Shown here piece by piece: positions 1 to 64,000 of a stretch of DNA of 64,000 nucleotides. The notes under the pieces were generated by a model. The model saw only the letters and a list, made by a program, of their open reading frames with translations. It did not search any database and was not told the origin of the DNA. This DNA comes from Rhizobium leguminosarum (GTDB lineage Bacteria; Pseudomonadota; Alphaproteobacteria; Rhizobiales; Rhizobiaceae): NCBI RefSeq assembly GCF_001652265.1, contig NZ_LWBS01000263.1:1-64000 (forward strand). Direction: 5' to 3'. Position 1 is the stretch's first letter. Every line of letters starts with the position of its first letter. The position numbers and the translations under genes are program-made.

Positions 1-338
1 TTCCCTCAGCGCGTCAAACCTGATGTGAGGCACTGAGCGTCCCAGCTGCGGGCGTGGGTCGGATCATTCCGCTACAGCGGCTGCAGTTCATTGAGACTGC
101 GCGCAAAACATAGGAAGATCCTACCTGCGGAGACCCATTATGCGGCGACCAGGTGTCGACCGCGCAGACAACCCTGCTCCCGGCGCTGGACAGCTTTGAA
201 GACAACATCGCCCAACCCATCGAATACGTCGCGTTACGCGTTCTCCAAAAACAGAGCCAATGCCGAATGACAAAACAAAACAGCCTTGACTAAGGCAATG
301 CGATTAGACAACCGCTGTACACTTTTGCTGGAATTGCT
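1..338. other. intergenic or unresolved left edge, no supported gene
   Basis: No open frame here has a convincing start, ribosome binding site or recognisable protein. A 68-codon minus-strand frame (14-220) is open but reads as low-information Ser/Cys-rich sequence and is not supported. The stretch is AT-richer than its neighbours around 240-330 and lies downstream of the DUF2252 gene. Confidence 0.5.
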
Positions 339-1415
339 TTAGCCGGCGCGGGAATAGGCTTTCTGCTCGGCGCTGACGCTCGATGCCGCGGCCCTTGCCG
401 ACTCATGCAGCCATTCGTTTCCACGCGCCGCCAAATCCTTCAAGATCGCCGCAACCGCTGCCGCATCGTCGGAATGGCAATTGGCGATCTCGAAGCCCAT
501 CAGCTCGAGCATCGTCGGCGAAAGCAGGATCTCGGGGTGCCGGTCGATTTCGATCTTGCAGCTGTTCGGCGAGAGCCGGCGCACGAGGATGCGGCCGGAA
601 ACCCGATAGTGCGGATCGGCTGAGCGCGCCCGCCCATTGGCGATCTCGCTTGCATGGATCACCACGTCCTTCGGCCTGTGGCGAAGCGACCAGGCGGACG
701 GCAGCAGCGCCTTTGCCTCACGCAGCACCGGCCCGCCCTTCCATTCGGCATAGGCGACGAAACGCGGCCGGCCGAGGCTGCCGGTGCCGCCGCTGCGCGG
801 CTTCGGCACGAAGGGTCCTGACCCCAACGGCAGCGCGGCGGCGAGCGCCTGGACGTAGGCTGATGCCAGCGGCTTGCTGCCGGGAAGCAACATTTCGTAT
901 TTCTCCCAGAATTCCCGGCGTTCGGAATTCGGCAGCATCAACGCCTTACGCAGCCATTTGTGGTCGCGCTCGAGGATGACGGGCAGCGGATTTTCAAGGC
1001 CCCTGCGATAGCCGCTGAGGATCAGCTCGCCGATCATCCGAACCGAGGGACCGTCGTCACCGCGCGCCAAGATGGCGCTTGCCGCAAGGCGAACGAGATC
1101 AAATGCATAGGGCATCACCGCCGCGTCGTCGAAATCATTGACGCCCCAGACGAGCCGGCCTTCGATATCGCGCCAGGTGCCGAAATTCTCCAGATGCGTA
1201 TCGCCGATCGCCAGGACCTCCGGCGCGCCTGACAGTTCCGGGCAGATATCGAGGATGATCTCGCACCAGCGCCAATAGGTGGCGCGCAGGAAGACGAAAT
1301 CGCCGCTCCGCATCTTCTCGTGCTTCTCCCGGAGATCGTCCTTGACGAGCTCGCCGCCGAGTTCGCCGGCCAGCCAGGTCTCGAAATTGCGGACCGATTG
1401 CGATATCGTCGTCAT
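339..1415 (-). CDS. DUF2252 family protein
   Basis: Encodes about 358 residues. The motifs GDTHLENFGTW and VNDFDDA are typical of DUF2252 proteins and resemble the catalytic and metal-binding loops of aminoglycoside-phosphotransferase-like kinases, so a small-molecule kinase activity is possible but unproven for the family. The longest open frame starts further upstream, but the ATG at 1415 is preceded by GGAG at good spacing and begins the conserved protein (MTTISQSV). It is transcribed away from the thioesterase/nucleosidase pair, leaving about 250 bp between the two starts. It looks like ordinary chromosomal sequence. Confidence 0.85.
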   Translation of the reverse strand: MTTISQSVRNFETWLAGELGGELVKDDLREKHEKMRSGDFVFLRATYWRWCEIILDICPELSGAPEVLAIGDTHLENFGTWRDIEGRLVWGVNDFDDAAVMPYAFDLVRLAASAILARGDDGPSVRMIGELILSGYRRGLENPLPVILERDHKWLRKALMLPNSERREFWEKYEMLLPGSKPLASAYVQALAAALPLGSGPFVPKPRSGGTGSLGRPRFVAYAEWKGGPVLREAKALLPSAWSLRHRPKDVVIHASEIANGRARSADPHYRVSGRILVRRLSPNSCKIEIDRHPEILLSPTMLELMGFEIANCHSDDAAAVAAILKDLAARGNEWLHESARAAASSVSAEQKAYSRAG

Positions 1416-1667
1416 GCCGGCTCCATCTTTTCGCGACCCGATGCGGAGAATACGCGCACCGCGCGAAGCTGCAATCGTCTTCGCATCGGGACACCACGAT
1501 CCAGCGGTACTGGCCAGCGGTACTGGCTTGCACGGCGACCGAAAGGTGAAAGGTTGCCCCGGCGACACGGTCCCGGGTTTCCATCGGCGCCCGGACCGAT
1601 TTCAGCAATGTCCAGCTTGTCGAATGCGGCGCGCCATGCCACTTTCGCGGCTGCTAGAGGGGCAGAC

Positions 1668-2117
1668 ATGAGCGAGACTGACAGGGGCGATTTCCGCGCG
1701 CGAATCCGCCGTAATTTTGCGCGGCAGGCGGCGATGGAAACGATCGGCGCGGAGCTGACGCGCGTCGAGCACGGCGTCGTCGAGATCGAGCTGCCCTTCG
1801 ACGTCAAACTGACACAGCAGCACGGCATCCTGCACGCAGGCATCATATCCGCGGCGCTCGATTCGGCCTGCGGCTTTGCCGCCTACAGCGTCATCGACCC
1901 GGAGGCCTCGATCCTGACGATCGAGTTCAAGGTCAATCTCATGTCGCCGGGGCGTGGCGATCGTTTCCTGTTTCGCGGGGAAATCACCAAACCCGGCTCC
2001 ACCATCATCGTCGCCGACGGGCGAGGCTACGCGATCAGCGACGGGCCGGCCAAACTCATCGCCTCCATGACCGGAACGATGATGGTGATCCGCGGTAGAG
2101 AGGGCATTACGGGATGA
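1668..2117 (+). CDS. PaaI family hotdog-fold thioesterase
   Basis: A 149-residue protein of the PaaI/YigI hotdog thioesterase family, which hydrolyses acyl-CoA thioesters in the cytoplasm. The segment QQHGILHAGIISAALDSACG matches the family signature HGG..(A/S)..D..(A/C)G; the usual second glycine is replaced, reading HGILHAG. The ATG at 1668 follows GAGGGG. The stop overlaps the start of the next gene as ATGA, so the two are probably translationally coupled. Substrate cannot be told from sequence. Confidence 0.85.
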   Translation: MSETDRGDFRARIRRNFARQAAMETIGAELTRVEHGVVEIELPFDVKLTQQHGILHAGIISAALDSACGFAAYSVIDPEASILTIEFKVNLMSPGRGDRFLFRGEITKPGSTIIVADGRGYAISDGPAKLIASMTGTMMVIRGREGITG

Positions 2118-2752
2118 AGTTCGAACTGAAATCGGTCGCGGGGAAATCCATCCTTTTCGTCATGGCGGCGGAGGCCGAATACGGCCCCTTCCTGCGTTCG
2201 CGCATCGAACCTCTGATGACCGGCGTCGGCCCGGTCGAGGCAGCCATCGCGCTGAGCAAGACGTTGGCGCGGCTGGATGCCGTCGACGACCTGCCCGATC
2301 TCGTCGTGTCCCTCGGCTCGGCCGGCTCCGCGAAACTGGAGCAGACCGAAATCTATCAGGTGACCTCGGTTTCCTACCGCGACATGGACGCCTCGCCGCT
2401 CGGCTTCGAAAAGGGCAAGACACCCTTTCTCGACCTGCCGGCAACGCTCGAGCTGCCGCTGCGCATTCCCGGCATTGCCGAAGCAAGCCTTTCCACCGGC
2501 GGCAACATCATTTCGGGCACCGCCTATACGGGCATCGACGCCGACATGGTCGATATGGAGACCTATGCGGTGCTGCGGGCCTGCCAGGGCTATAAACTGC
2601 CATTGATCGGCCTTCGCGGCATTTCCGACGGCGCCGTCGAGCTGCAGCATATTTCGGGCTGGACCGAATATCTGCACATCGTCGACCGCAAGCTCTCTTA
2701 CGGCGTCGACAGTCTGTTCACGGCGCTGGAGGACGGAGTTTTCTGGTTCTGA
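2114..2752 (+). CDS. 5'-methylthioadenosine/S-adenosylhomocysteine nucleosidase
   Basis: A 212-residue nucleoside-phosphorylase-fold protein that would cleave MTA and SAH to adenine and a thioribosyl product, recycling by-products of polyamine and methyl-transfer metabolism. Features seen are MAAEAEYGPF near the N-terminus, a glycine-rich TGVGPVEA segment, VDMETYAV (residues around 145, purine/ribose-binding Glu) and GISDGA with the catalytic Asp near residue 178. It starts inside the stop of the thioesterase gene. The fit is to the shorter rhizobial form of the family. Confidence 0.85.
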   Translation: MKFELKSVAGKSILFVMAAEAEYGPFLRSRIEPLMTGVGPVEAAIALSKTLARLDAVDDLPDLVVSLGSAGSAKLEQTEIYQVTSVSYRDMDASPLGFEKGKTPFLDLPATLELPLRIPGIAEASLSTGGNIISGTAYTGIDADMVDMETYAVLRACQGYKLPLIGLRGISDGAVELQHISGWTEYLHIVDRKLSYGVDSLFTALEDGVFWF

Positions 2753-2764
2753 GCCCTTAAAGCG

Positions 2765-2788
2765 CCGCGCGCCTTGTCAGACGCGCGG
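2765..2788 (+). terminator. GC stem-loop after the nucleosidase gene
   Basis: A perfect 7-bp inverted repeat, CCGCGCG (2765-2771) and CGCGCGG (2782-2788), lies just after the nucleosidase stop and before guaA. No T-run follows, so it is only a possible terminator or pause site. Confidence 0.35.
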
Positions 2789-2868
2789 GGGACAATCGGA
2801 ACAATAAAAACCCGATGCCGCCGATTTCCCGGATTGCCAGGCGAAGCGCTTTTCATTAAAGCCTCGCC

Positions 2869-4431
2869 ATGACCCAGACAGCACATCCCGACTCCGTTCT
2901 CATCGTCGATTTCGGCAGCCAGGTGACCCAGCTCATCGCACGACGCGTGCGCGAGGCCGGCGTCTATTGCGAGATCGTCCCCTTCCAATCGGCAGAAGAA
3001 GGCTTCCACCGCCTGCAGCCGAAGGCCGTGATCCTGTCCGGCAGCCCGGCTTCCACGGTGGACGAGGGATCGCCGCGAGCGCCCCAGATCATCTTCGACA
3101 GCGGCCTGCCGGTGTTCGGCATCTGCTATGGCCAACAGACGATGTGCACGCAGCTCGGCGGCAAGGTCGAGAGCGGCCATCACCGCGAATTCGGCCGCGC
3201 CTTCCTCGATGTCGACAGGGATTGCCAGCTGTTCGAGGGCCTCTGGTCCTCCGGCTCGCGCCACCAGGTCTGGATGAGCCATGGCGACCGCGTCACCGCG
3301 CTGCCGGATGGTTTCGAGGTGGTCGCCACCTCTTCCAACGCGCCCTTCGCCTTCATCGCCGACGAGAAGCGCAAATATTACGGCGTGCAGTTCCACCCGG
3401 AAGTCGTGCATACGCCTGACGGCGCCAAGCTGATCGGCAATTTCATTCACAACATCGCCGGCATCAAGGGCGACTGGTCGATGTCGGCCTATCGTCAGAA
3501 GGCCGTCGAGCAGATCCGCGCGCAGGTGGGCGACAAGCGCGTCATCTGCGCGCTTTCGGGCGGCGTCGACAGTTCCGTCGCAGCGCTCTTGATCCACGAG
3601 GCCGTCGGCGACCAGTTGACCTGCATCCTCGTCGACCACGGGTTGATGCGCAAGGACGAGGCGGCCGGCGTCGTCGCCATGTTCCGCGAGCATTACAATC
3701 TGCATCTGCTGCACGTCGATGCCGCCGATCGCTTCATCGGCGAACTCGAAGGCGTCAGCGACCCGGAAACCAAGCGCAAGATCATCGGCCGGCTGTTCAT
3801 CGAGACCTTCGAGGAAGAGGCCAAGAAGCTCGGCGGCGCCGATTTCCTCGGCCAGGGCACGCTCTATCCCGACGTGATCGAGAGCGTTTCCTTTACCGGC
3901 GGCCCGTCGGTGACGATCAAGTCGCACCACAATGTCGGCGGTCTGCCGGAGCGCATGAAGATGCAGCTCGTCGAACCGCTGCGCGAGCTCTTCAAGGACG
4001 AGGTGCGCGCGCTCGGCCGCGAGCTCGGCCTGCCCGACAGCTTCATCGGCCGCCACCCATTCCCAGGCCCCGGCCTTGCGATCCGCTGCCCCGGCGGCAT
4101 CACCCGCGAAAAGCTGGAGATCCTGCGCGAGGCCGATGCGATCTATCTCGACGAAATCCGCAAGGCGGGCCTCTACGACGCCATCTGGCAGGCCTTTGCC
4201 GTGCTGCTGCCAGTTCAAACCGTCGGCGTCATGGGTGATGGCCGCACCTATGAATTCGTCTGCGCGCTGCGCGCCGTTACCTCCGTCGACGGCATGACGG
4301 CGGACTTCTACCACTACGACATGGAATTCCTCGGCCGCGCCGCGACCCGCATCATCAACGAGGTGCGTGGCATCAACCGCGTGGTCTACGATGTTACGTC
4401 GAAGCCGCCGGGCACGATCGAGTGGGAATGA
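2869..4431 (+). CDS. guaA: GMP synthase (glutamine-hydrolysing)
   Basis: A full-length 520-residue GuaA. It aminates XMP to GMP with ammonia channelled from glutamine. The class I amidotransferase domain (residues about 8-200) has the nucleophile in GICYGQQ (Cys86) and the His/Glu pair in FHPEVVH (about 176-178). The ATP pyrophosphatase domain has the PP-loop SGGVDSS (about 230-236) and ends with the dimerisation domain, [11 protein letters not shown]. The reading frame is intact to its natural C-terminus although the downstream DNA changes to mobile-element sequence. The 3' end of guaA is a known insertion site for ICEs and islands, and the adjacent integrase fits that. Confidence 0.98.
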
Positions 4432-4445
4432 TTTTTACCCCTCCG
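4400..4445 (+). other. probable element attachment site at the 3' end of guaA
   Basis: Chromosomal guaA ends at 4431 and an integrase gene reads away from it starting at 4751, the standard layout for an integrase that targets the 3' end of a conserved gene and restores its last codons. The exact core cannot be fixed because the second copy was not found in this window and probably lies beyond the right edge. From general knowledge, IntG of Mesorhizobium tripartite ICEs uses guaA in this way. Confidence 0.55.
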
Positions 4446-4547
4446 GCAGTATCCGTTTGTACGCTCTGATACGCCATAACGAGTTGAAATGTCGGGATAA
4501 TGTTGATGTCATCTATCGCCGTCTATCGAGGCGTAGTGCTCCGATTT

Positions 4548-4739
4548 GACGGTATAGCAGACGGTATGGGTCAACTTGTTCGATCAGGAATTTCTCTATA
4601 CCGTCACGGCTGAGAGAGCTGATGACGGTATTGTTTTTGGTGTTAACAGGCTGATTCACTACGGGAATCATAGTTGCAGCATCGCCTGTTTTTGCATGAC
4701 GGTATAATCGGCGCCTCTCCCCGGTTTTTAAGACGGTTT
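4548..4739 (+). repeat. GACGGTAT repeat cluster upstream of the integrase
   Basis: The octamer GACGGTAT occurs at 4548-4555, 4560-4567, 4624-4631 and 4698-4705, in inverted orientation at 4598-4605, and with one mismatch at 4732-4739 just before the integrase start. Several copies extend to TGACGGTATA. Such spaced direct and inverted repeats between an attachment site and its integrase gene are typical of arm-type binding sites or of an autoregulatory operator. Another copy at 4817-4824 is inside integrase codons and may be chance. Confidence 0.6.
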
Positions 4740-4750
4740 TGGAGGCACTC

Positions 4751-6007
4751 ATGCTTACTGATACTGCGATTAAGGCGCTGAGATCACAGAAGAAATTGTA
4801 CAAGGTGAGCGATCGTGACGGTATGTACGTCGTGGTGCAGCCGTCGGGGGCCATCGTGTTCCGGTACGACTACCGCCTCAACGGACGTCGCGAGACGCTG
4901 ACGCTCGGCCGATACGGCCCAGATGGCCTCTCGCTTGCCAGGGCTCGCGAGAAACTGATCGATGCCAAGCGGGCCATTTCTGAGGGCCGGTCGCCTGCTC
5001 AAGAGAAGCAGCACGACAAGCGGCGACTGAAGGAGGCGAAGCGGTTCGGCGAGTTCGGCGAGAAGTGGTTCCAGGAGTCGCGTATGGCGGACAGCACGCG
5101 CGCCATGCGGCGCGCGATCTACGAGCGCGACATCTTGCCGACGTTCCGAAACAGGCTTCTGACAGAGATCACGCCTGACGACCTCCGCATGATGTGCGGG
5201 AAAGTGAAAGAGCGCGGGGCTCCAGCCACGGCCGTCCATGTGCGGGATATCGTGAAGCTGATTTTCGCGTTCGCGATCTTGCATGGCGAGAAGGTCGCGA
5301 ATCCGGCGGACGAAGTTGGGCCCGCGTCTATTGCGACGTTCGTTCCCAAAGACCGTTCGCTGTCTCCTGCGGAGATCCGCGTCATGCTCGGTCAGCTCGA
5401 GCATGTGCCGACATTGCCGACTATACGACTGGGAATGAAGCTCTTCCTCCTAACGATGGTCAGGAAAAGCGAGCTGCAAGACGCGACGTGGGATGAAGTC
5501 GATTTCGAGAACGCCGTCTGGTCGATACCCAAGGAGCGAATGAAGCGGTCGAAAGCTCACAACGTCTATCTGTCACAGCAGGCCGTCGACATCTTCATCG
5601 CGCTGAAAACCTGCGCAGGCAATTCGCGCTACGTCCTTCCGTCGCGATATGACGCTGACGCGCCGATGTCGCGGGCGACGTTCAACCGGATTACGACCGC
5701 AGTCGTTGTCAGAGCGAAAAAGGAGGGGTTACCACTCGAACCCTTCACTGTTCACGATCTTCGACGCACAGGCTCGACCCTATTGAATGAGCTCGGCTTC
5801 AACAGTGACTGGATCGAGAAGTGCCTGGCACACGAGGACGGTCGATCCTCGCGGGGGGTCTACAACAAGGCGGAGTACGAGCATCAACGCCGGCATATGA
5901 TGCAGGAGTGGTCCAATCTAGTGGACGCATGGGCCTTGGGGCGGAAGTATGTCCCAACTTTACTCCCGGCCACGATGGAACTGCTTGAGCTCGAGCCTAG
6001 TGTTTGA
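4751..6007 (+). CDS. tyrosine site-specific integrase (DUF4102/P4 type)
   Basis: A 418-residue integrase. The N-terminal DUF4102 domain (residues about 3-85) has the typical DRDGMYVVVQPSG start; a SAM-like core-binding domain follows (about 100-185) and then the catalytic domain. All catalytic residues are present: Arg238 (MVRKSEL), His335/Arg338 (HDLRR), His361 (LAHE) and Tyr371 (VYNKAEY). The ATG at 4751 is preceded by GGAGG; a TTG 12 bases upstream is less likely. The gene leaves the 3' end of guaA, and its stop overlaps the convergent AlpA-like gene by 11 bp. The position suggests an IntG-like enzyme integrating into guaA. Confidence 0.92.
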   Translation: MLTDTAIKALRSQKKLYKVSDRDGMYVVVQPSGAIVFRYDYRLNGRRETLTLGRYGPDGLSLARAREKLIDAKRAISEGRSPAQEKQHDKRRLKEAKRFGEFGEKWFQESRMADSTRAMRRAIYERDILPTFRNRLLTEITPDDLRMMCGKVKERGAPATAVHVRDIVKLIFAFAILHGEKVANPADEVGPASIATFVPKDRSLSPAEIRVMLGQLEHVPTLPTIRLGMKLFLLTMVRKSELQDATWDEVDFENAVWSIPKERMKRSKAHNVYLSQQAVDIFIALKTCAGNSRYVLPSRYDADAPMSRATFNRITTAVVVRAKKEGLPLEPFTVHDLRRTGSTLLNELGFNSDWIEKCLAHEDGRSSRGVYNKAEYEHQRRHMMQEWSNLVDAWALGRKYVPTLLPATMELLELEPSV

Positions 6008-6266
6008 CGGGCCGCGAACGGCGCAATTTCACATCGGGACTGGGAGCGCGCTTAACGGTGTTAGCCCGAGAGGCATGGCGTCGAGCATCTAGCCAGGCTT
6101 CTACCTCTGCCAAGTCCCAGACGACGCAGCGCGACGTGAGATAGAAGCGCTGCGGAAATTCTCCTCGCTGTTCCATGTCGTAGATCGTGCTGTCGGCAAG
6201 CGGCACGATCTCTCGTAGCTGCTGCCGGCGAATTGTCCTGCGGGCGACGTGCTGCGCGGCGCTCAT
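5997..6266 (-). CDS. AlpA-like DNA-binding protein, putative excisionase
   Basis: An 89-residue protein with a winged-helix/MerR-like fold: LREIVPLADSTIYDMEQRG is the helix-turn-helix, and FPQRFYLTSRCVVWDLAEVE is the wing with the conserved W-x-x-x-x-V-x-x-W pattern. AlpA-family proteins regulate or act as recombination directionality factors beside P4-type integrases. The ATG at 6266 follows GGAGAT. The last 11 bp overlap the integrase 3' end tail to tail, so expression of one may interfere with the other. The C-terminal tail is rich in Arg and Lys. Confidence 0.8.
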   Translation of the reverse strand: MSAAQHVARRTIRRQQLREIVPLADSTIYDMEQRGEFPQRFYLTSRCVVWDLAEVEAWLDARRHASRANTVKRAPSPDVKLRRSRPVKH

Positions 6267-6486
6267 ACCGTATCTCCACTTCTTTGCTCTTGTGGAGATA
6301 GAAGGCGATAGATCTCCCGCATTGAAGTCCCCGCGTGAACGTGTGCGGTAATATCGGGCTATAGCGTGCACATCGGACGGGTGGTGCCAGAGGGCAGGTG
6401 TCGTCTAGGGGCGTCCGCTAAGCCTTCGACTCCTGTTTGAAGAGCCACAGCCCGTGGAATTTAGCCCGGTGGAACGCACGATTCAC

Positions 6487-6539
6487 TTCAAAATCCGGTT
6501 CCGAAAGGAGTGTCGGTTCGATTCCGACCACCCGCACCA
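6487..6539 (+). pseudogene. 3' fragment of tRNA-Leu(CAA), attachment-site scar
   Basis: The sequence contains the anticodon loop TTCAAAA, the 3' anticodon strand TCCGG, a class II variable arm, an intact T arm (GTCGG, loop TTCGATT, CCGAC) and the acceptor 3' strand CACCCGC followed by encoded ACCA. The matching 5' half (acceptor, D arm, CCGGA of the anticodon stem) is missing upstream, so this is not a working tRNA gene. Such 3' fragments are what integrases leave at element boundaries. It lies about 220 bp past the AlpA-like gene, at the start of the cargo region. Confidence 0.75.
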
Positions 6540-6546
6540 TCTTATT

Positions 6547-6563
6547 CATGGCTTGAAGCCATG
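6547..6563 (+). repeat. 8-bp perfect inverted repeat next to the tRNA fragment
   Basis: CATGGCTT (6547-6554) and AAGCCATG (6556-6563) flank a single base, 8 bp after the ACCA end of the tRNA-Leu fragment. It could be the former tRNA terminator stem or a protein-binding site carried by an element end. No long T-run follows. Confidence 0.4.
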
Positions 6564-6645
6564 CGGACCTTTAGTATAGTCGGAAGGTCTGTGCTTAGAA
6601 AATGCGTTGCTCTTGCAACTAGATCATTTCGAGTCGGCCCCCTCC

Positions 6646-6906
6646 TTATCGACCAATCTGCTGAAGGGTAGGAAGTCCTGTTTCGAGCGCTGGATCCAAT
6701 CGTCTCCTTGCGCCTCGGCGCTGACTGAGCCCGAGAAAGAAACTGTTCTGCTGCAGCACCACATCCCAAGCGAGATTGTCCAGAACCGCGTCGAATGGCA
6801 CGTCCTCGAATACGGCGTCTCCCTTGAACAAGGCGGCGAGTGCATCCGCATCATGCGGGGCTTGGAAGACTGCCGCCTGCCGGATCAGCTCAATGTTGGT
6901 TCACAT
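6646..6906 (-). pseudogene. broken NTF2/SnoaL-like protein gene
   Basis: The translated frame contains ADALAALFKGDAVFEDVPF, which resembles the N-terminal region of SnoaL-like/nuclear transport factor 2 family proteins (small cone-shaped hydrolases, isomerases or binding proteins). A good ribosome site (GAGG) precedes the ATG at 6904-6906, but the very next codon is an in-frame TGA (6901-6903). The frame ends after 87 codons, short of the usual 120-150 residues, and its C-terminal part does not look conserved. It is therefore read as a decaying cargo gene, not a product. The family call rests on one short motif. Confidence 0.5.
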
Positions 6907-7035
6907 GGCGGTTCCTCTGACCGAATGCTCCTCACAGTGAAACGGACGTGCGCGCTTGTCGCCATCAGCAACAAGCGCGCACCAAGCGAGCGACGAACTC
7001 GCTGCCGACAAAGGCGGGACGGCCGCAGCCGCCGG

Positions 7036-9249
7036 TTACCTTCCGGTTTGGAGGCGCAGGCCTGACCAGTGTGCCGCGAAGGCCCACATGTCCGCTGTCT
7101 GCTCGATGATCTTGTCCGTCGGCTTGCCCACGCCGTGTCCCGCTCTCGTTTCGACGCGCAGGAGCCGAGGCCGATTTCCGAGGGCGGCTGCCTGGAGCGC
7201 GGCCACATACTTGAACGAGTGCGCCGGCACCACTCGATCGTCCGTGTCGCCGGTCGTGGTCAGGATGGCGGGATAGTCCGTGCCGTCCTGGACGTTGTGG
7301 AGCGGTGAATAGGACAGAAGGTTATCGAAGTCGGCTTGCACCGCTGGGTCACCGTATTCCTGAGTCCAAAACCGTCCGCCCGTGAACAGCGGGAAGCGCA
7401 GCATGTCCAGCACGGCGACATCGGGCAAGGCCGCGGCAAAGAGATCCGGACGTTGGTTCACCACCGCTCCAACCAGAAGGCCACCGTTCGACCCGCCGTG
7501 GATCGCCAGCCCGTCGGGCGGCGTAATGCCCTCGCGCGTCAGGAATTCCGCAGCGGCGATGAAGTCGTCAAAGCTGTTCTGCTTGTTCGTTAGCCGCCCG
7601 GCTTCGTGCCACGCCCGGCCATATTCGCCGCCGCCGCGGATGTTGGGCATGGCGTAGACGCCGCCTTGCTCCACCCAAGCTAGCGCTTCCACAGAGAAAT
7701 ATGGGATGAGCGGAATTCCGAAGCCGCCATAGCCGTACAGCATGGTGGGGACCGGGCCTGTCACATCCTTGCGCCGCATGACGAACATCGGAATGCGCGT
7801 ACCATCCTTCGAGGCGAAGAAGTGCTGCTCCACGACGAGTTGATCGAGATCGCTCGCAATCCGAGGCTTCGCCCAGACAGTGCTCGTGTTGGTCGCCACG
7901 TCGTAGCGATAGATCGTAGTGGGCGTATCCTGACTGCTGAAGACGTAGAATGACTCATTGTCGCCAGGCCGCCCCCTGAAGGCGCCAGCCGTGCCGGTGC
8001 TGGGAAGTTCAACAACAGCATCGCGCGTGCCGTCCAGCTTGAAGCGCTCGACCTGCGTCTTTGCATCCACCATGTAGGAAACCACGAGCCGATCGCCGAC
8101 GATGTTGCTTCCGAGAATGACGGCATCCTCCCGATGCGGGACGAAGTCTTGGAAAGCCGGCTTTTCCGCATCGAAGTTGATCGCGACGACCTTGCCGCGT
8201 TCGGCGCCTTCCTCCGTGGTGAAGAACAACCGCGCGCCGACGTTTCCGATCAAGGCCCATGCATGATCGAGCGAGGAGACCAGTGTTTCGGGCGTCCATC
8301 CATCCTCCGCCAGATCAATGACGGTAATGCCGTTGCCGCCTCCAAGCCGCGATGAATGGATCACGACATAGCGGCCGTCCGCCGTCGTCAACGCCATGTG
8401 GATAAGCGGCTGATCAGTGTCGGAAGCGTAGATAAGGCGGTCCTGCGACTGCGGCGTCTCAAGTCGGTGGAAGTTGACGGTATGCTCGAGCACCAGCGCT
8501 TCGAAGGCGGCACCTTCTTCTGGCTCGGCATTGCGGGAGTAAAAGAAGCCCGAATCATTCTGCACCCACCCGATCTTCATGAAGCGCGCCCAGCGGATCT
8601 CATCATCGAGGATCCTGCCGGTGTCGATATCCATCACGCGAATGGTCCGCCAATCGGCGCCGCCTTCCTGGATGGCGTAGGCGAGATAGCGGCCGTTATG
8701 CGAGACCGCCCATTCGGCAAGCGCGGTTGCTCCGTCCTCAGACCAGCTGTTGGGGTCCACTACAACGCGATCCGTTCCGTTCTCGCGAACATACAGGACC
8801 GGTTGCGCCTCCAAACCGGCGCTTCGGACGAAAAAATAACGGTCGCCGCGCTTTTCAGGCGGGATCGGAAGGCGTTCGTGGTCGAAAAGCGCTTGGAGGC
8901 GCTGCTTGAACAGGTCGCGACCGGGAAGCGTGGCGAGGTAGTCTTCGGTCAAATTTTTCTGCTTAGTAATCCAGGCTTCAACCTTCCCGTCGCGGCGGAT
9001 GTCGCCTTCCAGCCAGCGATAAGGGTCGGCAACCGTTGTGCCGAAATGCGTGTCGACGGTGTCGGTGCGCTCGGTGGGCGGATAGGTCATTGTGTTTCCC
9101 TTTTTTTCGGATGCCGTGCTAATTTCCGGCAGGAGAGCTATGGCTAATGCCGTCGCCGACAGGACGGCCAGCCCCGTTCGCAACGAATGCCGCGCCTCGC
9201 GCTTGGATGAAGATCCGCGCCAAGAAAGGCGCGGGATAAGCAATCTCAT
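7036..9249 (-). CDS. S9 family prolyl oligopeptidase, probably exported
   Basis: A prolyl oligopeptidase of about 737 residues. The N-terminal beta-propeller begins at YPPTERTDTVDTHFGTTV with the family signature DPYRWLE. The C-terminal alpha/beta hydrolase domain has the nucleophile serine in HGGSNGGLL, the acid in GDTDDRVVP and the histidine in RAGHGVG. With the ATG at 9249 the protein begins with Arg-rich residues and a hydrophobic stretch (GLAVLSATALAIALL), a probable signal peptide, so action in the periplasm is likely. An internal ATG at 9090 would give a cytoplasmic form and cannot be excluded. It would cleave short proline-containing peptides. Confidence 0.88.
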   Translation of the reverse strand: MRLLIPRLSWRGSSSKREARHSLRTGLAVLSATALAIALLPEISTASEKKGNTMTYPPTERTDTVDTHFGTTVADPYRWLEGDIRRDGKVEAWITKQKNLTEDYLATLPGRDLFKQRLQALFDHERLPIPPEKRGDRYFFVRSAGLEAQPVLYVRENGTDRVVVDPNSWSEDGATALAEWAVSHNGRYLAYAIQEGGADWRTIRVMDIDTGRILDDEIRWARFMKIGWVQNDSGFFYSRNAEPEEGAAFEALVLEHTVNFHRLETPQSQDRLIYASDTDQPLIHMALTTADGRYVVIHSSRLGGGNGITVIDLAEDGWTPETLVSSLDHAWALIGNVGARLFFTTEEGAERGKVVAINFDAEKPAFQDFVPHREDAVILGSNIVGDRLVVSYMVDAKTQVERFKLDGTRDAVVELPSTGTAGAFRGRPGDNESFYVFSSQDTPTTIYRYDVATNTSTVWAKPRIASDLDQLVVEQHFFASKDGTRIPMFVMRRKDVTGPVPTMLYGYGGFGIPLIPYFSVEALAWVEQGGVYAMPNIRGGGEYGRAWHEAGRLTNKQNSFDDFIAAAEFLTREGITPPDGLAIHGGSNGGLLVGAVVNQRPDLFAAALPDVAVLDMLRFPLFTGGRFWTQEYGDPAVQADFDNLLSYSPLHNVQDGTDYPAILTTTGDTDDRVVPAHSFKYVAALQAAALGNRPRLLRVETRAGHGVGKPTDKIIEQTADMWAFAAHWSGLRLQTGR

Positions 9250-9334
9250 GGGAAACCGCTTGTTGTCGGGCGCCGCAGCGTCTGCTGCGGGCGAAGCCGA
9301 GCCGGCGTACAGAAGTATCAGCGGCCGACTGTTT

Positions 9335-9667
9335 CTATCGCCTGCACTCGCGCCGATCAGGATCCCGCCTGCAGCGGTCCCAGCGCGCGCGGTCGGCCAT
9401 GACCTGAGCGTCTCTTGCAATCTCTTGCGTCAATCGGGTCCGCTCGAGCGACTCCCGTTGCGCGTTGTCGCGCCGCGCCTGTTGTTCCAGCATGCAGTTC
9501 GTATAAGCGCGAGACCCGTAGGGTGCCCCAAAGCTCTGGCAGGTATTCGCATCCCTGTACTGCCGTTCTTCGGCCGACACACACGCTGATAGAGCGAGGC
9601 CAACGAGGGCGATGGAGAGGATGGTTACCGCGGGCCGACGATCGTCAATGGAAGGGCGTTGCAGCAT
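9335..9667 (-). CDS. small putative lipoprotein
   Basis: A 110-residue protein of unknown function. It has a hydrophobic leader ILSIALVGLALSAC with a lipobox (LSAC), then a polar Arg/Gln-rich body with four further cysteines (NTCQSF, TNCML, DRCRR, RECRR) that could form disulfides in the periplasm. The ATG at 9667 follows GGAGAT; longer readings of the frame lack a signal. It sits upstream of the prolyl oligopeptidase on the same strand, about 85 bp away. No specific family was recognised. Confidence 0.7.
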   Translation of the reverse strand: MLQRPSIDDRRPAVTILSIALVGLALSACVSAEERQYRDANTCQSFGAPYGSRAYTNCMLEQQARRDNAQRESLERTRLTQEIARDAQVMADRARWDRCRRDPDRRECRR

Positions 9668-10093
9668 TCTGTTGATCTCCTTTCGAGAATGAGCACTGGC
9701 GGTTCGTTGACGGCGCGAGCGAGACACAGCGGCGCCCCGCGGCCGCCATGACCAGCCGAAACCCCACAGAGCAGGAGAAGATTGCGGCAACATTGTCCGA
9801 GTTTGGAAAATCCTCCGGGAGCAGCCCGATCGCCGCTTGGAAGCGCCTTTCCGGCGCTAAGCACACAACCGAGAAAAATCAGCGCAGCGCGTTAGTTATA
9901 CGTCCTTCGGACAACCGTTCGGGAACGTTGCAGTGGTCGTCACGACTGAGTTCGAAGTGGAGAATCCGCTCATCCCCCAAAGGCCCCGACCTTGAGCCTC
10001 GAAATTCGGGCTTCTGAACTCACGATCAGTCGCGGCGTGGCCACATTCGCATTTTAGTTATGGCATTATCGATGTGATAGCCAGGAGTTATAA
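9668..10093. other. divergent intergenic region, no gene seen
   Basis: About 425 bp between the divergent lipoprotein and LysR genes. Open frames here lack ribosome sites and conserved content. It presumably carries both promoters; AGGAG lies directly ahead of the LysR start. Confidence 0.4.
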
Positions 10094-11029
10094 ATGGATT
10101 TCAACGCAGCCCTGAAGGCATTCATCAGAACAGTAGAGAAGGGCTCCATGACCGGCGCGGCGCGAGATCTCGGCATCTCGCAGCCCGCTGTTACAAAACA
10201 TCTTCTCAATCTCGAGCGACATCTGAATGCACGGCTTCTCGAGCGATCGCCCCAGAATATCCGCCCGACCACGCACGGTCTGGAGCTTTACGAAGCGAGC
10301 CGCGGCGCGATTGCATCCATCGATGCCGCCCTCGAGGGTATCCGATTGAACGTAGGCGAAATCGAGGGCAATCTCCGCATTCACGCGCCATCCTGTATCG
10401 GTTCAAAGCACCTCCACGGCATCCTTCTGGATTTTCAGGACCTGCATCCAAAAATTGCCGTCGATCTTGTCTTGGACGACCGTACCGTCGATCTGATCTA
10501 CGAGAATTTTGATCTCACCCTACGCTATGGCCGGATAGAGGCTCAGGAGGTCATTGCCCGGCGCTTCGGCTGGATGCAACGTATTCTCGTTGCCGCTCCC
10601 GGTTATCTTGAACGCGTCGGCGAGGTGAGGTCTCCGGAGCAGTTATCAAGCCTCAACATAATTTCGACCTTCGTCGTCCTGTCAGGAAAGAATATGTTGC
10701 CGCTGATGCGATCCGGATCTCCGACAATCGAAATTCCGGTCAAACCTGTCTTCCGGACGAATGACGCTCACGTTCTTCTCAACACACTCCTGGCAGGACG
10801 AGGGATCGGACAGGTGCAATGGTGTCTCGTAACAGACCTGATCGCCGAAGGCAGGCTTGTGCGCGTGCTTCCCGCCTACGCAGTGAAGCCGACTGAGGCC
10901 TTCCTTGCCTACCCGTCGAACAAGTTCATGCGTCCCGTGGTGCGCGCCTTTACCGATTTCGTCATGCCGCGTCTGAAAGAAATTGAAGGAATAAGCCAAA
11001 GCGCTGATGATTTGGGATGCGTCTTATAA
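10094..11029 (+). CDS. LysR family transcriptional regulator
   Basis: A 311-residue LysR regulator with an N-terminal winged helix (residues about 1-60; the recognition part is ARDLGISQPAVTKHLLNLE) and a substrate-binding domain with LDDRTVDLIYENFDLTLRYG, typical of the CrgA/DmlR subgroup that senses small organic molecules. The ATG at 10094 is preceded by AGGAG. Its most likely target is the divergent lipoprotein/oligopeptidase pair or itself, since the next plus-strand gene is an L,D-transpeptidase 116 bp downstream. Ligand unknown. Confidence 0.9.
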   Translation: MDFNAALKAFIRTVEKGSMTGAARDLGISQPAVTKHLLNLERHLNARLLERSPQNIRPTTHGLELYEASRGAIASIDAALEGIRLNVGEIEGNLRIHAPSCIGSKHLHGILLDFQDLHPKIAVDLVLDDRTVDLIYENFDLTLRYGRIEAQEVIARRFGWMQRILVAAPGYLERVGEVRSPEQLSSLNIISTFVVLSGKNMLPLMRSGSPTIEIPVKPVFRTNDAHVLLNTLLAGRGIGQVQWCLVTDLIAEGRLVRVLPAYAVKPTEAFLAYPSNKFMRPVVRAFTDFVMPRLKEIEGISQSADDLGCVL

Positions 11030-11145
11030 CAATCAGTTATGCGCGCAATCACTCGATAAACGATAGACAATACTCCCGGGAAATTGTTCTTCTGGTTCGA
11101 GATGTTGCCATTCGGGCAACGGTTAGAGACCAGTGAATACTATCT

Positions 11146-11874
11146 ATGCAGCTAGTGACCCATCATATATCCCGCCGCACCTTTCTCCTTGGCTCCATGT
11201 CCGCCGCCGCCGCTCTTTCCGGCTGCGCGACGAACAACCCAAGTCCGGAGCAGATGACGTTGGCGAAGCAAGTTCAATCACCTTCGCCAGTTGCATCCGA
11301 TTCTGAGCTTCAAACTCGTTATGCGGCATTCGAGGATGGAGGGCACTTCGTGCCTGCCATCCCCTACCAGAATATGGACCCGAAGTATTATCGCCAGCGT
11401 GTTGCTGACCCGACGGGAGAAAAGGTTGGCACGGTGGTCGTCGATACGCCTAACCGTTTCTTATATCTCGTTGAAGAGGGCGGTACGGCCATGCGGTACG
11501 GCGTCGGCATAGGCCGAGACGGGTTTGCCTGGAAGGGCGAGGGTATCATCCACTGGCGCCAGCCGTGGCCACGATGGAAACCTCCTGCAGAGATGATCGC
11601 TCGTCAGCCGGAATTGGAAATCTATTCCGTCGCGAACGGCGGCATGGATCCCGGGATCATGAATCCGCTCGGCGCGCGGGCGCTCTACATCTTCCAGAAC
11701 CGGCAAGACACTCTATATCGGCTACACGGTAGTCACGAGTGGCAGTCTATCGGTAAGAGCGTCTCTTCCGGATGCGTAAGATTGATCAACCACGACATCG
11801 TCGATCTTTATGACCGAGTCCCCTATCATGCGCGGATTGTCGTGCATCAGGAACCTTTTATCAGGACGGTATAG
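11146..11874 (+). CDS. L,D-transpeptidase (YkuD domain), exported lipoprotein-like
   Basis: A 242-residue YkuD-fold enzyme that would make 3-3 cross-links in peptidoglycan or attach proteins to it. The catalytic motif is HGS near residue 194 followed by SSGCVRL with Cys210. The N-terminus has a twin-arginine stretch (SRRTFLLG) and a lipobox-like LSGC (Cys27), so it is exported and possibly lipid-anchored. This matches the ErfK/YbiS/YcfS/YnhG group common in rhizobia. The predicted mature enzyme has a linker of about 60 residues before the domain. Confidence 0.9.
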   Translation: MQLVTHHISRRTFLLGSMSAAAALSGCATNNPSPEQMTLAKQVQSPSPVASDSELQTRYAAFEDGGHFVPAIPYQNMDPKYYRQRVADPTGEKVGTVVVDTPNRFLYLVEEGGTAMRYGVGIGRDGFAWKGEGIIHWRQPWPRWKPPAEMIARQPELEIYSVANGGMDPGIMNPLGARALYIFQNRQDTLYRLHGSHEWQSIGKSVSSGCVRLINHDIVDLYDRVPYHARIVVHQEPFIRTV

Positions 11875-11978
11875 TTTCCGAGATAAGGTTCACGTGCGGG
11901 CCGGAAGGACCGTGAACGCCTTTGCACGGCAAGTGGTCGAAAACGCCCGACGAGAAGAGACCACAACTATTCCCTCTG

Positions 11979-12040
11979 CTCATTTGCGAAAGCACAGCTT
12001 GAGCGTCATCCTGAGTGGCAGGATGTTCTTCGCAAATGAG
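11979..12040 (+). repeat. nested perfect inverted repeats
   Basis: The outer arms CTCATTTGCGAA (11979-11990) and TTCGCAAATGAG (12029-12040) are a perfect 12-bp inverted repeat. Inside them CATCCTG (12007-12013) and CAGGATG (12019-12025) form a second perfect hairpin. As RNA this would be a long structured element between the transpeptidase gene and the next start at 12082. It could be a terminator, a 5' leader control structure or a small RNA; there is no U-tract. Confidence 0.6.
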
Positions 12041-12081
12041 CGACTGCCCAGGCGCCCGGCTGCACAGCATTAGAGGATAGC

Positions 12082-12645
12082 ATGCAAAAAGAACCCCACC
12101 TATTCCAGGAGGCAGATAAGACCCTAACCGCCGCTGTCGATGAAGCTATTGAGCGCGCCGCCCAGACCGCAGGGCATGAACTTCAGGCGCTCGGTGTCGG
12201 CAGATCACCACAGGACTACTTCGCGGACGCCGTCCTCCGCCACCTGTTCCTACGCCTGTGTGGGGCCGACTTGAGAACCAACACGGGAGGAGATCCGGAA
12301 ACGGCCTGGAAAATCCTCTATATGGGCCGCAGCGTTGCCCGTCACTGGGAAAGAGAGCGCGGCAGTTCGGCAGCACTTCGGAAGAAGAAAGACCGGCGGG
12401 TGGATATCGAAAGAGACAAGAGTGAACGACAGCAGCTGGCACTCTCCGCACAGAATTACGCATTGCAAACTGTTGTTCGCGCTCTGGTCGATCACGCCCG
12501 TGCGTCGGATCCGGAAATCACAGATCGCCTCGAAGCGGCAATCGACGCCCGCCATGCAAGGCTTGAGTCCCTCTCTGACACCGACCGCGAGTTTACCGAA
12601 AGAGCAAAAAGCTACCTGTCGCTCCTCACCACTTCACCAGACTAG
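12082..12645 (+). CDS. hypothetical protein, larger member of a paralogous pair
   Basis: A 187-residue, predicted soluble, helical protein. Residues about 15-95 resemble the product of the next gene, with shared DYFAD/EYFAG, CGAD, GGDP and VARH/IARH motifs. The C-terminal half is unique: a charged Lys/Arg/Glu stretch, then helices ending in YLSLLTTSPD. ATG at 12082 follows AGAGGATAG. The conserved single cysteine and acidic residues in CGAD/GGDP could bind metal, which is only a guess. No named family was recognised. It may share a transcript with the following gene 45 bp downstream. Confidence 0.65.
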   Translation: MQKEPHLFQEADKTLTAAVDEAIERAAQTAGHELQALGVGRSPQDYFADAVLRHLFLRLCGADLRTNTGGDPETAWKILYMGRSVARHWERERGSSAALRKKKDRRVDIERDKSERQQLALSAQNYALQTVVRALVDHARASDPEITDRLEAAIDARHARLESLSDTDREFTERAKSYLSLLTTSPD

Positions 12646-12690
12646 GCGTAGTGGCTGCACAACCAAAATCATCAAAACTCGGAGTTAGTG

Positions 12691-13035
12691 GTGACAAATA
12701 GTTGCCCTGTTCTCACTCCCGCCGAAAGAAAGGTCGTCGACGTCATCAAACGTCCGGACACGGCGTTGGCTGCTGCGGTCTCTCTGGTTTTGGAAAAGGC
12801 GGTCAAACAGGCTGCCGAAGACTTGCGAGCAATCGATCAGGAAGACGCCGCGCCGGTGCTGGAATATTTTGCAGGCGTCGTTCATCAGCGAATGTATTGC
12901 CTGATGTGCGGTGCAGATCCGGACACTTTTGAAGGAGGCGATCCGGATATTGCCTACCGCGTCATCCGAAACAGTCAAAACATCGCCAGACACTATTGGT
13001 CCGCGGACATCGAGCCCTACGCACCCAAGGAGTAA
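12691..13035 (+). CDS. hypothetical protein, smaller member of a paralogous pair
   Basis: A 114-residue protein whose core (AAAVSLVLEKAVKQAAEDL, EYFAGVVHQR, MCGAD, GGDPDIAYR, NIARHYW) mirrors residues 15-95 of the preceding gene, so the pair arose by duplication. It lacks the partner's C-terminal extension. Start is a GTG; 12691 is chosen over the adjacent GTG at 12688 because of better spacing to GGAG. Function unknown. The following 106 bp hold no supported gene. Confidence 0.6.
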   Translation: MTNSCPVLTPAERKVVDVIKRPDTALAAAVSLVLEKAVKQAAEDLRAIDQEDAAPVLEYFAGVVHQRMYCLMCGADPDTFEGGDPDIAYRVIRNSQNIARHYWSADIEPYAPKE

Positions 13036-13141
13036 AGGGCGACTTATGACAACGGCGCAGGTGGCGCGACGATTTCCTCGCTCTGTTTCACTCCTTTGGC
13101 GCACGACATGTTTCAGCAGATCGGACTGCATTTATGGCGAT

Positions 13142-13828
13142 TTACGGCATGGGTGCGAAGCCAAACGCCGACGCGATGTTGTTCGCCCCGTTATAGACGC
13201 AGTGAAGGACGACGCTGGGCCAAACCGATCCCGTCGCCCGGAAGAGCATGGCGGATAGAAGACCGACCATGATCGCGACGGGCAGGATCACGCTGACGCC
13301 GTGCGCGAGACCGAATATAATTGAGCTGAGTACGACGCCGGCAAACGCACCGTAGCGGTTGAGCGCATTCGCAATCACGCCCCTGAACAGGATTTCCTCG
13401 CCGAAGGGCGTGAAAATGGCGCCTCCCAGGAACGATAAAAGAAAAGGGAGCGGGCCGCCACGCGCCGCTGCATGCAGGATGCTTTGTGGATCACTGCGGC
13501 CGAACCACGTCTGGTATGTGAACTGTATGATCAGATTAAGACTGTATCCGATGAGTCCGACTCCAGTCGCGATCACGAGCCAGCGAGGTGAGACCGGTCG
13601 GAACCCGAAGGGGCGCAGAGCCCGTATCCGCAGGCTATATGCTGCGGCGAATGCACCGATGCCGACGAAACCTCCTGCCGTCGAGCCGACAACTCCTAGG
13701 ATAACGGGATCGTTGCTGGGCAGAAGTCCCATTAGGAGTCCGAACGAAACAAGAAGCACTGCATATGCGACGAGCCCAATCAGTATTTCTGGCCAGCCGG
13801 GCCGTTGCCATCGATCATCTGTGATCAT
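13142..13828 (-). CDS. CPBP family intramembrane metalloprotease
   Basis: A 228-residue polytopic membrane protein with about seven hydrophobic segments. The CPBP/Abi signature residues are present: EEILFRG (Glu144, Glu145, Arg149), FGLAHG (His176) and VVLHCVYN (His209). Family members are intramembrane glutamic proteases related to CAAX proteases; in bacteria they process peptides, support bacteriocin immunity or have unknown targets. The ATG at 13828 with GAGGT upstream gives the conserved membrane protein; a longer reading adds only a basic tail. Confidence 0.88.
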   Translation of the reverse strand: MITDDRWQRPGWPEILIGLVAYAVLLVSFGLLMGLLPSNDPVILGVVGSTAGGFVGIGAFAAAYSLRIRALRPFGFRPVSPRWLVIATGVGLIGYSLNLIIQFTYQTWFGRSDPQSILHAAARGGPLPFLLSFLGGAIFTPFGEEILFRGVIANALNRYGAFAGVVLSSIIFGLAHGVSVILPVAIMVGLLSAMLFRATGSVWPSVVLHCVYNGANNIASAFGFAPMP

Positions 13829-13978
13829 TATCAACCTCAAGTCTGACAAGGCGGCGCCTCGCGGTCGCAGCTCTCTGCAAACGCGCAAGACCGTCAGTTT
13901 GGATGCAGGCAGTCTGCATCGCGATCCGTCCGTGTAGATGCGCAGGGAAACATTGCGCCAACATTGGCTCAGCCGCGA

Positions 13979-15301
13979 TTAAGACACCGCAGTGAACTCT
14001 AATCGTACGATCGCGCCGCCGCTGGGGGCATCCGCAATCGTGATGCGGCCGCCATGATGTTCGACGACCTGTTTGACGAGGTTGAGGCCCAGGCCAGCAC
14101 CGGAAGAGCGCGGCCGCAGCCGATGAAAGGGTTCAAGCACTCGCTCGTGGTGGTCTCCCGGTATGCCGGGCCCGTTATCCTCCACCGCCACAGAGGGAGC
14201 GTTGACCCACACGATCACTTCGTCTCCGCCATGCTCGACGGCGTTCTGGATAAGATTTATGAGCGCGCGTTCTATCGAGCCGCTATTGCCCATGATCATT
14301 CCGGGTTTCTCAACGATCACCTCAATCGCTTTGCCTGATGCGATCAGCACCGGCGCCAGGTCCGCAGCGACAAGCCGGGCGATCGCGACGAGGTCGATCC
14401 GGTCACTCGGCGCGCCATTATCCAAGCGGTGAAGATCGAGCAGTTGCTCGGACAGCGTCGCAAGCCGTGACACGTCCGGCAGGAGCGATCGCAGGCCCAT
14501 GTCGGTCGCAGCCTCGATCTTCATTCTCAATATAGCGATCGGCGTTCGCAGCTCGTGGGCAGCCGAAGCAATGAAGCGGTGCTGACGATTATAACTTTCA
14601 TCGAGGCGGTCGAAAGCTTCATTGACAGCTCGGACGAGCGGGCCGATCTCGCGTGGAACCTTGTCTGCCGAAAGACGGATGCCGCGACGCCCGGCGTCGA
14701 TCCGCTCTGCTTCCTCCGCAGTCTTTATGACACCGGCCAAGGCGCGCTTGATGATCATGGGCGTCGCGACGACGGAGACGAGAGCCAGGGTGAGGAAAAT
14801 GGTAGCGGCTACGATATTGGATGCAATGGTGATGAGCGCCGTGAAGGGTTGGACCCGACCATGCGCAATGATCTTCATATCGCCTGCGGGGCCGGATTCC
14901 TGTCGAACCAGGGCGGAAAGGGTAAATGGCTCGAACTGCCCCCGCATGTCTGCCGAAGACAGTTTGTCGAGGTGGGGAACGAGGGGAGCGTACTCCGCCG
15001 GCACCTGGCCGAAGGCAACCACATTGCCGTCGTCAAGCCGGGCCGCGAACCAGAGATCCGGCGATTCTTCGCGAAGTTTCGCCAGCTCGGGCGTCACTTC
15101 CACTATTGGGGCACCGGCAGCATCCCGGACGATCGAGTTTGCCGCGACTTTTACGACGGCCTCCTCGACATACATCCCGTCAACAGCCGAATTGACGAAA
15201 AAGATGATGAATCCGATGGCGGCGGCCGCGACCGTCAGAAACTGGAGGATCAGCTGCCTGGTGACAAGGCGCGTCTTCAATGATGGCTGACGGCGCTTCA
15301 A
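13979..15301 (-). CDS. sensor histidine kinase of a two-component system
   Basis: A 440-residue inner-membrane kinase. A transmembrane helix (about 17-38), a periplasmic sensor loop (about 40-155), a second helix (about 157-185), HAMP (about 185-235), then HisKA with phospho-acceptor His249 in SAAHELRTP and an HATPase domain with N (NLIQNAVEHG), G1 (VEDNGPGIP) and G2 (GAGLGLNLV) boxes. Its start overlaps the stop of the response regulator gene by four bases, so they form one operon. The signal is not evident; kinases of this build often sense envelope or cationic stress. Confidence 0.93.
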   Translation of the reverse strand: MKRRQPSLKTRLVTRQLILQFLTVAAAAIGFIIFFVNSAVDGMYVEEAVVKVAANSIVRDAAGAPIVEVTPELAKLREESPDLWFAARLDDGNVVAFGQVPAEYAPLVPHLDKLSSADMRGQFEPFTLSALVRQESGPAGDMKIIAHGRVQPFTALITIASNIVAATIFLTLALVSVVATPMIIKRALAGVIKTAEEAERIDAGRRGIRLSADKVPREIGPLVRAVNEAFDRLDESYNRQHRFIASAAHELRTPIAILRMKIEAATDMGLRSLLPDVSRLATLSEQLLDLHRLDNGAPSDRIDLVAIARLVAADLAPVLIASGKAIEVIVEKPGMIMGNSGSIERALINLIQNAVEHGGDEVIVWVNAPSVAVEDNGPGIPGDHHERVLEPFHRLRPRSSGAGLGLNLVKQVVEHHGGRITIADAPSGGAIVRLEFTAVS

Positions 15302-15972
15302 TCCTTTGCCCTGAGCAAATAGCCCACCCCTCTTACCGTATGAATCTCGACACCGGCGCCGGCATCGCTGAATTTTCGACGCAGGCGTGAGATATGGGAA
15401 TCGAGTGTGTTCGACTGGATAGCGTCGTCGAAGCCGTAGACTGCTTCCTCAAGGGACTCGCGCAGGACAACGCGCCCGCGACGCCGAATCAACGCAGTGA
15501 GCACTGCAACTTCACGCCTTTGCAGTACCAACTGCGTTCCGTGAACCCGTGCTTCGCCAAAGGCCATGTCGAATACGAGGTCACCGACGACGATCTCGTC
15601 TGGTGCAAGTTCGTTCGGGCGGCGCTGCACGGCCCGGATGCGAGCAAGCATTTCCTCCAGGTCGAAAGGCTTCACCAGGTAATCGTCGGCGCCATCATCG
15701 AGCCCGGCTACGCGGTCGCTCAGTTCCCCGCGAGCGCTCAACACAATGATAGGCACGCCCGGGTTGTCTACCCGAAGCTGTGGAATAAGGCTGAGGCCGT
15801 CGCCGTCAGGCAACGTGCGATCAAGCAAAACGAGCTCGTGCACCTGCGACCGGGATGCTTCTCTCGCAAGCGAAATGCTAGTCACCCAGTCGGCCACGAA
15901 GCGATCACGTTCGAGGGCGCCGCGCATTGCTTTGGCGAACTCCACCTCGTCTTCGACCAGAAGTATCCTCAT
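15298..15972 (-). CDS. OmpR/PhoB-type response regulator
   Basis: A 224-residue regulator: receiver domain (1-115) with acidic pocket EDE (7-9), phospho-acceptor Asp51 (LLDRTLPDG) and Lys in VKPFD, followed by a winged-helix DNA-binding domain ending ISRLRRKFSDAGAGVEIHTVRGVGYLL. The ATG at 15972 gives the canonical MRILLVEDE start; the open frame extends upstream but without conserved sequence. It is translationally coupled to the downstream kinase gene. Confidence 0.95.
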   Translation of the reverse strand: MRILLVEDEVEFAKAMRGALERDRFVADWVTSISLAREASRSQVHELVLLDRTLPDGDGLSLIPQLRVDNPGVPIIVLSARGELSDRVAGLDDGADDYLVKPFDLEEMLARIRAVQRRPNELAPDEIVVGDLVFDMAFGEARVHGTQLVLQRREVAVLTALIRRRGRVVLRESLEEAVYGFDDAIQSNTLDSHISRLRRKFSDAGAGVEIHTVRGVGYLLRAKD

Positions 15973-16207
15973 GCTAGTGCTCCCGCAACGTGGGAAGGTG
16001 CGCCTTAATCCGCGAAGAGCACCTCTTGCCACCGAGTTGTACTTTCTAATACCGATACGCCGCATTTTCCCTGATTTGCCCAGATTTGACACGTATCTGG
16101 GGGCTTCGACGGAAAGCTGAGATGACGATCTTCGCTGCAGCCGCGTTATTGACTGAACTTTTTCGTGCATGAGGTGCACGGGTATGGTCAGGAAACTCCC
16201 CGGGTTT

Positions 16208-17350
16208 TCAGAGATTGGAATTGACTAGGTCGGGATGGGACAGATGCTGGCGATGACCTGTTTCAGCGGCCTGTGTGATCGCCTCGAGCACCCGGTGACG
16301 ATCGAGCGCGACCGCGAAGTCCGGCGCATCGGCGGTTCCATCGCGGAGGTCGGCGGCGAACTGGGCGTAGAGACGGGCGACACCAGCCGCGGGTGCGTCG
16401 AGTTGCAGGTCGGGAGCCGCATATGCGGGCGGGACCTGTAGCCGCTGGACAGGCTCGTTGCCGCGGCGCAAAGTAATGGTCACATCGCCGAAGTGGATGT
16501 AGCCCGATGCCGTCTCGACGCGCAGACTGCCTTCGGTGCCTTGGATCTCCCACACCATCGCCGAGCCGGCGGACTGCCCGGCACTGTAGTGCAGCGAAGT
16601 GACGATCCCGCCTTCGAGAACGCCGGCGACGACGATCTCGTCCGGCGCGTCCTTCGGGAGGGACGTGCCATCCGAGAGGCGGACACCGTCGCCTCGCTGA
16701 TTGGCGACGACGGCGGACAGGCTCTCAAATGCGCCGAGTACGTGCGCGAGCGGTTGGAGCGCGTGGCCGAGCATGATGCTTAGAAGCGTGGCGCCATTCT
16801 CTGTGCGAGCCATGTACTCGAACGGCGGGTCATATCGGCCGAGCCACATGGCGTCGGTCAAATGCGCTCGGATGCTCGTACTGAGTGGCATTCCGATCAC
16901 GCCCTGCCGGACGAGGTCGCGAAGGTAGCGGATCGGCGGGTGCAGGCCGCCCTGCAACCCAATAGCCGTTCGCAGCCGCCGTTCGCGGGCAAACCCCTCC
17001 AGCGCTTCCGCTTCCGATAGGTTTCGCGCGAGCGGCCATTCGCAATAGACCATCTTGCCCGCGGCGAGCGCGTCGGAAACGATCTGCTTGTGCTCCGGCA
17101 CCTTCACCGCAACCACCACCAAGTCGACCTCCGGCCGCATGACCAGCGCCTGGTGTGTGTCAAAGGCAAGATCGGCGCCTAGTCGGCTAGCGGTCGCGTT
17201 CGCACTCTCCATACGAGTCGTGCTGACAGCGCGGATCTGGAACGCATCGAGCGCCCGCAGCGCCGGGACGTGAGCAATTCCGCCCCAGCCTCGATCAGCA
17301 CTGGCGCCGACGATGCCGACGCCGATCCGGGTGTTTGCTGAATTTGTCAT
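16208..17350 (-). CDS. Gal80-like Gfo/Idh/MocA family protein
   Basis: A 380-residue protein with an N-terminal Rossmann fold (IGVGIVGASADRGWGG) and a C-terminal alpha/beta dimer domain. The family's usual EKP motif, whose Lys takes part in cofactor and substrate binding, reads EWP here (YCEWPLARN). The EW motif followed by TAIGLQGG...IRYLRDLVRQG recalls yeast Gal80, an NAD(P)-binding regulator derived from such oxidoreductases. It may thus be a sugar-related reductase with altered chemistry or a sensor. ATG at 17350 has GGAG upstream. A paralogue lies at 19456-20559. Confidence 0.8.
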   Translation of the reverse strand: MTNSANTRIGVGIVGASADRGWGGIAHVPALRALDAFQIRAVSTTRMESANATASRLGADLAFDTHQALVMRPEVDLVVVAVKVPEHKQIVSDALAAGKMVYCEWPLARNLSEAEALEGFARERRLRTAIGLQGGLHPPIRYLRDLVRQGVIGMPLSTSIRAHLTDAMWLGRYDPPFEYMARTENGATLLSIMLGHALQPLAHVLGAFESLSAVVANQRGDGVRLSDGTSLPKDAPDEIVVAGVLEGGIVTSLHYSAGQSAGSAMVWEIQGTEGSLRVETASGYIHFGDVTITLRRGNEPVQRLQVPPAYAAPDLQLDAPAAGVARLYAQFAADLRDGTADAPDFAVALDRHRVLEAITQAAETGHRQHLSHPDLVNSNL

Positions 17351-17512
17351 GTAGGCGTGCTCCTGTCTGGTGCAACCCGGGCAATGCTCGCCGTGCTGCT
17401 TCAACATTGTTTCGTTTCCGGACAAATGCTTGGGCGCATAGCGGGTGACCAATCATTGCCGTTCGTGTTGCGGCTGCGTGGGTTTGAGCCCAAGTAACGC
17501 AAACGCAGGTAA

Positions 17513-18235
17513 TTAAACGTGAGTCCAATGGGCCTCGAGTTCGCGCGCGACATCGGCCGGACGCTCTATCATCGGCCAATGTGAGCTGCGCAGCTTCACG
17601 ACGGCGCGTGCGCGTGTGGCATTGCCGAGCTCGTCGGCGAAGCGGTGCGGCAAAAACGGATCGTCCAGGCCCCAAATCACCAGCGCTGGCGCGGTCATGC
17701 TGCTCAAACCCGGCTTCCACTCCGCGCCGACCTCGATAGCGGAACGGTAAAGTGCGAGAATGCTTGCCCGCATAGTGGCATCGAGATGCCGAACCGATTC
17801 ATCCGCCGCATCTCGCGGCATCTGCGCCTCGACGAGCTTCGCCGCAAATTCCTCAAGGTCGAGGTCCTTCATCCATTGCTCGCCTTCACCTGGCGTCTGC
17901 CAGATCTTGGCGAGATAGTGCCATGGGTATTCTGGATCGATGGGCCCGCTGATTCCGGTCCAGGTTCGCACCAGGTCGGGGCGGATCGACGCGAGGCGCC
18001 CTGTCAGCAGGCAGCCCCAGTCATGGCCGACCAGGTCCACGGGTTCGCCGATCTGCTCGACCTGCTTGATCAACCAGTCGAGATACTCCTCCTTGGTCGA
18101 GGCGAAGCCTGATGGCAGCGGCGTGCCAAAGCCCGGGAGATCGAGTGCGACGATATCGGTGCGCGCCAGATGTGAGCGGACGGGATCCCAAAGGCGATGA
18201 GTGTCAGGAACACCGTGAACGAGGACTGCCGGCAT
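17513..18235 (-). CDS. alpha/beta hydrolase with Asp nucleophile (epoxide hydrolase/dehalogenase-like)
   Basis: A 240-residue alpha/beta hydrolase. The oxyanion-hole motif HGVP is at 7-10, and the nucleophile elbow VGHDWG carries Asp72 in place of serine, the arrangement of epoxide hydrolases and haloalkane dehalogenases. The acid is likely Asp191/192 (WGLDDPFLP) and the base His219 (SSHWPMIERP). ATG at 18235 has GGAGA upstream; the longer frame has no conserved N-terminus. It lies in a minus-strand run of redox genes between an aldo/keto reductase and a Gal80-like gene. Confidence 0.85.
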   Translation of the reverse strand: MPAVLVHGVPDTHRLWDPVRSHLARTDIVALDLPGFGTPLPSGFASTKEEYLDWLIKQVEQIGEPVDLVGHDWGCLLTGRLASIRPDLVRTWTGISGPIDPEYPWHYLAKIWQTPGEGEQWMKDLDLEEFAAKLVEAQMPRDAADESVRHLDATMRASILALYRSAIEVGAEWKPGLSSMTAPALVIWGLDDPFLPHRFADELGNATRARAVVKLRSSHWPMIERPADVARELEAHWTHV

Positions 18236-18372
18236 GAATATCTCCTTGTTGAGCGTTGCGCGTTGTTGAGAAGATAATCGCCTCGATCGCGTTGCAGTAG
18301 CGGGCAGACATGAAACATGGGGTTGCTGTTTGAGGAACCCAGGCGAACGACAGCCCATGTAACCCGCAAGGA

Positions 18373-19389
18373 TCACGAACCGCGACTGCTCGGCGCATTC
18401 AGAAGCCAGCCCGGATACTCGACCGGCAGACGGCTGACGGAATCGAGACGCGCCATGTCGTCCGGGTCAAGCTGGACTTCTGTGGCCTGAACGTTCTCGC
18501 GCAGCTGCTCGACCCGTTTGGCGCCGATGATAACGGTCGACACCACCGGTTGTTTGAGGAGCCACGCGATCGCGACCTGCGCCGGACTGCGATCATGCTT
18601 GCGGGCAACCTCCTTGAGGACGCGGATCAGCGGCTCACCCCGGACGCGGTCGATCGGCGGGAAGTCGAGTTCGGTCTGCCGCGCGCCTTCGGGATTTCCG
18701 CCGTCGGCGTACTTTCCCGTCAGATAGCCTCCGGCGAGCGGGCTCCATACCAACAGGCCCACCTGCTCGGAGGCGAGGAGCGGCACGATCTCGCGCTCCA
18801 CGTCCCGGCCGACGAGCGTGTAATAAGCCTGCAGCGAGGTGATCGGCGCCAGATTTCTCGCGCGCGCAATGCCGATAGCCTTCATGATCTGCCAGGCGGC
18901 CCAGTTCGACAGCCCGATGTAGCGAACATCGCCTGCACGAACGAGGGTGTCGAGCGCCTCCAGCGTTTCCTCAATCGGGGTCGCCGGGTCGAAGGCATGG
19001 ATCTGGTAGAGATCGATATGGTCGAGACCCAATCGGCGCAGACTGGCGCGGCATTCGCTTAGGATGTGAAGCCGAGACGCGCCGCCTCGGTTCGGTCCAT
19101 CGCTCATGGACGACGCCACCTTCGTCGCGACAACCACATCGTCCCGCGCCACGCCTAAATTTTTGAGCGATCGGCCCAGGATCTCCTCGCTCCGGCCATG
19201 CGCATAGATGTTGGCCGTATCGAAGAGGTTGACGCCCGCATCCAGCGCGGCGCCGATCAGCGCATCCGCATCGTCCTGCCCCAGTTTTCCGACCTGTCCC
19301 CACAGACCGTCCGATCCGCCGAAGGTCATCGCGCCGAAGCAGAGCTCGGACACGAACAGTCCGCTGCTGCCAAGCTTGCGCATTCGCAT
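18373..19389 (-). CDS. aldo/keto reductase
   Basis: A 338-residue NADPH-dependent aldo/keto reductase. The catalytic tetrad is visible: Asp57 and Tyr62 (DTANIYAHGRSE), Lys90 (VVVATKVAS) and His131 (LYQIHAFD). The cofactor segment near the C-terminus reads IIGAKRVEQLRENV. It would reduce aldehydes or ketones in the cytoplasm. It is transcribed with the flanking hydrolase and Gal80-like genes on the minus strand with short gaps, suggesting one catabolic or detoxifying operon. Confidence 0.92.
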   Translation of the reverse strand: MRMRKLGSSGLFVSELCFGAMTFGGSDGLWGQVGKLGQDDADALIGAALDAGVNLFDTANIYAHGRSEEILGRSLKNLGVARDDVVVATKVASSMSDGPNRGGASRLHILSECRASLRRLGLDHIDLYQIHAFDPATPIEETLEALDTLVRAGDVRYIGLSNWAAWQIMKAIGIARARNLAPITSLQAYYTLVGRDVEREIVPLLASEQVGLLVWSPLAGGYLTGKYADGGNPEGARQTELDFPPIDRVRGEPLIRVLKEVARKHDRSPAQVAIAWLLKQPVVSTVIIGAKRVEQLRENVQATEVQLDPDDMARLDSVSRLPVEYPGWLLNAPSSRGS

Positions 19390-19455
19390 TGCACATCTCC
19401 TTGTCTTGCCGGCCCGGCGCGAAGAACGTGGCGTCGGGTCCGTTTGAAAATCAGG

Positions 19456-20559
19456 TCAGCCGAGATCGCGCTGCCGTTCGCCCGTTCGGGCCGCGCGCTC
19501 CACCGCAGCGACCAGGCGGCCGTTGCGAAGCGCGTGCTCGAATCCCGGCGTCTTGTAAGTGCCCGCGATCAGGTCACGGGCGAGCGAGGCGTAGACTTCC
19601 CCGACGTTGATCGCAGCGCCTGCCCAAAAATCCGCGGCGGTCGGGCCGACACCTGTCGCGATCGGCGTGTCGGGTGGCGTGAACGCGACGGTCGCCGTGA
19701 GCCTGAGATCGCCGACCTGTGCACCGGCGAGGTGATTGCCGGTCAGGGTCAGCCGTCCCTCGCTTCCACGAATTTCGAAAGTGAAGCGCGCGTCTTCGGC
19801 CGGAACGCCGGCGAGCACCTGGACCGATACCGGCGTTCCACTCGAGGACTTGGCGATCAGGTCAAGATGATCCGGGATCTCGCGGGCCGAGATCTCCCCG
19901 GTATCGACGACCTCAATCTCGGGCCAGAGGAGCGCGACGCGAGCGTCGACCTCGGTGATGTTGCCAAGAACCGCTTCGATCACATCGAGAACATGGGCGC
20001 TCGTGATTGTCATGAAACTCGCGCCCGACGCGGCCTTGTTGAAATAGTCGTAATTGCTCGTCGTCTGAGGCCCGTAGCCGAATGTCGTCGCATCGACGCG
20101 GGCCGACAGCAAACGTCCAAGCTTGCCGGACGCGACCAGCTCCGCGGCGCGGCGCACAGCCGGATTGTGGCGACCCTGCAATCCGATCGCGGTGTGGAGC
20201 GACTTGGACGCAGCCGCCATCGCCTCGGTTTCCGCCAAGGTCGCTCCGAGCGGTGACTCTGAATAAACCGCCTTGCCCGCTTTCAACGCCGCCATTACCA
20301 GGTCATGGTGCGCCGGAACCTTCACGGCGACGGTTACGACATCGATGCTTTCGTCGCGGATGAGTTCATAGGGATCCGCATACCAGCGCTCGGCGCCGAA
20401 CGCCTCGGCCGCAGCCCTCGCGCTATCTTCCCGGCGTGTCGCCACGCCTGCCAACACCAGCGATGGCTGCGCCGCAAGCGCGGGGACGTGTGATGCGCCA
20501 GCCCAGCTCGCCTGCGTATCCGCGCCGATGATACCGACACGAAACTTCCTGTCCGTCAT
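19456..20559 (-). CDS. Gal80-like Gfo/Idh/MocA family protein (second copy)
   Basis: A 367-residue Rossmann-fold protein (VGIIGADTQASWAG) clearly related to the one at 16208-17350: VAVKVP.H, a degenerate EKP motif reading ESP (YSESPLGAT), then HTAIGLQGR. Loss of the lysine in both copies argues for changed or absent catalysis. ATG at 20559 is chosen because it starts the conserved fold; upstream frame is not conserved. It precedes the aldo/keto reductase in the likely operon and follows a LysR gene by about 140 bp. Confidence 0.8.
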   Translation of the reverse strand: MTDRKFRVGIIGADTQASWAGASHVPALAAQPSLVLAGVATRREDSARAAAEAFGAERWYADPYELIRDESIDVVTVAVKVPAHHDLVMAALKAGKAVYSESPLGATLAETEAMAAASKSLHTAIGLQGRHNPAVRRAAELVASGKLGRLLSARVDATTFGYGPQTTSNYDYFNKAASGASFMTITSAHVLDVIEAVLGNITEVDARVALLWPEIEVVDTGEISAREIPDHLDLIAKSSSGTPVSVQVLAGVPAEDARFTFEIRGSEGRLTLTGNHLAGAQVGDLRLTATVAFTPPDTPIATGVGPTAADFWAGAAINVGEVYASLARDLIAGTYKTPGFEHALRNGRLVAAVERAARTGERQRDLG

Positions 20560-20697
20560 GATTATGCTCCAGCATTGATATTCGAGCGCTCTCTGGCGCT
20601 GTCGCCGGGCATTTAAACGGGTGGGATCGATATCTTGAAATCGATATCTGATATGCATCATCATCCATCGCATGGATGACTGGACGCGAGGCCCGCC

Positions 20698-21657
20698 TCA
20701 GTAATATTGCTGTCGGAGGTCGGCGCAGACCTGTTCAGAGCCTTGCCACACGTGCGGGAAGACGCCGGAAAGGCAGCTGCGGAGCCAGCGCTGCGCCGGA
20801 TGCGCGTCATTGCGGCGATGCCAATTCAGGACAAACGGCACGGGGTTCAGCCGCAACGGAAAGTCCCGCACCGCGAGTTGCTCCGAACAACCCGATCGCC
20901 TGACGACGCTCTCGAGAACGGTTGCCACCATGTCGGAAGCGGCAACCAGTTCCGGCGCGCTCGCCATATGCTGAACCGTGACTGCGACCCGGCGCTTTAG
21001 GCCCTTAGTGGCGAGCGCGGCGTCGGCCACGTCCAGCCCTTCGTTTTCCGGCGAGACCAGGATGTGTGGCAGCGCCAGGAACCGTTCCATGTCGAGCGGC
21101 TGGTTCGCCGCAGGATGGTCCCTGCGCAGGATGCACACGAAGCGTTCCTGAAACAAACGCGCGCTCAGGATTCGGCCGGTCTCGACCGCTGGAAGTCCGA
21201 CCGCCATGTCAATTTCGCCGCTGTCCAGCATCCGCGTGGCCTCCTCCCGGCTGGTATAGTCGCGGACCCGAAGGTCAACGGACGGCGCCCGGTTGGCGAG
21301 GACCCGGATCAGAGGCGGAAGAACCACGCTTTCGGTATGCCCCGAGAGCCCCAGCGAGAACGTCATCGCCGCAGCGGATGGATCGAACTCTTGCGTGAAT
21401 TCCAGCGTTTGCTGAATGTTGCGCAGTGCCAGGGAGATCGGCTCCGCCAGCTCCAGCGCGCGTGGCGTGGGTTGAAGGCCGTGGGGTCCCCTGACGAACA
21501 ATTCGTCCCGCAACAATCCCCTCAGACGATTGAGGGCGGCGCTCATCGCCGGTTGCGTGCGTCCGATACGCTGGCCGGCACGCGTGACGTTCCGCTCGGC
21601 GATCAATGCGTCGAGCGCCACAAGCAGGTTGAGGTCAATGCCGTGTAAATCCATCAT
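20698..21657 (-). CDS. LysR family transcriptional regulator
   Basis: A 319-residue regulator with winged helix (LNLLVALDALIAERNVTRAG, QPAMSAALNRLRGLL) of the NodD/LinR-like subgroup and a C-terminal sensor domain. Start ATG is 21657 or 21654. It overlaps the end of a truncated oxidoreductase gene; the sequence that would hold its own promoter is now part of that frame, so the deletion seen there may have altered its expression. It lies directly upstream of the Gal80-like/aldo-keto reductase run and probably regulates it. Confidence 0.9.
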   Translation of the reverse strand: MMDLHGIDLNLLVALDALIAERNVTRAGQRIGRTQPAMSAALNRLRGLLRDELFVRGPHGLQPTPRALELAEPISLALRNIQQTLEFTQEFDPSAAAMTFSLGLSGHTESVVLPPLIRVLANRAPSVDLRVRDYTSREEATRMLDSGEIDMAVGLPAVETGRILSARLFQERFVCILRRDHPAANQPLDMERFLALPHILVSPENEGLDVADAALATKGLKRRVAVTVQHMASAPELVAASDMVATVLESVVRRSGCSEQLAVRDFPLRLNPVPFVLNWHRRNDAHPAQRWLRSCLSGVFPHVWQGSEQVCADLRQQYY

Positions 21658-22172
21658 GTGGATGTATAGTCGTACGTGCCATCAGTGACAAGCATGGCCC
21701 AACGCGAAAGAATTGAACCGACACTGCCCGATGCGCCGAGCACGAGGATGACGTCGCCGGCGGTGATCCGGTGCAGCGCATACAACCCCATCCACGCGGT
21801 CAGGCCCTTCGCCAGGAACGTTGCCGCGACCTCGTTGGAGATGTCATAGGGCAGCCGAACCAGATTCTCTGCGGGTTTCAGTGACGCCGTGGCATAGGCC
21901 CCCTCGACGAAGAAATAGGCGGCGCGGGCGCCCCGTTCCAATCCCGTCACGCCCGGTCCGACAGCGTCGATCACGCCCGCCGCCTCGAAGCCCAGCGTGG
22001 CGGGCAGGCGCATCGGGAAGAGCCCTGTGCGCACCATCACGTCGACATAGTTGATGCCGATCGCATCCTGGACCAGTCGCACCTGACCCGCCCCGGGTGA
22101 TCCGACGTCCGTCTCGACGATCTTGAGAACGGCGGGCGTGCCGATCGACTGCATTTCGACTTTTCTGGCCAT
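21654..22172 (-). pseudogene. C-terminally truncated quinone oxidoreductase-like gene
   Basis: Encodes 172 residues that align with the first half of the intact paralogue at 25332-26285 (317 residues): shared MQSIG, FVDVM/NFVDTM, GFEAAG, YFFVEGAYAT and LVLGASGSVG motifs. Similarity stops after ILSRWA, where the frame runs into 13 unrelated residues and a stop overlapping the LysR start. The catalytic domain is partial and the nucleotide-binding domain is cut, so the product is unlikely to work. A deletion between this gene and the LysR gene is the simplest cause. Confidence 0.8.
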
Positions 22173-22225
22173 AACCCTTTTCCTTGGAGGGTGCCGCACG
22201 ACAATCGCGGCGCGACGAAACGTTG

Positions 22226-23086
22226 CTACGCGTGGGCGACCGGCCGCATCGTGCCGGCATGAGGGAACTTGCCCTGACGGTAAGCGGCATAGTAGCCGGC
22301 GAGTTCACTCGCCGATCCCGCAATGAACGGCCCTTGCGCTACCACCTCGATGCTCTGTGGCTGCCCGGCGTAAAGCAGCACCCGCGCGCCGCGATCGCGC
22401 GCGCGCATCGTGAGCGAGCTCGTGCCATCGCCCATCGGCGCGGTCCAGCCCACCGAGCCTGTGGCCAGCTGCTCGCTGGTGACGCCAGCCTCCAGCTCGC
22501 CATCGATCAAGACGACGAAGGCGTTGTAGGAGGCGGGCAGTTGCGGCGCGAAGGCGGCTCCTGCTTCCAGATGAATGTCGATCAAGGTGACAGGCACCGC
22601 GTTCAAGGTCGGCGCTGCCGCATCCTCCAACTGGCCGCTGTAGACTATCGCCGTGACCCCCGGCTCAGCGTGCACCGGCATATCGGCACGGCGCAGGACC
22701 TGCACCCGGGGGCGCATGTTGCGCTGCGCTTCCGGCAGGATCAGCCAGAGCTGGAACAGACGCATCCCCGTCGAGACCACCGCATTCTCCGAGTGGACGA
22801 TGCCGCTGCCCGCCGTCATCCACTCCACATCGCCTTCCTCCAGCCGGCCGCCGGTATCCTCCATCGTGCCTTTGAGCATGAAGGTCACGGTTTCGAGGCC
22901 GGCATGGGGATGTGCATCGCCGAAACGTCCCTCCAGTGTGATGTTGTCGTCGGCCATCAGGAAGAACGGATCGGTCGAGGCAAGGTCGCCGGGCGCGATC
23001 ACCAATGCGGCCTTGTGCCGCTCGCCGTCGAAGCCCGGGCCGAGTGGAGGTATGCTTGTGACGCGGTCAATCGATCTCTGCAGCAT
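22226..23086 (-). CDS. pirin family protein
   Basis: A 286-residue two-cupin protein. The N-terminal cupin has the iron ligands in DAHPHAGLETVTFML and the downstream GSGIVHSE; the segment ITLEGRFGDAHPHAG is typical. Bacterial pirins include quercetin 2,3-dioxygenases and redox-sensitive regulators. It sits beside quinone oxidoreductase-like genes, which suggests a role in oxidative or phenolic stress. About 460 bp without genes lie upstream. Confidence 0.92.
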   Translation of the reverse strand: MLQRSIDRVTSIPPLGPGFDGERHKAALVIAPGDLASTDPFFLMADDNITLEGRFGDAHPHAGLETVTFMLKGTMEDTGGRLEEGDVEWMTAGSGIVHSENAVVSTGMRLFQLWLILPEAQRNMRPRVQVLRRADMPVHAEPGVTAIVYSGQLEDAAAPTLNAVPVTLIDIHLEAGAAFAPQLPASYNAFVVLIDGELEAGVTSEQLATGSVGWTAPMGDGTSSLTMRARDRGARVLLYAGQPQSIEVVAQGPFIAGSASELAGYYAAYRQGKFPHAGTMRPVAHA

Positions 23087-23544
23087 AATTCTGGTCCTTC
23101 TCGTAACTTGGGGACCGAGTTCGCCGCGATCGGCGCCACCTCGGCATCATCGCCAATCATCTCGGATCGGACCGGCCTCGATCAAGATAGGGGTTCGAGA
23201 ACCCAGTGTTGCGCAACGAGGAACCCAAAGATGCGTGAAGAAGTGCAACCGATCGACTAGGACCAATCGACATTCAGGAATCCCAAATCACCTGATGGCT
23301 GATTCATAGGACACCGTGTTTTGTTGGCATGCGGTCTTGCCGCTCAGTGGAAGATATCGAGACGAGGTTAATTCAGTCATTTTCTCACTCCTTTTACGTG
23401 TCTGTGGAGTGATATTTGCCCATTCTATCCTAGAATATTAGCGTCATATCAGTTGGATCATATTCAAGCATGTGTTGAACATGGGATATTCAATGCGGTC
23501 CAACTACCACGGTTTTCAAAGAAACTAACAAGGACGTGTGGACA
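23087..23544. other. intergenic region upstream of pirin, AT-rich
   Basis: No supported gene. The part from about 23280 to 23530 is clearly AT-richer than its surroundings and holds the promoter side of the pirin gene and the 3' side of a LysR gene. No clear terminator or repeat was identified. Confidence 0.4.
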
Positions 23545-24474
23545 TTATCCGAGACTGCCTGCAAACCGAGCACTGAGGCGCTCGCGACGGAAATATTCAG
23601 TATAGAAGTCGATGAAAGCGCGTGTTTTTAGCGGTTGGAGCACGCGGCCTGAGTAGTAGAGCGAGATAGATCCGGCATCGGCATACCACTTCGGAAGGAT
23701 ACGTTCGAGCGCACCACTTTCCATATGCGGCAGCACGTCGGGTACAGCCAGCAATGCGATGCCCAACCCCGCGATCGCCGCCTGCGCCATGGGTGCGGCG
23801 TCGCTCATCACAATCGTCTCGTTAAGGAGCGCGCGCTCTTCGCGTCCTTGAGCGTCCCGCATCATCCATTGCCTGATCCGGCCTGAATTGGAGGACCGCA
23901 TCAAGATCCCGGCATGATCGGCCAGATCGGCAGGGCTAGTCGGCCGGCCACGTCCAGCAAAATAGCCGGGCGAAGCGACCGCGATAACGTGAACCGGTGC
24001 GATCGTCGTGGAAACGATGCCCGGATTGAGTTCGAAACCACCGCCGATCGCGGCGTCGAAACCCTCGGCGATAAGATCGACCTTGCGGCTGTCGAAATGC
24101 CAGTCAGGTCTGACGCCCGGGTAACGGGCCAGAAAGTCGGGCAGTGCGGGAAGAACGTATCCCATAGCGAACGTTAAACTCATGCTGAGCTTCAGAACGC
24201 CGACAGGCTCGCCCTTCGTTTGTGATGCCCCGTCGATTGCCCCCTGAAGGTGGTTCAGGCTGTCGCCGATGCTTGCCAGAAAGGACTCTCCCGCCTCGGT
24301 CAAGGTCAACTTCCGCGTCGAGCGGTGAAACAGCCGTATGCCGAGGTTTCGTTCCAGCATCGCAACGTTCCGGCTGACTGCGGCCGGTGTGAGCGAGAGA
24401 CGCCGAGCAGCCCCGGAAAAGCTGCTCGCTTCCGCGCTTCGAACGAACGCTTCTAGGTTTGCCAGCGTCTCCAT
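23545..24474 (-). CDS. LysR family transcriptional regulator (divergent from reductase operon)
   Basis: A 309-residue LysR protein of the CrgA/DmlR type: METLANLEAFVRSAEASSFSGAARRL start, helix-turn-helix LSLTPAAVSRNVAMLE, and FDSRKVDLIAEGFDAAIGGG in the sensor domain. ATG at 24474. It is divergent from the F420-reductase-like gene at 24667 across 190 bp, the classic arrangement for a LysR regulator and its target operon (24667-27118). Confidence 0.92.
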   Translation of the reverse strand: METLANLEAFVRSAEASSFSGAARRLSLTPAAVSRNVAMLERNLGIRLFHRSTRKLTLTEAGESFLASIGDSLNHLQGAIDGASQTKGEPVGVLKLSMSLTFAMGYVLPALPDFLARYPGVRPDWHFDSRKVDLIAEGFDAAIGGGFELNPGIVSTTIAPVHVIAVASPGYFAGRGRPTSPADLADHAGILMRSSNSGRIRQWMMRDAQGREERALLNETIVMSDAAPMAQAAIAGLGIALLAVPDVLPHMESGALERILPKWYADAGSISLYYSGRVLQPLKTRAFIDFYTEYFRRERLSARFAGSLG

Positions 24475-24666
24475 AATAAGCAACCTTCAAACATTGATTG
24501 AAACTAAAACAATTCATCTATGACTTATGCTGCGTGTATTTGCCAGCCATATTCCAGTCAACAGCAGCACCGGTTTTCTGCAACGCCAACTGCATCAGGC
24601 CAAGGATGCAGCGGGAAAACCGGCCGTCGCGGATACAATTCTCACCGCACCGTAAAGGAGTGGATC

Positions 24667-25263
24667 ATGACCGTTGGAATTATCGGAGCCGGCAATATAG
24701 GGGGCGCATTTGCCACGGCGCTCGGCAAGGCAGGAATCGAAGCCGTGATCGCAAACAGCCGTGGACCGGAAAGCCTCACGACGCTTGTTTCGAAGCTTGG
24801 CAGCACAATCCGGGCTGGAAGCGTCCAAGAGGCCGCGGCGCAAGACATCGTTCTCGTGGCAGTCCCGTGGTCAAAGATACCTGGCGCGCTCGCCGGTTTG
24901 AACTTCGACGACAGGATCGTAATCGACGCCAACAACTCCATCGAAGCGCCGCTTTACAGGCCGGCGGACCTTGGCGGTCGCACCTCTACGGATATTTTCA
25001 CCGCACTTGTGCCAGGCGCGCGCGTCGTCAAGGCGTTCAACCACCTGACGCCAAAGCAACTGTCGGGCAACCCCCACTCGGAAGGCGGCAGGCGCGTCCT
25101 GTTTTATTCGGGCAACGATATGAGGGCGAAGGCGGAGGTCGCCGCCATCATTGATCGCATCGGCTTCTTCGGGATCGATCTCGGCGCGCTTGCGGTCGGC
25201 AGCCAGTTGGTTCAGTTCCCGGGCGGCCCGCTGCCCGCTCTCAACCTCGTCAAGTTCGACTGA
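24667..25263 (+). CDS. NADPH-dependent F420-reductase-like protein
   Basis: A 198-residue Rossmann-fold protein (MTVGIIGAGNIGGAFATALG) of the F420 oxidoreductase/NADP-binding family, often annotated as NADPH-dependent F420 reductase. In a rhizobial host without coenzyme F420 it more likely uses another flavin-type or quinone acceptor. Conserved pieces are NSRGPESL and VKAFNHL. AAAGGAG precedes the ATG at 24667. It is first in a run with a quinone oxidoreductase and an SDR. Confidence 0.88.
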   Translation: MTVGIIGAGNIGGAFATALGKAGIEAVIANSRGPESLTTLVSKLGSTIRAGSVQEAAAQDIVLVAVPWSKIPGALAGLNFDDRIVIDANNSIEAPLYRPADLGGRTSTDIFTALVPGARVVKAFNHLTPKQLSGNPHSEGGRRVLFYSGNDMRAKAEVAAIIDRIGFFGIDLGALAVGSQLVQFPGGPLPALNLVKFD

Positions 25264-25331
25264 ACATCGCTGCGCTCCATCCGTCTGCAATCGGAAGCGC
25301 CGCAAGCCATCAGAAACCCGGAGACGATATC

Positions 25332-26285
25332 GTGTCAAAATTCATTCAAATGCAGTCAATCGGCGGCCCCTCCGTCCTGCAGATCATCGAGAAAGACCTG
25401 CGCGCGCCACGAGCCGGCGAGGTCAGGCTCATTCAGGACGCGATCGGCCTCAACTTTGTCGATACGATGATACGAAAAGGCCAGTATCCGATGGCGTTGC
25501 CGGCGGTCCCCGGTTTCGAAGCAGCCGGGACGATCACCGAGGTCGGATCCGGCGTCGAGGGGCTGTCGGTCGGCGACCGAGTGGCTTACTTCTTTTCGGA
25601 AGGTGCATATGCCACCGAGAGGATCATTCCGACCGCGCCGCTCATCCGCCTGCCCGCCGATATCTCGAACGAGACTGCGGCGACCTTCCTGGCGAAGGGT
25701 GGGACGGCCTGGATGGGGATGCGCGGTCTCCACGATCTCAAATCCGCCGACACGTTGCTGGTACTTGGGGCATCGGGAAGCGTGGGCGCCATCCTGTCTC
25801 GCTGGGCAAAGTCGCTGGGCGCAACCGTGATCGGCGTCGCCGGATCGCCGGACAAGTTTGACAAGGTCGCGGCCGGTGCCACCCATGCCTTCCACGCTGG
25901 CGAGCCGGACATCGCCGCCAAGATCCGTGCGATCGCACCCGACGGTGTCGACGTCGTCTATGATTTGGTCGGCCGGGCGACCTTCCCGCTTGGCGTGTCA
26001 AGCGTCCGGGATGGTGGCGTGATTGCCGCGATTGGAGCCGCGTCGGGTCAGCCAGCGCCGGCCCCCGATCTTGTGCGACGGGGGGTAGATGTCCGCAGCG
26101 GTGGTTCCCCTCAATACGTCCGGGGACCGGCAGTCGAGATCGCAACTTCTCAGCTATGGGATGCGCTGCGCTCAGGCATTTTCAGTGATCTCGAAACCAC
26201 ACACTATCTGTTCGATGAGATAGCCCGAGCGCATGACGACATGGACAACCGCCGCTTGAGCGGTCTGCCGGTCCTGATCGCGTAA
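25332..26285 (+). CDS. quinone oxidoreductase-like MDR protein
   Basis: A 317-residue zinc-free medium-chain dehydrogenase: catalytic-domain signature GFEAAGTITEVGSGV, nucleotide-binding motif LVLGASGSVGAILSRWAK (GASGSVG at 146-152). It would reduce quinones or enones with NADPH. The start is GTG at 25332. A truncated paralogue lies at 21654-22172, pointing to duplication within the cargo cluster. It lies between the F420-reductase-like gene and the SDR gene on the same strand. Confidence 0.9.
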   Translation: MSKFIQMQSIGGPSVLQIIEKDLRAPRAGEVRLIQDAIGLNFVDTMIRKGQYPMALPAVPGFEAAGTITEVGSGVEGLSVGDRVAYFFSEGAYATERIIPTAPLIRLPADISNETAATFLAKGGTAWMGMRGLHDLKSADTLLVLGASGSVGAILSRWAKSLGATVIGVAGSPDKFDKVAAGATHAFHAGEPDIAAKIRAIAPDGVDVVYDLVGRATFPLGVSSVRDGGVIAAIGAASGQPAPAPDLVRRGVDVRSGGSPQYVRGPAVEIATSQLWDALRSGIFSDLETTHYLFDEIARAHDDMDNRRLSGLPVLIA

Positions 26286-26380
26286 CCCGAAAATAATCGT
26301 ACGGCGGCAGGCCGCACGGACGCCCGCCGCAAGGCGGCCGGGCGAAACATTTCCCCTGTCGATAACGAAAGGAATGATCG

Positions 26381-27118
26381 ATGAGTGAATTAGCAGGTAA
26401 ACGTGCGCTTGTGACTGGTGCGTCCCGCGGCATTGGGGCCGCGATCGCGATCGCTCTGGCCGAAAAAGGCGCCGACGTTGCGATCACGTACGAACGCGCC
26501 GCTGATCGGGCAGCGCAAGTTGTCGCAACGATCGAAGGCAAAGGGCGCAAGGCGTTGGCTATCCAGGCTGATAGCAAGGACCCCGAGGCGGTCAAGCGGT
26601 CGGTTGATCAAGCGGCGCAGGCATTGGGCGGCCTCGACATATTGGTGAACAATGCGGCTATCGCGATCTACAAGGATGTGGCGGATTTCACCGTCGCCGA
26701 GATCGACGCCCTTTTTGCTGTCAACGCTCGCTCCCCGATCCTGGCATCGCAAGCCGCGATGCCGTATCTTGGCAAAGGTGGCCGGATCGTCACAATCGGC
26801 TCCGCAGGCGCAGAACGCATTGTCGGACCGTCGACGGTTTATTCAATGACCAAATCGGCACTTCAATCATTTACCCGCGGTCTGGCGCGAGAACTTGGCC
26901 CTCGTGACATCACTGTCAACCTCATTCAGCCGGGATCAACCAACACGGAAATGAACCCGGCCGAGGGCGAGTTCGGAGATTTCCAGCGTGCCTTAATTCC
27001 GCTCGGCCGGTACGGCGAGCCGGAGGATATCGCGGCTGCGGTAGCATTCCTCGCATCTGGTGCGGCCCGACAAATCACGGGAACCATCCTGACCGTTGAT
27101 GGCGGCACGCTGACCTAA
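26381..27118 (+). CDS. short-chain dehydrogenase/reductase
   Basis: A 245-residue classical SDR. Cofactor motif TGASRGIG (12-19), NNAA (90-93) and the catalytic Ser141, Tyr154 and Lys158 (YSMTK) are all present; the C-terminus ITGTILTVDGG is standard. It resembles 3-oxoacyl-ACP-reductase-type SDRs of LysR-linked clusters. AAAGGAATG precedes the ATG at 26381. Last gene of the plus-strand reductase run; a stem-loop follows. Confidence 0.93.
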   Translation: MSELAGKRALVTGASRGIGAAIAIALAEKGADVAITYERAADRAAQVVATIEGKGRKALAIQADSKDPEAVKRSVDQAAQALGGLDILVNNAAIAIYKDVADFTVAEIDALFAVNARSPILASQAAMPYLGKGGRIVTIGSAGAERIVGPSTVYSMTKSALQSFTRGLARELGPRDITVNLIQPGSTNTEMNPAEGEFGDFQRALIPLGRYGEPEDIAAAVAFLASGAARQITGTILTVDGGTLT

Positions 27119-27152
27119 ACACACGCCAGCGGGTCCGTGACTTGTAACATAG

Positions 27153-27200
27153 GAGAGTGGGAGCTAACTACATACTACCACCTACTAGCTCTCCACTCTC
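27153..27200 (+). terminator. long stem-loop after the SDR gene
   Basis: GAGAGTGGGAGCTA (27153-27166) pairs with TAGCTCTCCACTCTC (27186-27200) with one bulged base, 35 bp after the SDR stop. It is a likely end of the 24667-27118 transcript, although no long T-run follows. Confidence 0.5.
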
Positions 27201-27611
27201 ATTCAACTTTGCACCATCATCAAATAGCGTGTTCGAACGGCGTCTAGGTCGCGTGTCTTTTAGGAGCGGACCGGCCCGTCGCGCGGGGCATCGCGCCACA
27301 GCGGCGGTTCTGACCTACGCAAAATAGACACCGCTGGCTCTTCATCGACTGGGTTGTCGGTCGATTTGGGCTTCAACCGTACTGGGATCGTGGACTGGAA
27401 AGCGTCCTCGATGATCATGGATGATGCATGGCTGCCGCCAGCAAAAAGCTCATTCCCGGCTAACATGTCTGCGCCCGCCGACGCTGTGGGCGTCAACGGT
27501 ATCGCCTTCGGTAGCCGCAATCATCAGTGGCGTTTCTTTGTTTCAGCTTTCCTCATATCCTAGCCTCTTCCGGGAATAAATCCTTTCGATGAACTACGTG
27601 ATTACAGACTC
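27201..27611. other. intergenic region with no supported gene
   Basis: About 410 bp before the MFS gene. Small frames on both strands (27260-27520 minus, 27354-27563 plus) overlap each other, lack clear ribosome sites and match nothing recognised; they may be remnants. Confidence 0.35.
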
Positions 27612-29270
27612 ATGACCCAGTTTCGCGACTTCCTGGATGATAAACCCTATGACTTTCCGGAGCATCAGCGGCCTGCTGTCGCCGGTTCGCCCGCAACCCC
27701 CTCGCAAGATCCGGCGACCAGGCTCGCCCACATCCTGGTCGCGGTGCTGGTGGGAACGACGGCGGGCCTCGGCAGCGCGCTGGTGAGCGTCAACACCGCT
27801 CAACTGCAACAGGTTCTGGGCTTGAGTGTCGAACAGGCGGCGTGGCTGACCACCAGCCATGTCATGACCGCCGTTTCGGCCAATCTGCTGCTGATCAAGA
27901 TTCGCCAGCAGTATGGCCTGCGCCGCTTCGCCCTCACTTCGCTAAGCCTCTACGCTGCTCTCGCGCTCGCTCACCTGCTGGTTTCAGACCACGGCACCGC
28001 ATTGTTGCTGCGCGCGGCCAGCGGGTTCGTCTCCGTCGCGCTCATCCCGCTTTGCCTCTTCCATATGATGCAGGCCTTTCCCGAGAGATGGCGTTTGCGA
28101 GGACTGGTGCTTGGCATCGGCGTAACGCAGTGCGCAATTCCCTTGGCACGGCTCCTCTCGCCATCGTTGCTCGCCAACCAGGGCTGGCGGTCGCTTTTCC
28201 TGCTCGAAGCCGGTCTGGCCCTGCTGTCGCTCGCCGCCGTGGGGCTGCTGCGTCTGCCGCCGGCCGAGCGGGCTCGGGTTTTCCGGCCGCTCGACCTGCT
28301 GACCTTCGTGCTGATGGGCGGCGGGCTGGCGTTGGTCGCGGCCATGCTGGGGCTCGGCCGCTGGGAGGGATGGCTCCAGGCGCCGTGGATAATTGTCTCG
28401 CTTATCGTCGCCATCGCCGTGTTGCTGACGGCTGGCGCGATCGAAACCCGTCGCACGACGCCGCTGCTCAATCTGCGTTGGCTTGGGCGCGGCGAGGTCG
28501 CGCGGTTCGCCGTGGCCGTTTTCCTGGCGCGGATCGTTTTGGCCGAACAGGATGTCGCGATGGCTGCGGTGCGGTCGCTTGGAGGCACGACGGGTGAACT
28601 CTTCACGCTTTCGGCGGTCATGTTGACCGCTGCCGCCGCCGGTGTCTTCGCCAGCGCCCTCTCGATGAATGTCGAGAAGCTTGCGCGGCCGATGATGCTG
28701 GCCATCGGGGTCGTGGCGATCGCGGCCTTTGGTGAGAGCACCTCGGCGAATCCGCATGATCTGTGGCGCTTCTATGTATCGCAGGCAGGGATCGCGTTCG
28801 CGGGGACGTTCTTCCTGGGTCCGGCGCTACTGCTCGGCATCACCAGCGCACTCCAGTACGGTAGCAGGGAATTGATCAGTTTCATCGTGCTGTTCGGCGT
28901 CGTCAACGCACTCGGCGCGCTTGCCGGACCTGCGCTGCTGGGAAGCTACATGGACGGGCGCGTGGCAGCTGGCGCCGCTCCGCTCACGGCGCAATCGGAT
29001 ACGCTCCATCTCGTGGCCGCACTGGCGGCGCTCACGACGGCATATTTGGCGGTTATCCTCGCTTTACGCATCCGGCGGAAGATGGCAGAACTGCGGCTTC
29101 AGCGCAGCGCCAACACAATCGATCAACCCGCGGCCGCGGGCCGCCCCCATGGTGCATCGAGTGATGGTGGCTGGCAGCCGCCACGCCTTGGCCGAGGTGT
29201 TACTGCCGCACTGGCCGCGATGGCGATTGGTGGTGCGCTGCTGGTTCTGGCGGCCTGGAGATTGCCCTGA
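27612..29270 (+). CDS. MFS transporter, DHA2-like
   Basis: A 552-residue membrane protein with about 14 hydrophobic segments, as in the DHA2/EmrB drug-efflux branch of the major facilitator superfamily. It starts with a cytoplasmic tail (about 35 residues), then LAHILVAVLVGTTAGLGSAL; QVLGLSVEQAAWLTTSHVM matches the family's first loop. The last hydrophobic segment lies after a long loop near the C-terminus. It probably exports aromatic or hydrophobic compounds and pairs with the neighbouring dehydrogenase genes. Confidence 0.88.
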   Translation: MTQFRDFLDDKPYDFPEHQRPAVAGSPATPSQDPATRLAHILVAVLVGTTAGLGSALVSVNTAQLQQVLGLSVEQAAWLTTSHVMTAVSANLLLIKIRQQYGLRRFALTSLSLYAALALAHLLVSDHGTALLLRAASGFVSVALIPLCLFHMMQAFPERWRLRGLVLGIGVTQCAIPLARLLSPSLLANQGWRSLFLLEAGLALLSLAAVGLLRLPPAERARVFRPLDLLTFVLMGGGLALVAAMLGLGRWEGWLQAPWIIVSLIVAIAVLLTAGAIETRRTTPLLNLRWLGRGEVARFAVAVFLARIVLAEQDVAMAAVRSLGGTTGELFTLSAVMLTAAAAGVFASALSMNVEKLARPMMLAIGVVAIAAFGESTSANPHDLWRFYVSQAGIAFAGTFFLGPALLLGITSALQYGSRELISFIVLFGVVNALGALAGPALLGSYMDGRVAAGAAPLTAQSDTLHLVAALAALTTAYLAVILALRIRRKMAELRLQRSANTIDQPAAAGRPHGASSDGGWQPPRLGRGVTAALAAMAIGGALLVLAAWRLP

Positions 29271-29283
29271 CCCGGCGAACGAC

Positions 29284-30183
29284 TCAGATTTCCCGGTCGA
29301 ACTTCTCGTAGAGGAAATCCACCAATGCCCGCACACGCGCGATACCGGCGCGCGCAGGCGGCATGAAGATCTGCAGGTCACCCCCTTCGTGCGGGAAATC
29401 GGGCAGGACCGCTTCGAGTTCGCCTCGCTCCAAAGGGCCTTCGACCATGAACATTGGAACAAGTACAACCCCCAGACCTGCACGCGCAGCGGCCAAGAGC
29501 ATTTGCCCGTTATCGGTGCAGAACCGGGAGTTCATGCGCACGTGCTCCCAGTCTTCGCGGCCCTGAAAGCGCCAACGGCCAGCATCCAACGCGTAGAGAA
29601 TCGTGTCGTGCGCCGCCAGGTCAGCAGGGGCCGCAGGGCGTCCGCGCGCATCGAGATAGGCCGGGCTGGCTACCACTGCCCAGCGAACCTTGGCGAACTT
29701 GCGGGTGATGAGAATCGAGTCCGGAACGGCGCCGGGCCAGATCGCAAGATCATACGCCTCGGCGACCATGTCCACCTGACGATCGGTAAAGCGAACATCG
29801 AACTGGATAAGCGGATAGAGAAGCGCGAATTCCGCCAGTAGCGGCGCCAGCAGATACTCGCCAAAGGCGGCTGGAACCTGAATTCGCAACTGGCCAGAAA
29901 TCTCGCTGGTCGACTTGCTGACGACCTCCTGCGCCGATTCCAGTTGCGATAGGCCTGCGGCCGCATGCGTATGATATTCGCGACCAATATCGGTCAACCT
30001 CGTGCCCCTCGGCGTGCGGGTCAGCAACTGAGCACCAAGAACGGCCTCGAGCCGACTGACGCGTCGGCTCACGATAGACTTGGCGATGCCAAGGCGCGCG
30101 GCGGCATTTGCAATGCTCCCGGTCTCCACCACTCGGACGAATGCGATCACGTCCAACAAGTCAACGGGTATAGGTTCCGGCAT
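29284..30183 (-). CDS. LysR family transcriptional regulator (divergent from alcohol dehydrogenase)
   Basis: A 299-residue LysR regulator: VVETGSIANAAARLGIAKSIVSRRVSRLE is the helix-turn-helix region; RFTDRQVDMVAEAYDLAIW is in the sensor domain. The ATG at 30183 has GGAG upstream; a GTG four codons earlier is possible. It is convergent with the MFS gene and divergent from the aryl-alcohol dehydrogenase gene 120 bp away, its likely target. Confidence 0.92.
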   Translation of the reverse strand: MPEPIPVDLLDVIAFVRVVETGSIANAAARLGIAKSIVSRRVSRLEAVLGAQLLTRTPRGTRLTDIGREYHTHAAAGLSQLESAQEVVSKSTSEISGQLRIQVPAAFGEYLLAPLLAEFALLYPLIQFDVRFTDRQVDMVAEAYDLAIWPGAVPDSILITRKFAKVRWAVVASPAYLDARGRPAAPADLAAHDTILYALDAGRWRFQGREDWEHVRMNSRFCTDNGQMLLAAARAGLGVVLVPMFMVEGPLERGELEAVLPDFPHEGGDLQIFMPPARAGIARVRALVDFLYEKFDREI

Positions 30184-30303
30184 CAGCAACTCCACGTTTC
30201 TGCCTTGGTGACTACTGCAACACTACAGGATCGGTATTTTCGAGGAAAGGGCAGCGGAAACACCATCCGCCTCCCTTGCAGTCGAACTCCCTGGAGGCCG
30301 CCG

Positions 30304-31482
30304 ATGACAAGTTCGCGAAACTCTGAAGCAACGAATATTCCCGGCAATCCGCGTGGGCAGAGCACGATCACGCGTGCTCGTGCAGCCGTGGTCGAGCGAA
30401 AGGATGCACCCTTCGTGATGCAGGATGTGACACTTGAAACGCCCCGGCCAGACGAGGTGCTCGTCCGCATGGTCGCAACGGGGATCTGCGCGACCGATGC
30501 CCATGTCCGGCAACAGCTGATGCCGACGCCACTACCGGCAATCCTCGGCCACGAGGGCGCGGGCATCGTCGTGCGTACTGGAGTATCGGTCGGCCACATC
30601 AAGCCTGGCGACCATGTCGTACTTTCCTACCACTCGTGTGGACAGTGCAAACCCTGCCTGTCGTCTCACGCCGCATATTGCGAGAAAGTGTGGGAGGCCA
30701 ACTTTGCGGGTGCGAGGTTGGATGGCTCCATCGGTGTCGAGCGGAACGGCGCGGACGACCTGCATGCCCATTTCTTCGGCCAATCCTCTTTTGCGACCTA
30801 TGCGCTTGCGCATCAGCGCAACACCATCAAGGTGCCCAGCGACATTCCGCTGGAGATTCTGGGGCCGCTCGGCTGCGGCTTCCAGACCGGCGCCGGTGCA
30901 ATCCTGAAGGCGATGAAAGTTCCGGTCGGCGCCACTGTCGCCGTCTTCGGCGTCGGCGCGGTCGGTCTGGCCGCGATCATGGCCGCCAAGGTTGCCGACG
31001 CGGCGACGGTCATTGCCATCGACGTGAATGCGGAACGCCTGCAGCTCGCCAGGGAGCTTGGCGCGACCCACGCCGTCAACGCGGTCGCCCAGGCGGATGT
31101 ATCCGCCGCGATCCGGCAGATCGAGCCGAGGGGAGTCGAGTTCGTCCTGGACACCAGCGGGCGCGCCGCCAATCTCGATGCGGGGGTTGGTGCTCTCGCG
31201 CCGATGGGACATTTCGGCTTCGTCGCCTTCAACGCCCATTCGGGCGCGATGGTGGACGCATCGCGTCTGACAGTCGGGCAGACGCTCCAGGGTATCATTC
31301 AAGGCGATGCCGTGTCGGCGCTGATGATCCCCGAACTGATCGGGCTTTACCGCACGGGTCGGTTCCCGTTCGACCGCCTGATCACCTTCTACGACTTCGC
31401 GGAGATCAACCAGGCGTTCGAAGACGTCGCCGCCGGTCGCGTCATCAAGGCGGTCCTCCGGTTCGACGCCACGGACGCATGA
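30304..31482 (+). CDS. zinc-dependent aryl-alcohol dehydrogenase
   Basis: A 392-residue MDR-family enzyme. Catalytic zinc ligands are Cys62 (GICATDAH) and His83/Glu84 (GHEGAG); the structural zinc site is the four-cysteine lobe CGQCKPCLSSHAAYC (Cys112, 115, 118, 126); NAD-binding motif VFGVGAVGLAA. The lobe sequence and DGSIGVERNG region resemble XylB/benzyl-alcohol dehydrogenases. It would oxidise an aromatic or allylic alcohol to the aldehyde used by the aldehyde dehydrogenase downstream. The ATG at 30304 has GGAGG upstream; the open frame begins earlier without conservation. Confidence 0.92.
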   Translation: MTSSRNSEATNIPGNPRGQSTITRARAAVVERKDAPFVMQDVTLETPRPDEVLVRMVATGICATDAHVRQQLMPTPLPAILGHEGAGIVVRTGVSVGHIKPGDHVVLSYHSCGQCKPCLSSHAAYCEKVWEANFAGARLDGSIGVERNGADDLHAHFFGQSSFATYALAHQRNTIKVPSDIPLEILGPLGCGFQTGAGAILKAMKVPVGATVAVFGVGAVGLAAIMAAKVADAATVIAIDVNAERLQLARELGATHAVNAVAQADVSAAIRQIEPRGVEFVLDTSGRAANLDAGVGALAPMGHFGFVAFNAHSGAMVDASRLTVGQTLQGIIQGDAVSALMIPELIGLYRTGRFPFDRLITFYDFAEINQAFEDVAAGRVIKAVLRFDATDA

Positions 31483-31525
31483 GCGTCCCGCGCGACTCTC
31501 AATTTATCAGCAAAGGAAGCAGATC

Positions 31526-32605
31526 ATGTGCAACAACCATCAGAAAGCCATCAATGCCAGCGATACGCCAGCATTCTTCGCGATCGACAATTACGGCTTT
31601 CCCGTGGCGGGTGAGCATCCAGCCGATCCCCCGAACTACTATCCAGCCTATTTCACCAGCGAGCGCTTCCAGAAGCTGGGTTACCATGTGGAGGAGCTGC
31701 GCGGCGGCTTCTACTGGGTCACCAGCGGCGGCTATGATGCGGCGTTCGTGGTGACGGACGATGGCGTGATCGCGATTGATGCCCCGCCCACGATCGGTGA
31801 GAACATGCTCGCAGCGATCGAGGGTGTCACCGACAAACCGGTGACGCATGTCATCTACAGCCACTGGCACACCGATCACATCGGCGCCGCCTCCGTGTTC
31901 GGGCCAAACGTCGAGATCGTCGCTCACGAGATCACCAAGGAACTGCTCGAGCGCTTTCCTGATCCGAACCGTCCGATCCCGACGCTGACCTTCGACAAGG
32001 AACACACGCTGACGGTCGGCGGCGTGACCCTGGAGCTGTCGTACAAGGGCGAGAACCACTGCCCCGGCAACATCTTCATCTACGCGCCGGCGCAGAAGGT
32101 GCTGACCGTCATCGACATCATCAGCCCCGGCAGCGCCACCTTCATGCACTGCGACGCTTCGCAGAACATAACCGGCTGGTATCAGGCCCAGGAACAGCTC
32201 CTCGAGTTCGACTTCGACTTCCTCGTGGCCGGTCACCACATGAAATACGGCACGCCTGAGACGGTCAAGGCGTCGATTGAGTATTTCGCCGACGTCCTTG
32301 ACGGCGCGCAAGCGGCCGTCGACCGGTTCTCGCGGTCGGATGCCCTGATCAGCATCTTGAACGGCGCCGGCTGGGACAAAGTGTTCGTCGGCACCGAGAA
32401 CTGGATCAACTCGATGGCGAACTACGCCACCAAATATGTACTCGAGAAGCGCAGCAGCAACGGCCAACTTTGGTCAGAGCGGCTCGCCGGCGTGACCACA
32501 CAGACCAAGTATCACGCCTACACGGTGCTCGAATCGATCCGTCTTGAACGCCCGCGTCCCAACTATCGCCTGCGCGGCGAAAATGCTCCGCCATTCCTGA
32601 CCTGA
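31526..32605 (+). CDS. MBL-fold metallo-hydrolase
   Basis: A 359-residue metallo-beta-lactamase-fold protein. The dinuclear zinc motif SHWHTDH spans 112-118, with later ligands in KGENHCPGN and VAGHHMKYG. The N-terminal DNYGFPVAGEHPADPPNYYP segment is distinctive of a group found with aromatic catabolic genes. It lies 43 bp after the alcohol dehydrogenase and before the aldehyde dehydrogenase, so it may hydrolyse a lactone or thioester in the same pathway. Substrate unknown. Confidence 0.88.
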   Translation: MCNNHQKAINASDTPAFFAIDNYGFPVAGEHPADPPNYYPAYFTSERFQKLGYHVEELRGGFYWVTSGGYDAAFVVTDDGVIAIDAPPTIGENMLAAIEGVTDKPVTHVIYSHWHTDHIGAASVFGPNVEIVAHEITKELLERFPDPNRPIPTLTFDKEHTLTVGGVTLELSYKGENHCPGNIFIYAPAQKVLTVIDIISPGSATFMHCDASQNITGWYQAQEQLLEFDFDFLVAGHHMKYGTPETVKASIEYFADVLDGAQAAVDRFSRSDALISILNGAGWDKVFVGTENWINSMANYATKYVLEKRSSNGQLWSERLAGVTTQTKYHAYTVLESIRLERPRPNYRLRGENAPPFLT

Positions 32606-32741
32606 TCCCCGGCGCGGTCTGTGCCCGCTGAAGCGAGGTCGCAGCGGACGCAAGCACGAGCAGCAGCTCTCTCTAGCAACACCAGTCCATTCACGGCGGT
32701 GGAGGGACCGTCATGTCATGCAGCTATTTAAGGACTTTCAG

Positions 32742-34232
32742 ATGACGACTTATTCGGCCAAGAACTGGATCAATGGCGCGTTCGTTTCGTCGGCGAGCCT
32801 CAGCATCTCCATCAATCCGGCGACCTACGAACGCATCGGCGATTATCCGGATGATGGCGGCGCGGCTGCAGGGTCCGCCATCGACGCCGCGAGCCGCGCC
32901 TTTCGAGGCACGGCCTGGGCACATGATGCCCAACTGCGAGCCAAAGTGCTTGACCAGATGGCTTTGGCGATCGAACGGAACCGCGATTTACTGATAGACA
33001 TCCTCTCGCTAGAGAATGGAAAGGTTCGGGGCGAAGCCGCATTTGAGGCTGACGGCGCCCCGAGCAAACTGCGCTACTGGGCGGCGATGGCGCGAACCGA
33101 AGCGGGTCGCGCCATGAAACCGCGACCGGGGAGCCTTTCGATCATTCTGCGACAGCCGATGGGCGTAGCGGGAATCATCGTTCCCTGGAACTCTCCGATC
33201 ATTCTGGCGGTCAGATCGTTCGCGCCGGCACTCGCCGCGGGATGCACTGTCGTCATCAAGATGCCAGGGCAGGCCGCCCAGATCGCTAGCGTGCTGGCGG
33301 AGACCCTCGCAGAAGCCTCAGACCTTCCGAACGGCGTCATCAACATTTTCGTTGAAAGCGGATCGGATGGGGCCGCGGTCCTTGTCGAAAGCGCCGACGT
33401 GCCGACGATCAGCTTCACGGGAAGCACGAAGACCGGCGTGGCGATCAGCGCGGTCGGGGCGCGCCGAATGAAACGCTTCGGACTTGAATTGGGGGGAAAG
33501 GCGCCAATGATCGTGTTCGACGACGCCGACATGGAACCCATGCTGCCCGTTCTGGAAAAGGCGCTGACGGTATTCGCCGGCCAGTTCTGCATGACGGGCT
33601 CGCGGCTGCTCGTACAGGAAGCGATCTATGACACCGTTCGCGATCGGCTTGCCGAACGGCTGCGGAACGTGCGGGTCGGGCCCGCCTCTGATCCCAAAAG
33701 CGACATGGGACCGTTAATCGACAAACCCAACGTCGAGCGGGTAGACAAAATTGTCCAGGATGCGGTGCATGCTGGAGCCAAAGCGATTGTCCGCGGCGGA
33801 CCGATCACCGACGGCCCGCTGGCGAATGGGGCGTTCTTTCGCCCGGCCATGCTCGAAGTCGCGGACAACAGCCTTCCGATTGTCCAGCAGGAAACCTTCG
33901 GTCCCGTCCTCACCATCCAGCGGTTCGGCGAAGAGACCGAAGCCATCGCACTCGCCAACGACAGCGATTACGGTTTGTCCGCCAGCGTTTGGACGCGAGA
34001 TCTGGACCGCGCGTTGCGGGCCGCTCAGGCACTGGAGGTGGGCAGCGTCTTCGTGAATGATTGGGCGAAGGTCTACGACAGCACCGAAGAAGGCGGATTC
34101 AAGCTTTCGGGATTGGGTAGGCTGAATGGTGTCGCCGCACTCGACGACTTCGTCGAATACAAACATGTCGCGCTGAAGCCCGGTCGGTCCGAACAGTCGG
34201 TCCCGAACCCGTCGCGCGATGGCCAGCGCTGA
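32742..34232 (+). CDS. NAD(P)-dependent aldehyde dehydrogenase
   Basis: A 496-residue aldehyde dehydrogenase with catalytic Cys283 (GQFCMTGSR), general base Glu249 (GLELGGKAP), Asn150 (VPWNSP) and the cofactor loop FTGSTKTG. The ATG at 32742 follows AAGGAC; an ATG eight codons upstream (32718) has no ribosome site. It would oxidise the aldehyde made by the upstream alcohol dehydrogenase. The profile is that of benzaldehyde, vanillin or betaine-aldehyde-type enzymes; the precise substrate is not clear. Confidence 0.93.
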   Translation: MTTYSAKNWINGAFVSSASLSISINPATYERIGDYPDDGGAAAGSAIDAASRAFRGTAWAHDAQLRAKVLDQMALAIERNRDLLIDILSLENGKVRGEAAFEADGAPSKLRYWAAMARTEAGRAMKPRPGSLSIILRQPMGVAGIIVPWNSPIILAVRSFAPALAAGCTVVIKMPGQAAQIASVLAETLAEASDLPNGVINIFVESGSDGAAVLVESADVPTISFTGSTKTGVAISAVGARRMKRFGLELGGKAPMIVFDDADMEPMLPVLEKALTVFAGQFCMTGSRLLVQEAIYDTVRDRLAERLRNVRVGPASDPKSDMGPLIDKPNVERVDKIVQDAVHAGAKAIVRGGPITDGPLANGAFFRPAMLEVADNSLPIVQQETFGPVLTIQRFGEETEAIALANDSDYGLSASVWTRDLDRALRAAQALEVGSVFVNDWAKVYDSTEEGGFKLSGLGRLNGVAALDDFVEYKHVALKPGRSEQSVPNPSRDGQR

Positions 34233-34476
34233 CACGCCCGCTATCCATTCCGTGCGGGGCCCCAATCCTTGGTTGCGAGGAAGCGCCGAGAGCGATGGCC
34301 AGTGGGTCGTGAAAGGACCCCTCGGAGCCTAGCACTCGACACCAGGCCCGCACGTCGCACCGCTGAGACGTCGATCTCGCAGCTGCTGAATGCCCTGTGA
34401 AAATACGTGCCGGCATTGTCCTCAGGATGCGGCGTGCGCGCGAACTGTTCGAAAGGAGAAGTGCCGCTTGCCAGAT

Positions 34477-35517
34477 ATGACTCTCGATCTGCGAAATCTG
34501 CGTTGCGCGATTTCTGCTGCTGAGACCGGGAGCTTTCGGCGTGCGGCCGGAGCACTTGATCTGCCGCAGTCTTCGGTCAGTCGCCGCATTCAACTTCTTG
34601 AGCGGCGCCTCGGTTTTTCATTGTTCGAGCGCAGTCGAGCCGGGGTGCGGCTAACGCCGGCCGGCGCGGCGTTCCTCGAAAATGCGTCAGCAGGAGCTCG
34701 ACAGCTGGAATTTGCCGCGCGCTACGCCGTTTCAGTGCATAGTGGCCAGCGCGGCGACATCCGGATCGGAATCTCGCCGTGGCGCACTGGAGGACTTCTC
34801 CGCGAGGTGCTTCGGCATTTTCGATCGCAATTCCCACGTATCAGCATTTCGCTCGCAGAAATTTCGCCGATGGAAGTACGCCATACCGTGGCGATGGGTG
34901 ATCTCGATATCGCATTCGTGACTCGGACCGGAGAACTTTCCGGCTGCGAGACCAAGGTCCTTTGGCGGGAAGCGATAGTCGCGGTGATGCCAGAGACACA
35001 CCGCTTAGCGAAGCGCGAAAACATTACTTGGGATGACATAGGCACGGAGATATTCGTAGTCTCCAAGGGAGGCTACGGGTCTGATATCCATGATTACCTG
35101 GTCGCAAGGTTGGCAAGAATTGATCGCCTGCCTACTATCGAGGTCCATGACGTCTCCGAGACAAGTGTCTTCGATTTGGTCATGATGGGCTACGGAATTA
35201 CGCTCGCCAGCGAGTCGGCGGCACGAAGGGAAAACGAAGGTTTGACGATTCGCCCCGTTGCGGGAGAATCCGATGCGTTGGCGCTCTCCGCAGTCTGGTT
35301 GGCGGGCAATGCGAACCCGGCGGTGCTAAATCTCATCGCGATCGCGGACGCCGTCGGGCGAGGAGAAGAGCCGCCGCGTCTGCCGAAGCACAGAGGCCGT
35401 AGCCATTCCGATCAAGATGGCGAGGTTGCAGCGGAACGCGCCACCCAGCGCGGGTGGGGCATTTCGCGGTCGACCGCGATGAAGAGCTCCAGCATTGAAG
35501 CGATTAGCCGGACGTAG
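34477..35517 (+). CDS. LysR family transcriptional regulator with odd C-terminal tail
   Basis: A 346-residue LysR protein: MTLDLRNLRCAISAAETGSF, RAAGALDLPQSSVSRRIQLLE and a sensor domain with FVVSKGGYGSDIHDYL. A TTG at 34468 has better spacing to GGAG (34455-34458) and may be the true start. The last 45 residues or so, from about PPRLPKHRGRS on, are beyond the normal LysR length and Ser/Arg-rich. The tail lies exactly where cargo meets the trb backbone and may be read-through into junction DNA. Confidence 0.85.
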   Translation: MTLDLRNLRCAISAAETGSFRRAAGALDLPQSSVSRRIQLLERRLGFSLFERSRAGVRLTPAGAAFLENASAGARQLEFAARYAVSVHSGQRGDIRIGISPWRTGGLLREVLRHFRSQFPRISISLAEISPMEVRHTVAMGDLDIAFVTRTGELSGCETKVLWREAIVAVMPETHRLAKRENITWDDIGTEIFVVSKGGYGSDIHDYLVARLARIDRLPTIEVHDVSETSVFDLVMMGYGITLASESAARRENEGLTIRPVAGESDALALSAVWLAGNANPAVLNLIAIADAVGRGEEPPRLPKHRGRSHSDQDGEVAAERATQRGWGISRSTAMKSSSIEAISRT

Positions 35518-35675
35518 TCGGAAATCGCGTGACCGGATTGGGCGGACAGGAGATCACTTATGCGGCAGAATTCGCAGGCGTTCTTCGGCCTAGCGACCGT
35601 AGACGCGAGCGTGTCTCGCTTGGAATGAGCCCAACGATAGTGCCGAGTTTTGGAAGCGCCAGACCGGGACTTGCT

Positions 35676-35909
35676 TCACGATTGGCGAGAGTGCCGTAAC
35701 CGTCGCGCTTTAGCAAAACCTCTGTCAGTGGCGATAAAACGTTGGACCATTGGGGCAATGAGCTTCGCTGGGTCGGTGACCGGCTGCCCCGTCTCGTGAG
35801 CCAGGACCTCAGCATAGGCGACGAGATCCCGATGCAACGGCGCCGGCAGATCGACGGTCACCTTTACCGGTTTATCGTCGGTGATCGCGTCGAGCTTGAG
35901 CTTGGTCAT
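35676..35909 (-). CDS. DUF2274 domain protein
   Basis: A 77-residue protein starting MTKLKLDAITDDKPVKVTVDLP, the DUF2274 pattern found after trbI in alphaproteobacterial trb operons; it resembles a ribbon-helix-helix DNA-binding protein. GGAGG precedes the ATG. It follows the trbI stop by one base and is the last gene of the transfer operon before the cargo. Confidence 0.85.
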   Translation of the reverse strand: MTKLKLDAITDDKPVKVTVDLPAPLHRDLVAYAEVLAHETGQPVTDPAKLIAPMVQRFIATDRGFAKARRLRHSRQS

Positions 35910-35910
35910 C

Positions 35911-37110
35911 TTAGCCTCCGTAAGGTTCGAGCACCAGATCGCGGGTGACGATCACGCGCACCGGGAAGCCGGGTCGGATCGTCAGCGTTGGGGCGATGTT
36001 GAGCTGGCGACGGATGATCTGCTGGCCAGCGTCGTTGATCGTGTCCTGACCACCGTTGCGGATCGCCTGGATCAGCCGGTCGTCATCATTTGTGGCGAGT
36101 TCCGCGCCGACGCTGAGCAGCGTCGACAGACCCGCCGCCTTGGCGAGATCCCACCAGTGATAGTCCACGCCGTCTTCAAGACCGGCATAGCCTTGGGTGT
36201 CGGCGCCGGGCTGGCGTTCCAGCACGATGGAACGACCGTTCGGGAAGATCAGCCGGTTCCAGACGAGCAGGATGCGGCGCTGACCGAAGCCGACATCGTT
36301 GCTGTACTCGCCGATGATGCGCGTGCCCTGCGGGACGAGGAGCAGCCGACCGGTCGGACTGTCGTAAATGCTCTCGGTGACCTGGGCGGTGATCTGGCCG
36401 GGGAGATCGGAGCGGATGCCGGTGATCAGCGCAGCCGGAATCACCGCACCCGTCTGCAGCAGGTAAGGCGACGCGGGTGCCATCACGCGGTCGGGCGCGA
36501 CCGTGCGTCGATCGACGCTGGCGTTGAGGAAGGCCGCTTGCCGCTCCTGCGCGGTTGGCGCGGGCTGCCCCGGTAGTCCGAGCCCGGTCAGACCGGGAAG
36601 CGCGGGAGCGCCGCCGCCGGGCATTCCCGTCGCGGCCGCCGTTCTCGTCTCGGTTTGGAAGAAAACGCGCGAGGTGCGCGCCGCTTCCTCTTCCGCGCGC
36701 CTGCGTTGTTCCTCCGGGTCGACAGTCGGCGTGGCAACGGACGGTGGAGCGACGGGCTGGCCGCGGTTCTGGGCATCGAGAATCGGCCGTCCGAGGTCGC
36801 CAGGCAGTGGTGGGCCAAGGACGGGGCCAGTGTAGTCGCGGGGCAGCCCGGAGAGCCCATCGGCCGCCGGCCGATTCTCCGTCGAATAGAGCTCTTCACC
36901 GCTCCTGCCGGCCTCGCGGGTCTGGAGCGCATAGATCAGTGCGCCGCCGAGGCCGACGGAGGCGACCAGCCCCAGACCCGCCAGCACTCTTCTCGAGAGC
37001 CGCGTTACGCGCGGCGGCTCTGCGCGGAGCCGCATCGATACCGCCGATGGCGACGGAGATCCTGTCAGCGGGACGTCGTCGCTCTCGGCCTTAGCTTCGT
37101 TCTCATTCAT
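35911..37110 (-). CDS. trbI: conjugal transfer protein TrbI (VirB10-like)
   Basis: A 399-residue VirB10 homologue. A cytoplasmic N-terminus, one transmembrane helix (about 43-62, VLAGLGLVASVGLGGALIYAL), a Pro-rich periplasmic linker with many Ala/Gly/Pro, and the conserved C-terminal TrbI domain (SPYLLQTGAVIPAALITGIRSD to GFPVRVIVTRDLVL). It spans from inner to outer membrane as part of the core complex. Its start overlaps the trbG stop as ATGA. Confidence 0.95.
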   Translation of the reverse strand: MNENEAKAESDDVPLTGSPSPSAVSMRLRAEPPRVTRLSRRVLAGLGLVASVGLGGALIYALQTREAGRSGEELYSTENRPAADGLSGLPRDYTGPVLGPPLPGDLGRPILDAQNRGQPVAPPSVATPTVDPEEQRRRAEEEAARTSRVFFQTETRTAAATGMPGGGAPALPGLTGLGLPGQPAPTAQERQAAFLNASVDRRTVAPDRVMAPASPYLLQTGAVIPAALITGIRSDLPGQITAQVTESIYDSPTGRLLLVPQGTRIIGEYSNDVGFGQRRILLVWNRLIFPNGRSIVLERQPGADTQGYAGLEDGVDYHWWDLAKAAGLSTLLSVGAELATNDDDRLIQAIRNGGQDTINDAGQQIIRRQLNIAPTLTIRPGFPVRVIVTRDLVLEPYGG

Positions 37111-38093
37111 GACGAGGGCCTCCCATCGGTGCGGACGATCCGGACGGTCTGCTGGCGATCCCCGCTGCCGAGCCGCAGCTCGGCGGCGCCGAAGAGCCGG
37201 TCGACGATCAGAATATTCTGGTAGATGCGGCTGTTGGCGATCTGTGCCTCGCCGTCTGCGCCGATGACGAAGAGCGGCGGCATCTCGCCCTGCACGATGC
37301 CGCGCGGGAACTCGACATAGACATGCCTGCCATCATCGTAGACCGAGACGGGCCGCCACGGCGGATTGCCCCCGGTCAGGCCATAGCGGTAGTTCCGTGC
37401 CGCCATCGCCGGGATAGCTGGCGTTGCAGGAACGGTCTGGCGCTGCGATGCCGGGGGCTGCGGATAGGCCCAGGCGACAGCCGGCATATAGGGGCGTTCG
37501 CCCGAACGCAGCTCGATCATGTAGATGCGCCTGTCTGTGGTGATCACGAGATTGGTCGAAAGATCCAGCCGTGTCGGTTTGACCAGGACATGGACCCGCC
37601 GTGTGACGCCGCTGCCGCTTTCGGTATCGCCGATGACCCAGCGCGCCGTGTCGCCGGCGGCGATCGGACCTGCACCGGTCAGGCTCTCGCCGGGTTCGAG
37701 CGCAATGTTGGTTATCTGCCCGGGTGTTGCATAGACTTGGTAGAGGGCGCCTTCGCTCCAGGGATAGATCTGGATCGAGTTGTAGTAGCCCTCGCGGCGC
37801 GGCTCGACCCGGGCGGCGGCATTGGCGTTCTGCACACGCCCCGTTGGCGTGTTTGCTGCGGTTCCACCTTTCGCCGGCGCCCAGGCCGGAGGAGTGTGGA
37901 GCGGACGGGGTCGCTCATCCGTGACGGCGGCCGGAATGGCGGGCATTGGTGGCACATCGGCGTCGTAGCTGATCTGCGGCGGTTTCGGCGCCGTGGCGCA
38001 GCCGGCGAGCATTGTTGCGGAAAGCAGGATTGCCGCAAACGCGGGTCTACGGAAAAGCGGCTTGCCGGCACTACGGGAAGTCTGCCCGTTCAT
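37107..38093 (-). CDS. trbG: conjugal transfer protein TrbG (VirB9-like)
   Basis: A 328-residue lipoprotein-type TrbG. Lipobox LAGC near residue 32, a Pro-rich linker, then the VirB9 domain (NSIQIYPWSEGALYQVYATPGQ to ELRLGSGDRQQTVRIVR). It forms the outer-membrane core ring with TrbI. ATG at 38093 overlaps the trbF stop; a longer open frame upstream runs through trbF out of phase and is not real. Confidence 0.95.
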   Translation of the reverse strand: MNGQTSRSAGKPLFRRPAFAAILLSATMLAGCATAPKPPQISYDADVPPMPAIPAAVTDERPRPLHTPPAWAPAKGGTAANTPTGRVQNANAAARVEPRREGYYNSIQIYPWSEGALYQVYATPGQITNIALEPGESLTGAGPIAAGDTARWVIGDTESGSGVTRRVHVLVKPTRLDLSTNLVITTDRRIYMIELRSGERPYMPAVAWAYPQPPASQRQTVPATPAIPAMAARNYRYGLTGGNPPWRPVSVYDDGRHVYVEFPRGIVQGEMPPLFVIGADGEAQIANSRIYQNILIVDRLFGAAELRLGSGDRQQTVRIVRTDGRPSS

Positions 38094-38773
38094 TGGCTCA
38101 TCTCCCGTGACCAGTTGATGGCGTTGACGTAGATGCCGAGCGGGTTCGCCCGGAGCCGATCGGCGTTGCGTGGGACCTGCACGACGATCGTCAGGATCGC
38201 GGTCCAGCGTTCGGTCGTAGCGAGTTGGCCGTTCTCGTAACGGCGCTCGACCCAGGCGACACGGAAGCTGTCCGGAGACGCGCGGATGACGCTGGAGATC
38301 TCGACGGCGACCTGCTGGCGGCCGACCTTGGTGAACGGGTCGTTGGCCCGCGCATAGTCGTTGAGCGCCGCCGCGCCGCGGTCGGTCGTGAAGTCGTAGG
38401 CGCGCAGCCAGTTCTGTCGTACGATGATCGCGTCGGCCGGGATCGAGCGGACCTGCTCGATGAAGCGCGCCAGATGGAAGGCGATCTGCGGATCGGTCGG
38501 GCGATAGTCGGCAACGGCCGGAGCGATCGCCTGCGCCTGACCGAGCCGGTCGACCTGTACCACCCAGGGCACGACCGTGCCGCGCGCCGATTGCCAGACC
38601 AGGGCGGCAGCGAAGCCCGCCGACAGGATCAGCGAGCCGAAGGCCATCAGCCGCCAGTTCTTCGCCTGGACGCGCGCCGCGCCGATACGCTCGTCCCAGA
38701 CCTGTGCGGCGCGTTGATAGGGCGTCTCGGGTTCGAGGGCTTTGCCATAGTGGGTGGAGGGTCGTTTGAACAT
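38090..38773 (-). CDS. trbF: conjugal transfer protein TrbF (VirB8-like)
   Basis: A 227-residue bitopic inner-membrane protein: cytoplasmic N-terminus with FKRPSTHYG, one transmembrane helix (about 44-62), and a periplasmic NTF2-like VirB8 domain. It scaffolds assembly of the type IV secretion channel. Start and stop overlap the neighbours trbL and trbG by four bases each. Confidence 0.95.
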   Translation of the reverse strand: MFKRPSTHYGKALEPETPYQRAAQVWDERIGAARVQAKNWRLMAFGSLILSAGFAAALVWQSARGTVVPWVVQVDRLGQAQAIAPAVADYRPTDPQIAFHLARFIEQVRSIPADAIIVRQNWLRAYDFTTDRGAAALNDYARANDPFTKVGRQQVAVEISSVIRASPDSFRVAWVERRYENGQLATTERWTAILTIVVQVPRNADRLRANPLGIYVNAINWSREMSQ

Positions 38774-40137
38774 CAGTGGTTGCCTTCAGAAAGATTGACG
38801 GAAGAGCCGCCGCCATGGGCGTCACCGGAGCGCACGGCATGGGCGGTCGCCTGGACGGCATGGGTCATGCGTTGGGAGCGGCGCATGCGCTGCGCCCATG
38901 CGGGCGGGCCACCTGCGGCTGCCGGAGCGGCGGAGTCGCCACCGTCGCCGGCTGCGTCGCCACCGACCGAGCCCATGGTCGAGGAGCCGCCGGTGGATTC
39001 GAACGCGACCTTGCCACCGGCATTGAAGCTTGAGCGCATGCTCGCGGCGGCGCGTGAGGAGGCACGGCGCAGCGGCGAGACGGCCGCGCTGCCGCCAGCG
39101 CGGGCGACACTGCCCAGGCCCGACGAGACGCCACTAATGCCCGACTGGCCGGCTGCGCCGAGGCTGTAGGCCGTGGATGCGCCACCCGCCATTGCGGCGC
39201 CGCCCCGGGCGGCCGCTGCGGCGCCTCCGGCAAGTGCCGCACCGCCGGATGCGACGACGCCGACCGCGCCGGCTCCGGCGGCTATCATACCGCCCGCCGC
39301 GAGGCCCGTACCCACCGCCGCGCCGGCGCTGAGCTGCGGGCCGCCGGAGACGATGCCGCTGGCGATACCAGGGCCGAAGATGCCGAGGCCGAGAAGCGAC
39401 AGCGCGGCGAGCACGATGGCCATCGCCTGGTCGATCGAAGGGGTTGCGCCGCCGAAGCCGGCGGTGAATTCGGAGAACAGCGTCGAGCCGATGCCGATGA
39501 TGACGGCCAGCACCAACACTTTGATGCCGGACGAGATGACGTTGCCGAGGACGCGTTCGGCCATGAAGGCGGACTTGCCGAACAGGCCGAACGGAATGAG
39601 GACGAATCCGGCGAGCGTCGTCAGCTTGAATTCGATGAGCGTGACGAAAAGCTGGATGGCCAGGATGAAGAAGGCGAGCAACACCAGCGCCCAGGCGAGG
39701 AACATGCAGGCGATCTGGATGAAGTTCTCGAAGAACGACCAGTAGCCCATCAGGCCTGAGATCGATTCCAGAAGCGGACGTCCGGCGTCGAGGCCGGTCT
39801 GCGCCACCTTACCGGGCCGCAGCAGATCGGCGGTCGTAAAGCCCGTGCCGCTGGCCTTCAGGCCCAAGCCGGCGAAGCTCTCGAAGACGATGCGCGCCAG
39901 GTTGTTCCAGTTGCCGATGATGTAGGCGAACACGCCGACGAACAGCGTCTTCTTCACGAGCCGGGCGAAGATGTCGTCGTCGCCGCCCCAGGACCAGAAT
40001 AGCGCCGCCAGCGTCACATCGATCACGATCAGCGTCGTGGCGATGAACGCGACTTCACCGCTCAGCAGGCCGAAGCCGCTGTCGATGTAGCGGGTGAAGA
40101 CTTCGAGGAAGTGGTCGATGACGCCGGTGTTGCCCAT
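38773..40137 (-). CDS. trbL: P-type conjugative transfer protein TrbL (VirB6-like)
   Basis: A 454-residue polytopic inner-membrane channel component. About six to eight hydrophobic segments lie in residues 25-300, followed by a long Gly/Ala/Ser-rich C-terminal region (about 300-454) typical of TrbL and poorly conserved. ATG at 40137, four bases after trbK; the longer frame upstream overlaps trbK and is rejected. Confidence 0.95.
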   Translation of the reverse strand: MGNTGVIDHFLEVFTRYIDSGFGLLSGEVAFIATTLIVIDVTLAALFWSWGGDDDIFARLVKKTLFVGVFAYIIGNWNNLARIVFESFAGLGLKASGTGFTTADLLRPGKVAQTGLDAGRPLLESISGLMGYWSFFENFIQIACMFLAWALVLLAFFILAIQLFVTLIEFKLTTLAGFVLIPFGLFGKSAFMAERVLGNVISSGIKVLVLAVIIGIGSTLFSEFTAGFGGATPSIDQAMAIVLAALSLLGLGIFGPGIASGIVSGGPQLSAGAAVGTGLAAGGMIAAGAGAVGVVASGGAALAGGAAAAARGGAAMAGGASTAYSLGAAGQSGISGVSSGLGSVARAGGSAAVSPLRRASSRAAASMRSSFNAGGKVAFESTGGSSTMGSVGGDAAGDGGDSAAPAAAGGPPAWAQRMRRSQRMTHAVQATAHAVRSGDAHGGGSSVNLSEGNH

Positions 40138-40141
40138 GATG

Positions 40142-40504
40142 CTACCGCGTCTCAGTCGGCGGCGACACCGGCGCCGGCTGGGCGGGGACAGCCGCGTCCG
40201 CTTGCGGATGGGGAGCCGGCGCCGCTTCCGGCAGCCGCTCAGCGGGTCGAGCGCCGGGCGCGAGGAAGCGGTGGCGGTTCTCCGCCCAGGCCCGCAGGCA
40301 GGCCGCGTCGCGCGGCCCGGCTTCTCCGAGGGCCTGGCAGCGGAACAATTCGTCGCGCAAGGGGTCGGACGGGGTCGTGTTCGACCGTGACGAAGCCCAG
40401 CTTTCCGCCGGCTCCTCATTCCGGCTCATCTCGATCGCCGTCGCGGTGACGGCCACCGCGACGAACACCACCGCGCCAAGTCGGGCGAGCGTCTTGCCGT
40501 CCAT
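40142..40504 (-). CDS. trbK: putative entry exclusion protein TrbK-alt
   Basis: A 120-residue protein with an N-terminal hydrophobic helix (GAVVFVAVAVTATAIEMS) and the segment DPLRDELFRCQALGEAGPRDAACLRAWAENRHRF, the signature of the TrbK-alt family with two conserved cysteines. It occupies the trbK position between trbJ and trbL. Proteins in this place block redundant transfer into cells that already hold the element; function here is by position and family only. The C-terminus is Pro/Ala-rich. Confidence 0.85.
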   Translation of the reverse strand: MDGKTLARLGAVVFVAVAVTATAIEMSRNEEPAESWASSRSNTTPSDPLRDELFRCQALGEAGPRDAACLRAWAENRHRFLAPGARPAERLPEAAPAPHPQADAAVPAQPAPVSPPTETR

Positions 40505-40514
40505 GGCCGCGCCC

Positions 40515-41282
40515 TCAGTTGCCGCTGTTAGGGAACATGCGGGCGTTGCCGGCCTGGTAGCCGGAGCCCGGCGTCAGGAAGCGGCGACGCTGCTCGCGGC
40601 CCTGCTCGGCGGCGGCTGCGCGCTCCGCCTCTGACAGCGCCTGCGCCCGACCGTTGGCGGCCACGACGGCCGTGAGGTCGGCAAGCTGCTGCGCCAGCAG
40701 CGCGAGGAGCTGATTACCGGCCTGCGTCGCCTGCAGCGCCCCGGTCGCCCCTTGGCTTCGGCCAATCAGGGAGGACATTTCGGTGCGGTTGGTGTCGAGA
40801 TTTCCGACGACACCGGCCTGGACGCGCATGGCGTCCTGAAGCCCGCCGACGGTGTTCTGCCAACGCTCGCGGGCGCCCGCCACGAGCTGCTGATCGGACG
40901 CCGACATGGAGGCGTTGCCGTAGGTGGTCTGGAACGCCTGATCGATGTTTTGAACATCGTACGCAATCCGCTGCGCCTGTTGCAGCAGCTGCTGCGTGCG
41001 TTGGACTGACTGCTGAAGTTGCTGGATCGAGGAGTACGGCAGGCTCGCGAGATTGCGGGCCTGATTGATCAGCATCGTCGCCTCGTTCTGAAGCGAGCTG
41101 ATCTGGTTGTTGATCTGCTCCAGCGACCTGGCCGCCTGAAGCACGTTCTGCACGTAGTTTGTGGGATCCTTCACGATCAACTGTGCCGCTGCAGGCGGCG
41201 CCCAGAAGATCGGCGACAAGGCAGTGGAAGCGGTGAGCAGCGCAGCGGCAAGGCGCACGCCGCGCGAACGGCGCGGGTTCAT
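40515..41282 (-). CDS. trbJ: P-type conjugative transfer protein TrbJ (VirB5-like)
   Basis: A 255-residue secreted pilus-tip protein. Signal peptide with cleavage near APPAAAQ, then DPTNYVQNVLQAARSLEQINNQI and long Gln-rich coiled coils (about 55-120). It belongs to the VirB5-like family acting in pilus assembly and recipient contact. Its start overlaps the trbE stop by four bases. Confidence 0.95.
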   Translation of the reverse strand: MNPRRSRGVRLAAALLTASTALSPIFWAPPAAAQLIVKDPTNYVQNVLQAARSLEQINNQISSLQNEATMLINQARNLASLPYSSIQQLQQSVQRTQQLLQQAQRIAYDVQNIDQAFQTTYGNASMSASDQQLVAGARERWQNTVGGLQDAMRVQAGVVGNLDTNRTEMSSLIGRSQGATGALQATQAGNQLLALLAQQLADLTAVVAANGRAQALSEAERAAAAEQGREQRRRFLTPGSGYQAGNARMFPNSGN

Positions 41283-43717
41283 GAGGACGTCTCCATGTTG
41301 TCGAGGTTGGGAATGAGATCAGCGGCCCATTCGAGGCCGCGGTGGCGCAGCCAGGCCGGCAGGAAATCCTCGCGGCCGTGCGCTGCGATCGTCTGTGCGA
41401 TCGCAGCCTGATCGGTCTTTGAGGATGTCGCGCAGAGGGCGAGCGCCACGTCTGAAAGGCCGAGTTCGAACAGGCGATTGCCGCGCCGCGACTGGCAGTA
41501 ATAATCGCGTTTGGGCATGGCCCGGGCGAGAATCTCGATCTGGCGATCGTTCAGGCCGAAACGGCGATAGATGGCGGTGATCTGTGGCTCGATCGCGCGT
41601 TCGTTCGGGAGCAGGATGCGGGTCTGACAGCTCTCGATGATGGCGGGCGCGATAGCAGACCCGTCGATGTCGGACAGCGACTGGGTGGCGAAGATGACGC
41701 TGGCGTTTTTCTTGCGCAGCGTCTTCAGCCATTCGCGCAGCTGACCCGCGAAGCCCTCGTCATCGAGCGCGAGCCAGCCTTCATCGACGATCAGCAGCGA
41801 CGGCCGGCCGTCGAGACGATCCTCAATGCGATGGAAGAGATAGGCGAGGACCGCTGCGGCGGCGCCTGTTCCGATGAGACCCTCGGTCTCGAACGCCTGG
41901 ACCGACGCCTGCCCAAGATGTTCAGCCTCGGCATCGAGCAGGCGACCATAGGGGCCGCCGACGCAGTAGGGCCGCAGCGCCTGCTTGAGATCATTGGACT
42001 GCAGCAGGACCGACAGGCCCGTCAGCGTGCGTTCGCCGATCGGTGCGGATGCCAGCGACGAGAGCGCCGACCAGAGATGCTCCTTCACGTCCGGCGTGAT
42101 GCTGATGCTTTCACGCGCGATAATCGCGGTAAGCCAGTCAGCCGCCCAGGCGCGTTCCGCGACATCATCGATCCGGGCAAGCGGCTGAAGCGATACGCTG
42201 TCGTCGGCGCCTTCGGTGAGTCCGCCGCCGAGATCGTGCCAGTCGCCGCCCATGGCGAGGGCCGCGGCGCGGATCGAGCCACCGAAATCGAAGGCGAACA
42301 CCTGGGAGCGCGGATAGCGGCGGAACTGCAGCGCCATCAGCGCCAGCAGCACCGACTTGCCGGCGCCGGTTGGCCCCACGATCAGCGTGTGGCCGACGTC
42401 GCCGACATGGATGGAAAGCCGGAACGGGGTCGAGCCTTCGGTCTTGCCGAACAGCAGTGGGGGTGCTGCGAAGTGCTCGTCCCGTTCCGGTCCCGCCCAT
42501 ACCGCAGACAGCGGGATCATGTGGGCGAGATTGAGCGTGTTGATGGGTGGTTGCCGGACATTGGCGTACACGTGGCCGGGCAGCGACCCGAGCCAGGCGT
42601 CCACCGCATTTATGGTCTCGGGCATGGCGGTGAAGTCGCGGCCCTGAATGACCTTCTCGACGAGGCGCAGCTTCTCAGCCGCGATTCGTGGATCCTCGTC
42701 CCAGACAGTGATCGTCGCCGTCACATAGGCTTGACCGGCATAATCGGCGCCGAGCTCCTGCAACGCCATATCGGCGTCGGCGGCCTTGTTCGCCGCGTCG
42801 GTGTCGACCAGCACTGACGCCTCATTGGTCATCACCTCCTTGAGGATGGCGGCGATCGACTTGCGCTTGGCGAACCACTGCCGCCGGATCTTGGTCAGCA
42901 GCTTGGTGGCGTCGGTCTTGTCGAGCAGCACCGCGCGCGTCGACCAGCGATAGGGGAAGGCGAGCCGATTCAGCTCGTCGAGGATGCCGGGCGTCGTCGC
43001 GGTCGGAAAACCGACGATGGTGAGGACGCGCAGATGCGTGTCGCCGAGGCGCGGCTCGAGCCCCCCGGTGAGCGGCTGATCGGCCAGCAGTGCATCGAGA
43101 TACATCGGTGTCTCGGGCACGCGGACGCGGTGGCGCTTCGTCGAAACGGTCGAGTGCAGGAACGTCAGCGTCTCGGCATCATCCAGCCAGGCGCATTCCG
43201 GCATGAAGGCCTCGATGAGCTGGAGGATGCGATCGGTGCGATCGGTGAAGCCGCGCAGGACTTCGTGGGCATCGACGCCGGCGTGATCACGTCCTTCGTA
43301 GAGCCAGGTTTCAGCGCGTGCGACGTCCTCGGCCGGTGGCAGATAGAGGAAGGTCAGGAAGTAGCTCGACTCGAAATGCGCACCGGCTTCCTCGAAGTCG
43401 GCCTTGCGTTCGGCGTCGACCAGCGCGGACGCGCTGTCGGCGAACATGCTGGCGGGATAGGTCGCGGCGCCGTGCCGCTGGGCTTCGACGAAGATCGCCC
43501 AACCGGAGCCGAGGCGGCGGAAGGCGTTGTTGAGGCGACCGGCGACCGCGATCAGCTCGGCCGGCACGGCGCTGTCGAGATCGGGTCCGCGAAACCGGGC
43601 GGTGCGCTGCAAGCTGCCATCCTTGTTCAGCACGATGCCTTCGCCGACAAGTGCGACCCAGGGAAGGAAGTCGGCAAGCCGGGTGTTGCGGTTGCGATAT
43701 TCGGCAAGGTTCATCAT
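41279..43717 (-). CDS. trbE: conjugal transfer ATPase TrbE (VirB4-like)
   Basis: An 812-residue VirB4-family ATPase that energises pilus biogenesis and substrate transfer. N-terminal CagE/TrbE domain (about 1-400); Walker A GPTGAGKS at 448-455; Walker B LLIVDEGWLALDDEG; motif IFATQSLSDIDGS. Length and order are complete. The start is one of two adjacent ATG codons (43717 or 43714). Confidence 0.97.
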   Translation of the reverse strand: MMNLAEYRNRNTRLADFLPWVALVGEGIVLNKDGSLQRTARFRGPDLDSAVPAELIAVAGRLNNAFRRLGSGWAIFVEAQRHGAATYPASMFADSASALVDAERKADFEEAGAHFESSYFLTFLYLPPAEDVARAETWLYEGRDHAGVDAHEVLRGFTDRTDRILQLIEAFMPECAWLDDAETLTFLHSTVSTKRHRVRVPETPMYLDALLADQPLTGGLEPRLGDTHLRVLTIVGFPTATTPGILDELNRLAFPYRWSTRAVLLDKTDATKLLTKIRRQWFAKRKSIAAILKEVMTNEASVLVDTDAANKAADADMALQELGADYAGQAYVTATITVWDEDPRIAAEKLRLVEKVIQGRDFTAMPETINAVDAWLGSLPGHVYANVRQPPINTLNLAHMIPLSAVWAGPERDEHFAAPPLLFGKTEGSTPFRLSIHVGDVGHTLIVGPTGAGKSVLLALMALQFRRYPRSQVFAFDFGGSIRAAALAMGGDWHDLGGGLTEGADDSVSLQPLARIDDVAERAWAADWLTAIIARESISITPDVKEHLWSALSSLASAPIGERTLTGLSVLLQSNDLKQALRPYCVGGPYGRLLDAEAEHLGQASVQAFETEGLIGTGAAAAVLAYLFHRIEDRLDGRPSLLIVDEGWLALDDEGFAGQLREWLKTLRKKNASVIFATQSLSDIDGSAIAPAIIESCQTRILLPNERAIEPQITAIYRRFGLNDRQIEILARAMPKRDYYCQSRRGNRLFELGLSDVALALCATSSKTDQAAIAQTIAAHGREDFLPAWLRHRGLEWAADLIPNLDNMETSS

Positions 43718-43729
43718 GGCCGCGCGCCT

Positions 43730-44011
43730 TCAAACCGACAGATGACCGGGGATGCGCAGATGCCTGCGCACGACATCGACGAACTGCGGATCGCGTTTGG
43801 CGGCCCAGACGGCGGCGAAGTGACCGATCGCCCAGAGACCGAGGCCAACGAGCCAGAGGCGCAGGCCGAGCCCGAGCGCCGCCGCCAGCGTTCCATTCAG
43901 GATGGCGATCGAGCGAGGCGCACCGCCGAGCAGGATGTGCTCGGTCAGCGCGCGATGAACGGGGACCGAAAAGCCCGGCACTTCGCCTGCCGTCTCCGCC
44001 GACGTCGCCAT
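43730..44011 (-). CDS. trbD: conjugal transfer protein TrbD (VirB3-like)
   Basis: A 93-residue inner-membrane protein with VPVHRALTEHILLGGAPRSIAILNG and two hydrophobic helices (about 36-70), typical of TrbD/VirB3. It works with TrbE at the base of the channel. Its start overlaps the trbC stop by one base. Confidence 0.95.
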   Translation of the reverse strand: MATSAETAGEVPGFSVPVHRALTEHILLGGAPRSIAILNGTLAAALGLGLRLWLVGLGLWAIGHFAAVWAAKRDPQFVDVVRRHLRIPGHLSV

Positions 44012-44343
44012 CAGACCAGCGCTCCGCCGCCGAACGAGAAGAAGGACAGGAAGAAGCTTGACGCGGCGAAGGCGATCGACAGGCCGAAGACGATCTGGAT
44101 CAAGCGCCGGAAGCCGCCCGAGGTGTCGCCGAAGGCGAGCGTGAGGCCAGTCACGATGATGATGATCACCGCGACGATCTTGGCGACCGGTCCCTCGATC
44201 GACTGCAGGATCTGCTGCAGCGGTTGTTCCCAGGGCATCGACGAGCCCGAAGCGTGGGCCGCAGGCGCGAGCGCCAAAGTGAGGAAGGTGACGGAGGCCG
44301 CCGTCGCGATGTGACGGCGGATACGCATGGCATGGTGGATCAT
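44011..44343 (-). CDS. trbC: TrbC/VirB2-like pilin
   Basis: A 110-residue pilin precursor. Long signal peptide cleaved near AHAS, then two hydrophobic helices (GPVAKIVAVIIIIVTGLTLAF and IVFGLSIAFAASSFFLSF) joined by a short basic loop. TrbC subunits are processed by TraF, cyclised in some systems, and assembled into the conjugative pilus. The traF gene is present at 52134-52679. Coupled to trbB by ATGA overlap. Confidence 0.95.
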   Translation of the reverse strand: MIHHAMRIRRHIATAASVTFLTLALAPAAHASGSSMPWEQPLQQILQSIEGPVAKIVAVIIIIVTGLTLAFGDTSGGFRRLIQIVFGLSIAFAASSFFLSFFSFGGGALV

Positions 44344-45323
44344 GATGGATCTCCTGTGAGGTGCTGGTTGGCGGGGATGACGCGGTAATCGCAGTCGGGG
44401 CCGAGCCCTTCGACGCGAGCTAGTTCGGCGAGCCGGCGCGAGGCGCCGCGGCCGGAGAGCACGGCAACCAGATCGATCGTCTCGGCGATCAGGACGCGCG
44501 GAACGGTGACGACAGCTTCCTGAATGAGCTGCTCGAGGCGGCGCAGCGCGCCGATGGCGGTGCCCGCATGAATGGTGCCGATACCGCCGGGGTGGCCGGT
44601 GCCCCAGGCCTTGAGCAGATCGAGCGCTTCAGCGCCGCGCACCTCGCCGATCGGGATACGATCAGGGCGCAAGCGCAGCGAGGACCGGACGAGATCGGAC
44701 AGCGTGACGACGCCGTCCTTCGTCCGCATGGCAACGAGGTTCGGGGCGGCGCATTGGAGCTCGCGCGTGTCCTCGATCAGCACCACACGATCGGAGGTTT
44801 TTGACACCTCGGCGAGCAGCGCGTTGGCAAGGGTGGTCTTGCCAGTCGAGGTGCCGCCGGCGACCAGGATATTGCGGCGCTCGGCGACCGCGACCCGTAG
44901 CGCATCGGCCTGGTCGGCGGCCATGATGCCGGCCGTGACATAGTCATCGAGCGTGAAAACGGCGACGGCGGGTTTGCGGATCGCGAAAGCTGGAGCGGCG
45001 ACCACCGGCGGCAGCAGCCCCTCGAACCGCTCGCCCGTTTCCGGCAACTCGGCGGAGACGCGTGGGCTGCCTGGATGAACTTCGGCGCCGACGTGGTGCG
45101 CGACGAGGCGAACGATGCGCTCGCCGTCGGCCGGCGACAGCCGTTCACCCGTGTCGGACAACCCCTCCGACAGCCGGTCGATCCAGAGCCGCCCATCGGG
45201 GTTGAGCATCACCTCGACGATCGTGGGATCTTCCAGAAACTGGGCGATCGCCGGCCCAAGGGCCGTGCGCAGCATGCGCGCGCCGCGAAGGATTGCCTCC
45301 GATTTCTGGTGAGTGGCCGCCAT
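44340..45323 (-). CDS. trbB: conjugal transfer ATPase TrbB (VirB11-like)
   Basis: A 327-residue hexameric VirB11-type ATPase. N-terminal domain (1-145), Walker [10 protein letters not shown] (156-164), Asp box [11 protein letters not shown], Walker B/His box [21 protein letters not shown] and GTIHAGT. It drives pilus assembly and DNA transfer at the inner membrane. First gene of the trb operon; the promoter should lie in 45324-45477, shared with the divergent gene at 45478. Confidence 0.97.
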
Positions 45324-45477
45324 GTCGTCCCCGTTCTTGTGCGGGCCCGCGAAGTGCGGCCCTGGATCGGGGATGAGTAGAAGAGGCAGAAATTATGGTC
45401 TGACAACAATCATTATGTGGTCGTCGTACTCTAGCGTACAAAGACAGGGAAACGGCGGAACACATGAATACTTCATC

Positions 45478-46347
45478 ATGTCACCGTCATCTTGGAGTAG
45501 GAGGCAGGACAAAACGAAGTTGATTCGTATTGCGCCAGCCTATCGACAACGACATCGGGATGGGCCTTTGAATAGCAGCGCGATCATCGAGGATACGATC
45601 AGCACCCTCGCAAACACCATGAGAATGTATGTCGAAGCGCACATGCGCTTCGGCGATTTGTTCAAGATCGATCCCGAGGAGGCGATCGACAATATCGATC
45701 GCGCCTTCGAGATGAAGCTCGAGGCCTTCCATACGCTCTATGATGTATCGAAGAAGCTCTTTCCCTATTTTGACCATGGGGACACCGCTCTGATCATCAT
45801 GGTTCGAAACGCGATCCATCATCGCGATCACCCGCTGTTTCGAAGCCTTAAGCGACGCCTGCACCTTGATGAAGGCGGAGTGGAACGCTGGCTCGGTGCC
45901 TCCTTTCTGCTGGCGAGCCACCCCACGCTTCATGGTGCTCCGGTCCTGATTTCCCATCACGTGAGAATGGACGATATAGACGCGCGCCTCGATCCTTCAC
46001 GCGCATCGCCATATCTCGACACCTTCGTGGGCGGCACGAAGGCAGCCGATCGGTTGAAGTTGATCGACCATCAGCTTGGGTTTCCAGAGATCCGCAAATT
46101 TCGTTCGCAGCACCGATACCCTGACGACCAGACCTACCTCGACCTCTTGCCAATTTTCGTCTCGGCTGTGTGCAAGGTCTTCAAAGCGATGAAGGTCGCG
46201 GGCATCAGCTTCAAAGGATTCGATGCCAGGACGTACCTGATCCCCTTCACGTCAGAACTCGAGATTGACCTCGGCAGACAGACCTTCAAGCAGTTGCGCC
46301 TGCGTGGCTGGGGGCCGCTCGACCTCATCCCCATTCCCATCGGGTAA
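45478..46347 (+). CDS. unknown protein with HEPN-like RNxxxH motif
   Basis: A protein of about 289 residues on the opposite strand to the whole transfer region. N-terminal half is helical (SAIIEDTISTLANTMRMYVEAHMRF) and contains MVRNAIHHRDHP (Arg110 to His115), matching the R-x4-6-H catalytic pattern of HEPN nucleases that often include the RN pair. The C-terminal part (LIDHQLGFPEIRKF to LIPIPIG) was not recognised. Start is uncertain: ATG 45478, ATG 45415 and TTG 45568 are open and none has a strong ribosome site. Strand and position between traG and trbB mark it as cargo. A role in RNA cleavage or defence is inference. Confidence 0.6.
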   Translation: MSPSSWSRRQDKTKLIRIAPAYRQRHRDGPLNSSAIIEDTISTLANTMRMYVEAHMRFGDLFKIDPEEAIDNIDRAFEMKLEAFHTLYDVSKKLFPYFDHGDTALIIMVRNAIHHRDHPLFRSLKRRLHLDEGGVERWLGASFLLASHPTLHGAPVLISHHVRMDDIDARLDPSRASPYLDTFVGGTKAADRLKLIDHQLGFPEIRKFRSQHRYPDDQTYLDLLPIFVSAVCKVFKAMKVAGISFKGFDARTYLIPFTSELEIDLGRQTFKQLRLRGWGPLDLIPIPIG

Positions 46348-46525
46348 GAATTGGGTGTGCTCGAATATACCTTATCGGTATGCGGATAGTGTCTCGAACG
46401 CGCGCCTTCCAAAGCGGACCAGTCCGAGTCGCTTGGAGGGAGATAGTGCTAGCTGTTGCCAGACGCTGCCGTTTGCTGTGGAGGTCGGACCGCACCAAGG
46501 TCTCAATATCTGACGAAGCAATCTA

Positions 46526-46963
46526 TCAATCGACGGCGTCACGCGCCGGCTCGATATCCTCCGAAATTTCCTGCCTGAGCTTGGGTCCATTCGCGAGCCT
46601 GCGCCCAAGCGCGGCGACAAAGGCCTCGTAGCGCTCGCCTGCCTTGGCCCGCGCCGCCTGCGCGGCGGGCTCGGGAAGCGCCGGCGTCGTCGTCAGCCAG
46701 AAGCGGACGAAGATGGCCAGCGTCTCGACGGAGATACCGACATCGCGCTCCATGCGGGTCATGCGCCGGTCGAGCTGGTCGAGGCGCTTGGTGATCGCCG
46801 CCTCCTGACGCTCGGCCGCGTCGGGCGACAGGAAGGATGCAATGCCGGCCTCTGCGATCAGCGACAGAGAGTGACCGCGCCTCGCGGCGTGCGCAGAGAG
46901 AGCCTTCATGACGTCGGGCTCGAGATAGACGGAGAGCCGCTGCTTCTTCGGTGATTTCGTCAT
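46526..46963 (-). CDS. CopG/ribbon-helix-helix family protein
   Basis: A 145-residue protein. The N-terminal RHH fold is visible in KKQRLSVYLEPDVMKALSAHAARRGHSLSLIAEAGI (about 6-45), followed by a coiled-coil segment (ITKRLDQLDRRMTRMERD) and a C-terminal helix region. It lies 10 bp after traG and is standard there in rhizobial ICEs. Likely a DNA-binding auxiliary of the relaxosome or a regulator of traG. Confidence 0.88.
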   Translation of the reverse strand: MTKSPKKQRLSVYLEPDVMKALSAHAARRGHSLSLIAEAGIASFLSPDAAERQEAAITKRLDQLDRRMTRMERDVGISVETLAIFVRFWLTTTPALPEPAAQAARAKAGERYEAFVAALGRRLANGPKLRQEISEDIEPARDAVD

Positions 46964-46973
46964 CGATGGCCTC

Positions 46974-48959
46974 CTACAGCTCGATGCCGTCGTCAGGATC
47001 GAGCGAAGCCTGGCGCGCGACCTGCCGCATGTTCTGGTTCATCCGGCTGAGGCGCGCGGCGTCGTCATCGGCGTCGTCCACCGGGTCGATCTCGAACTCA
47101 TTCTCGATCGGCGCCACCTTGGCGATCGGCTGCACGCGGCTCAGCTCGGGCTGGCGGCGGCGCTCGGAATCCGTCGTGTCCTCCTCATCTGGATTGGGCC
47201 CCGCCGCGGATGCCAGGATCTCCAGAGAAGGCGGCAACGCCAACTTGCTCCAGTCATCGGACGAGACCCCTTGGGGCTTGATGATCGCAGGCGGCGGCAG
47301 CACCCGTTCCTGAAACCGGAAATCCTCGTAATAACGCGCCTTCTTCGCGCGGATCGGCGGCGTGCCCGCGACCATAACGATCTCGTCGGACGGCGGGAGC
47401 TGCATGATCTCGCCGGGGGTGAGCAGCTGCCGGGCCGTTTCCGACCGCGACACCATCATGTGGCCGAGCCAGGGCGAAAGCCGGTGGCCGGCATAGTTCT
47501 TCATCGCCCGCATCTCGGTTGCGGTGCCGAGCGCGTCCGATACGCGCTTGGCCGTCCGCTCGTCGTTGGTCGCGAAGCTGACGCGGACATGGCAGTTGTC
47601 GAGGATCGAGTTGTTCGGCCCGTAGGCCTTTTCGATCTGGTTGAGCGACTGGGCGATCAGGAAGCTCTTAAGGCCGTAGCCCGCCATGAAGGCGAGCGCG
47701 GACTCGAAGAAATCGAGCCGTCCCAAAGCCGGGAATTCGTCCAGCATGAGGAGCAGCCGGTGCCGGCCGCCCTTCGCCTGTAGGTCCTCGGTGAGACGGC
47801 GGCCGACCTGATTGAGGATCAGGCGGATCAGCGGCTTGGTCCGGTTGATGTCCGAGGGCGGCACCACGAGGTAAAGCGTGGACGGCCGCTTGCCGCCGAC
47901 GATATCGGCGATGCGCCAGTCGCAGCGCCGCGTCACCTCGGCGACCACGGGATCGCGGTAGAGGCCAAGGAACGACATGGCGGTCGAGAGCACGCCAGAC
48001 CGCTCGTTGTCCGATTTGTTCAGCAGCTCTCGCGCTGCGCTGGCGATGACGGGATGCGGACCGGCCTCGCCGAGATGCGCGGTCTTCATCATTGCCGCCA
48101 ACGTTGATTCGATCGGCCGCTTTGGATCGGAGAGGAACGCGGCGACGCCGGCGAGCGTCTTGTCGGCCTCGGCATAGAGGACATGGAGGATCGCGCCGAC
48201 CAGCAGCGCGTGACTGGTCTTCTCCCAGTGATTACGCTTTTCCAGCGATCCTTCCGGATCAACCAGAATGTCGGCGATGTTCTGAACGTCGCGGACCTCC
48301 CACTCGCCACGGCGCACCTCGAGCAGGGGATTGTAGGCGGCCGACTTCGGATGGGTCGGATCGAATAGGAGCACGCGGCCATGCCGTGATCGGAAGCCTG
48401 CCGTCAGCGTCCAGTTCTCGCCCTTGATGTCATGGACGATCGCCGAGCCTGGCCAGGTCAGCAGCGAGGGCACGACGAGGCCGACGCCCTTGCCGGAGCG
48501 GGTCGGCGCGAAGCACAGCACATGCTCCGGACCGTCATGGCGCAGATAGTCGCGAGCAAGCTTGCCGAGCACCACGCCATCGGGACCGAGCAGGCCGGCG
48601 GCCTTCACCTCGTCATCCCGCGCCCAGCGCGCCGAGCCATAGGTCTCGACGTTCTTCGCCTCGCGCGCCCGCCAGACGGACATGCCGATCGCCACCGCGA
48701 TCGAGATGAAGCCGCCGGACGCCGCGATATAGGCGCCCTCGACGAAGATCGGCGGCGCATAGGCATCGTAGAAGTACCACCACCAGAAGAAGGCCGGCGG
48801 ATAATAGATCGGCCAGCCGGCAAGCTCGAACCAAGGCGGACCAAGCTGGGGCTGGAAGCCGAGCCGATAGGCCGTCCACTCTGTCGCCGCCCAGGTCGTG
48901 AAGAGCACGATCAGGAAGACGGTGAGGATCTGGCCCCAGAGGATTTTGGTCGCCGACAT
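46974..48959 (-). CDS. traG: type IV secretion coupling protein TraG (VirD4-like)
   Basis: A 661-residue DNA-pumping ATPase that links the relaxosome to the Trb channel. Two N-terminal membrane helices (about 8-28 and 75-96), Walker A APTRSGKGVG (151-160), Walker B LLLMLDEFPALG, and TraG/VirD4 motifs FLIAQSLNQIE and ILDNCHVRVSFATND. The C-terminal acidic tail (PDEEDTTDSE) is typical. ATG at 48959 starts the conserved MSATKILWG; the longer frame is not conserved. Confidence 0.96.
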   Translation of the reverse strand: MSATKILWGQILTVFLIVLFTTWAATEWTAYRLGFQPQLGPPWFELAGWPIYYPPAFFWWWYFYDAYAPPIFVEGAYIAASGGFISIAVAIGMSVWRAREAKNVETYGSARWARDDEVKAAGLLGPDGVVLGKLARDYLRHDGPEHVLCFAPTRSGKGVGLVVPSLLTWPGSAIVHDIKGENWTLTAGFRSRHGRVLLFDPTHPKSAAYNPLLEVRRGEWEVRDVQNIADILVDPEGSLEKRNHWEKTSHALLVGAILHVLYAEADKTLAGVAAFLSDPKRPIESTLAAMMKTAHLGEAGPHPVIASAARELLNKSDNERSGVLSTAMSFLGLYRDPVVAEVTRRCDWRIADIVGGKRPSTLYLVVPPSDINRTKPLIRLILNQVGRRLTEDLQAKGGRHRLLLMLDEFPALGRLDFFESALAFMAGYGLKSFLIAQSLNQIEKAYGPNNSILDNCHVRVSFATNDERTAKRVSDALGTATEMRAMKNYAGHRLSPWLGHMMVSRSETARQLLTPGEIMQLPPSDEIVMVAGTPPIRAKKARYYEDFRFQERVLPPPAIIKPQGVSSDDWSKLALPPSLEILASAAGPNPDEEDTTDSERRRQPELSRVQPIAKVAPIENEFEIDPVDDADDDAARLSRMNQNMRQVARQASLDPDDGIEL

Positions 48960-48984
48960 GGCGGGGTCCTTTCTTGATTGCGGG

Positions 48985-50724
48985 CTACAGGCCGAGGCCG
49001 CGCTTGCGGCCAAAACTCCAGTCGACCCCGCCATCGCCGCGGGCGACGCCGGAGACCTGCTGGCCAAGGTGCTTTTCGAGAGACGGCGACCAGGGCACGA
49101 GCTGGAAGCCGAGGCCGTCGTCGATCATGGCGAAGCGGCCCGATGCGAGAGAGATGCGCTGCCGATAGGCGCCGGCGACATATTCGCCGGTCCCGGCCTT
49201 GGCGAACGGGCGCCCGGTCTCGGCCGCGAGCTTCGCACCGACCGCTTCGATCTCGCGCTGACGCAGCGTGTCGATGAGGTTGCGGGAGAAGATGACGCTG
49301 CGGCCGTGGCGTTCGGCCAAGCGCTGCTCGATCAGATGTTCAGCGCGGCGGTCCATCGCGTCCCGCACCTTGGCACCGAACCCGCCACTGCCTAGCGCTA
49401 CCGGCTCGCGGGCGATCGCCTGCCGGTCGAGCCAGGTCGCGCCGGTCGCAGTGACCTGGGCGGAGACGTCGAGATCTGAGCGGACGGCAAGCGCGACGCG
49501 CCGCTGCCCCCGCGCATCGTCGAACCTGCGCAGCTCCACGATCGAACCCGGCCCGCTGTCGCCGGCGGCCTCAAGGTCAGGCAGCTTGATGTGATGGGTG
49601 CGGCCGTCGACCCCGTCGACAACGGCATAAGCGGTGCCCTTGAGTTCGTCGTCGAGGCCTCGCGTCACCAGACGGCCGACGACGGGATCGTTCAGGCTTT
49701 CGCCGGCGAGGACATAGCTTGCCGCGCCGCGCTCGATGCCGCGGTCGGTCAGCGCGCGATGCATGCGCTTGATGATGTCGCCGCGTTCGCCGAGCTCGCG
49801 CAGGGTCGCCTCGGCCTTCTCCGAAATTGTCCATTGGCCGGGACCGATCTCGTCGGCGAGGCCAAGGCCTTCGAGCTTGCGGAGCCGCCCGACCTTCAGG
49901 GCGTGGAATTCATCCGGCTGCCGGTCGGAATGCGGGGCGAGATCGACGACGCCGGTCCTGTAGGCGTCGCGCGCGAGCTGACGATCGAGATTGGTCCAGC
50001 GCTCGGACTCGACCTGGCGCTCAATGGTGCGACGGATTTCCTGATCGGTGCGCGGCCCCAGCTCCTGCGTGATGAGATCGCGCGCGCGGTCGCGCATGCC
50101 CTCCTTGATGTAGTCGCGCGAGATCACGAGGTTCTCGCCCTCGTCGCGGACACCGCGCATGATCAGATGGACATGGGGATGCTCGGTATTCCAGTGATCG
50201 ACGGCGACCCAGTCGAGCCTCGTGCCGAGATCCTTCTCCATCTGTCCGACCAGCTCACGGGTGAAGCCCTTGAGGTCCGCCATCTCCACCGCGTCGTCGG
50301 GTGACACGATGAAACGGAAATGATGCCGGTCATCCTCGCACCGCTCCGCGAACGCCTTGGGATCGGCGTCATCCCCGCCGGGACCGAACAGCCGGGCCTT
50401 CTCTCCATCCCGGGTCACGCCTTCGCGGCGGAGATAATTGAGATGGGTGCCGAGCGGTGCGTTGCGCCCGCCCTGGCGCACGACGCGGGCTTTGACGACG
50501 GCGCCGCGCGAGCGGGCGGTCAGCAGCCGGTTGGCCTGCACCGCCGCGCGCTGGCCGCGACCAAAACGCGAGCGGTTGCCGGGACCGATTCTTCCTTGCC
50601 GGGATACCGCACCGCCGGCCTTCTGCGCGGCGGCAAGCGCCTGCGCGATGAAGGGCCGGGCCTGCTGGGCACGCGTCGAGCGGATGCGGCCTGGCCGGAT
50701 ACGGAAATCGTCCTCGGCACTCAT
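48985..50724 (-). CDS. relaxase (DUF3363/VirD2-like)
   Basis: A protein of about 579 residues that would nick oriT and lead the strand into the recipient. The N-terminal relaxase domain has HLNYLRREG (about 94-102), RHHFRFIVSP (133-142) and the metal-binding HPHVHLIMRG (HxH type, 182-186). The C-terminal DUF3363 region spans about 270-579. Start may be ATG 50724, 50730 or 50742. It is the relaxase type called RlxS in Mesorhizobium ICEs. Upstream lies a non-coding stretch with nested inverted repeats. Confidence 0.92.
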   Translation of the reverse strand: MSAEDDFRIRPGRIRSTRAQQARPFIAQALAAAQKAGGAVSRQGRIGPGNRSRFGRGQRAAVQANRLLTARSRGAVVKARVVRQGGRNAPLGTHLNYLRREGVTRDGEKARLFGPGGDDADPKAFAERCEDDRHHFRFIVSPDDAVEMADLKGFTRELVGQMEKDLGTRLDWVAVDHWNTEHPHVHLIMRGVRDEGENLVISRDYIKEGMRDRARDLITQELGPRTDQEIRRTIERQVESERWTNLDRQLARDAYRTGVVDLAPHSDRQPDEFHALKVGRLRKLEGLGLADEIGPGQWTISEKAEATLRELGERGDIIKRMHRALTDRGIERGAASYVLAGESLNDPVVGRLVTRGLDDELKGTAYAVVDGVDGRTHHIKLPDLEAAGDSGPGSIVELRRFDDARGQRRVALAVRSDLDVSAQVTATGATWLDRQAIAREPVALGSGGFGAKVRDAMDRRAEHLIEQRLAERHGRSVIFSRNLIDTLRQREIEAVGAKLAAETGRPFAKAGTGEYVAGAYRQRISLASGRFAMIDDGLGFQLVPWSPSLEKHLGQQVSGVARGDGGVDWSFGRKRGLGL

Positions 50725-50838
50725 GGGCATGGCCCCGCACATCGCGCGAAGCCGAGGAAATCATTGAGAAAGCGCCGCGCGCGCAGGCTGCGCCGATCAG
50801 GCGCACCTCGCGCAAACGCGCCATAACCCCTTGAAAAA

Positions 50839-50896
50839 CCACAACCGCACAAGGCCGCACATCGCGGCCCTTTATCCTGCCATCGTACGGTTGTGG
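50839..50896. other. candidate oriT: nested inverted repeats upstream of the relaxase
   Basis: Outer arms CCACAACCG (50839-50847) and CGGTTGTGG (50888-50896) are perfect; inside, GGCCGC (50853-50858) and GCGGCC (50864-50869) form a second hairpin. A 12-bp sequence CCGCACATCGCG occurs here (50855-50866) and again at 50735-50746 by the relaxase start. The roughly 240-bp gap between lytic transglycosylase and relaxase genes is the only sizeable non-coding spot in this operon, as expected of an oriT. The nick site cannot be placed. Confidence 0.5.
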
Positions 50897-50968
50897 TGCC
50901 TGCTCTTCCCACCCCTGACGCCCATTCCACGCCAGAGCCCGACAATGCCGCAGATAGTGCGAAACGCA

Positions 50969-51733
50969 TCATCGCGGCCCCGCACTGTCGTTTCGCGCCA
51001 CGAACAGGCCATCCGATCGCGGTGCAGCCGGCGCCGGATCGCGCGCGGTCTCCGGCGAAGATGATGCAGCGGGGTCGCCGTCGGCCTGCCGCCGATCCGC
51101 ACGCGGCCTGCTGTCAACCTGAATGATGAAGAGCGGCGCACGGGTCCAGGCGAGCGGGTCGGCGATCGCTACCGTGACGGGGGCAGCAAGCTCGCCGCCG
51201 CCGATGATTGGGACGAGAGCGGCGACATAGGCGCGCGTCTCGGCCGGCAATGGGCGACCGATGGCGCGATATTCCTCATAGCGCCCGGGACCGGCATTGT
51301 AGGCCGCCAAGAACCCGGGCGAGCCGTAGCGATCGTGCATCTCGCGCAGATACGCTGCGCCCGCCATGATGTTGTCGCGCGGGTCATAAGGATCGTTGCC
51401 GAGACCATATCGGGCGCGCAAATCTGTCCAGGTCGCGGGCATGATCTGCATCAGGCCCATTGCGCCCTTGGGCGAGATAGCGCGCACATCAGCGCGGCTT
51501 TCGACGCGCATGACCGCTCGAATCCAACCCTCCGGAATGCCGAACCGGCGCGCTGCGTCCGCGATATGACCGGCATAGGGATCGCTGGGAGATGGGCGCT
51601 GCAGCGGCGCGTCCTGTGCGACGGCCGGGACCGCCGGCGGCAGGGCGGCAAGCAGGCCGGAAAGGAGGAGGAAGGCTGTGCGTCGGACGGTGGGAAACCG
51701 TCCGACGACAGCGCGATGGCGGCGGGCCGGCAT
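50969..51733 (-). CDS. exported lytic transglycosylase (SLT family)
   Basis: A 254-residue enzyme that locally opens peptidoglycan for the conjugation channel (VirB1-like role). Signal peptide ending about AVAQD; SLT domain with catalytic Glu78 (MRVESRADV), GLMQIMPATW and AYNAGPGRYEEY. The C-terminal extension is Pro/Asp/Ser-rich. It lies between DUF736 and the relaxase in the order typical of rhizobial ICEs. Confidence 0.93.
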   Translation of the reverse strand: MPARRHRAVVGRFPTVRRTAFLLLSGLLAALPPAVPAVAQDAPLQRPSPSDPYAGHIADAARRFGIPEGWIRAVMRVESRADVRAISPKGAMGLMQIMPATWTDLRARYGLGNDPYDPRDNIMAGAAYLREMHDRYGSPGFLAAYNAGPGRYEEYRAIGRPLPAETRAYVAALVPIIGGGELAAPVTVAIADPLAWTRAPLFIIQVDSRPRADRRQADGDPAASSSPETARDPAPAAPRSDGLFVARNDSAGPR

Positions 51734-51736
51734 TGC

Positions 51737-52087
51737 TCAGTCCCGCTCGCTGCGCTTGGGCGGGCGGTTCCAGTGAAGGCCCCAGGCGGATTTGTCGTCG
51801 GCCGACTGGAACAGATTGGCGCGGATCGGCTGGCTGAAGGTCGGATCGTCGAGCTGCAGCGAGACGTAGTCGCCGACCTTCTCGCCGGTGCGCTTCCAGC
51901 CAGCGCCGATCTCGGCGCCGGGTTCGTTGTTCATCCCGTCGAAGACGTGCACGCGGTAATCCGGCGCATTCTCCGAGTCGGACGGCTCGGCCGGAATGAT
52001 GATGATGATGTCCTGGTGCAGCAGGAGCGTCTGCAAATGGCCGATGAAGCCGTTATCGTCGCGTGTGAATTGACCGATCAGGGACAT
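51737..52087 (-). CDS. DUF736 family protein (first copy)
   Basis: A 116-residue protein of the DUF736 family: MSLIGQFTRDDNGFIGHLQTL at the start and GWKRTGEKVGDYVSLQLDDPTFSQP-type C-terminus with NRPP. It is small and beta-rich; the function is unknown but it is almost always near traF and the relaxase on alphaproteobacterial mobile elements. The stop is three bases before the lytic transglycosylase start. A paralogue lies at 57296-57622. Confidence 0.92.
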   Translation of the reverse strand: MSLIGQFTRDDNGFIGHLQTLLLHQDIIIIIPAEPSDSENAPDYRVHVFDGMNNEPGAEIGAGWKRTGEKVGDYVSLQLDDPTFSQPIRANLFQSADDKSAWGLHWNRPPKRSERD

Positions 52088-52133
52088 GCATTACCTCCGT
52101 GGATATGCGGTGGGGTTGGGAATGGGCACTCCG

Positions 52134-52679
52134 TCACCGCGTCGGCGCGCGCCAGACGAAGCGGCCATCGCCGTCCTCGTCGGTGTAGAGAGGGGTGGCT
52201 CGGCCGATCACGGCGGAGGCGGGAAGCGGGCCGAAGTAACGGCCGTCGAGGCTGTCGCGAACCTGCCAGTTCATCAGGAACAGCTCGCCCTCGGCGACGA
52301 CGCGGCAGCCCTGCCAGATGGGCAGCGGATTGCCGCGACGATCGCGGTCCAGCGCATCTCCCATCGGCACAGCGTCGACGGTGATCGCGAGGCCGGTCCT
52401 GCAAACCCGCTGGCCGGGCAGCGCCACGACGCGCTTCATCAGCGGAACGCCGCGCGGGAGATAGCCGCGCTCGGCGAGGAAGCTCGCGAGCGGCTCGGGC
52501 GCGCGCACGGCGACCAGATCGGTGACGTCCGGGGACCGGTCCGGCTCAATGGCATAGAGCCCGACCGGCGTGCTGGCCGACGCGTTCCAGATCAGCTTCG
52601 GTGCGAAGGAGACGAGCGACAGGACGCCGAGCAGCGATACGGCGGCGGTCGTGGTGACGGCGTAGCCGAACCGGGTCAT
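52134..52679 (-). CDS. traF: conjugative signal peptidase TraF (S26 family)
   Basis: A 181-residue membrane-bound peptidase that matures the TrbC pilin. N-terminal membrane helix (about 8-26), nucleophile Ser36 in ASTPVGLY, general base Lys82 in LMKRVVALPG, and the C-terminal SLDGRYFGPLP motif of S26 peptidases. It is coupled to DUF2840 by ATGA overlap. Confidence 0.95.
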   Translation of the reverse strand: MTRFGYAVTTTAAVSLLGVLSLVSFAPKLIWNASASTPVGLYAIEPDRSPDVTDLVAVRAPEPLASFLAERGYLPRGVPLMKRVVALPGQRVCRTGLAITVDAVPMGDALDRDRRGNPLPIWQGCRVVAEGELFLMNWQVRDSLDGRYFGPLPASAVIGRATPLYTDEDGDGRFVWRAPTR

Positions 52680-53194
52680 GCGCCGATCCTCCGCGCCAGG
52701 AGGAAGGCGCGATGGCGCTGCAGCGTGTAGGCGCGGGGCGTCTCGCCGACGGTCAGACGGTTGTGAACGTGCCGCCAGTGATCGGGCGCGACGTCGATGG
52801 GATCGATGCCGATCGCCTCGATCGCGTCGATGAGCTGGAGCATGTGCTCCACCTTCGGCCAGCCATCAACGCGCAGCAGGACGTCGCCGCCAGGCGTCAC
52901 GGTCGGGATCGTCTGGCAGGCTTCGTCGGCACCGACCGCGCGTAGGATGTCGAGGCGGGAGAGCACGGTGCCATGCTCGTTCGCGGCCCAGCGCACCAGC
53001 GCGAAGGTCGTGCCGGGAGGGAAGAAGAGGATGCGGCGGCGACGGTCGAGGACCTGTTCGCGCACCTCGCGGCCGAAGCGGATCCAGTGCTCGATCTGCT
53101 TCTCGATCCAGACGAGTTCGACCTGGGTGAGATCTTCCGGCGGCGTGTGAAGGGCGCGGCCGGCGCGCGCGGATGCGGCGGCAAGGCCGGTCAT
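52676..53194 (-). CDS. DUF2840 domain protein
   Basis: A 172-residue protein with VELVWIEKQIEHWIRFG and RRRRILFFPPGTTFALVRWAANEHGT, the pattern of DUF2840, found between parA and traF in rhizobial ICEs. Function unknown. The ATG at 53194 overlaps the stop of the RHH gene; the longer open frame reads through it out of phase. Confidence 0.9.
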   Translation of the reverse strand: MTGLAAASARAGRALHTPPEDLTQVELVWIEKQIEHWIRFGREVREQVLDRRRRILFFPPGTTFALVRWAANEHGTVLSRLDILRAVGADEACQTIPTVTPGGDVLLRVDGWPKVEHMLQLIDAIEAIGIDPIDVAPDHWRHVHNRLTVGETPRAYTLQRHRAFLLARRIGA

Positions 53195-53445
53195 CGGTCG
53201 TCTCCTTGGGATGGTGGGAATTCGCACTCGAACAGCGCGCGGAGCATGTCGGCGACGGTCTGGCCGCGTTGGAAGGCCGCGATCTTGATCCGGCCGCGCA
53301 TGTCGGCGGTGACGTCGATGGTCAGCCTGGCGGTGAAGTCGGCGGCGGCATCCGCGGGCGGCGACGGACGGTCTGGCGCTTTGACCCAGCTTTCCGGATC
53401 GGCCGGGCGGGCCGCGAAGCTGCGTTTCGGGGACCGCTCGCTCAT
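53191..53445 (-). CDS. small ribbon-helix-helix protein after parA
   Basis: An 84-residue protein. The C-terminal part (FTARLTIDVTADMRGRIKIAAFQRGQTVADMLRALFE) is a ribbon-helix-helix fold, as in ParB-type partners or repressors coded next to parA. It could bind a partition site and act with ParA. It overlaps parA and DUF2840 by four bases each. Confidence 0.85.
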   Translation of the reverse strand: MSERSPKRSFAARPADPESWVKAPDRPSPPADAAADFTARLTIDVTADMRGRIKIAAFQRGQTVADMLRALFECEFPPSQGDDR

Positions 53446-54080
53446 GGCCCGATCCCCAAGATCTCGGCGGCGAACGCGGCGATCTCCCGCGCGGCGGGCG
53501 ATGTCTCGTCCTGCTCGGCCGCGAGCCGCCCGGTCTGCACGACATCAGCGAAAGCGATGCGCTGGCCGATCGTGGTGCGCAGCGGCGGCGGATCGTGGTC
53601 CGCGAGCGTCTCGGCGGTTTCGCGGGCGAGGATCGTGCGGGCCGCACAGCGGTTCAGCACGAACCGCGCCTTAAGGTCCGGTCGATAGATCCGCGCTTCG
53701 CTGAGCAACGTCAGCATCTCGGCCGACGCCCAGCCGTCGAGCGGGGACGGCTGCACCGGGATCAGCACGAGGTCCGTGGCGAGCAGCGCCGACCGCATCA
53801 GGCCGGCGACGCGCGGCGGTCCGTCGATGACGACATGATCGACGTCGCGCGCCAGTTCCGGCGCTTCGCGATGGAGCGTATCGCGGGCCAGGCCGACGAC
53901 ACCGAACAGCCGATCCAGTCCCTCCCGGCTGCGCTGCTGCGACCAGTCGAGCGCTGACCCCTGCGGATCGGCGTCGATCAGCGTGACGCGCTTGCCGGCT
54001 CGCGCCCATTCACCGGCGAGATGCAGCGCCAGCGTCGTCTTGCCGACGCCGCCCTTCTGGTTGAGGAGCGCGACGATCAT
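53442..54080 (-). CDS. parA: ParA family partition ATPase
   Basis: A 212-residue short ParA: deviant Walker A KGGVGKTT (9-16), DADPQGSALDW, and Walker B HVVIDGPP. Short ParAs act with a small RHH partner, here the downstream gene. In ICEs they stabilise the excised circle. The upstream 200 bp hold a palindrome and iterons. GGGAGACC lies ahead of the start. Confidence 0.95.
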   Translation of the reverse strand: MIVALLNQKGGVGKTTLALHLAGEWARAGKRVTLIDADPQGSALDWSQQRSREGLDRLFGVVGLARDTLHREAPELARDVDHVVIDGPPRVAGLMRSALLATDLVLIPVQPSPLDGWASAEMLTLLSEARIYRPDLKARFVLNRCAARTILARETAETLADHDPPPLRTTIGQRIAFADVVQTGRLAAEQDETSPAAREIAAFAAEILGIGP

Positions 54081-54141
54081 GACGGTCTCCCGGGAAAAGG
54101 GGACTCGTCCACACGGCGCGAAAAAGCCGGTTCCGTTAGAA

Positions 54142-54158
54142 AGATTCCGAAGGAATCT
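54142..54158. promoter_or_regulatory. palindrome upstream of parA
   Basis: AGATTCCGAAGGAATCT is a perfect inverted repeat (arms of 7 bp, centre GAA) 62 bp upstream of the parA start, with a looser GATTC...GGAATC repeat at about 54191-54209. This looks like an operator for the RHH protein, or a partition site. Confidence 0.5.
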
Positions 54159-54217
54159 AGGTTAGATAAGTTACGGGGCTCGCAAGCTGCTGATTCAGCG
54201 TAAGGAATCGACGATTT

Positions 54218-54282
54218 CGGTCCCCGATAGCACGAGAGTCCGGTCCCCGATGGCACGACAGTGCCGGTCCCCGATAGCACGA
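54218..54282. repeat. iteron array, probable vegetative origin (oriV)
   Basis: The 18-bp unit CGGTCCCCGATAGCACGA occurs at 54218-54235 and 54265-54282, and with one mismatch (G for A) at 54241-54258. Starts are 23 and 24 bp apart, about two helical turns. The array lies directly after repA and before parA, where RepA-type initiators bind. The minus-strand frame through it (54077-54292) repeats SGTG peptides only because of the iterons. Confidence 0.75.
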
Positions 54283-54288
54283 GACTAT

Positions 54289-55176
54289 TCACAGCTTATT
54301 CCCAGGGCGAGTTGTCGAGCGGCGACGGCGGCGTGGAATGCCGAGCGCGTCGGGATCGGTCGGTGCAAAGGACAGGATTTCGGGGCCCCCGAGGCATTGC
54401 TCGATGGTCAGCCGGTAGCCCGGCAGCGGCTGGCGGCGGACGATGTCGCGCAGGTCGTAGGCGAAGTGCTTGAGCGGCGAGAGGCTGCCGGACTTCGCGT
54501 GGAGATGCGGGAAGTCGAAGCTCCAGCCGAACTCTTGGCGACCGCCGTGCTTGCGCACCAGGCGGTAGAGCCAGCGCTCCAGGCCGCCCGTGAGACCGAA
54601 ATAGTTTCGGTCGATTGTGAGGACGAGCGCGTCGTCCAGGACGGCGCCATAGAACCAGTCGGGGAGGATCAGCTCGAGACCGAGCGGATGGCCCCGATGG
54701 TCGGCGCGCTCCTTCCATTCATTGATCCATGAGAAGCGGTGCATCCGCCGTTCGGTCGGCTGGCGGATCGAGGTCGCGATCGTGGTCGATTGCAATCGGT
54801 CGAGTGCCGCCTTCAGGCGGTCGTAGTCGCGCAGCGACACGCCGCGGCCGATGAAGTTCAAGATTTCATAGGGGGTGGTCGCCATCAGGCGTGATGGGCG
54901 CAGGCCGACGTCGCGCGCCTCGACGATCTGCGAGGCCGCCCAGATCAAGACATCCGCGTCCCAGATCGTGGCCATGCCGTGCTCGGGCACGGCTTCGACG
55001 CGGATTTTCACCGAGCCGGCCTTGAAGTCGATCGGCGCCAGGCGCTTCGACTTGGCCAGCGAGAAGAACGGATAGGCCATGAGGTCCTGCGCATCGCGCG
55101 GCGCGAGATCGCCGGGCAGTGCCTGGAACAAATCGAGCTGTGCGCGCTCATCGTGATGGGTGTGGCGGGACGACAC
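54289..55176 (-). CDS. repA: replication initiator protein RepA (RPA family)
   Basis: A 295-residue initiator of the plasmid RepA/RPA family (YPFFSLAKSKRLAPIDF, ATIWDADVLIW, TTPYEILNFIGRG, ERWLYRLVRKH). It would bind the adjacent iterons and start theta replication. Its presence means the excised element can probably replicate, as a plasmid does. The gene follows the excisionase-like gene by 11 bp, placing replication under the same control as excision. Confidence 0.92.
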   Translation of the reverse strand: MSSRHTHHDERAQLDLFQALPGDLAPRDAQDLMAYPFFSLAKSKRLAPIDFKAGSVKIRVEAVPEHGMATIWDADVLIWAASQIVEARDVGLRPSRLMATTPYEILNFIGRGVSLRDYDRLKAALDRLQSTTIATSIRQPTERRMHRFSWINEWKERADHRGHPLGLELILPDWFYGAVLDDALVLTIDRNYFGLTGGLERWLYRLVRKHGGRQEFGWSFDFPHLHAKSGSLSPLKHFAYDLRDIVRRQPLPGYRLTIEQCLGGPEILSFAPTDPDALGIPRRRRRSTTRPGNKL

Positions 55177-55187
55177 GGCCGGCCACC

Positions 55188-55475
55188 TCAGCGCGCGAAG
55201 CGGCCGCCGACGGTGGCGGAGGATGCGGTGGTCTGGCGTTTTGCTGGCAGCACGGTCCCGCCGCGAGGATCGGAGGTCGAGGTCACGAGGCCGCGATCCG
55301 CCCAGGCTTGAAGGTCATCGACGGAATAGACGACGCGACCGCCGAGCTTGCGGTAGTTCGGGCCGGTCCCATAGGTCCGGTGCTTTTCAAGAGTGCGCTC
55401 GGAGAGACCAAGGAAGCGGGCGGCCTCCTGCGTTCTCAGGTAGCGTGGCGGTAGATTGGCGGGTTTTTCGGCCAT
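55188..55475 (-). CDS. excisionase-like helix-turn-helix protein
   Basis: A 95-residue protein of the MerR/excisionase fold: YLRTQEAARFLGLSERTLEKHRTYG is the recognition helix region and RKLGGRVVYSVDDLQAW the wing. It heads the run excisionase-repA-parA-traF-relaxase. By fold and position it resembles RdfS-type directionality factors of rhizobial ICEs, but general transcriptional repressors of this fold also occur here. ATG at 55475; a palindrome lies just upstream. Confidence 0.85.
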   Translation of the reverse strand: MAEKPANLPPRYLRTQEAARFLGLSERTLEKHRTYGTGPNYRKLGGRVVYSVDDLQAWADRGLVTSTSDPRGGTVLPAKRQTTASSATVGGRFAR

Positions 55476-55502
55476 GATCGAACCTCCGTGGTCTCGCGGG
55501 CG

Positions 55503-55521
55503 GCCGCTTCGAATAAGCGGC
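55503..55521. promoter_or_regulatory. palindrome ahead of the excisionase/rep/tra operon
   Basis: GCCGCTT (55503-55509) and AAGCGGC (55515-55521) form a perfect 7-bp inverted repeat with a 5-bp centre, 28 bp upstream of the excisionase-like start. It is well placed to be an operator for that protein or the target of the FseA-like activator. Confidence 0.45.
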
Positions 55522-55601
55522 GGGTTGCGAGCACGGTGGCGCGAAGACGGCGCCTCGGACGATGTCGAAGTAAGATGCTAAAATCGACACGCGAACGGGT
55601 A

Positions 55602-56201
55602 TCAGCGATCCCGGCGTGGGCGGCGCAGCAATGTCCGGTAGCCGCCGCGAACGAGCTTCGTGCCGTCGCGGGCGAGACGGATGGTGATCTCCCGGATCGG
55701 GTCGCCGACCCAGGACGCTGCGTCGATCTTGTACCGGGGGAAGAGATGCTCGGCGACGGTGCGGTAGATGGCGCCGCTCGCGCGCGCGTCGACAGCGCGC
55801 AGCATCTGGCGGGCGCGCTGTCGTCTTTGCGGCGTGATGCGCGGATCGGGCGGCACACGCTTTCCGAACATTGCGTGCCAGAGGCGTTCAACCGCGGTCA
55901 GCCGGTCGGGCGTCAATTCGTCGAACAGGATGAAGGCGCCGAGTGGACGTGCATCATCGACGTCGACCAGGGCCACGTCGTGGGACTCGCCCCGCACCGT
56001 AAGCCGGATCAGATCAGGATCATGCTCGATGATGGCATGGGCGTGCAGATCCTCAACGAGGAGGCGGAGTTCTCCCGCCGGGTTCGGTCCGGCGGTGAAC
56101 GGGAGTGTCGCGGGATCGGCTTGCGGGGTCCAGAAGATCGGCTGGATGAGCGCCGAGTTGCGAGGGTCGGCGACGAAATCGCAACCCCCATTGTTCGGCA
56201 A
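55602..56201 (-). CDS. DUF2285 protein, C-terminal frame of an FseA-like activator
   Basis: An open frame of about 199 codons with the DUF2285 pattern (LWHAMFGKRVPPDPRITPQRRQRARQMLRAVDARASG, IREITIRLARDG, RGGYRTLL). On its own it has only a TTG start inside the preceding gene, and conserved sequence begins at VADPRNSALIQP. The missing N-terminus is encoded by the overlapping frame at 56053-56367, one base out of phase. The full product (about 254 residues) would come from a +1 shift at 56175-56178, as known for FseA (Msi172-Msi171) of ICEMlSymR7A. It would activate excision and transfer genes. Confidence 0.8.
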   Translation of the reverse strand: MPNNGGCDFVADPRNSALIQPIFWTPQADPATLPFTAGPNPAGELRLLVEDLHAHAIIEHDPDLIRLTVRGESHDVALVDVDDARPLGAFILFDELTPDRLTAVERLWHAMFGKRVPPDPRITPQRRQRARQMLRAVDARASGAIYRTVAEHLFPRYKIDAASWVGDPIREITIRLARDGTKLVRGGYRTLLRRPRRDR

Positions 56202-56367
56202 ACTCCTGGGCGATGTCTTCGGTCAGTCGCCCGACGGCTACCAGTTCCTGATATGATTTTCTGTAATCGGGATTACGACGCAAGAACTCCCAGGCAAGAT
56301 CGCCGGGCGTTAACTTGTCGATATAGTCATAGGCAGCTTCAGACTGCCAACTTTCATCCTCGGACAT
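56053..56367 (-). CDS. DUF6499 protein, N-terminal frame of an FseA-like activator
   Basis: Encodes 104 residues in the zero frame. Residues 1-64 are the conserved DUF6499 domain (SEAAYDYIDKLTPGDLAWEFLRRNPDYR, then AEQWGLRF); residues 65-104 are Arg/Pro-rich and look like out-of-frame sequence. The ATG at 56367 has GGTGGAG upstream. The conserved reading continues in the +1 frame after the Phe codon at 56176-56178. In fused relatives WGLRF is followed directly by the segment seen in the other frame. Confidence 0.8.
   Translation of the reverse strand: MSEDESWQSEAAYDYIDKLTPGDLAWEFLRRNPDYRKSYQELVAVGRLTEDIAQEFAEQWGLRFRRRPSQLGAHPADLLDPASRSRDTPVHRRTEPGGRTPPPR
56175..56178 (-). promoter_or_regulatory. 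putative +1 programmed ribosomal frameshift site (TTTC)
   Basis: On the coding strand the zero frame reads CGA TTT CGT. If tRNA-Phe slips from TTT to TTC the next codon is GTC, joining WGLRF to VADPRNSAL, which restores the domain order of fused DUF6499-DUF2285 proteins. This matches the frameshift control described for FseA. A simple mutation is the alternative. Confidence 0.65.
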
Positions 56368-56485
56368 TCTCCACCGCCTCCGCGCAAGGTTGTGCAACGC
56401 GAGTTATGCAGCGAATACGATTCCGGGTTGAACGAAGCGCGGGAAGAACGAAGTGGCCGCAACGTGATGCGGTTTGTGCATCACC

Positions 56486-56749
56486 TCAGTGCAGACGACC
56501 CTGAAGCAGCTGAAAGAAGCCGTTGGTGGTCATCCATTTCGCTCGGTCGAGATGGCTGGCGTAGATGCGTAAGGCGCGCTCCGGCTCGGCCTTGGCATCG
56601 AGGCCGAAGAGGACCTCGACGACCTCCCTCCAGTCCGCGCTCGCCGCGTCGGCGTCGAGCAGCCGGGCATAGAGCTTCAGATGCGCCTCGTCATAGGTGG
56701 TCAATACCGCCTCGGCCGGCGGCTGATCGAGAAAATCGTCTTTGGTCAC
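56486..56749 (-). CDS. small DUF2285 protein, QseM-like antiactivator
   Basis: An 87-residue protein with the DUF2285 core DEAHLKLYARLLDADAASADWREV...AERALRIYASHLDRAKWMTTNGFFQLL. Single-domain DUF2285 proteins next to fseA in Mesorhizobium ICEs (QseM) bind the activator and keep transfer off. The GTG at 56749 is chosen; a TTG at 56824 would add 25 residues. It lies 118 bp upstream of the fseA-like genes and after an XRE gene on the same strand. Confidence 0.75.
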   Translation of the reverse strand: MTKDDFLDQPPAEAVLTTYDEAHLKLYARLLDADAASADWREVVEVLFGLDAKAEPERALRIYASHLDRAKWMTTNGFFQLLQGRLH

Positions 56750-56869
56750 AACATCCCCCGATGGCGAGATGTATCCAAACTGGAGGAGATTGTTAACCGT
56801 GATTTGACCGGAATGATGGCGCAAGGCCCTGACGCGGGAAGAGGTGGCAGCGCCGCGACGTGTCGAACG

Positions 56870-57112
56870 TCAGGTTTCCTTCTTTGTCTCAACGAGCAGT
56901 ACTCCCTTGCCCTGATCGGAGTTCAGGAAGACGATGCCAGCGCGTTCGAAAGCCCGTCTCACCTCATCGCGCGTGCTCTCAAACACCTCGAGGCCGCTGG
57001 GGGATTCGAGGCGCTTGAGCGCGGTCAATGAGACCCGGGCCTTGTCAGCGAGCGTCTCCTGTGTCCAACCCAGCAGCGCGCGTGCGGCCCGAAACTGTCG
57101 GGCGGTGATCAT
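56870..57112 (-). CDS. XRE family repressor, QseC-like
   Basis: An 80-residue protein made of one helix-turn-helix (AARALLGWTQETLADKARVSLTALKRLE, about 9-36) and a short wing ending GVLLVETKKET. Small XRE proteins at this place (QseC) repress the antiactivator gene and themselves. GGAGG lies ahead of its ATG, and a palindrome is found at 57156-57170. The match to QseC is by size, fold and position. Confidence 0.8.
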   Translation of the reverse strand: MITARQFRAARALLGWTQETLADKARVSLTALKRLESPSGLEVFESTRDEVRRAFERAGIVFLNSDQGKGVLLVETKKET

Positions 57113-57155
57113 GCATGATCACCTCCCACACGGACCTACGCGTACGCCAAAACTA

Positions 57156-57170
57156 CGGCTATAATAGTCG
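57156..57170. promoter_or_regulatory. near-perfect palindrome upstream of the XRE gene
   Basis: CGGCTATAATAGTCG has 7-bp arms with one mismatch around a central A and contains a TATAAT-like box. About 45 bp ahead of the XRE start, it is a good candidate for its own operator over the promoter. Confidence 0.5.
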
Positions 57171-57255
57171 TTCTTAGCGGGATTTTCCAGCCAGAAGTGG
57201 CTGTTTGGACTCTCTACGGTGGATTGGGGCCGCAACTGATTCGGTCGCCGCAAGC

Positions 57256-57287
57256 CGAAGGCCCCGGCCTTCCGGCCGGGGCCTTCG
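57256..57287 (-). terminator. strong GC hairpin after the second DUF736 gene
   Basis: CGAAGGCCCCGGCC (57256-57269) and GGCCGGGGCCTTCG (57274-57287) form a perfect 14-bp stem with a TTCC loop, 9 bp after the DUF736 stop. It is the strongest stem in the window. No T-run follows, so termination may depend on Rho or the stem alone. Confidence 0.75.
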
Positions 57288-57295
57288 CGGGGGCC

Positions 57296-57622
57296 TCAGT
57301 CGCCGCGCCGCCCGTTGGGGCGGGACCAGATCAGCGAGAAGGTGTCACCTTCGTCGTCGTCGAAGAGGTTGGCGTAGATCGGGGCATTGAAGCTCGGATC
57401 GTCGAGCTTGAGCCCCAGATAGTCGCGGCCCTCGTTGGAGCGCTTGGACCAGGCGGCGCCGATCTCGGCGCGGCCGACCAGGACCCGGTGGCTGGGGGCG
57501 TTCTCGCCGGTGGCGCGCTGGTCTGGGACGATGCGCACGTTCTTGGCCTGGACGCTTAGGGTGACGATTTCGCCGGTGAACTCGTTCGAGCCGGTCATTT
57601 TGAAGGTGCCGATGGTCGCCAT
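57296..57622 (-). CDS. DUF736 family protein (second copy)
   Basis: A 108-residue DUF736 protein: MATIGTFKMTGSNEFTGEI, HRVLVGRAEIGAAW, YLGLKLDDPSFNAPIYANLF, SLIWSRP. Function unknown. It is related to the copy at 51737-52087 but differs enough that recent duplication is unlikely. It is transcribed alone towards the QseC-like gene with a strong hairpin after it. ATG at 57622. Confidence 0.92.
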   Translation of the reverse strand: MATIGTFKMTGSNEFTGEIVTLSVQAKNVRIVPDQRATGENAPSHRVLVGRAEIGAAWSKRSNEGRDYLGLKLDDPSFNAPIYANLFDDDEGDTFSLIWSRPNGRRGD

Positions 57623-58223
57623 TGTAAGTCTCCGTTTTCCGTTCCCGAGCCCGCACCATTGCGGCCTCGATGGCGATCGGTTGGCCGGAGGGGATCGACG
57701 GCGCACCCCTTCCTCGGGGCCCCCGGCGTGCTTGCGGGCTGGGGTGGGGATGGGGTCTGACAGCCAAGGAGGACTTTCTTGTCTCGCGAGGAATGGCGGC
57801 GCAGCCGGCAGGGGAAGAAAGTTTGATGCGGCTGTTGCGTCATAGGCTATCAAGGCGAAGCCGGCCTTCGGCCAGATCAGGCCATTGAAGAGGCCGTTTG
57901 GAGCGGTCGAGGCACGGTCAGAGAACGGAGAAGATGGCGACCTTCCCGCACCGGCAAACCGGCGTCGCGGAAATGCTCACCGGCTTCATCTCCTCCCGGC
58001 AGGCCTACGCCGCTGCATCGTGACCCCGTCGCCAAATGGGAGATAGCCACGCCGGATGTTCGGTGTGTCGCCGTGAAATGTCTTGCCACGACAGCCACTC
58101 CGATGAAGGCCCCTTCCGGGGCTCAGCGCCTATCCGAACTCCACGCTTCGATCCCAATAACCTAAGACGACGTGGGCCACCGCTGCTATCGCTGGCCTCG
58201 CCCCGCAACGGCGATGACGATGA
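57623..58223. other. region without a supported gene
   Basis: About 600 bp upstream of the second DUF736 gene. Frames on both strands are short, overlapping and Arg/Pro-rich. The base make-up is uneven, with an AT-richer part around 57770-57850. It probably holds the DUF736 promoter; nothing else is recognised. Confidence 0.4.
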
Positions 58224-58667
58224 TCAGGCTCGCGCGAAATCCCGGTCAGAAGGGCCCGGGGCCGCCGCCATTCCTGCGACCCGCACTAAGGCGGTGATGC
58301 CGACCGCGATCGCACCAATGACGGAGAAGGTGATCTGCCATCCCTCGGAAGGTATGAGGTGCTTCACAATGCCATGCGTGGCATGGAATCCAGCAATCGC
58401 CGCCGGCGCGACGAAGGCGATGGCCACGATCAGCTTCAGCCACGTCGGCCGGACGAAGGTGATCAGCAGGTAACCGGCCGCTAGCGTGAGGGCAGCGGCA
58501 ACGGCCCCGACGAGGACCGCGCCGGGCATCTCGGCACCGGTGCCGTGCGCCCAGGCGCCCGCGGTCATGCCGACGAACGCCGGCAGCGCGAAGACGGCCA
58601 GCGTGAACAGCAGCCAGCAAAGCAGGCCGATGGCTGCGAGCGATGCAAGTATTGCGAGGATGATCAT
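58224..58667 (-). CDS. small membrane protein of unknown function
   Basis: A 147-residue inner-membrane protein with about four hydrophobic segments (MIILAILASLAAIGLLCWLLFTLAVFALP at the start, then PGAVLVGAVAAALTLAAGYLLI, LKLIVAIAFVAPAAIAGF, FSVIGAIAVGITALV). ATG at 58667 has GGAG nine bases upstream; ATG 58682 adds five residues. No family recognised. Small membrane proteins of this type are common in the variable part of rhizobial ICEs. Confidence 0.7.
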   Translation of the reverse strand: MIILAILASLAAIGLLCWLLFTLAVFALPAFVGMTAGAWAHGTGAEMPGAVLVGAVAAALTLAAGYLLITFVRPTWLKLIVAIAFVAPAAIAGFHATHGIVKHLIPSEGWQITFSVIGAIAVGITALVRVAGMAAAPGPSDRDFARA

Positions 58668-58802
58668 AGTGGTGGACTCCATGAGAAAAGTGTAACGGTC
58701 GCGCCTCCACCACCACCACGGCGCGCTTGAACATAGCTGAAAATCGACTCCGCTGGGAGCGGAAATCGCGTGCGACTTCAGCGCGGCGGCGGTTCGCCCC
58801 GG

Positions 58803-58970
58803 TTAAGGGGCGAAGGGATCAATCTCATGGACGATCGCGGCCATGTCGCCGTCGTACTCACTTGCCGGCGTCACCGAGAGGGTGCCGTCGTCGGCCTGGA
58901 AGATGATGATGGCGACCATCAAGGTGGTGGCGAGGCTGAAGGCGAAGGCGTGCGCGTCGTTGAGGGACAT
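58803..58970 (-). CDS. 55-residue protein with one membrane helix
   Basis: A small protein MSLNDAHAFAFSLATT with a hydrophobic stretch LATTLMVAIIIFQ and an acidic C-terminus (EYDGDMAAIVHEIDPFAP). The ATG at 58970 has GGAG upstream at good spacing, which favours a real gene. Function unknown. Confidence 0.55.
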   Translation of the reverse strand: MSLNDAHAFAFSLATTLMVAIIIFQADDGTLSVTPASEYDGDMAAIVHEIDPFAP

Positions 58971-59397
58971 CGATCCGGCTCCTGTTTGAGCGGAGGACCA
59001 TCCCCCGCTGACAGGCGCCCGAAGTGTCGGACTGAACGCTGCAATCACCGCGCAGGCGCAGCCGAAGCGGCGGCATGCTCGCATAGCCGACCCTTTACGG
59101 GTTTATGGCGTCAGGCGATCAGTCTGACCAAGGATCAGCGCAGCTAAGCGGGGTGGTGCTCCGAGATCAGAGCTCGATCAGCACCGCTGGATCGTTCGAC
59201 ATGGCAGCTCGCACTTCCGGCGGCTCGGTAGACCAGGGAACCGTTCCGATACCGGTCGTTGCAGCAATCCACATCAGGTTTCGGGAAAGCAGACCGACCG
59301 GACGCATCGGGAATACCCATCCTGCGCCGGCTATTACGCAGAACCTTCCTTTAAGGAGGGCCCGTGCGGTCGCACAGACTTGCAGCTTGGGGAGGAG
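58971..59397. other. region without a supported gene
   Basis: About 430 bp between the 55-residue gene and the HxlR gene. No conserved frame, repeat or RNA is apparent. It marks the left edge of the HxlR/oxidoreductase cargo pair. Confidence 0.35.
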
Positions 59398-59763
59398 TTA
59401 CGAAGCCGCCATCTCAGATTGCTGGAACAGGTCCATGTTGGCTTCTCCCCAAGCTGAAAGGGATAGAAGGATCGGTATGAATGTCCGGCCCCGATCAGAC
59501 AAGCTGTATTCGACCTTGGGTGGCACCTGAGCATGGACGACGCGATTGATCAGTCCGTCGGCTTCCAATTCGCGCAACTGATTGGTCAAGGTCCTCTGCG
59601 TGACCCCGGACATCAAGCGCATCAACTCGTTGAAACGGACAGTACCTCTTTCCTGAAGATACCAAAGCGCAACGCATTTCCATTTTCCGTCGATCAGACT
59701 GATCGCGGCCTCTACCGCGCAACCGGGATTGCTATCCAGACTGGTGTGGCGCCGCTTGACCAT
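59398..59763 (-). CDS. HxlR family transcriptional regulator
   Basis: A 121-residue MarR-like winged-helix regulator: CAVEAAISLIDGKWKCVALWYL (the conserved GKW with CxxE), RFNELMRLMSGVTQRTLTNQLRELEADGLINR and the wing VPPKVEYSLSDRG. The N-terminal Cys is the redox- or aldehyde-sensing residue in several HxlR members. It is divergent from the oxidoreductase gene at 59872 and should control it. Confidence 0.93.
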   Translation of the reverse strand: MVKRRHTSLDSNPGCAVEAAISLIDGKWKCVALWYLQERGTVRFNELMRLMSGVTQRTLTNQLRELEADGLINRVVHAQVPPKVEYSLSDRGRTFIPILLSLSAWGEANMDLFQQSEMAAS

Positions 59764-59773
59764 GGCAGTATCC

Positions 59774-59801
59774 TTTTGTGCACCTAGGGTAAATTTTGTG
59801 C
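59774..59801. promoter_or_regulatory. direct repeats in the HxlR/oxidoreductase intergenic region
   Basis: TTTTGTGC occurs at 59774-59781 and 59794-59801, exactly 20 bp (two helical turns) apart, in the 108-bp divergent region, so a dimeric regulator could bind both on one face. AT-rich promoter-like sequence follows to 59870. Confidence 0.45.
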
Positions 59802-59871
59802 GTATTACATATGATGTGAGTATCCACTATTAAAGCTCTTACCATCAAATGATTTTGAGAAAGGTAAGATC

Positions 59872-60876
59872 ATGACCGACACCATGAAGGCGATCGTCCT
59901 CGCCAACTTCGGTGGCTTCGACGCTTTCGAGATGCGCGATGCTACTGTACCAGTCGTCGGACCTCGGCAGGTCCGGGTGCGCGTTCACGCCACCGCCATT
60001 AATCCCCTGGACTATCAGATCCGACGTGGTGACTACGCCGACTACGTGCCGCTCCCCGCCATCATCGGTCACGACGTTTCCGGCGTCGTGGAGGAGAAGG
60101 GGGCGGATGTGAGCGAGTTCGACGTAGGCGACGAGGTTTACTACACGCCCAAAATCTTCGGCGGCCCCGGCTCATATGCGGAGCAGCACGTTGCCGATGT
60201 CGATCTGGTCGCCCGCAAGCCGCACAACATCAACCACCTAGAGGCCGCCAGCCTGACGCTGGTTGGGGGGACGGTCTGGGAAGCTTTGGTGACCCGCGCC
60301 CAGCTTGCCGTTCACGAGACCATTCTGATCCATGGCGGTGCCGGCGGTGTGGGTACGGTTGCGATTCAGCTTGCCAAGGCGATGGGCGCGCGGGTCATCA
60401 CGACGGCGCGCCGTAGCAACCATGAGTTCGTGCGTTCGCTCGGAGCGGACGAGGTAATCGATCACACGTCCGATGACTACGTCTCAGCCGTGGCGGAGCT
60501 GACGCATGGGCAAGGGGTGAACGTCGTATTCGACACCATCGGAGGCGACACCCTGACGAGAAGCGCGCTCGCCCTCGCGGACGCCGGACGGCTGGTCAGC
60601 ATCGTCGACATCGCACAGCCGCAGAACCTGATCGAGGCTTGGGGAAAGAACGCCGCCTACCATTTCGTGTTCACCCGTCAGAACCGAGGCAAGCTCGACG
60701 CGCTGACAAACCTTATCGAACGCGGCCTGATCAAGCCGGTGATCGGCGCAGTGTTTCCTTTGGCTCGCGTAGGCGAAGCGCATGAACTGCTCGAAGGCGG
60801 AAGCTCCCGTGGGCTTCGAGGTAAGGTGGCGATCGATGTTGTTGGCCAGACTGTCGAGCTTCCCACGCCGCGATAG
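59872..60876 (+). CDS. zinc-free MDR quinone oxidoreductase
   Basis: A 334-residue medium-chain dehydrogenase of the quinone-reductase branch: [24 protein letters not shown], and the NADPH motif [22 protein letters not shown]. It lacks the cysteine lobe of zinc enzymes. Together with the divergent HxlR gene it forms the usual electrophile-responsive pair that reduces quinones or enals. ATG at 59872 follows GAAAGG. The pair interrupts the ICE core between the small membrane genes and DUF2493. Confidence 0.92.
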
Positions 60877-61005
60877 ATACATCTATAAGTCAGCGGTATT
60901 CTCCCAAAATACCATCATTTTCGGGACAGCAGCTATCGCCCGTGCCGCCCGGAAGCCGGCTGTCCGCTCGCCACCAGTCCTTGCCGTAGCTGTTGAGGGC
61001 GGCGC

Positions 61006-61929
61006 TCACGCGCCGCCGAACCTCCAGACGGGAATGCCGAGCTTCTTCGCCTTGTCGGCAAGGTTGTCGTTGATGCCGGTGCCGGGGAAGTGCATCACGC
61101 CCTTGGGCAGGATTTCCAGCATCTCGTCGTTACGTTTGAAGGGCGCTGCGCGGCCGTGCTTCGTCCAATCGGGAGCGAAGCCAATCTGCGGCACGTTGCG
61201 GTTCGTCGCCCAAAGCGATGCGATCTTCTCGGCGCCTTTCGGCGACTTGCCGTGCATCAGCACCATGTCGGGATGCTTTTCGTGCACCTGATCAAGCTTG
61301 GTCCAGATCAGCCGGTGATCGTGGAAATCGAGCCCGCCGGTGACGAGGATTTTCGGACCAGGCGGAAGAAGGATCGTCTGCTCGGCCTGCCGCTTCGCTG
61401 CCAGGAAGTCGCGGCTGTCGATCATCGCCGAGGTGAGATTGCGGTGATTGACCTTTGAGCCGCTACGCGGAAGCCAAGTCTTGCCGACGTGGCGTTCGTA
61501 ATGTTCGGCGGCCTGGTCGCGCATCAGCTCGAAGGCGTTCTGACGTTCGATCAGGGTCTGCCCCTCGGCGATGTGGCGCTCGAGTTCGACCGCCTTCACC
61601 TCGCTGCCGTCCTGTTCACGCTGCCCGCGGCGCTGCGCCTGCTCGTTGTCGTCAAGCTCGCGCGCGATCCGGTCGGTGGCGCGGTGGAAGACGTTGACTG
61701 TCGACCACAGGAGATCGTCGAGATCGGGTTCGAGGCGAGTGTCCTCCAGCGTCCCGATCAGGGCGTCGAAGATGTCGGCGATGGCACCGGCGACATGGTC
61801 GCCCTCCGGAAGCGGTCGGGGATCGGGCTCATCCGCGATGGGACGGTAGCCGTAAAGCTGGAGTTCGCTAAGGACATGGTCGGTGGGGGACGAGGCGTGA
61901 TGCGGTTCGTAGTCGTCGTGCTCGCTCAT
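61006..61929 (-). CDS. DUF2493 (SLOG-superfamily) protein
   Basis: A 307-residue protein. The N-terminal two-thirds is acidic and helical; the C-terminal part (about 190-300) has GPKILVTGGLDFHDHRLIW and VLMHGKSPKGAEKIASLWA, the DUF2493 pattern, a Rossmann-like SLOG relative that may bind nucleotides or nucleic-acid-derived ligands. It is common beside Toprim genes on rhizobial plasmids and ICEs. Confidence 0.88.
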   Translation of the reverse strand: MSEHDDYEPHHASSPTDHVLSELQLYGYRPIADEPDPRPLPEGDHVAGAIADIFDALIGTLEDTRLEPDLDDLLWSTVNVFHRATDRIARELDDNEQAQRRGQREQDGSEVKAVELERHIAEGQTLIERQNAFELMRDQAAEHYERHVGKTWLPRSGSKVNHRNLTSAMIDSRDFLAAKRQAEQTILLPPGPKILVTGGLDFHDHRLIWTKLDQVHEKHPDMVLMHGKSPKGAEKIASLWATNRNVPQIGFAPDWTKHGRAAPFKRNDEMLEILPKGVMHFPGTGINDNLADKAKKLGIPVWRFGGA

Positions 61930-62241
61930 CGGGATGCTCCGTCGGTTCGACCGCGACCCTCGCGGCCTTCATGGCGACGAACGCAGGCGGGCGGGCCGGA
62001 CCTGCATCCGCAGCGAAGCGGAGGGCCGGAGCACAGCGGAGGATGGCGAAGGCGGGCTATTTTGTCTCGCGATGGAAAGGCCCGCAGGGCCGCCGGAAAA
62101 TAGTCCGCCGCAGACATTGCGGGTCCGGGCCGTTTGCTTGCCGATCGCCCTCTCGAAGGCCGAGGCGCGGTCCCCCTCCGACGGTTGGTGCATCCTCGCG
62201 AGCATGACGACGCACCGCCCTTGTCGCTCTCGCGCGCCGGG
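61930..62241. other. region between DUF2493 and Toprim genes
   Basis: About 310 bp. The open minus-strand frame 61969-62205 is Ser/Pro/Arg-rich and lacks a ribosome site, so it is not called. The spacer is GC-rich and may hold the DUF2493 promoter. Confidence 0.4.
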
Positions 62242-63273
62242 CTATACCGCCAGCGCCATGAACCTTGCGACGTCCTGGGGTGCAATCTGCATCCGCGACC
62301 GCTGCCGGAGATGCTCGACGCCGAGGTTGCGGAGATCCTCGTTGAGGTCGCCGAGCGCCGGCGAGATGACGATCGCCTCGATCCCGACGGCGTTGGCCCG
62401 TTCGATCAGGCTGTTACGCGCACTGTCGCCGGCCGCGTCATTGTCGCGCACGATATAGAGCCGGCGCAACGTGTCGGGGAACAGGATGGCGGCGAGATGC
62501 GTCGCCGAGAGCGCCGCCAGCATCGGCATGTCGGGAAGCACCTGTCGGAGCGACAGGACGGTCTCGATGCCTTCGCCGGCCGCCATGACCTCTCCACCGG
62601 GGCCGAAGCGCACCGCGTTGCCGAGCAGGTTGCCCATGGCTCGCCTCGGCGTGTCGATCGGCGCCTTGTCCCGCGATCGGGGATCGAGCCAGGTCCGGTG
62701 CGCGCCCGTGATCTTGCCGTCGAGATCGGTGACGGCGGCGATCATGGCCGGCCATGTCTCGGTCGGCGCGTGCTCGTCGGGCCGATAATAGCAGCGTGGA
62801 TGGAAGCGAAGGTTTCCGGTTCCGCGTAAATCCGTAATGCCGCGTTCCCGTAAATACGCTTGCACGATTGTACCCGTTATCGCCTGCGACATACCGATGA
62901 GACGTCGAGCTGCTTCCGGCGAGCCGCGTGGTGCTGACCTTTGGCGCTCTTGAAATAGTGGCTCTGGCTCGGGTGGCGGCATGCTGAGGAAGGTGCGCGC
63001 CTCGTCGGCGACGCCCTTGAAGTCGACCAGACCGCAACTCTCGCGGATGATGTCGATAAGGTCACCATGCTCGCCGGTGGCAGCGTCGGTCCATTTGCCG
63101 GCAAGACCCTTGGGCGAGTCCTTGAGCCGGACATACATGGAGCGGCCCGGCGTGTTGCGCACGTCGCCGACCAGCCAGTAACGTCCCTCGCGGCGTCCGT
63201 TCGACAGATAGTGACGGCACACGGCCTCGGCCTGAGCAGCCAGCTGTCGCGCAAGATTTGTGACAGGTTGCAT
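62242..63273 (-). CDS. Toprim domain protein, primase-like
   Basis: A 343-residue protein. The N-terminal part (YWLVGDVRNTPGRSMYVRL, WTDAATGEHGDLIDII) resembles the DUF7146 zinc-less primase-helper domain, and the Toprim domain has the Glu motif AAGEGIETVLS and the Asp pair IVRDNDAAGD. It would make primers or process nucleic acid for the transferred strand. ATG at 63273. It is often found in the rhizobial ICE core with the ParB-like gene upstream. Confidence 0.9.
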   Translation of the reverse strand: MQPVTNLARQLAAQAEAVCRHYLSNGRREGRYWLVGDVRNTPGRSMYVRLKDSPKGLAGKWTDAATGEHGDLIDIIRESCGLVDFKGVADEARTFLSMPPPEPEPLFQERQRSAPRGSPEAARRLIGMSQAITGTIVQAYLRERGITDLRGTGNLRFHPRCYYRPDEHAPTETWPAMIAAVTDLDGKITGAHRTWLDPRSRDKAPIDTPRRAMGNLLGNAVRFGPGGEVMAAGEGIETVLSLRQVLPDMPMLAALSATHLAAILFPDTLRRLYIVRDNDAAGDSARNSLIERANAVGIEAIVISPALGDLNEDLRNLGVEHLRQRSRMQIAPQDVARFMALAV

Positions 63274-63343
63274 TGCGGACTCCGAAACGAAAAATGGGCC
63301 CGCCGTTGCCGGCGGGCCCTCGGGGGACGTGTTGCTCCTTCGG

Positions 63344-64000
63344 CTATTCGGCCGCGATCACATGCATGTCGATCTCGGCTGGCTCATCTTCGATCTCCGG
63401 CTCGGTTTCCGCCATGGCCGTTTCACCGCCATCTTCCGCCGTGTCTTCGATTTCATGATCGCCGGACTGACGAGTCTCGGCAGGCGAGGTGTCGTCTACC
63501 GCGGTGACCGGGTGGCCGGGCGTGCGCAGCGGCTCTGGCAACCAGCCGGACCCGGCGAGCAGTTCCTGCGCCTTTTCGGCCATGTCGCCCTTCTTGAGGT
63601 GCTCGATGCGATCACCGGCGCGCGTACCCTTCACCTCGCGCACCGACGCGAGGATGCGGGCCTTGGTGACACGGCCGAGATAGGTGTCGATCGTGGGCTC
63701 CCACCCGGCTGCCACCATGTCGAGATCGACCGCCTGGGCCAGCTGGTCGGCGTGGGCGAGCGCACGAGGCCGACGGTTGTAGGCCTCGTAGATCGCGTTG
63801 ACCGACAGCGACACGCAATGCGCAAAAAGGCAGTGGCGGCTGTCGCCGTCGAACGCCTGCAGCGCCTCCCACAGCTCGCCGGGCTCCTTGGGGAGCGCCG
63901 CCACCCACGCCTGATGGCGGCCGTCTACTGCCAAGGCCAGGCTGCTGTCATTGAGACTTGGCGCCTGCGTGCCGAAACTGACGCTTTTCAGGTCGAACTC
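63344..64000 (-). CDS. ParB-like nuclease-domain protein, C-terminal part (runs off the window)
   Basis: The frame is open from the stop at 63344 to the right edge, so about 218 residues of a longer protein are seen. The segment DMVAAGWEPTIDTYLGRVTK and IEHLKKGDMAEKAQELLAGSGWLPEPLRT is characteristic of the C-terminus of large ParB/RepB/Spo0J-type proteins of alphaproteobacterial mobile elements; the tail is acidic. A TTG at 63934 is not a real start. The ParB nuclease domain itself lies beyond the window. Confidence 0.75.
   Translation of the reverse strand, partial: EFDLKSVSFGTQAPSLNDSSLALAVDGRHQAWVAALPKEPGELWEALQAFDGDSRHCLFAHCVSLSVNAIYEAYNRRPRALAHADQLAQAVDLDMVAAGWEPTIDTYLGRVTKARILASVREVKGTRAGDRIEHLKKGDMAEKAQELLAGSGWLPEPLRTPGHPVTAVDDTSPAETRQSGDHEIEDTAEDGGETAMAETEPEIEDEPAEIDMHVIAAE

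What the first reader, a model, noticed from the sequence alone, without database searches (positions are those of the whole stretch)
56053..56367. FseA-like activator split over two frames with a +1 frameshift at TTTC
Seen: DUF6499 reading ends in WGLRF in one frame and the DUF2285 reading begins at VADPRN in the +1 frame; skipping one base after TTT (56176-56178) joins them exactly. Known: FseA of ICEMlSymR7A is made by such a programmed shift. Inference: excision of this element is held back by rare frameshifting.
Basis: partly seen in the sequence, partly recalled or inferred. Interest (0 to 1): 0.85.

Follow-up and report, generated by a model that had tools for sequence, protein, structure and literature searches.

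The report
Frameshifted activator of a mobile element
A self-transferring DNA element carries its master switch gene cut into two reading frames, so a working switch protein should appear only when a ribosome slips forward one letter; this control is already described in related elements, and this copy is an intact further example.

Summary
On the minus strand the DUF6499 frame (56367-56176) and the DUF2285 frame (56174-55605) join when one base (56175) is skipped after TTT. All 39 testable named relatives show the same +1 relation at TTT|C. In a wider sample 79 of 80 intact split alleles have TTT followed by C or T, and in a held-out sample 64 of 64, although TTT is only 25-34% of Phe codons in these genes. 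One-frame alleles mostly lack it: TTT in 1 of 16 and 4 of 16. QseM-like and QseC-like genes lie upstream; an RdfS homologue lies downstream behind an inverted repeat with the published FseA-box spacing; the setting is a conjugative element beside guaA. This is an FseA-family +1 programmed frameshift, already published as widespread (about 61% of 4709 homologues, PMC10359603): a new member of a known kind. One possibly unreported detail: the Arg codon before the slip codon is CGA in 33 of 39 split alleles and 20 of 20 held-out, against about 10% background. Shift rate and effect on excision were not testable.

The parts
56176..56367 (-). fseA 5' part (msi172-like), DUF6499 domain, ATG to slip codon TTT
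   Evidence: PF20109 E 1.9e-23
56175..56190 (-). slip cassette TGG GGG TTG CGA TTT C: SD-like GGGGG, 6-nt spacer, E-site codon CGA, P-site slip codon TTT, skipped base C at 56175
   Evidence: sequence; conservation
55602..56174 (-). fseA 3' part (msi171-like), +1 frame, DUF2285 domain, stop codon included
   Evidence: PF10074 E 6.2e-31
56053..56175 (-). 0-frame tail of the unshifted product (104 aa from the ATG), ends at its own stop
56486..56824 (-). QseM-like antiactivator (lone DUF2285)
   Evidence: QseM structure 7UQT E 3.1e-16; PF10074 E 9e-4, below the Pfam cut-off; upstream in 37 of 39 named relatives
56870..57112 (-). QseC-like HTH regulator
   Evidence: HTH_3; conserved position in 37 of 39 named relatives; the QseC label is by position and from published descriptions, not from a match to QseC
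55563..55589 (-). FseA-box candidate TGTCGA-N15-TCGACA upstream of rdfS
   Evidence: exact hexamers with N15 or N16 in 32 of 39 regions, the window included
55188..55475 (-). rdfS-like excisionase (recombination directionality factor)
   Evidence: RdfS 8DGL E 2.3e-11; PF12728
54289..55176 (-). replication initiator RepA (RPA)
   Evidence: PF10134 E 4.7e-87
52134..54080 (-). parA, DUF2840, traF (S26 peptidase)
48985..50742 (-). relaxase (DUF3363, RlxS-type)
   Evidence: PF11843 E 1e-92, PF03432 E 2e-6; the RlxS label is by analogy
35911..45323 (-). trb mating-pair genes, including TrbI, CagX/TrbG, TrbL, TrbE and a TrbB-like ATPase
4739..6007 (+). tyrosine integrase about 0.3 kb past guaA (2869-4431)
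   Evidence: PF00589 E 4e-23; GMP synthase PF00958 and PF00117

Best explanation
[quoted passage not shown] The ribosome reads the DUF6499 frame and pauses over the SD-like UGGGGG. With the weakly held CGA codon in the E site, the tRNA-Phe (anticodon GAA, recalled) paired to UUU re-pairs with the overlapping UUC one base on, and reading continues in the DUF2285 frame. The fused protein binds the inverted repeat (55589-55563) and switches on the rdfS-like gene and the transfer genes behind it. The upstream QseM-like protein holds it off by binding DUF6499. Shown here: the domains, the join, the conserved site, the codon signature, the neighbouring genes and the box. Inferred from ICEMlSymR7A: low shift rate, DNA binding, activation, antiactivation, control of excision. 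The pausing and E-site roles are my inference.
For: Domains on either side of the junction. Same +1 relation and TTT|C in 39 of 39 testable named relatives. In sample 1, 76 TTT|C, 3 TTT|T and 1 TGT|C of 80 intact split alleles, against a TTT share of 25% of Phe codons in the same genes; 42 of 42 TTT after removing near-copies. Held-out sample: 61 TTT|C and 3 TTT|T of 64. One-frame alleles have TTT in 1 of 16 and 4 of 16. A +1 join restores the spacing to a conserved Trp (71 of 81). Arg codon before the slip codon is CGA in 33 of 39 (16 of 20 without near-copies) and 20 of 20 held-out split alleles. GGG for the Gly after Trp in 60 of 79, background 12%, and 38 of 62, background 15%. QseM, RdfS and FseA-box matches. 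Literature: FseA is made by +1 shift and about 61% of 4709 homologues are split (PMC10359603, passages); [quoted passage not shown]
Against: No expression data exist for this locus. No downstream RNA stimulator was found: mean z about 0 over 42 alleles against mononucleotide shuffles, though one 110-nt fold downstream in the window itself gives z -2.4. The SD-like GGGGG lies 6 nt from the slip codon, not the 3 nt of prfB (the prfB figure is recalled). Five one-frame alleles also keep TTT followed by C (L144, L200, L206, L207, L209). A re-run of sample 1 with a looser motif left 5 of 86 split rows without TTT|Y at the motif (TCC|T 2, TGT|C, AAA|T, TAC|C). A published paper states that the two halves in Azorhizobium caulinodans are separate ORFs without frameshifting (PMC9601964, passage).
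Confidence: 0.92

Rival explanations
1. The two frames are translated separately, and a DUF6499 protein and a DUF2285 protein assemble without frameshifting.
For: Claimed for A. caulinodans rihF1a/rihF1b (PMC9601964, passage). A TTG lies 9 codons upstream of the junction in the C frame here.
Against: A start codon within 10 codons upstream in the C frame occurs in only 21 of 81 split alleles. The first one after the junction is at a median of 32 codons (59 here), past conserved residues such as the Trp at 14. The TTT|Y and CGA synonymous bias has no use in this model. An Azorhizobium oxalatiphilum locus, L039, has TTT|C with +1.
Confidence: 0.04
2. A frameshift mutation or assembly error in a dying gene.
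For: Some relatives do carry extra indels (L049, L054, L074, L119).
Against: 39 of 39 testable named relatives share the same +1 at TTT|C; both halves are open and match their families in the window.
Confidence: 0.01
3. RNA polymerase slippage rather than ribosome slippage makes the in-frame message.
For: It would also give a +1 product.
Against: A run of only three T is short for polymerase slippage (general knowledge). The CGA and SD-like bias acts at the codon level. Published FseA is described as translational (PMC10359603).
Confidence: 0.03
4. The frameshift is real, and the abundant unshifted DUF6499 product also works, as a sponge for QseM, so the shift sets an activator-to-decoy ratio. 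This adds to the best explanation rather than replacing it.
For: QseM binds Msi172 in two-hybrid tests (PMC10359603, passage). A QseM-like gene lies directly upstream here.
Against: The length of the N frame past the domain start is not conserved: 49 to 305 residues among the split rows printed. QseM adjacency is not tied to the split state: 9 of 21 one-frame alleles in the held-out sample have it.
Confidence: 0.15

Closest known systems
FseA (msi172-msi171) of ICEMlSymR7A, Mesorhizobium japonicum (PMC10359603, PMC5882170, PMC11963761; the primary PNAS 2015 paper was not held)
   Same: DUF6499 plus DUF2285 split with +1 shift; RdfS target downstream; inverted-repeat FseA box with 15-16 bp spacer; QseM antiactivator.
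   Different: Here fseA follows qseC-like and qseM-like genes on the same strand instead of traI2 (traI2-msi172-msi171 operon in R7A). No LuxI or LuxR hit lies on this contig, though 2 and 9 hits lie elsewhere in the genome. The rdfS-like gene is followed by repA and parA.
One-frame FseA homologues, e.g. Pseudomonas putida S12 pTTS12 and Delftia acidovorans plasmid (L143, L142)
   Same: Followed by an HTH gene in the rdfS position, RepA, ParA and DUF2840 genes in the same order; same spacing across the join.
   Different: Single reading frame, CTG or CTA at the slip position and CGC before it; a DUF2958 gene upstream instead of a QseM-like one.
prfB (release factor 2) +1 frameshift
   Same: SD-like stimulator upstream, P-site re-pairing one base on, weak E site proposed to help (PMC5009743, passages).
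   Different: Here no stop codon in the A site and no autoregulation by a release factor; different spacing to the slip codon (prfB spacing recalled).

Membership tests
FseA family | DUF6499 followed by DUF2285 in one translatable unit | tested here: met
   (unit only if one base is skipped)
FseA family | Conserved +1 slip site when split | tested here: met
FseA family | rdfS-type gene as target, behind an FseA box | tested here: met
   RdfS match and TGTCGA-N15-TCGACA; the published hexamer letters were in a figure I could not see, so the match is in layout and spacing
FseA family | Frameshift product made and activates rdfS | not testable with these tools
   needs reporter or mass spectrometry
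FseA family | Quorum-sensing control by TraR/TraI on the element (an R7A trait, not defining) | tested here: not met
   no PF00765 or PF03472 hit on contig C263; the element end is missing, so absence is provisional
QseM family (upstream gene) | Lone DUF2285 related to QseM, no DUF6499 | tested here: met
   7UQT E 3.1e-16; only PF10074 found by Pfam
Integrative and conjugative element | Integrase, relaxase, coupling protein, mating-pair genes | tested here: met
   (coupling protein TraG recognised by eye, not by a family search)
Integrative and conjugative element | Direct-repeat att sites at both ends | tested here: inconclusive
   no repeat over 13 bp of the guaA end on the 75,014-bp contig; the other end may lie on another contig

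The most novel reading that the evidence does not exclude
The FseA slip site is a composite cassette under selection as RNA, not only as protein: SD-like UGGGGG, six bases, a weakly paired E-site codon (CGA nearly whenever Arg is needed), then UUU_Y. It was present in the ancestor of both deep branches of the family, is kept where shifting is needed, and mostly decays when a lineage puts the gene back into one frame (at least 7 changes of state). The E-site element would be a second tuning knob that sets how often these elements excise.
Probability: 0.45. Interest if true: 0.45.

Novelty: new member of a known kind. Interest (0 to 1): 0.3.

Why it matters
It adds a clear, intact example with no quorum-sensing gene on its contig, unlike R7A. 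It also gives a nucleotide-level test that helps tell programmed shifts from broken genes in this family: TTT|Y with GGG and, where Arg is used, CGA. Such genes are easily half-annotated: several two-piece plasmid matches had no listed feature over them (whose gene table is incomplete by the tool's own statement). If the E-site codon matters, it offers a simple way to test how codon pairing sets the rate of a bacterial +1 shift that controls gene transfer.

Tried and rejected
Tried and dropped. (1) QseM only with split genes: sample 1 gave 69 of 87 split and 0 of 21 one-frame loci with a QseM-like gene upstream. The tree contrast was not significant (7 pairs, median p 0.25). The held-out sample gave 39 of 66 split and 9 of 21 one-frame, and the re-run of sample 1 gave 69 of 91 and 2 of 31, the 2 being one place fetched twice. 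Rejected. (2) Downstream RNA stimulator: none over 42 alleles. (3) Conserved internal start for the C half: no. (4) H3 (NZ_CP133113) looked one-frame by tblastn but is split with a further indel. (5) att repeat at the guaA end: none over 13 bp. (6) All-GC codons are avoided at the E-site position in split alleles (4 of 81; 3 of 64; control positions 33% and 38%), but held-out one-frame alleles show it too (1 of 16), so I rest on the synonymous CGA test. (7) CGA in one-frame alleles is 0 of 11 Arg codons (0 of 15 with the looser motif), but 10 of those 11 come from one beta/gamma clade, so this contrast is close to a single observation. (8) Structure model: not obtained.

Rows dropped before counts; 2 of 42 loci (Brucella) left out; 1 of the other 40 (L041) has no DUF6499 half; 26 of 134 loci lacked one domain by my profiles; 4 with further indels, 2 without motif and 1 inconsistent, of 87 split; 5 of 21 one-frame without motif; 13 of 222 loci lacked one domain; in sample 1, 1 of 91 split had no motif and 4 a stop between; in the held-out sample 2 of 66 split and 5 of 21 one-frame had no motif. 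The looser motif misplaces some sites (L144's TTT is not seen there). The held-out loci were 28 returned plus 60 chosen by me, partly by length of open frame, so they say nothing on prevalence; one search found more matches than I fetched and its list was cut.

Full report
What is there. On the minus strand, 56367-56176 encodes 64 residues ending WGLRF that match DUF6499 (PF20109, E 1.9e-23), and 56174-55605 encodes, one frame on, a protein matching DUF2285 (PF10074, E 6.2e-31). Skipping one base (C, 56175) after TTT gives a 254-aa protein.

Is it conserved? A genome-collection scan gave 42 named loci. Two from Brucella species were set aside and 40 examined. One (L041) has no DUF6499 half; the other 39 all have the +1 relation with TTT|C. 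Their N halves are 42-94% identical to the window's, and they come from rhizobia, sphingomonads, Azospirillum, Acetobacteraceae and others. A mutation or assembly error private to this genome is excluded. The DUF6499 family was found in 25 of 385 genomes of the class, 43 of 398 of the phylum and 102 of 396 of another order.

Is it programmed? Of 80 intact split alleles with the WGL motif, the slip codon and next base were TTT|C in 76, TTT|T in 3 and TGT|C in 1, while TTT is 25% of Phe codons in the same genes; after removing near-copies it was TTT in 42 of 42. A second sample from another order, gathered after these counts, gave 61 TTT|C and 3 TTT|T of 64; without near-copies of sample 1, 63 of 63 TTT, background 34%. 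One-frame alleles have TTT in 1 of 16 and 4 of 16; all five keep a C after it, so the signature is not always lost. The Gly codon after Trp is GGG in 60 of 79 (background 12%) and 38 of 62 (background 15%), which makes an SD-like UGGGGG, noted already in PMC10359603. The Arg codon before the slip codon is CGA in 33 of 39 (16 of 20 without near-copies) and 20 of 20 held-out split alleles (16 of 16 without near-copies), against 9-10% background. In one-frame alleles it is 0 of 11, but 10 of these belong to one beta/gamma clade. Skipping one base puts the first following Trp at residue 14 in 71 of 81 split alleles, as in 14 of 16 one-frame alleles; skipping 0 or 2 does so in none of the 81. [quoted passage not shown]

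How often did it change? On a tree of 67 C-half sequences the split/one-frame state changes at least 7 times on well supported branches, and both deep branches contain split alleles with TTT|Y. I read this as an old shift site lost repeatedly; the tree alone cannot give direction.

Surroundings. Upstream on the same strand are a QseM homologue (structure 7UQT, E 3.1e-16) and a small HTH protein in the place of QseC. Downstream are an RdfS homologue (8DGL, E 2.3e-11), RepA, ParA, DUF2840, TraF, relaxase and trb genes. The gene order is shared by nearly all named relatives (qseM-like and qseC-like in 37 of 39, rdfS and repA in 38 of 39; contig ends explain the misses). Between fseA and rdfS lies TGTCGA-N15-TCGACA (55589-55563). 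The exact hexamers with 15 or 16 bases between them occur in 32 of 39 regions, the window included, and in none of 200 rounds of mononucleotide shuffles. [quoted passage not shown] the hexamer letters were in a figure I could not see, and the distance to the start codon is larger here (about 88 bases) than the 62-67 given there. By sequence alone the joined protein matches the solved RovC only weakly (6xz5, E 0.009). An integrase lies about 0.3 kb past guaA, so the element is most likely integrated there; its other end was not found on the 75,014-bp contig.

How it probably works. The mechanism is that of FseA: most ribosomes finish a short DUF6499 product; a few slip at UUU_C and make the activator, which binds the box and turns on rdfS. 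The QseM-like protein restrains it. No AHL synthase or receptor gene is on this contig, so the input signal may differ from R7A, perhaps a QseC/QseM switch alone. The rate and effect of the shift remain untested here.

What did not hold. In sample 1 QseM-like genes were found only upstream of split alleles, which suggested a coupling; the held-out sample broke it. No downstream RNA structure was found over 42 alleles.

Known or new. Papers seen: PMC10359603 (abstract, passages, sections 18 and 25); PMC5009743, PMC5882170, PMC8627217, PMC11963761 and PMC9601964 (passages). The primary 2015 paper was not held. The split, the conserved +1 site, its spread and the SD-like sequence are in print. 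I did not find the CGA preference in what I read; searches are the basis, and the unheld paper may contain it. PMC9601964 says A. caulinodans lacks the shift; the A. oxalatiphilum locus L039 has it, so that claim deserves a re-check.

Noticed in passing
window 2869-6007: guaA (GMP synthase) is followed directly by a tyrosine integrase: likely integration at the guaA 3' end; no matching repeat over 13 bp elsewhere on the 75-kb contig.
   Followed up: partly
L039, Azorhizobium oxalatiphilum: Split fseA with TTT|C, although a paper (PMC9601964) says the related A. caulinodans element has no frameshift.
   Followed up: partly
L074 (NZ_CP133113.1, Rhodopseudomonas plasmid pBAL398.2): fseA allele with the normal +1 site plus a further indel in the C half, beside a sister plasmid (L075) with an intact split allele in the same strain.
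   Followed up: partly
L041 (Phyllobacterium phragmitis contig): DUF2285 half present but no DUF6499 half found upstream, although about 3 kb of contig lies there.
   Followed up: no
L200, L206, L207, L209: One-frame alleles with a similar WGISF junction keep TTT then C (read TTT CAC or TTT CAT in frame), each with a QseM-like gene upstream.
   Followed up: no
L158: Natural one-frame allele reading WGLRF-GADP directly through the junction with TTC, close in protein sequence to split alleles.
   Followed up: no
window 6000-35500: Cargo between integrase and trb genes: prolyl oligopeptidase, L,D-transpeptidase, sensor kinase, oxidoreductases, MFS transporter, metallo-hydrolase (MBL-fold superfamily) and LysR-like regulators (by eye).
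   Followed up: no
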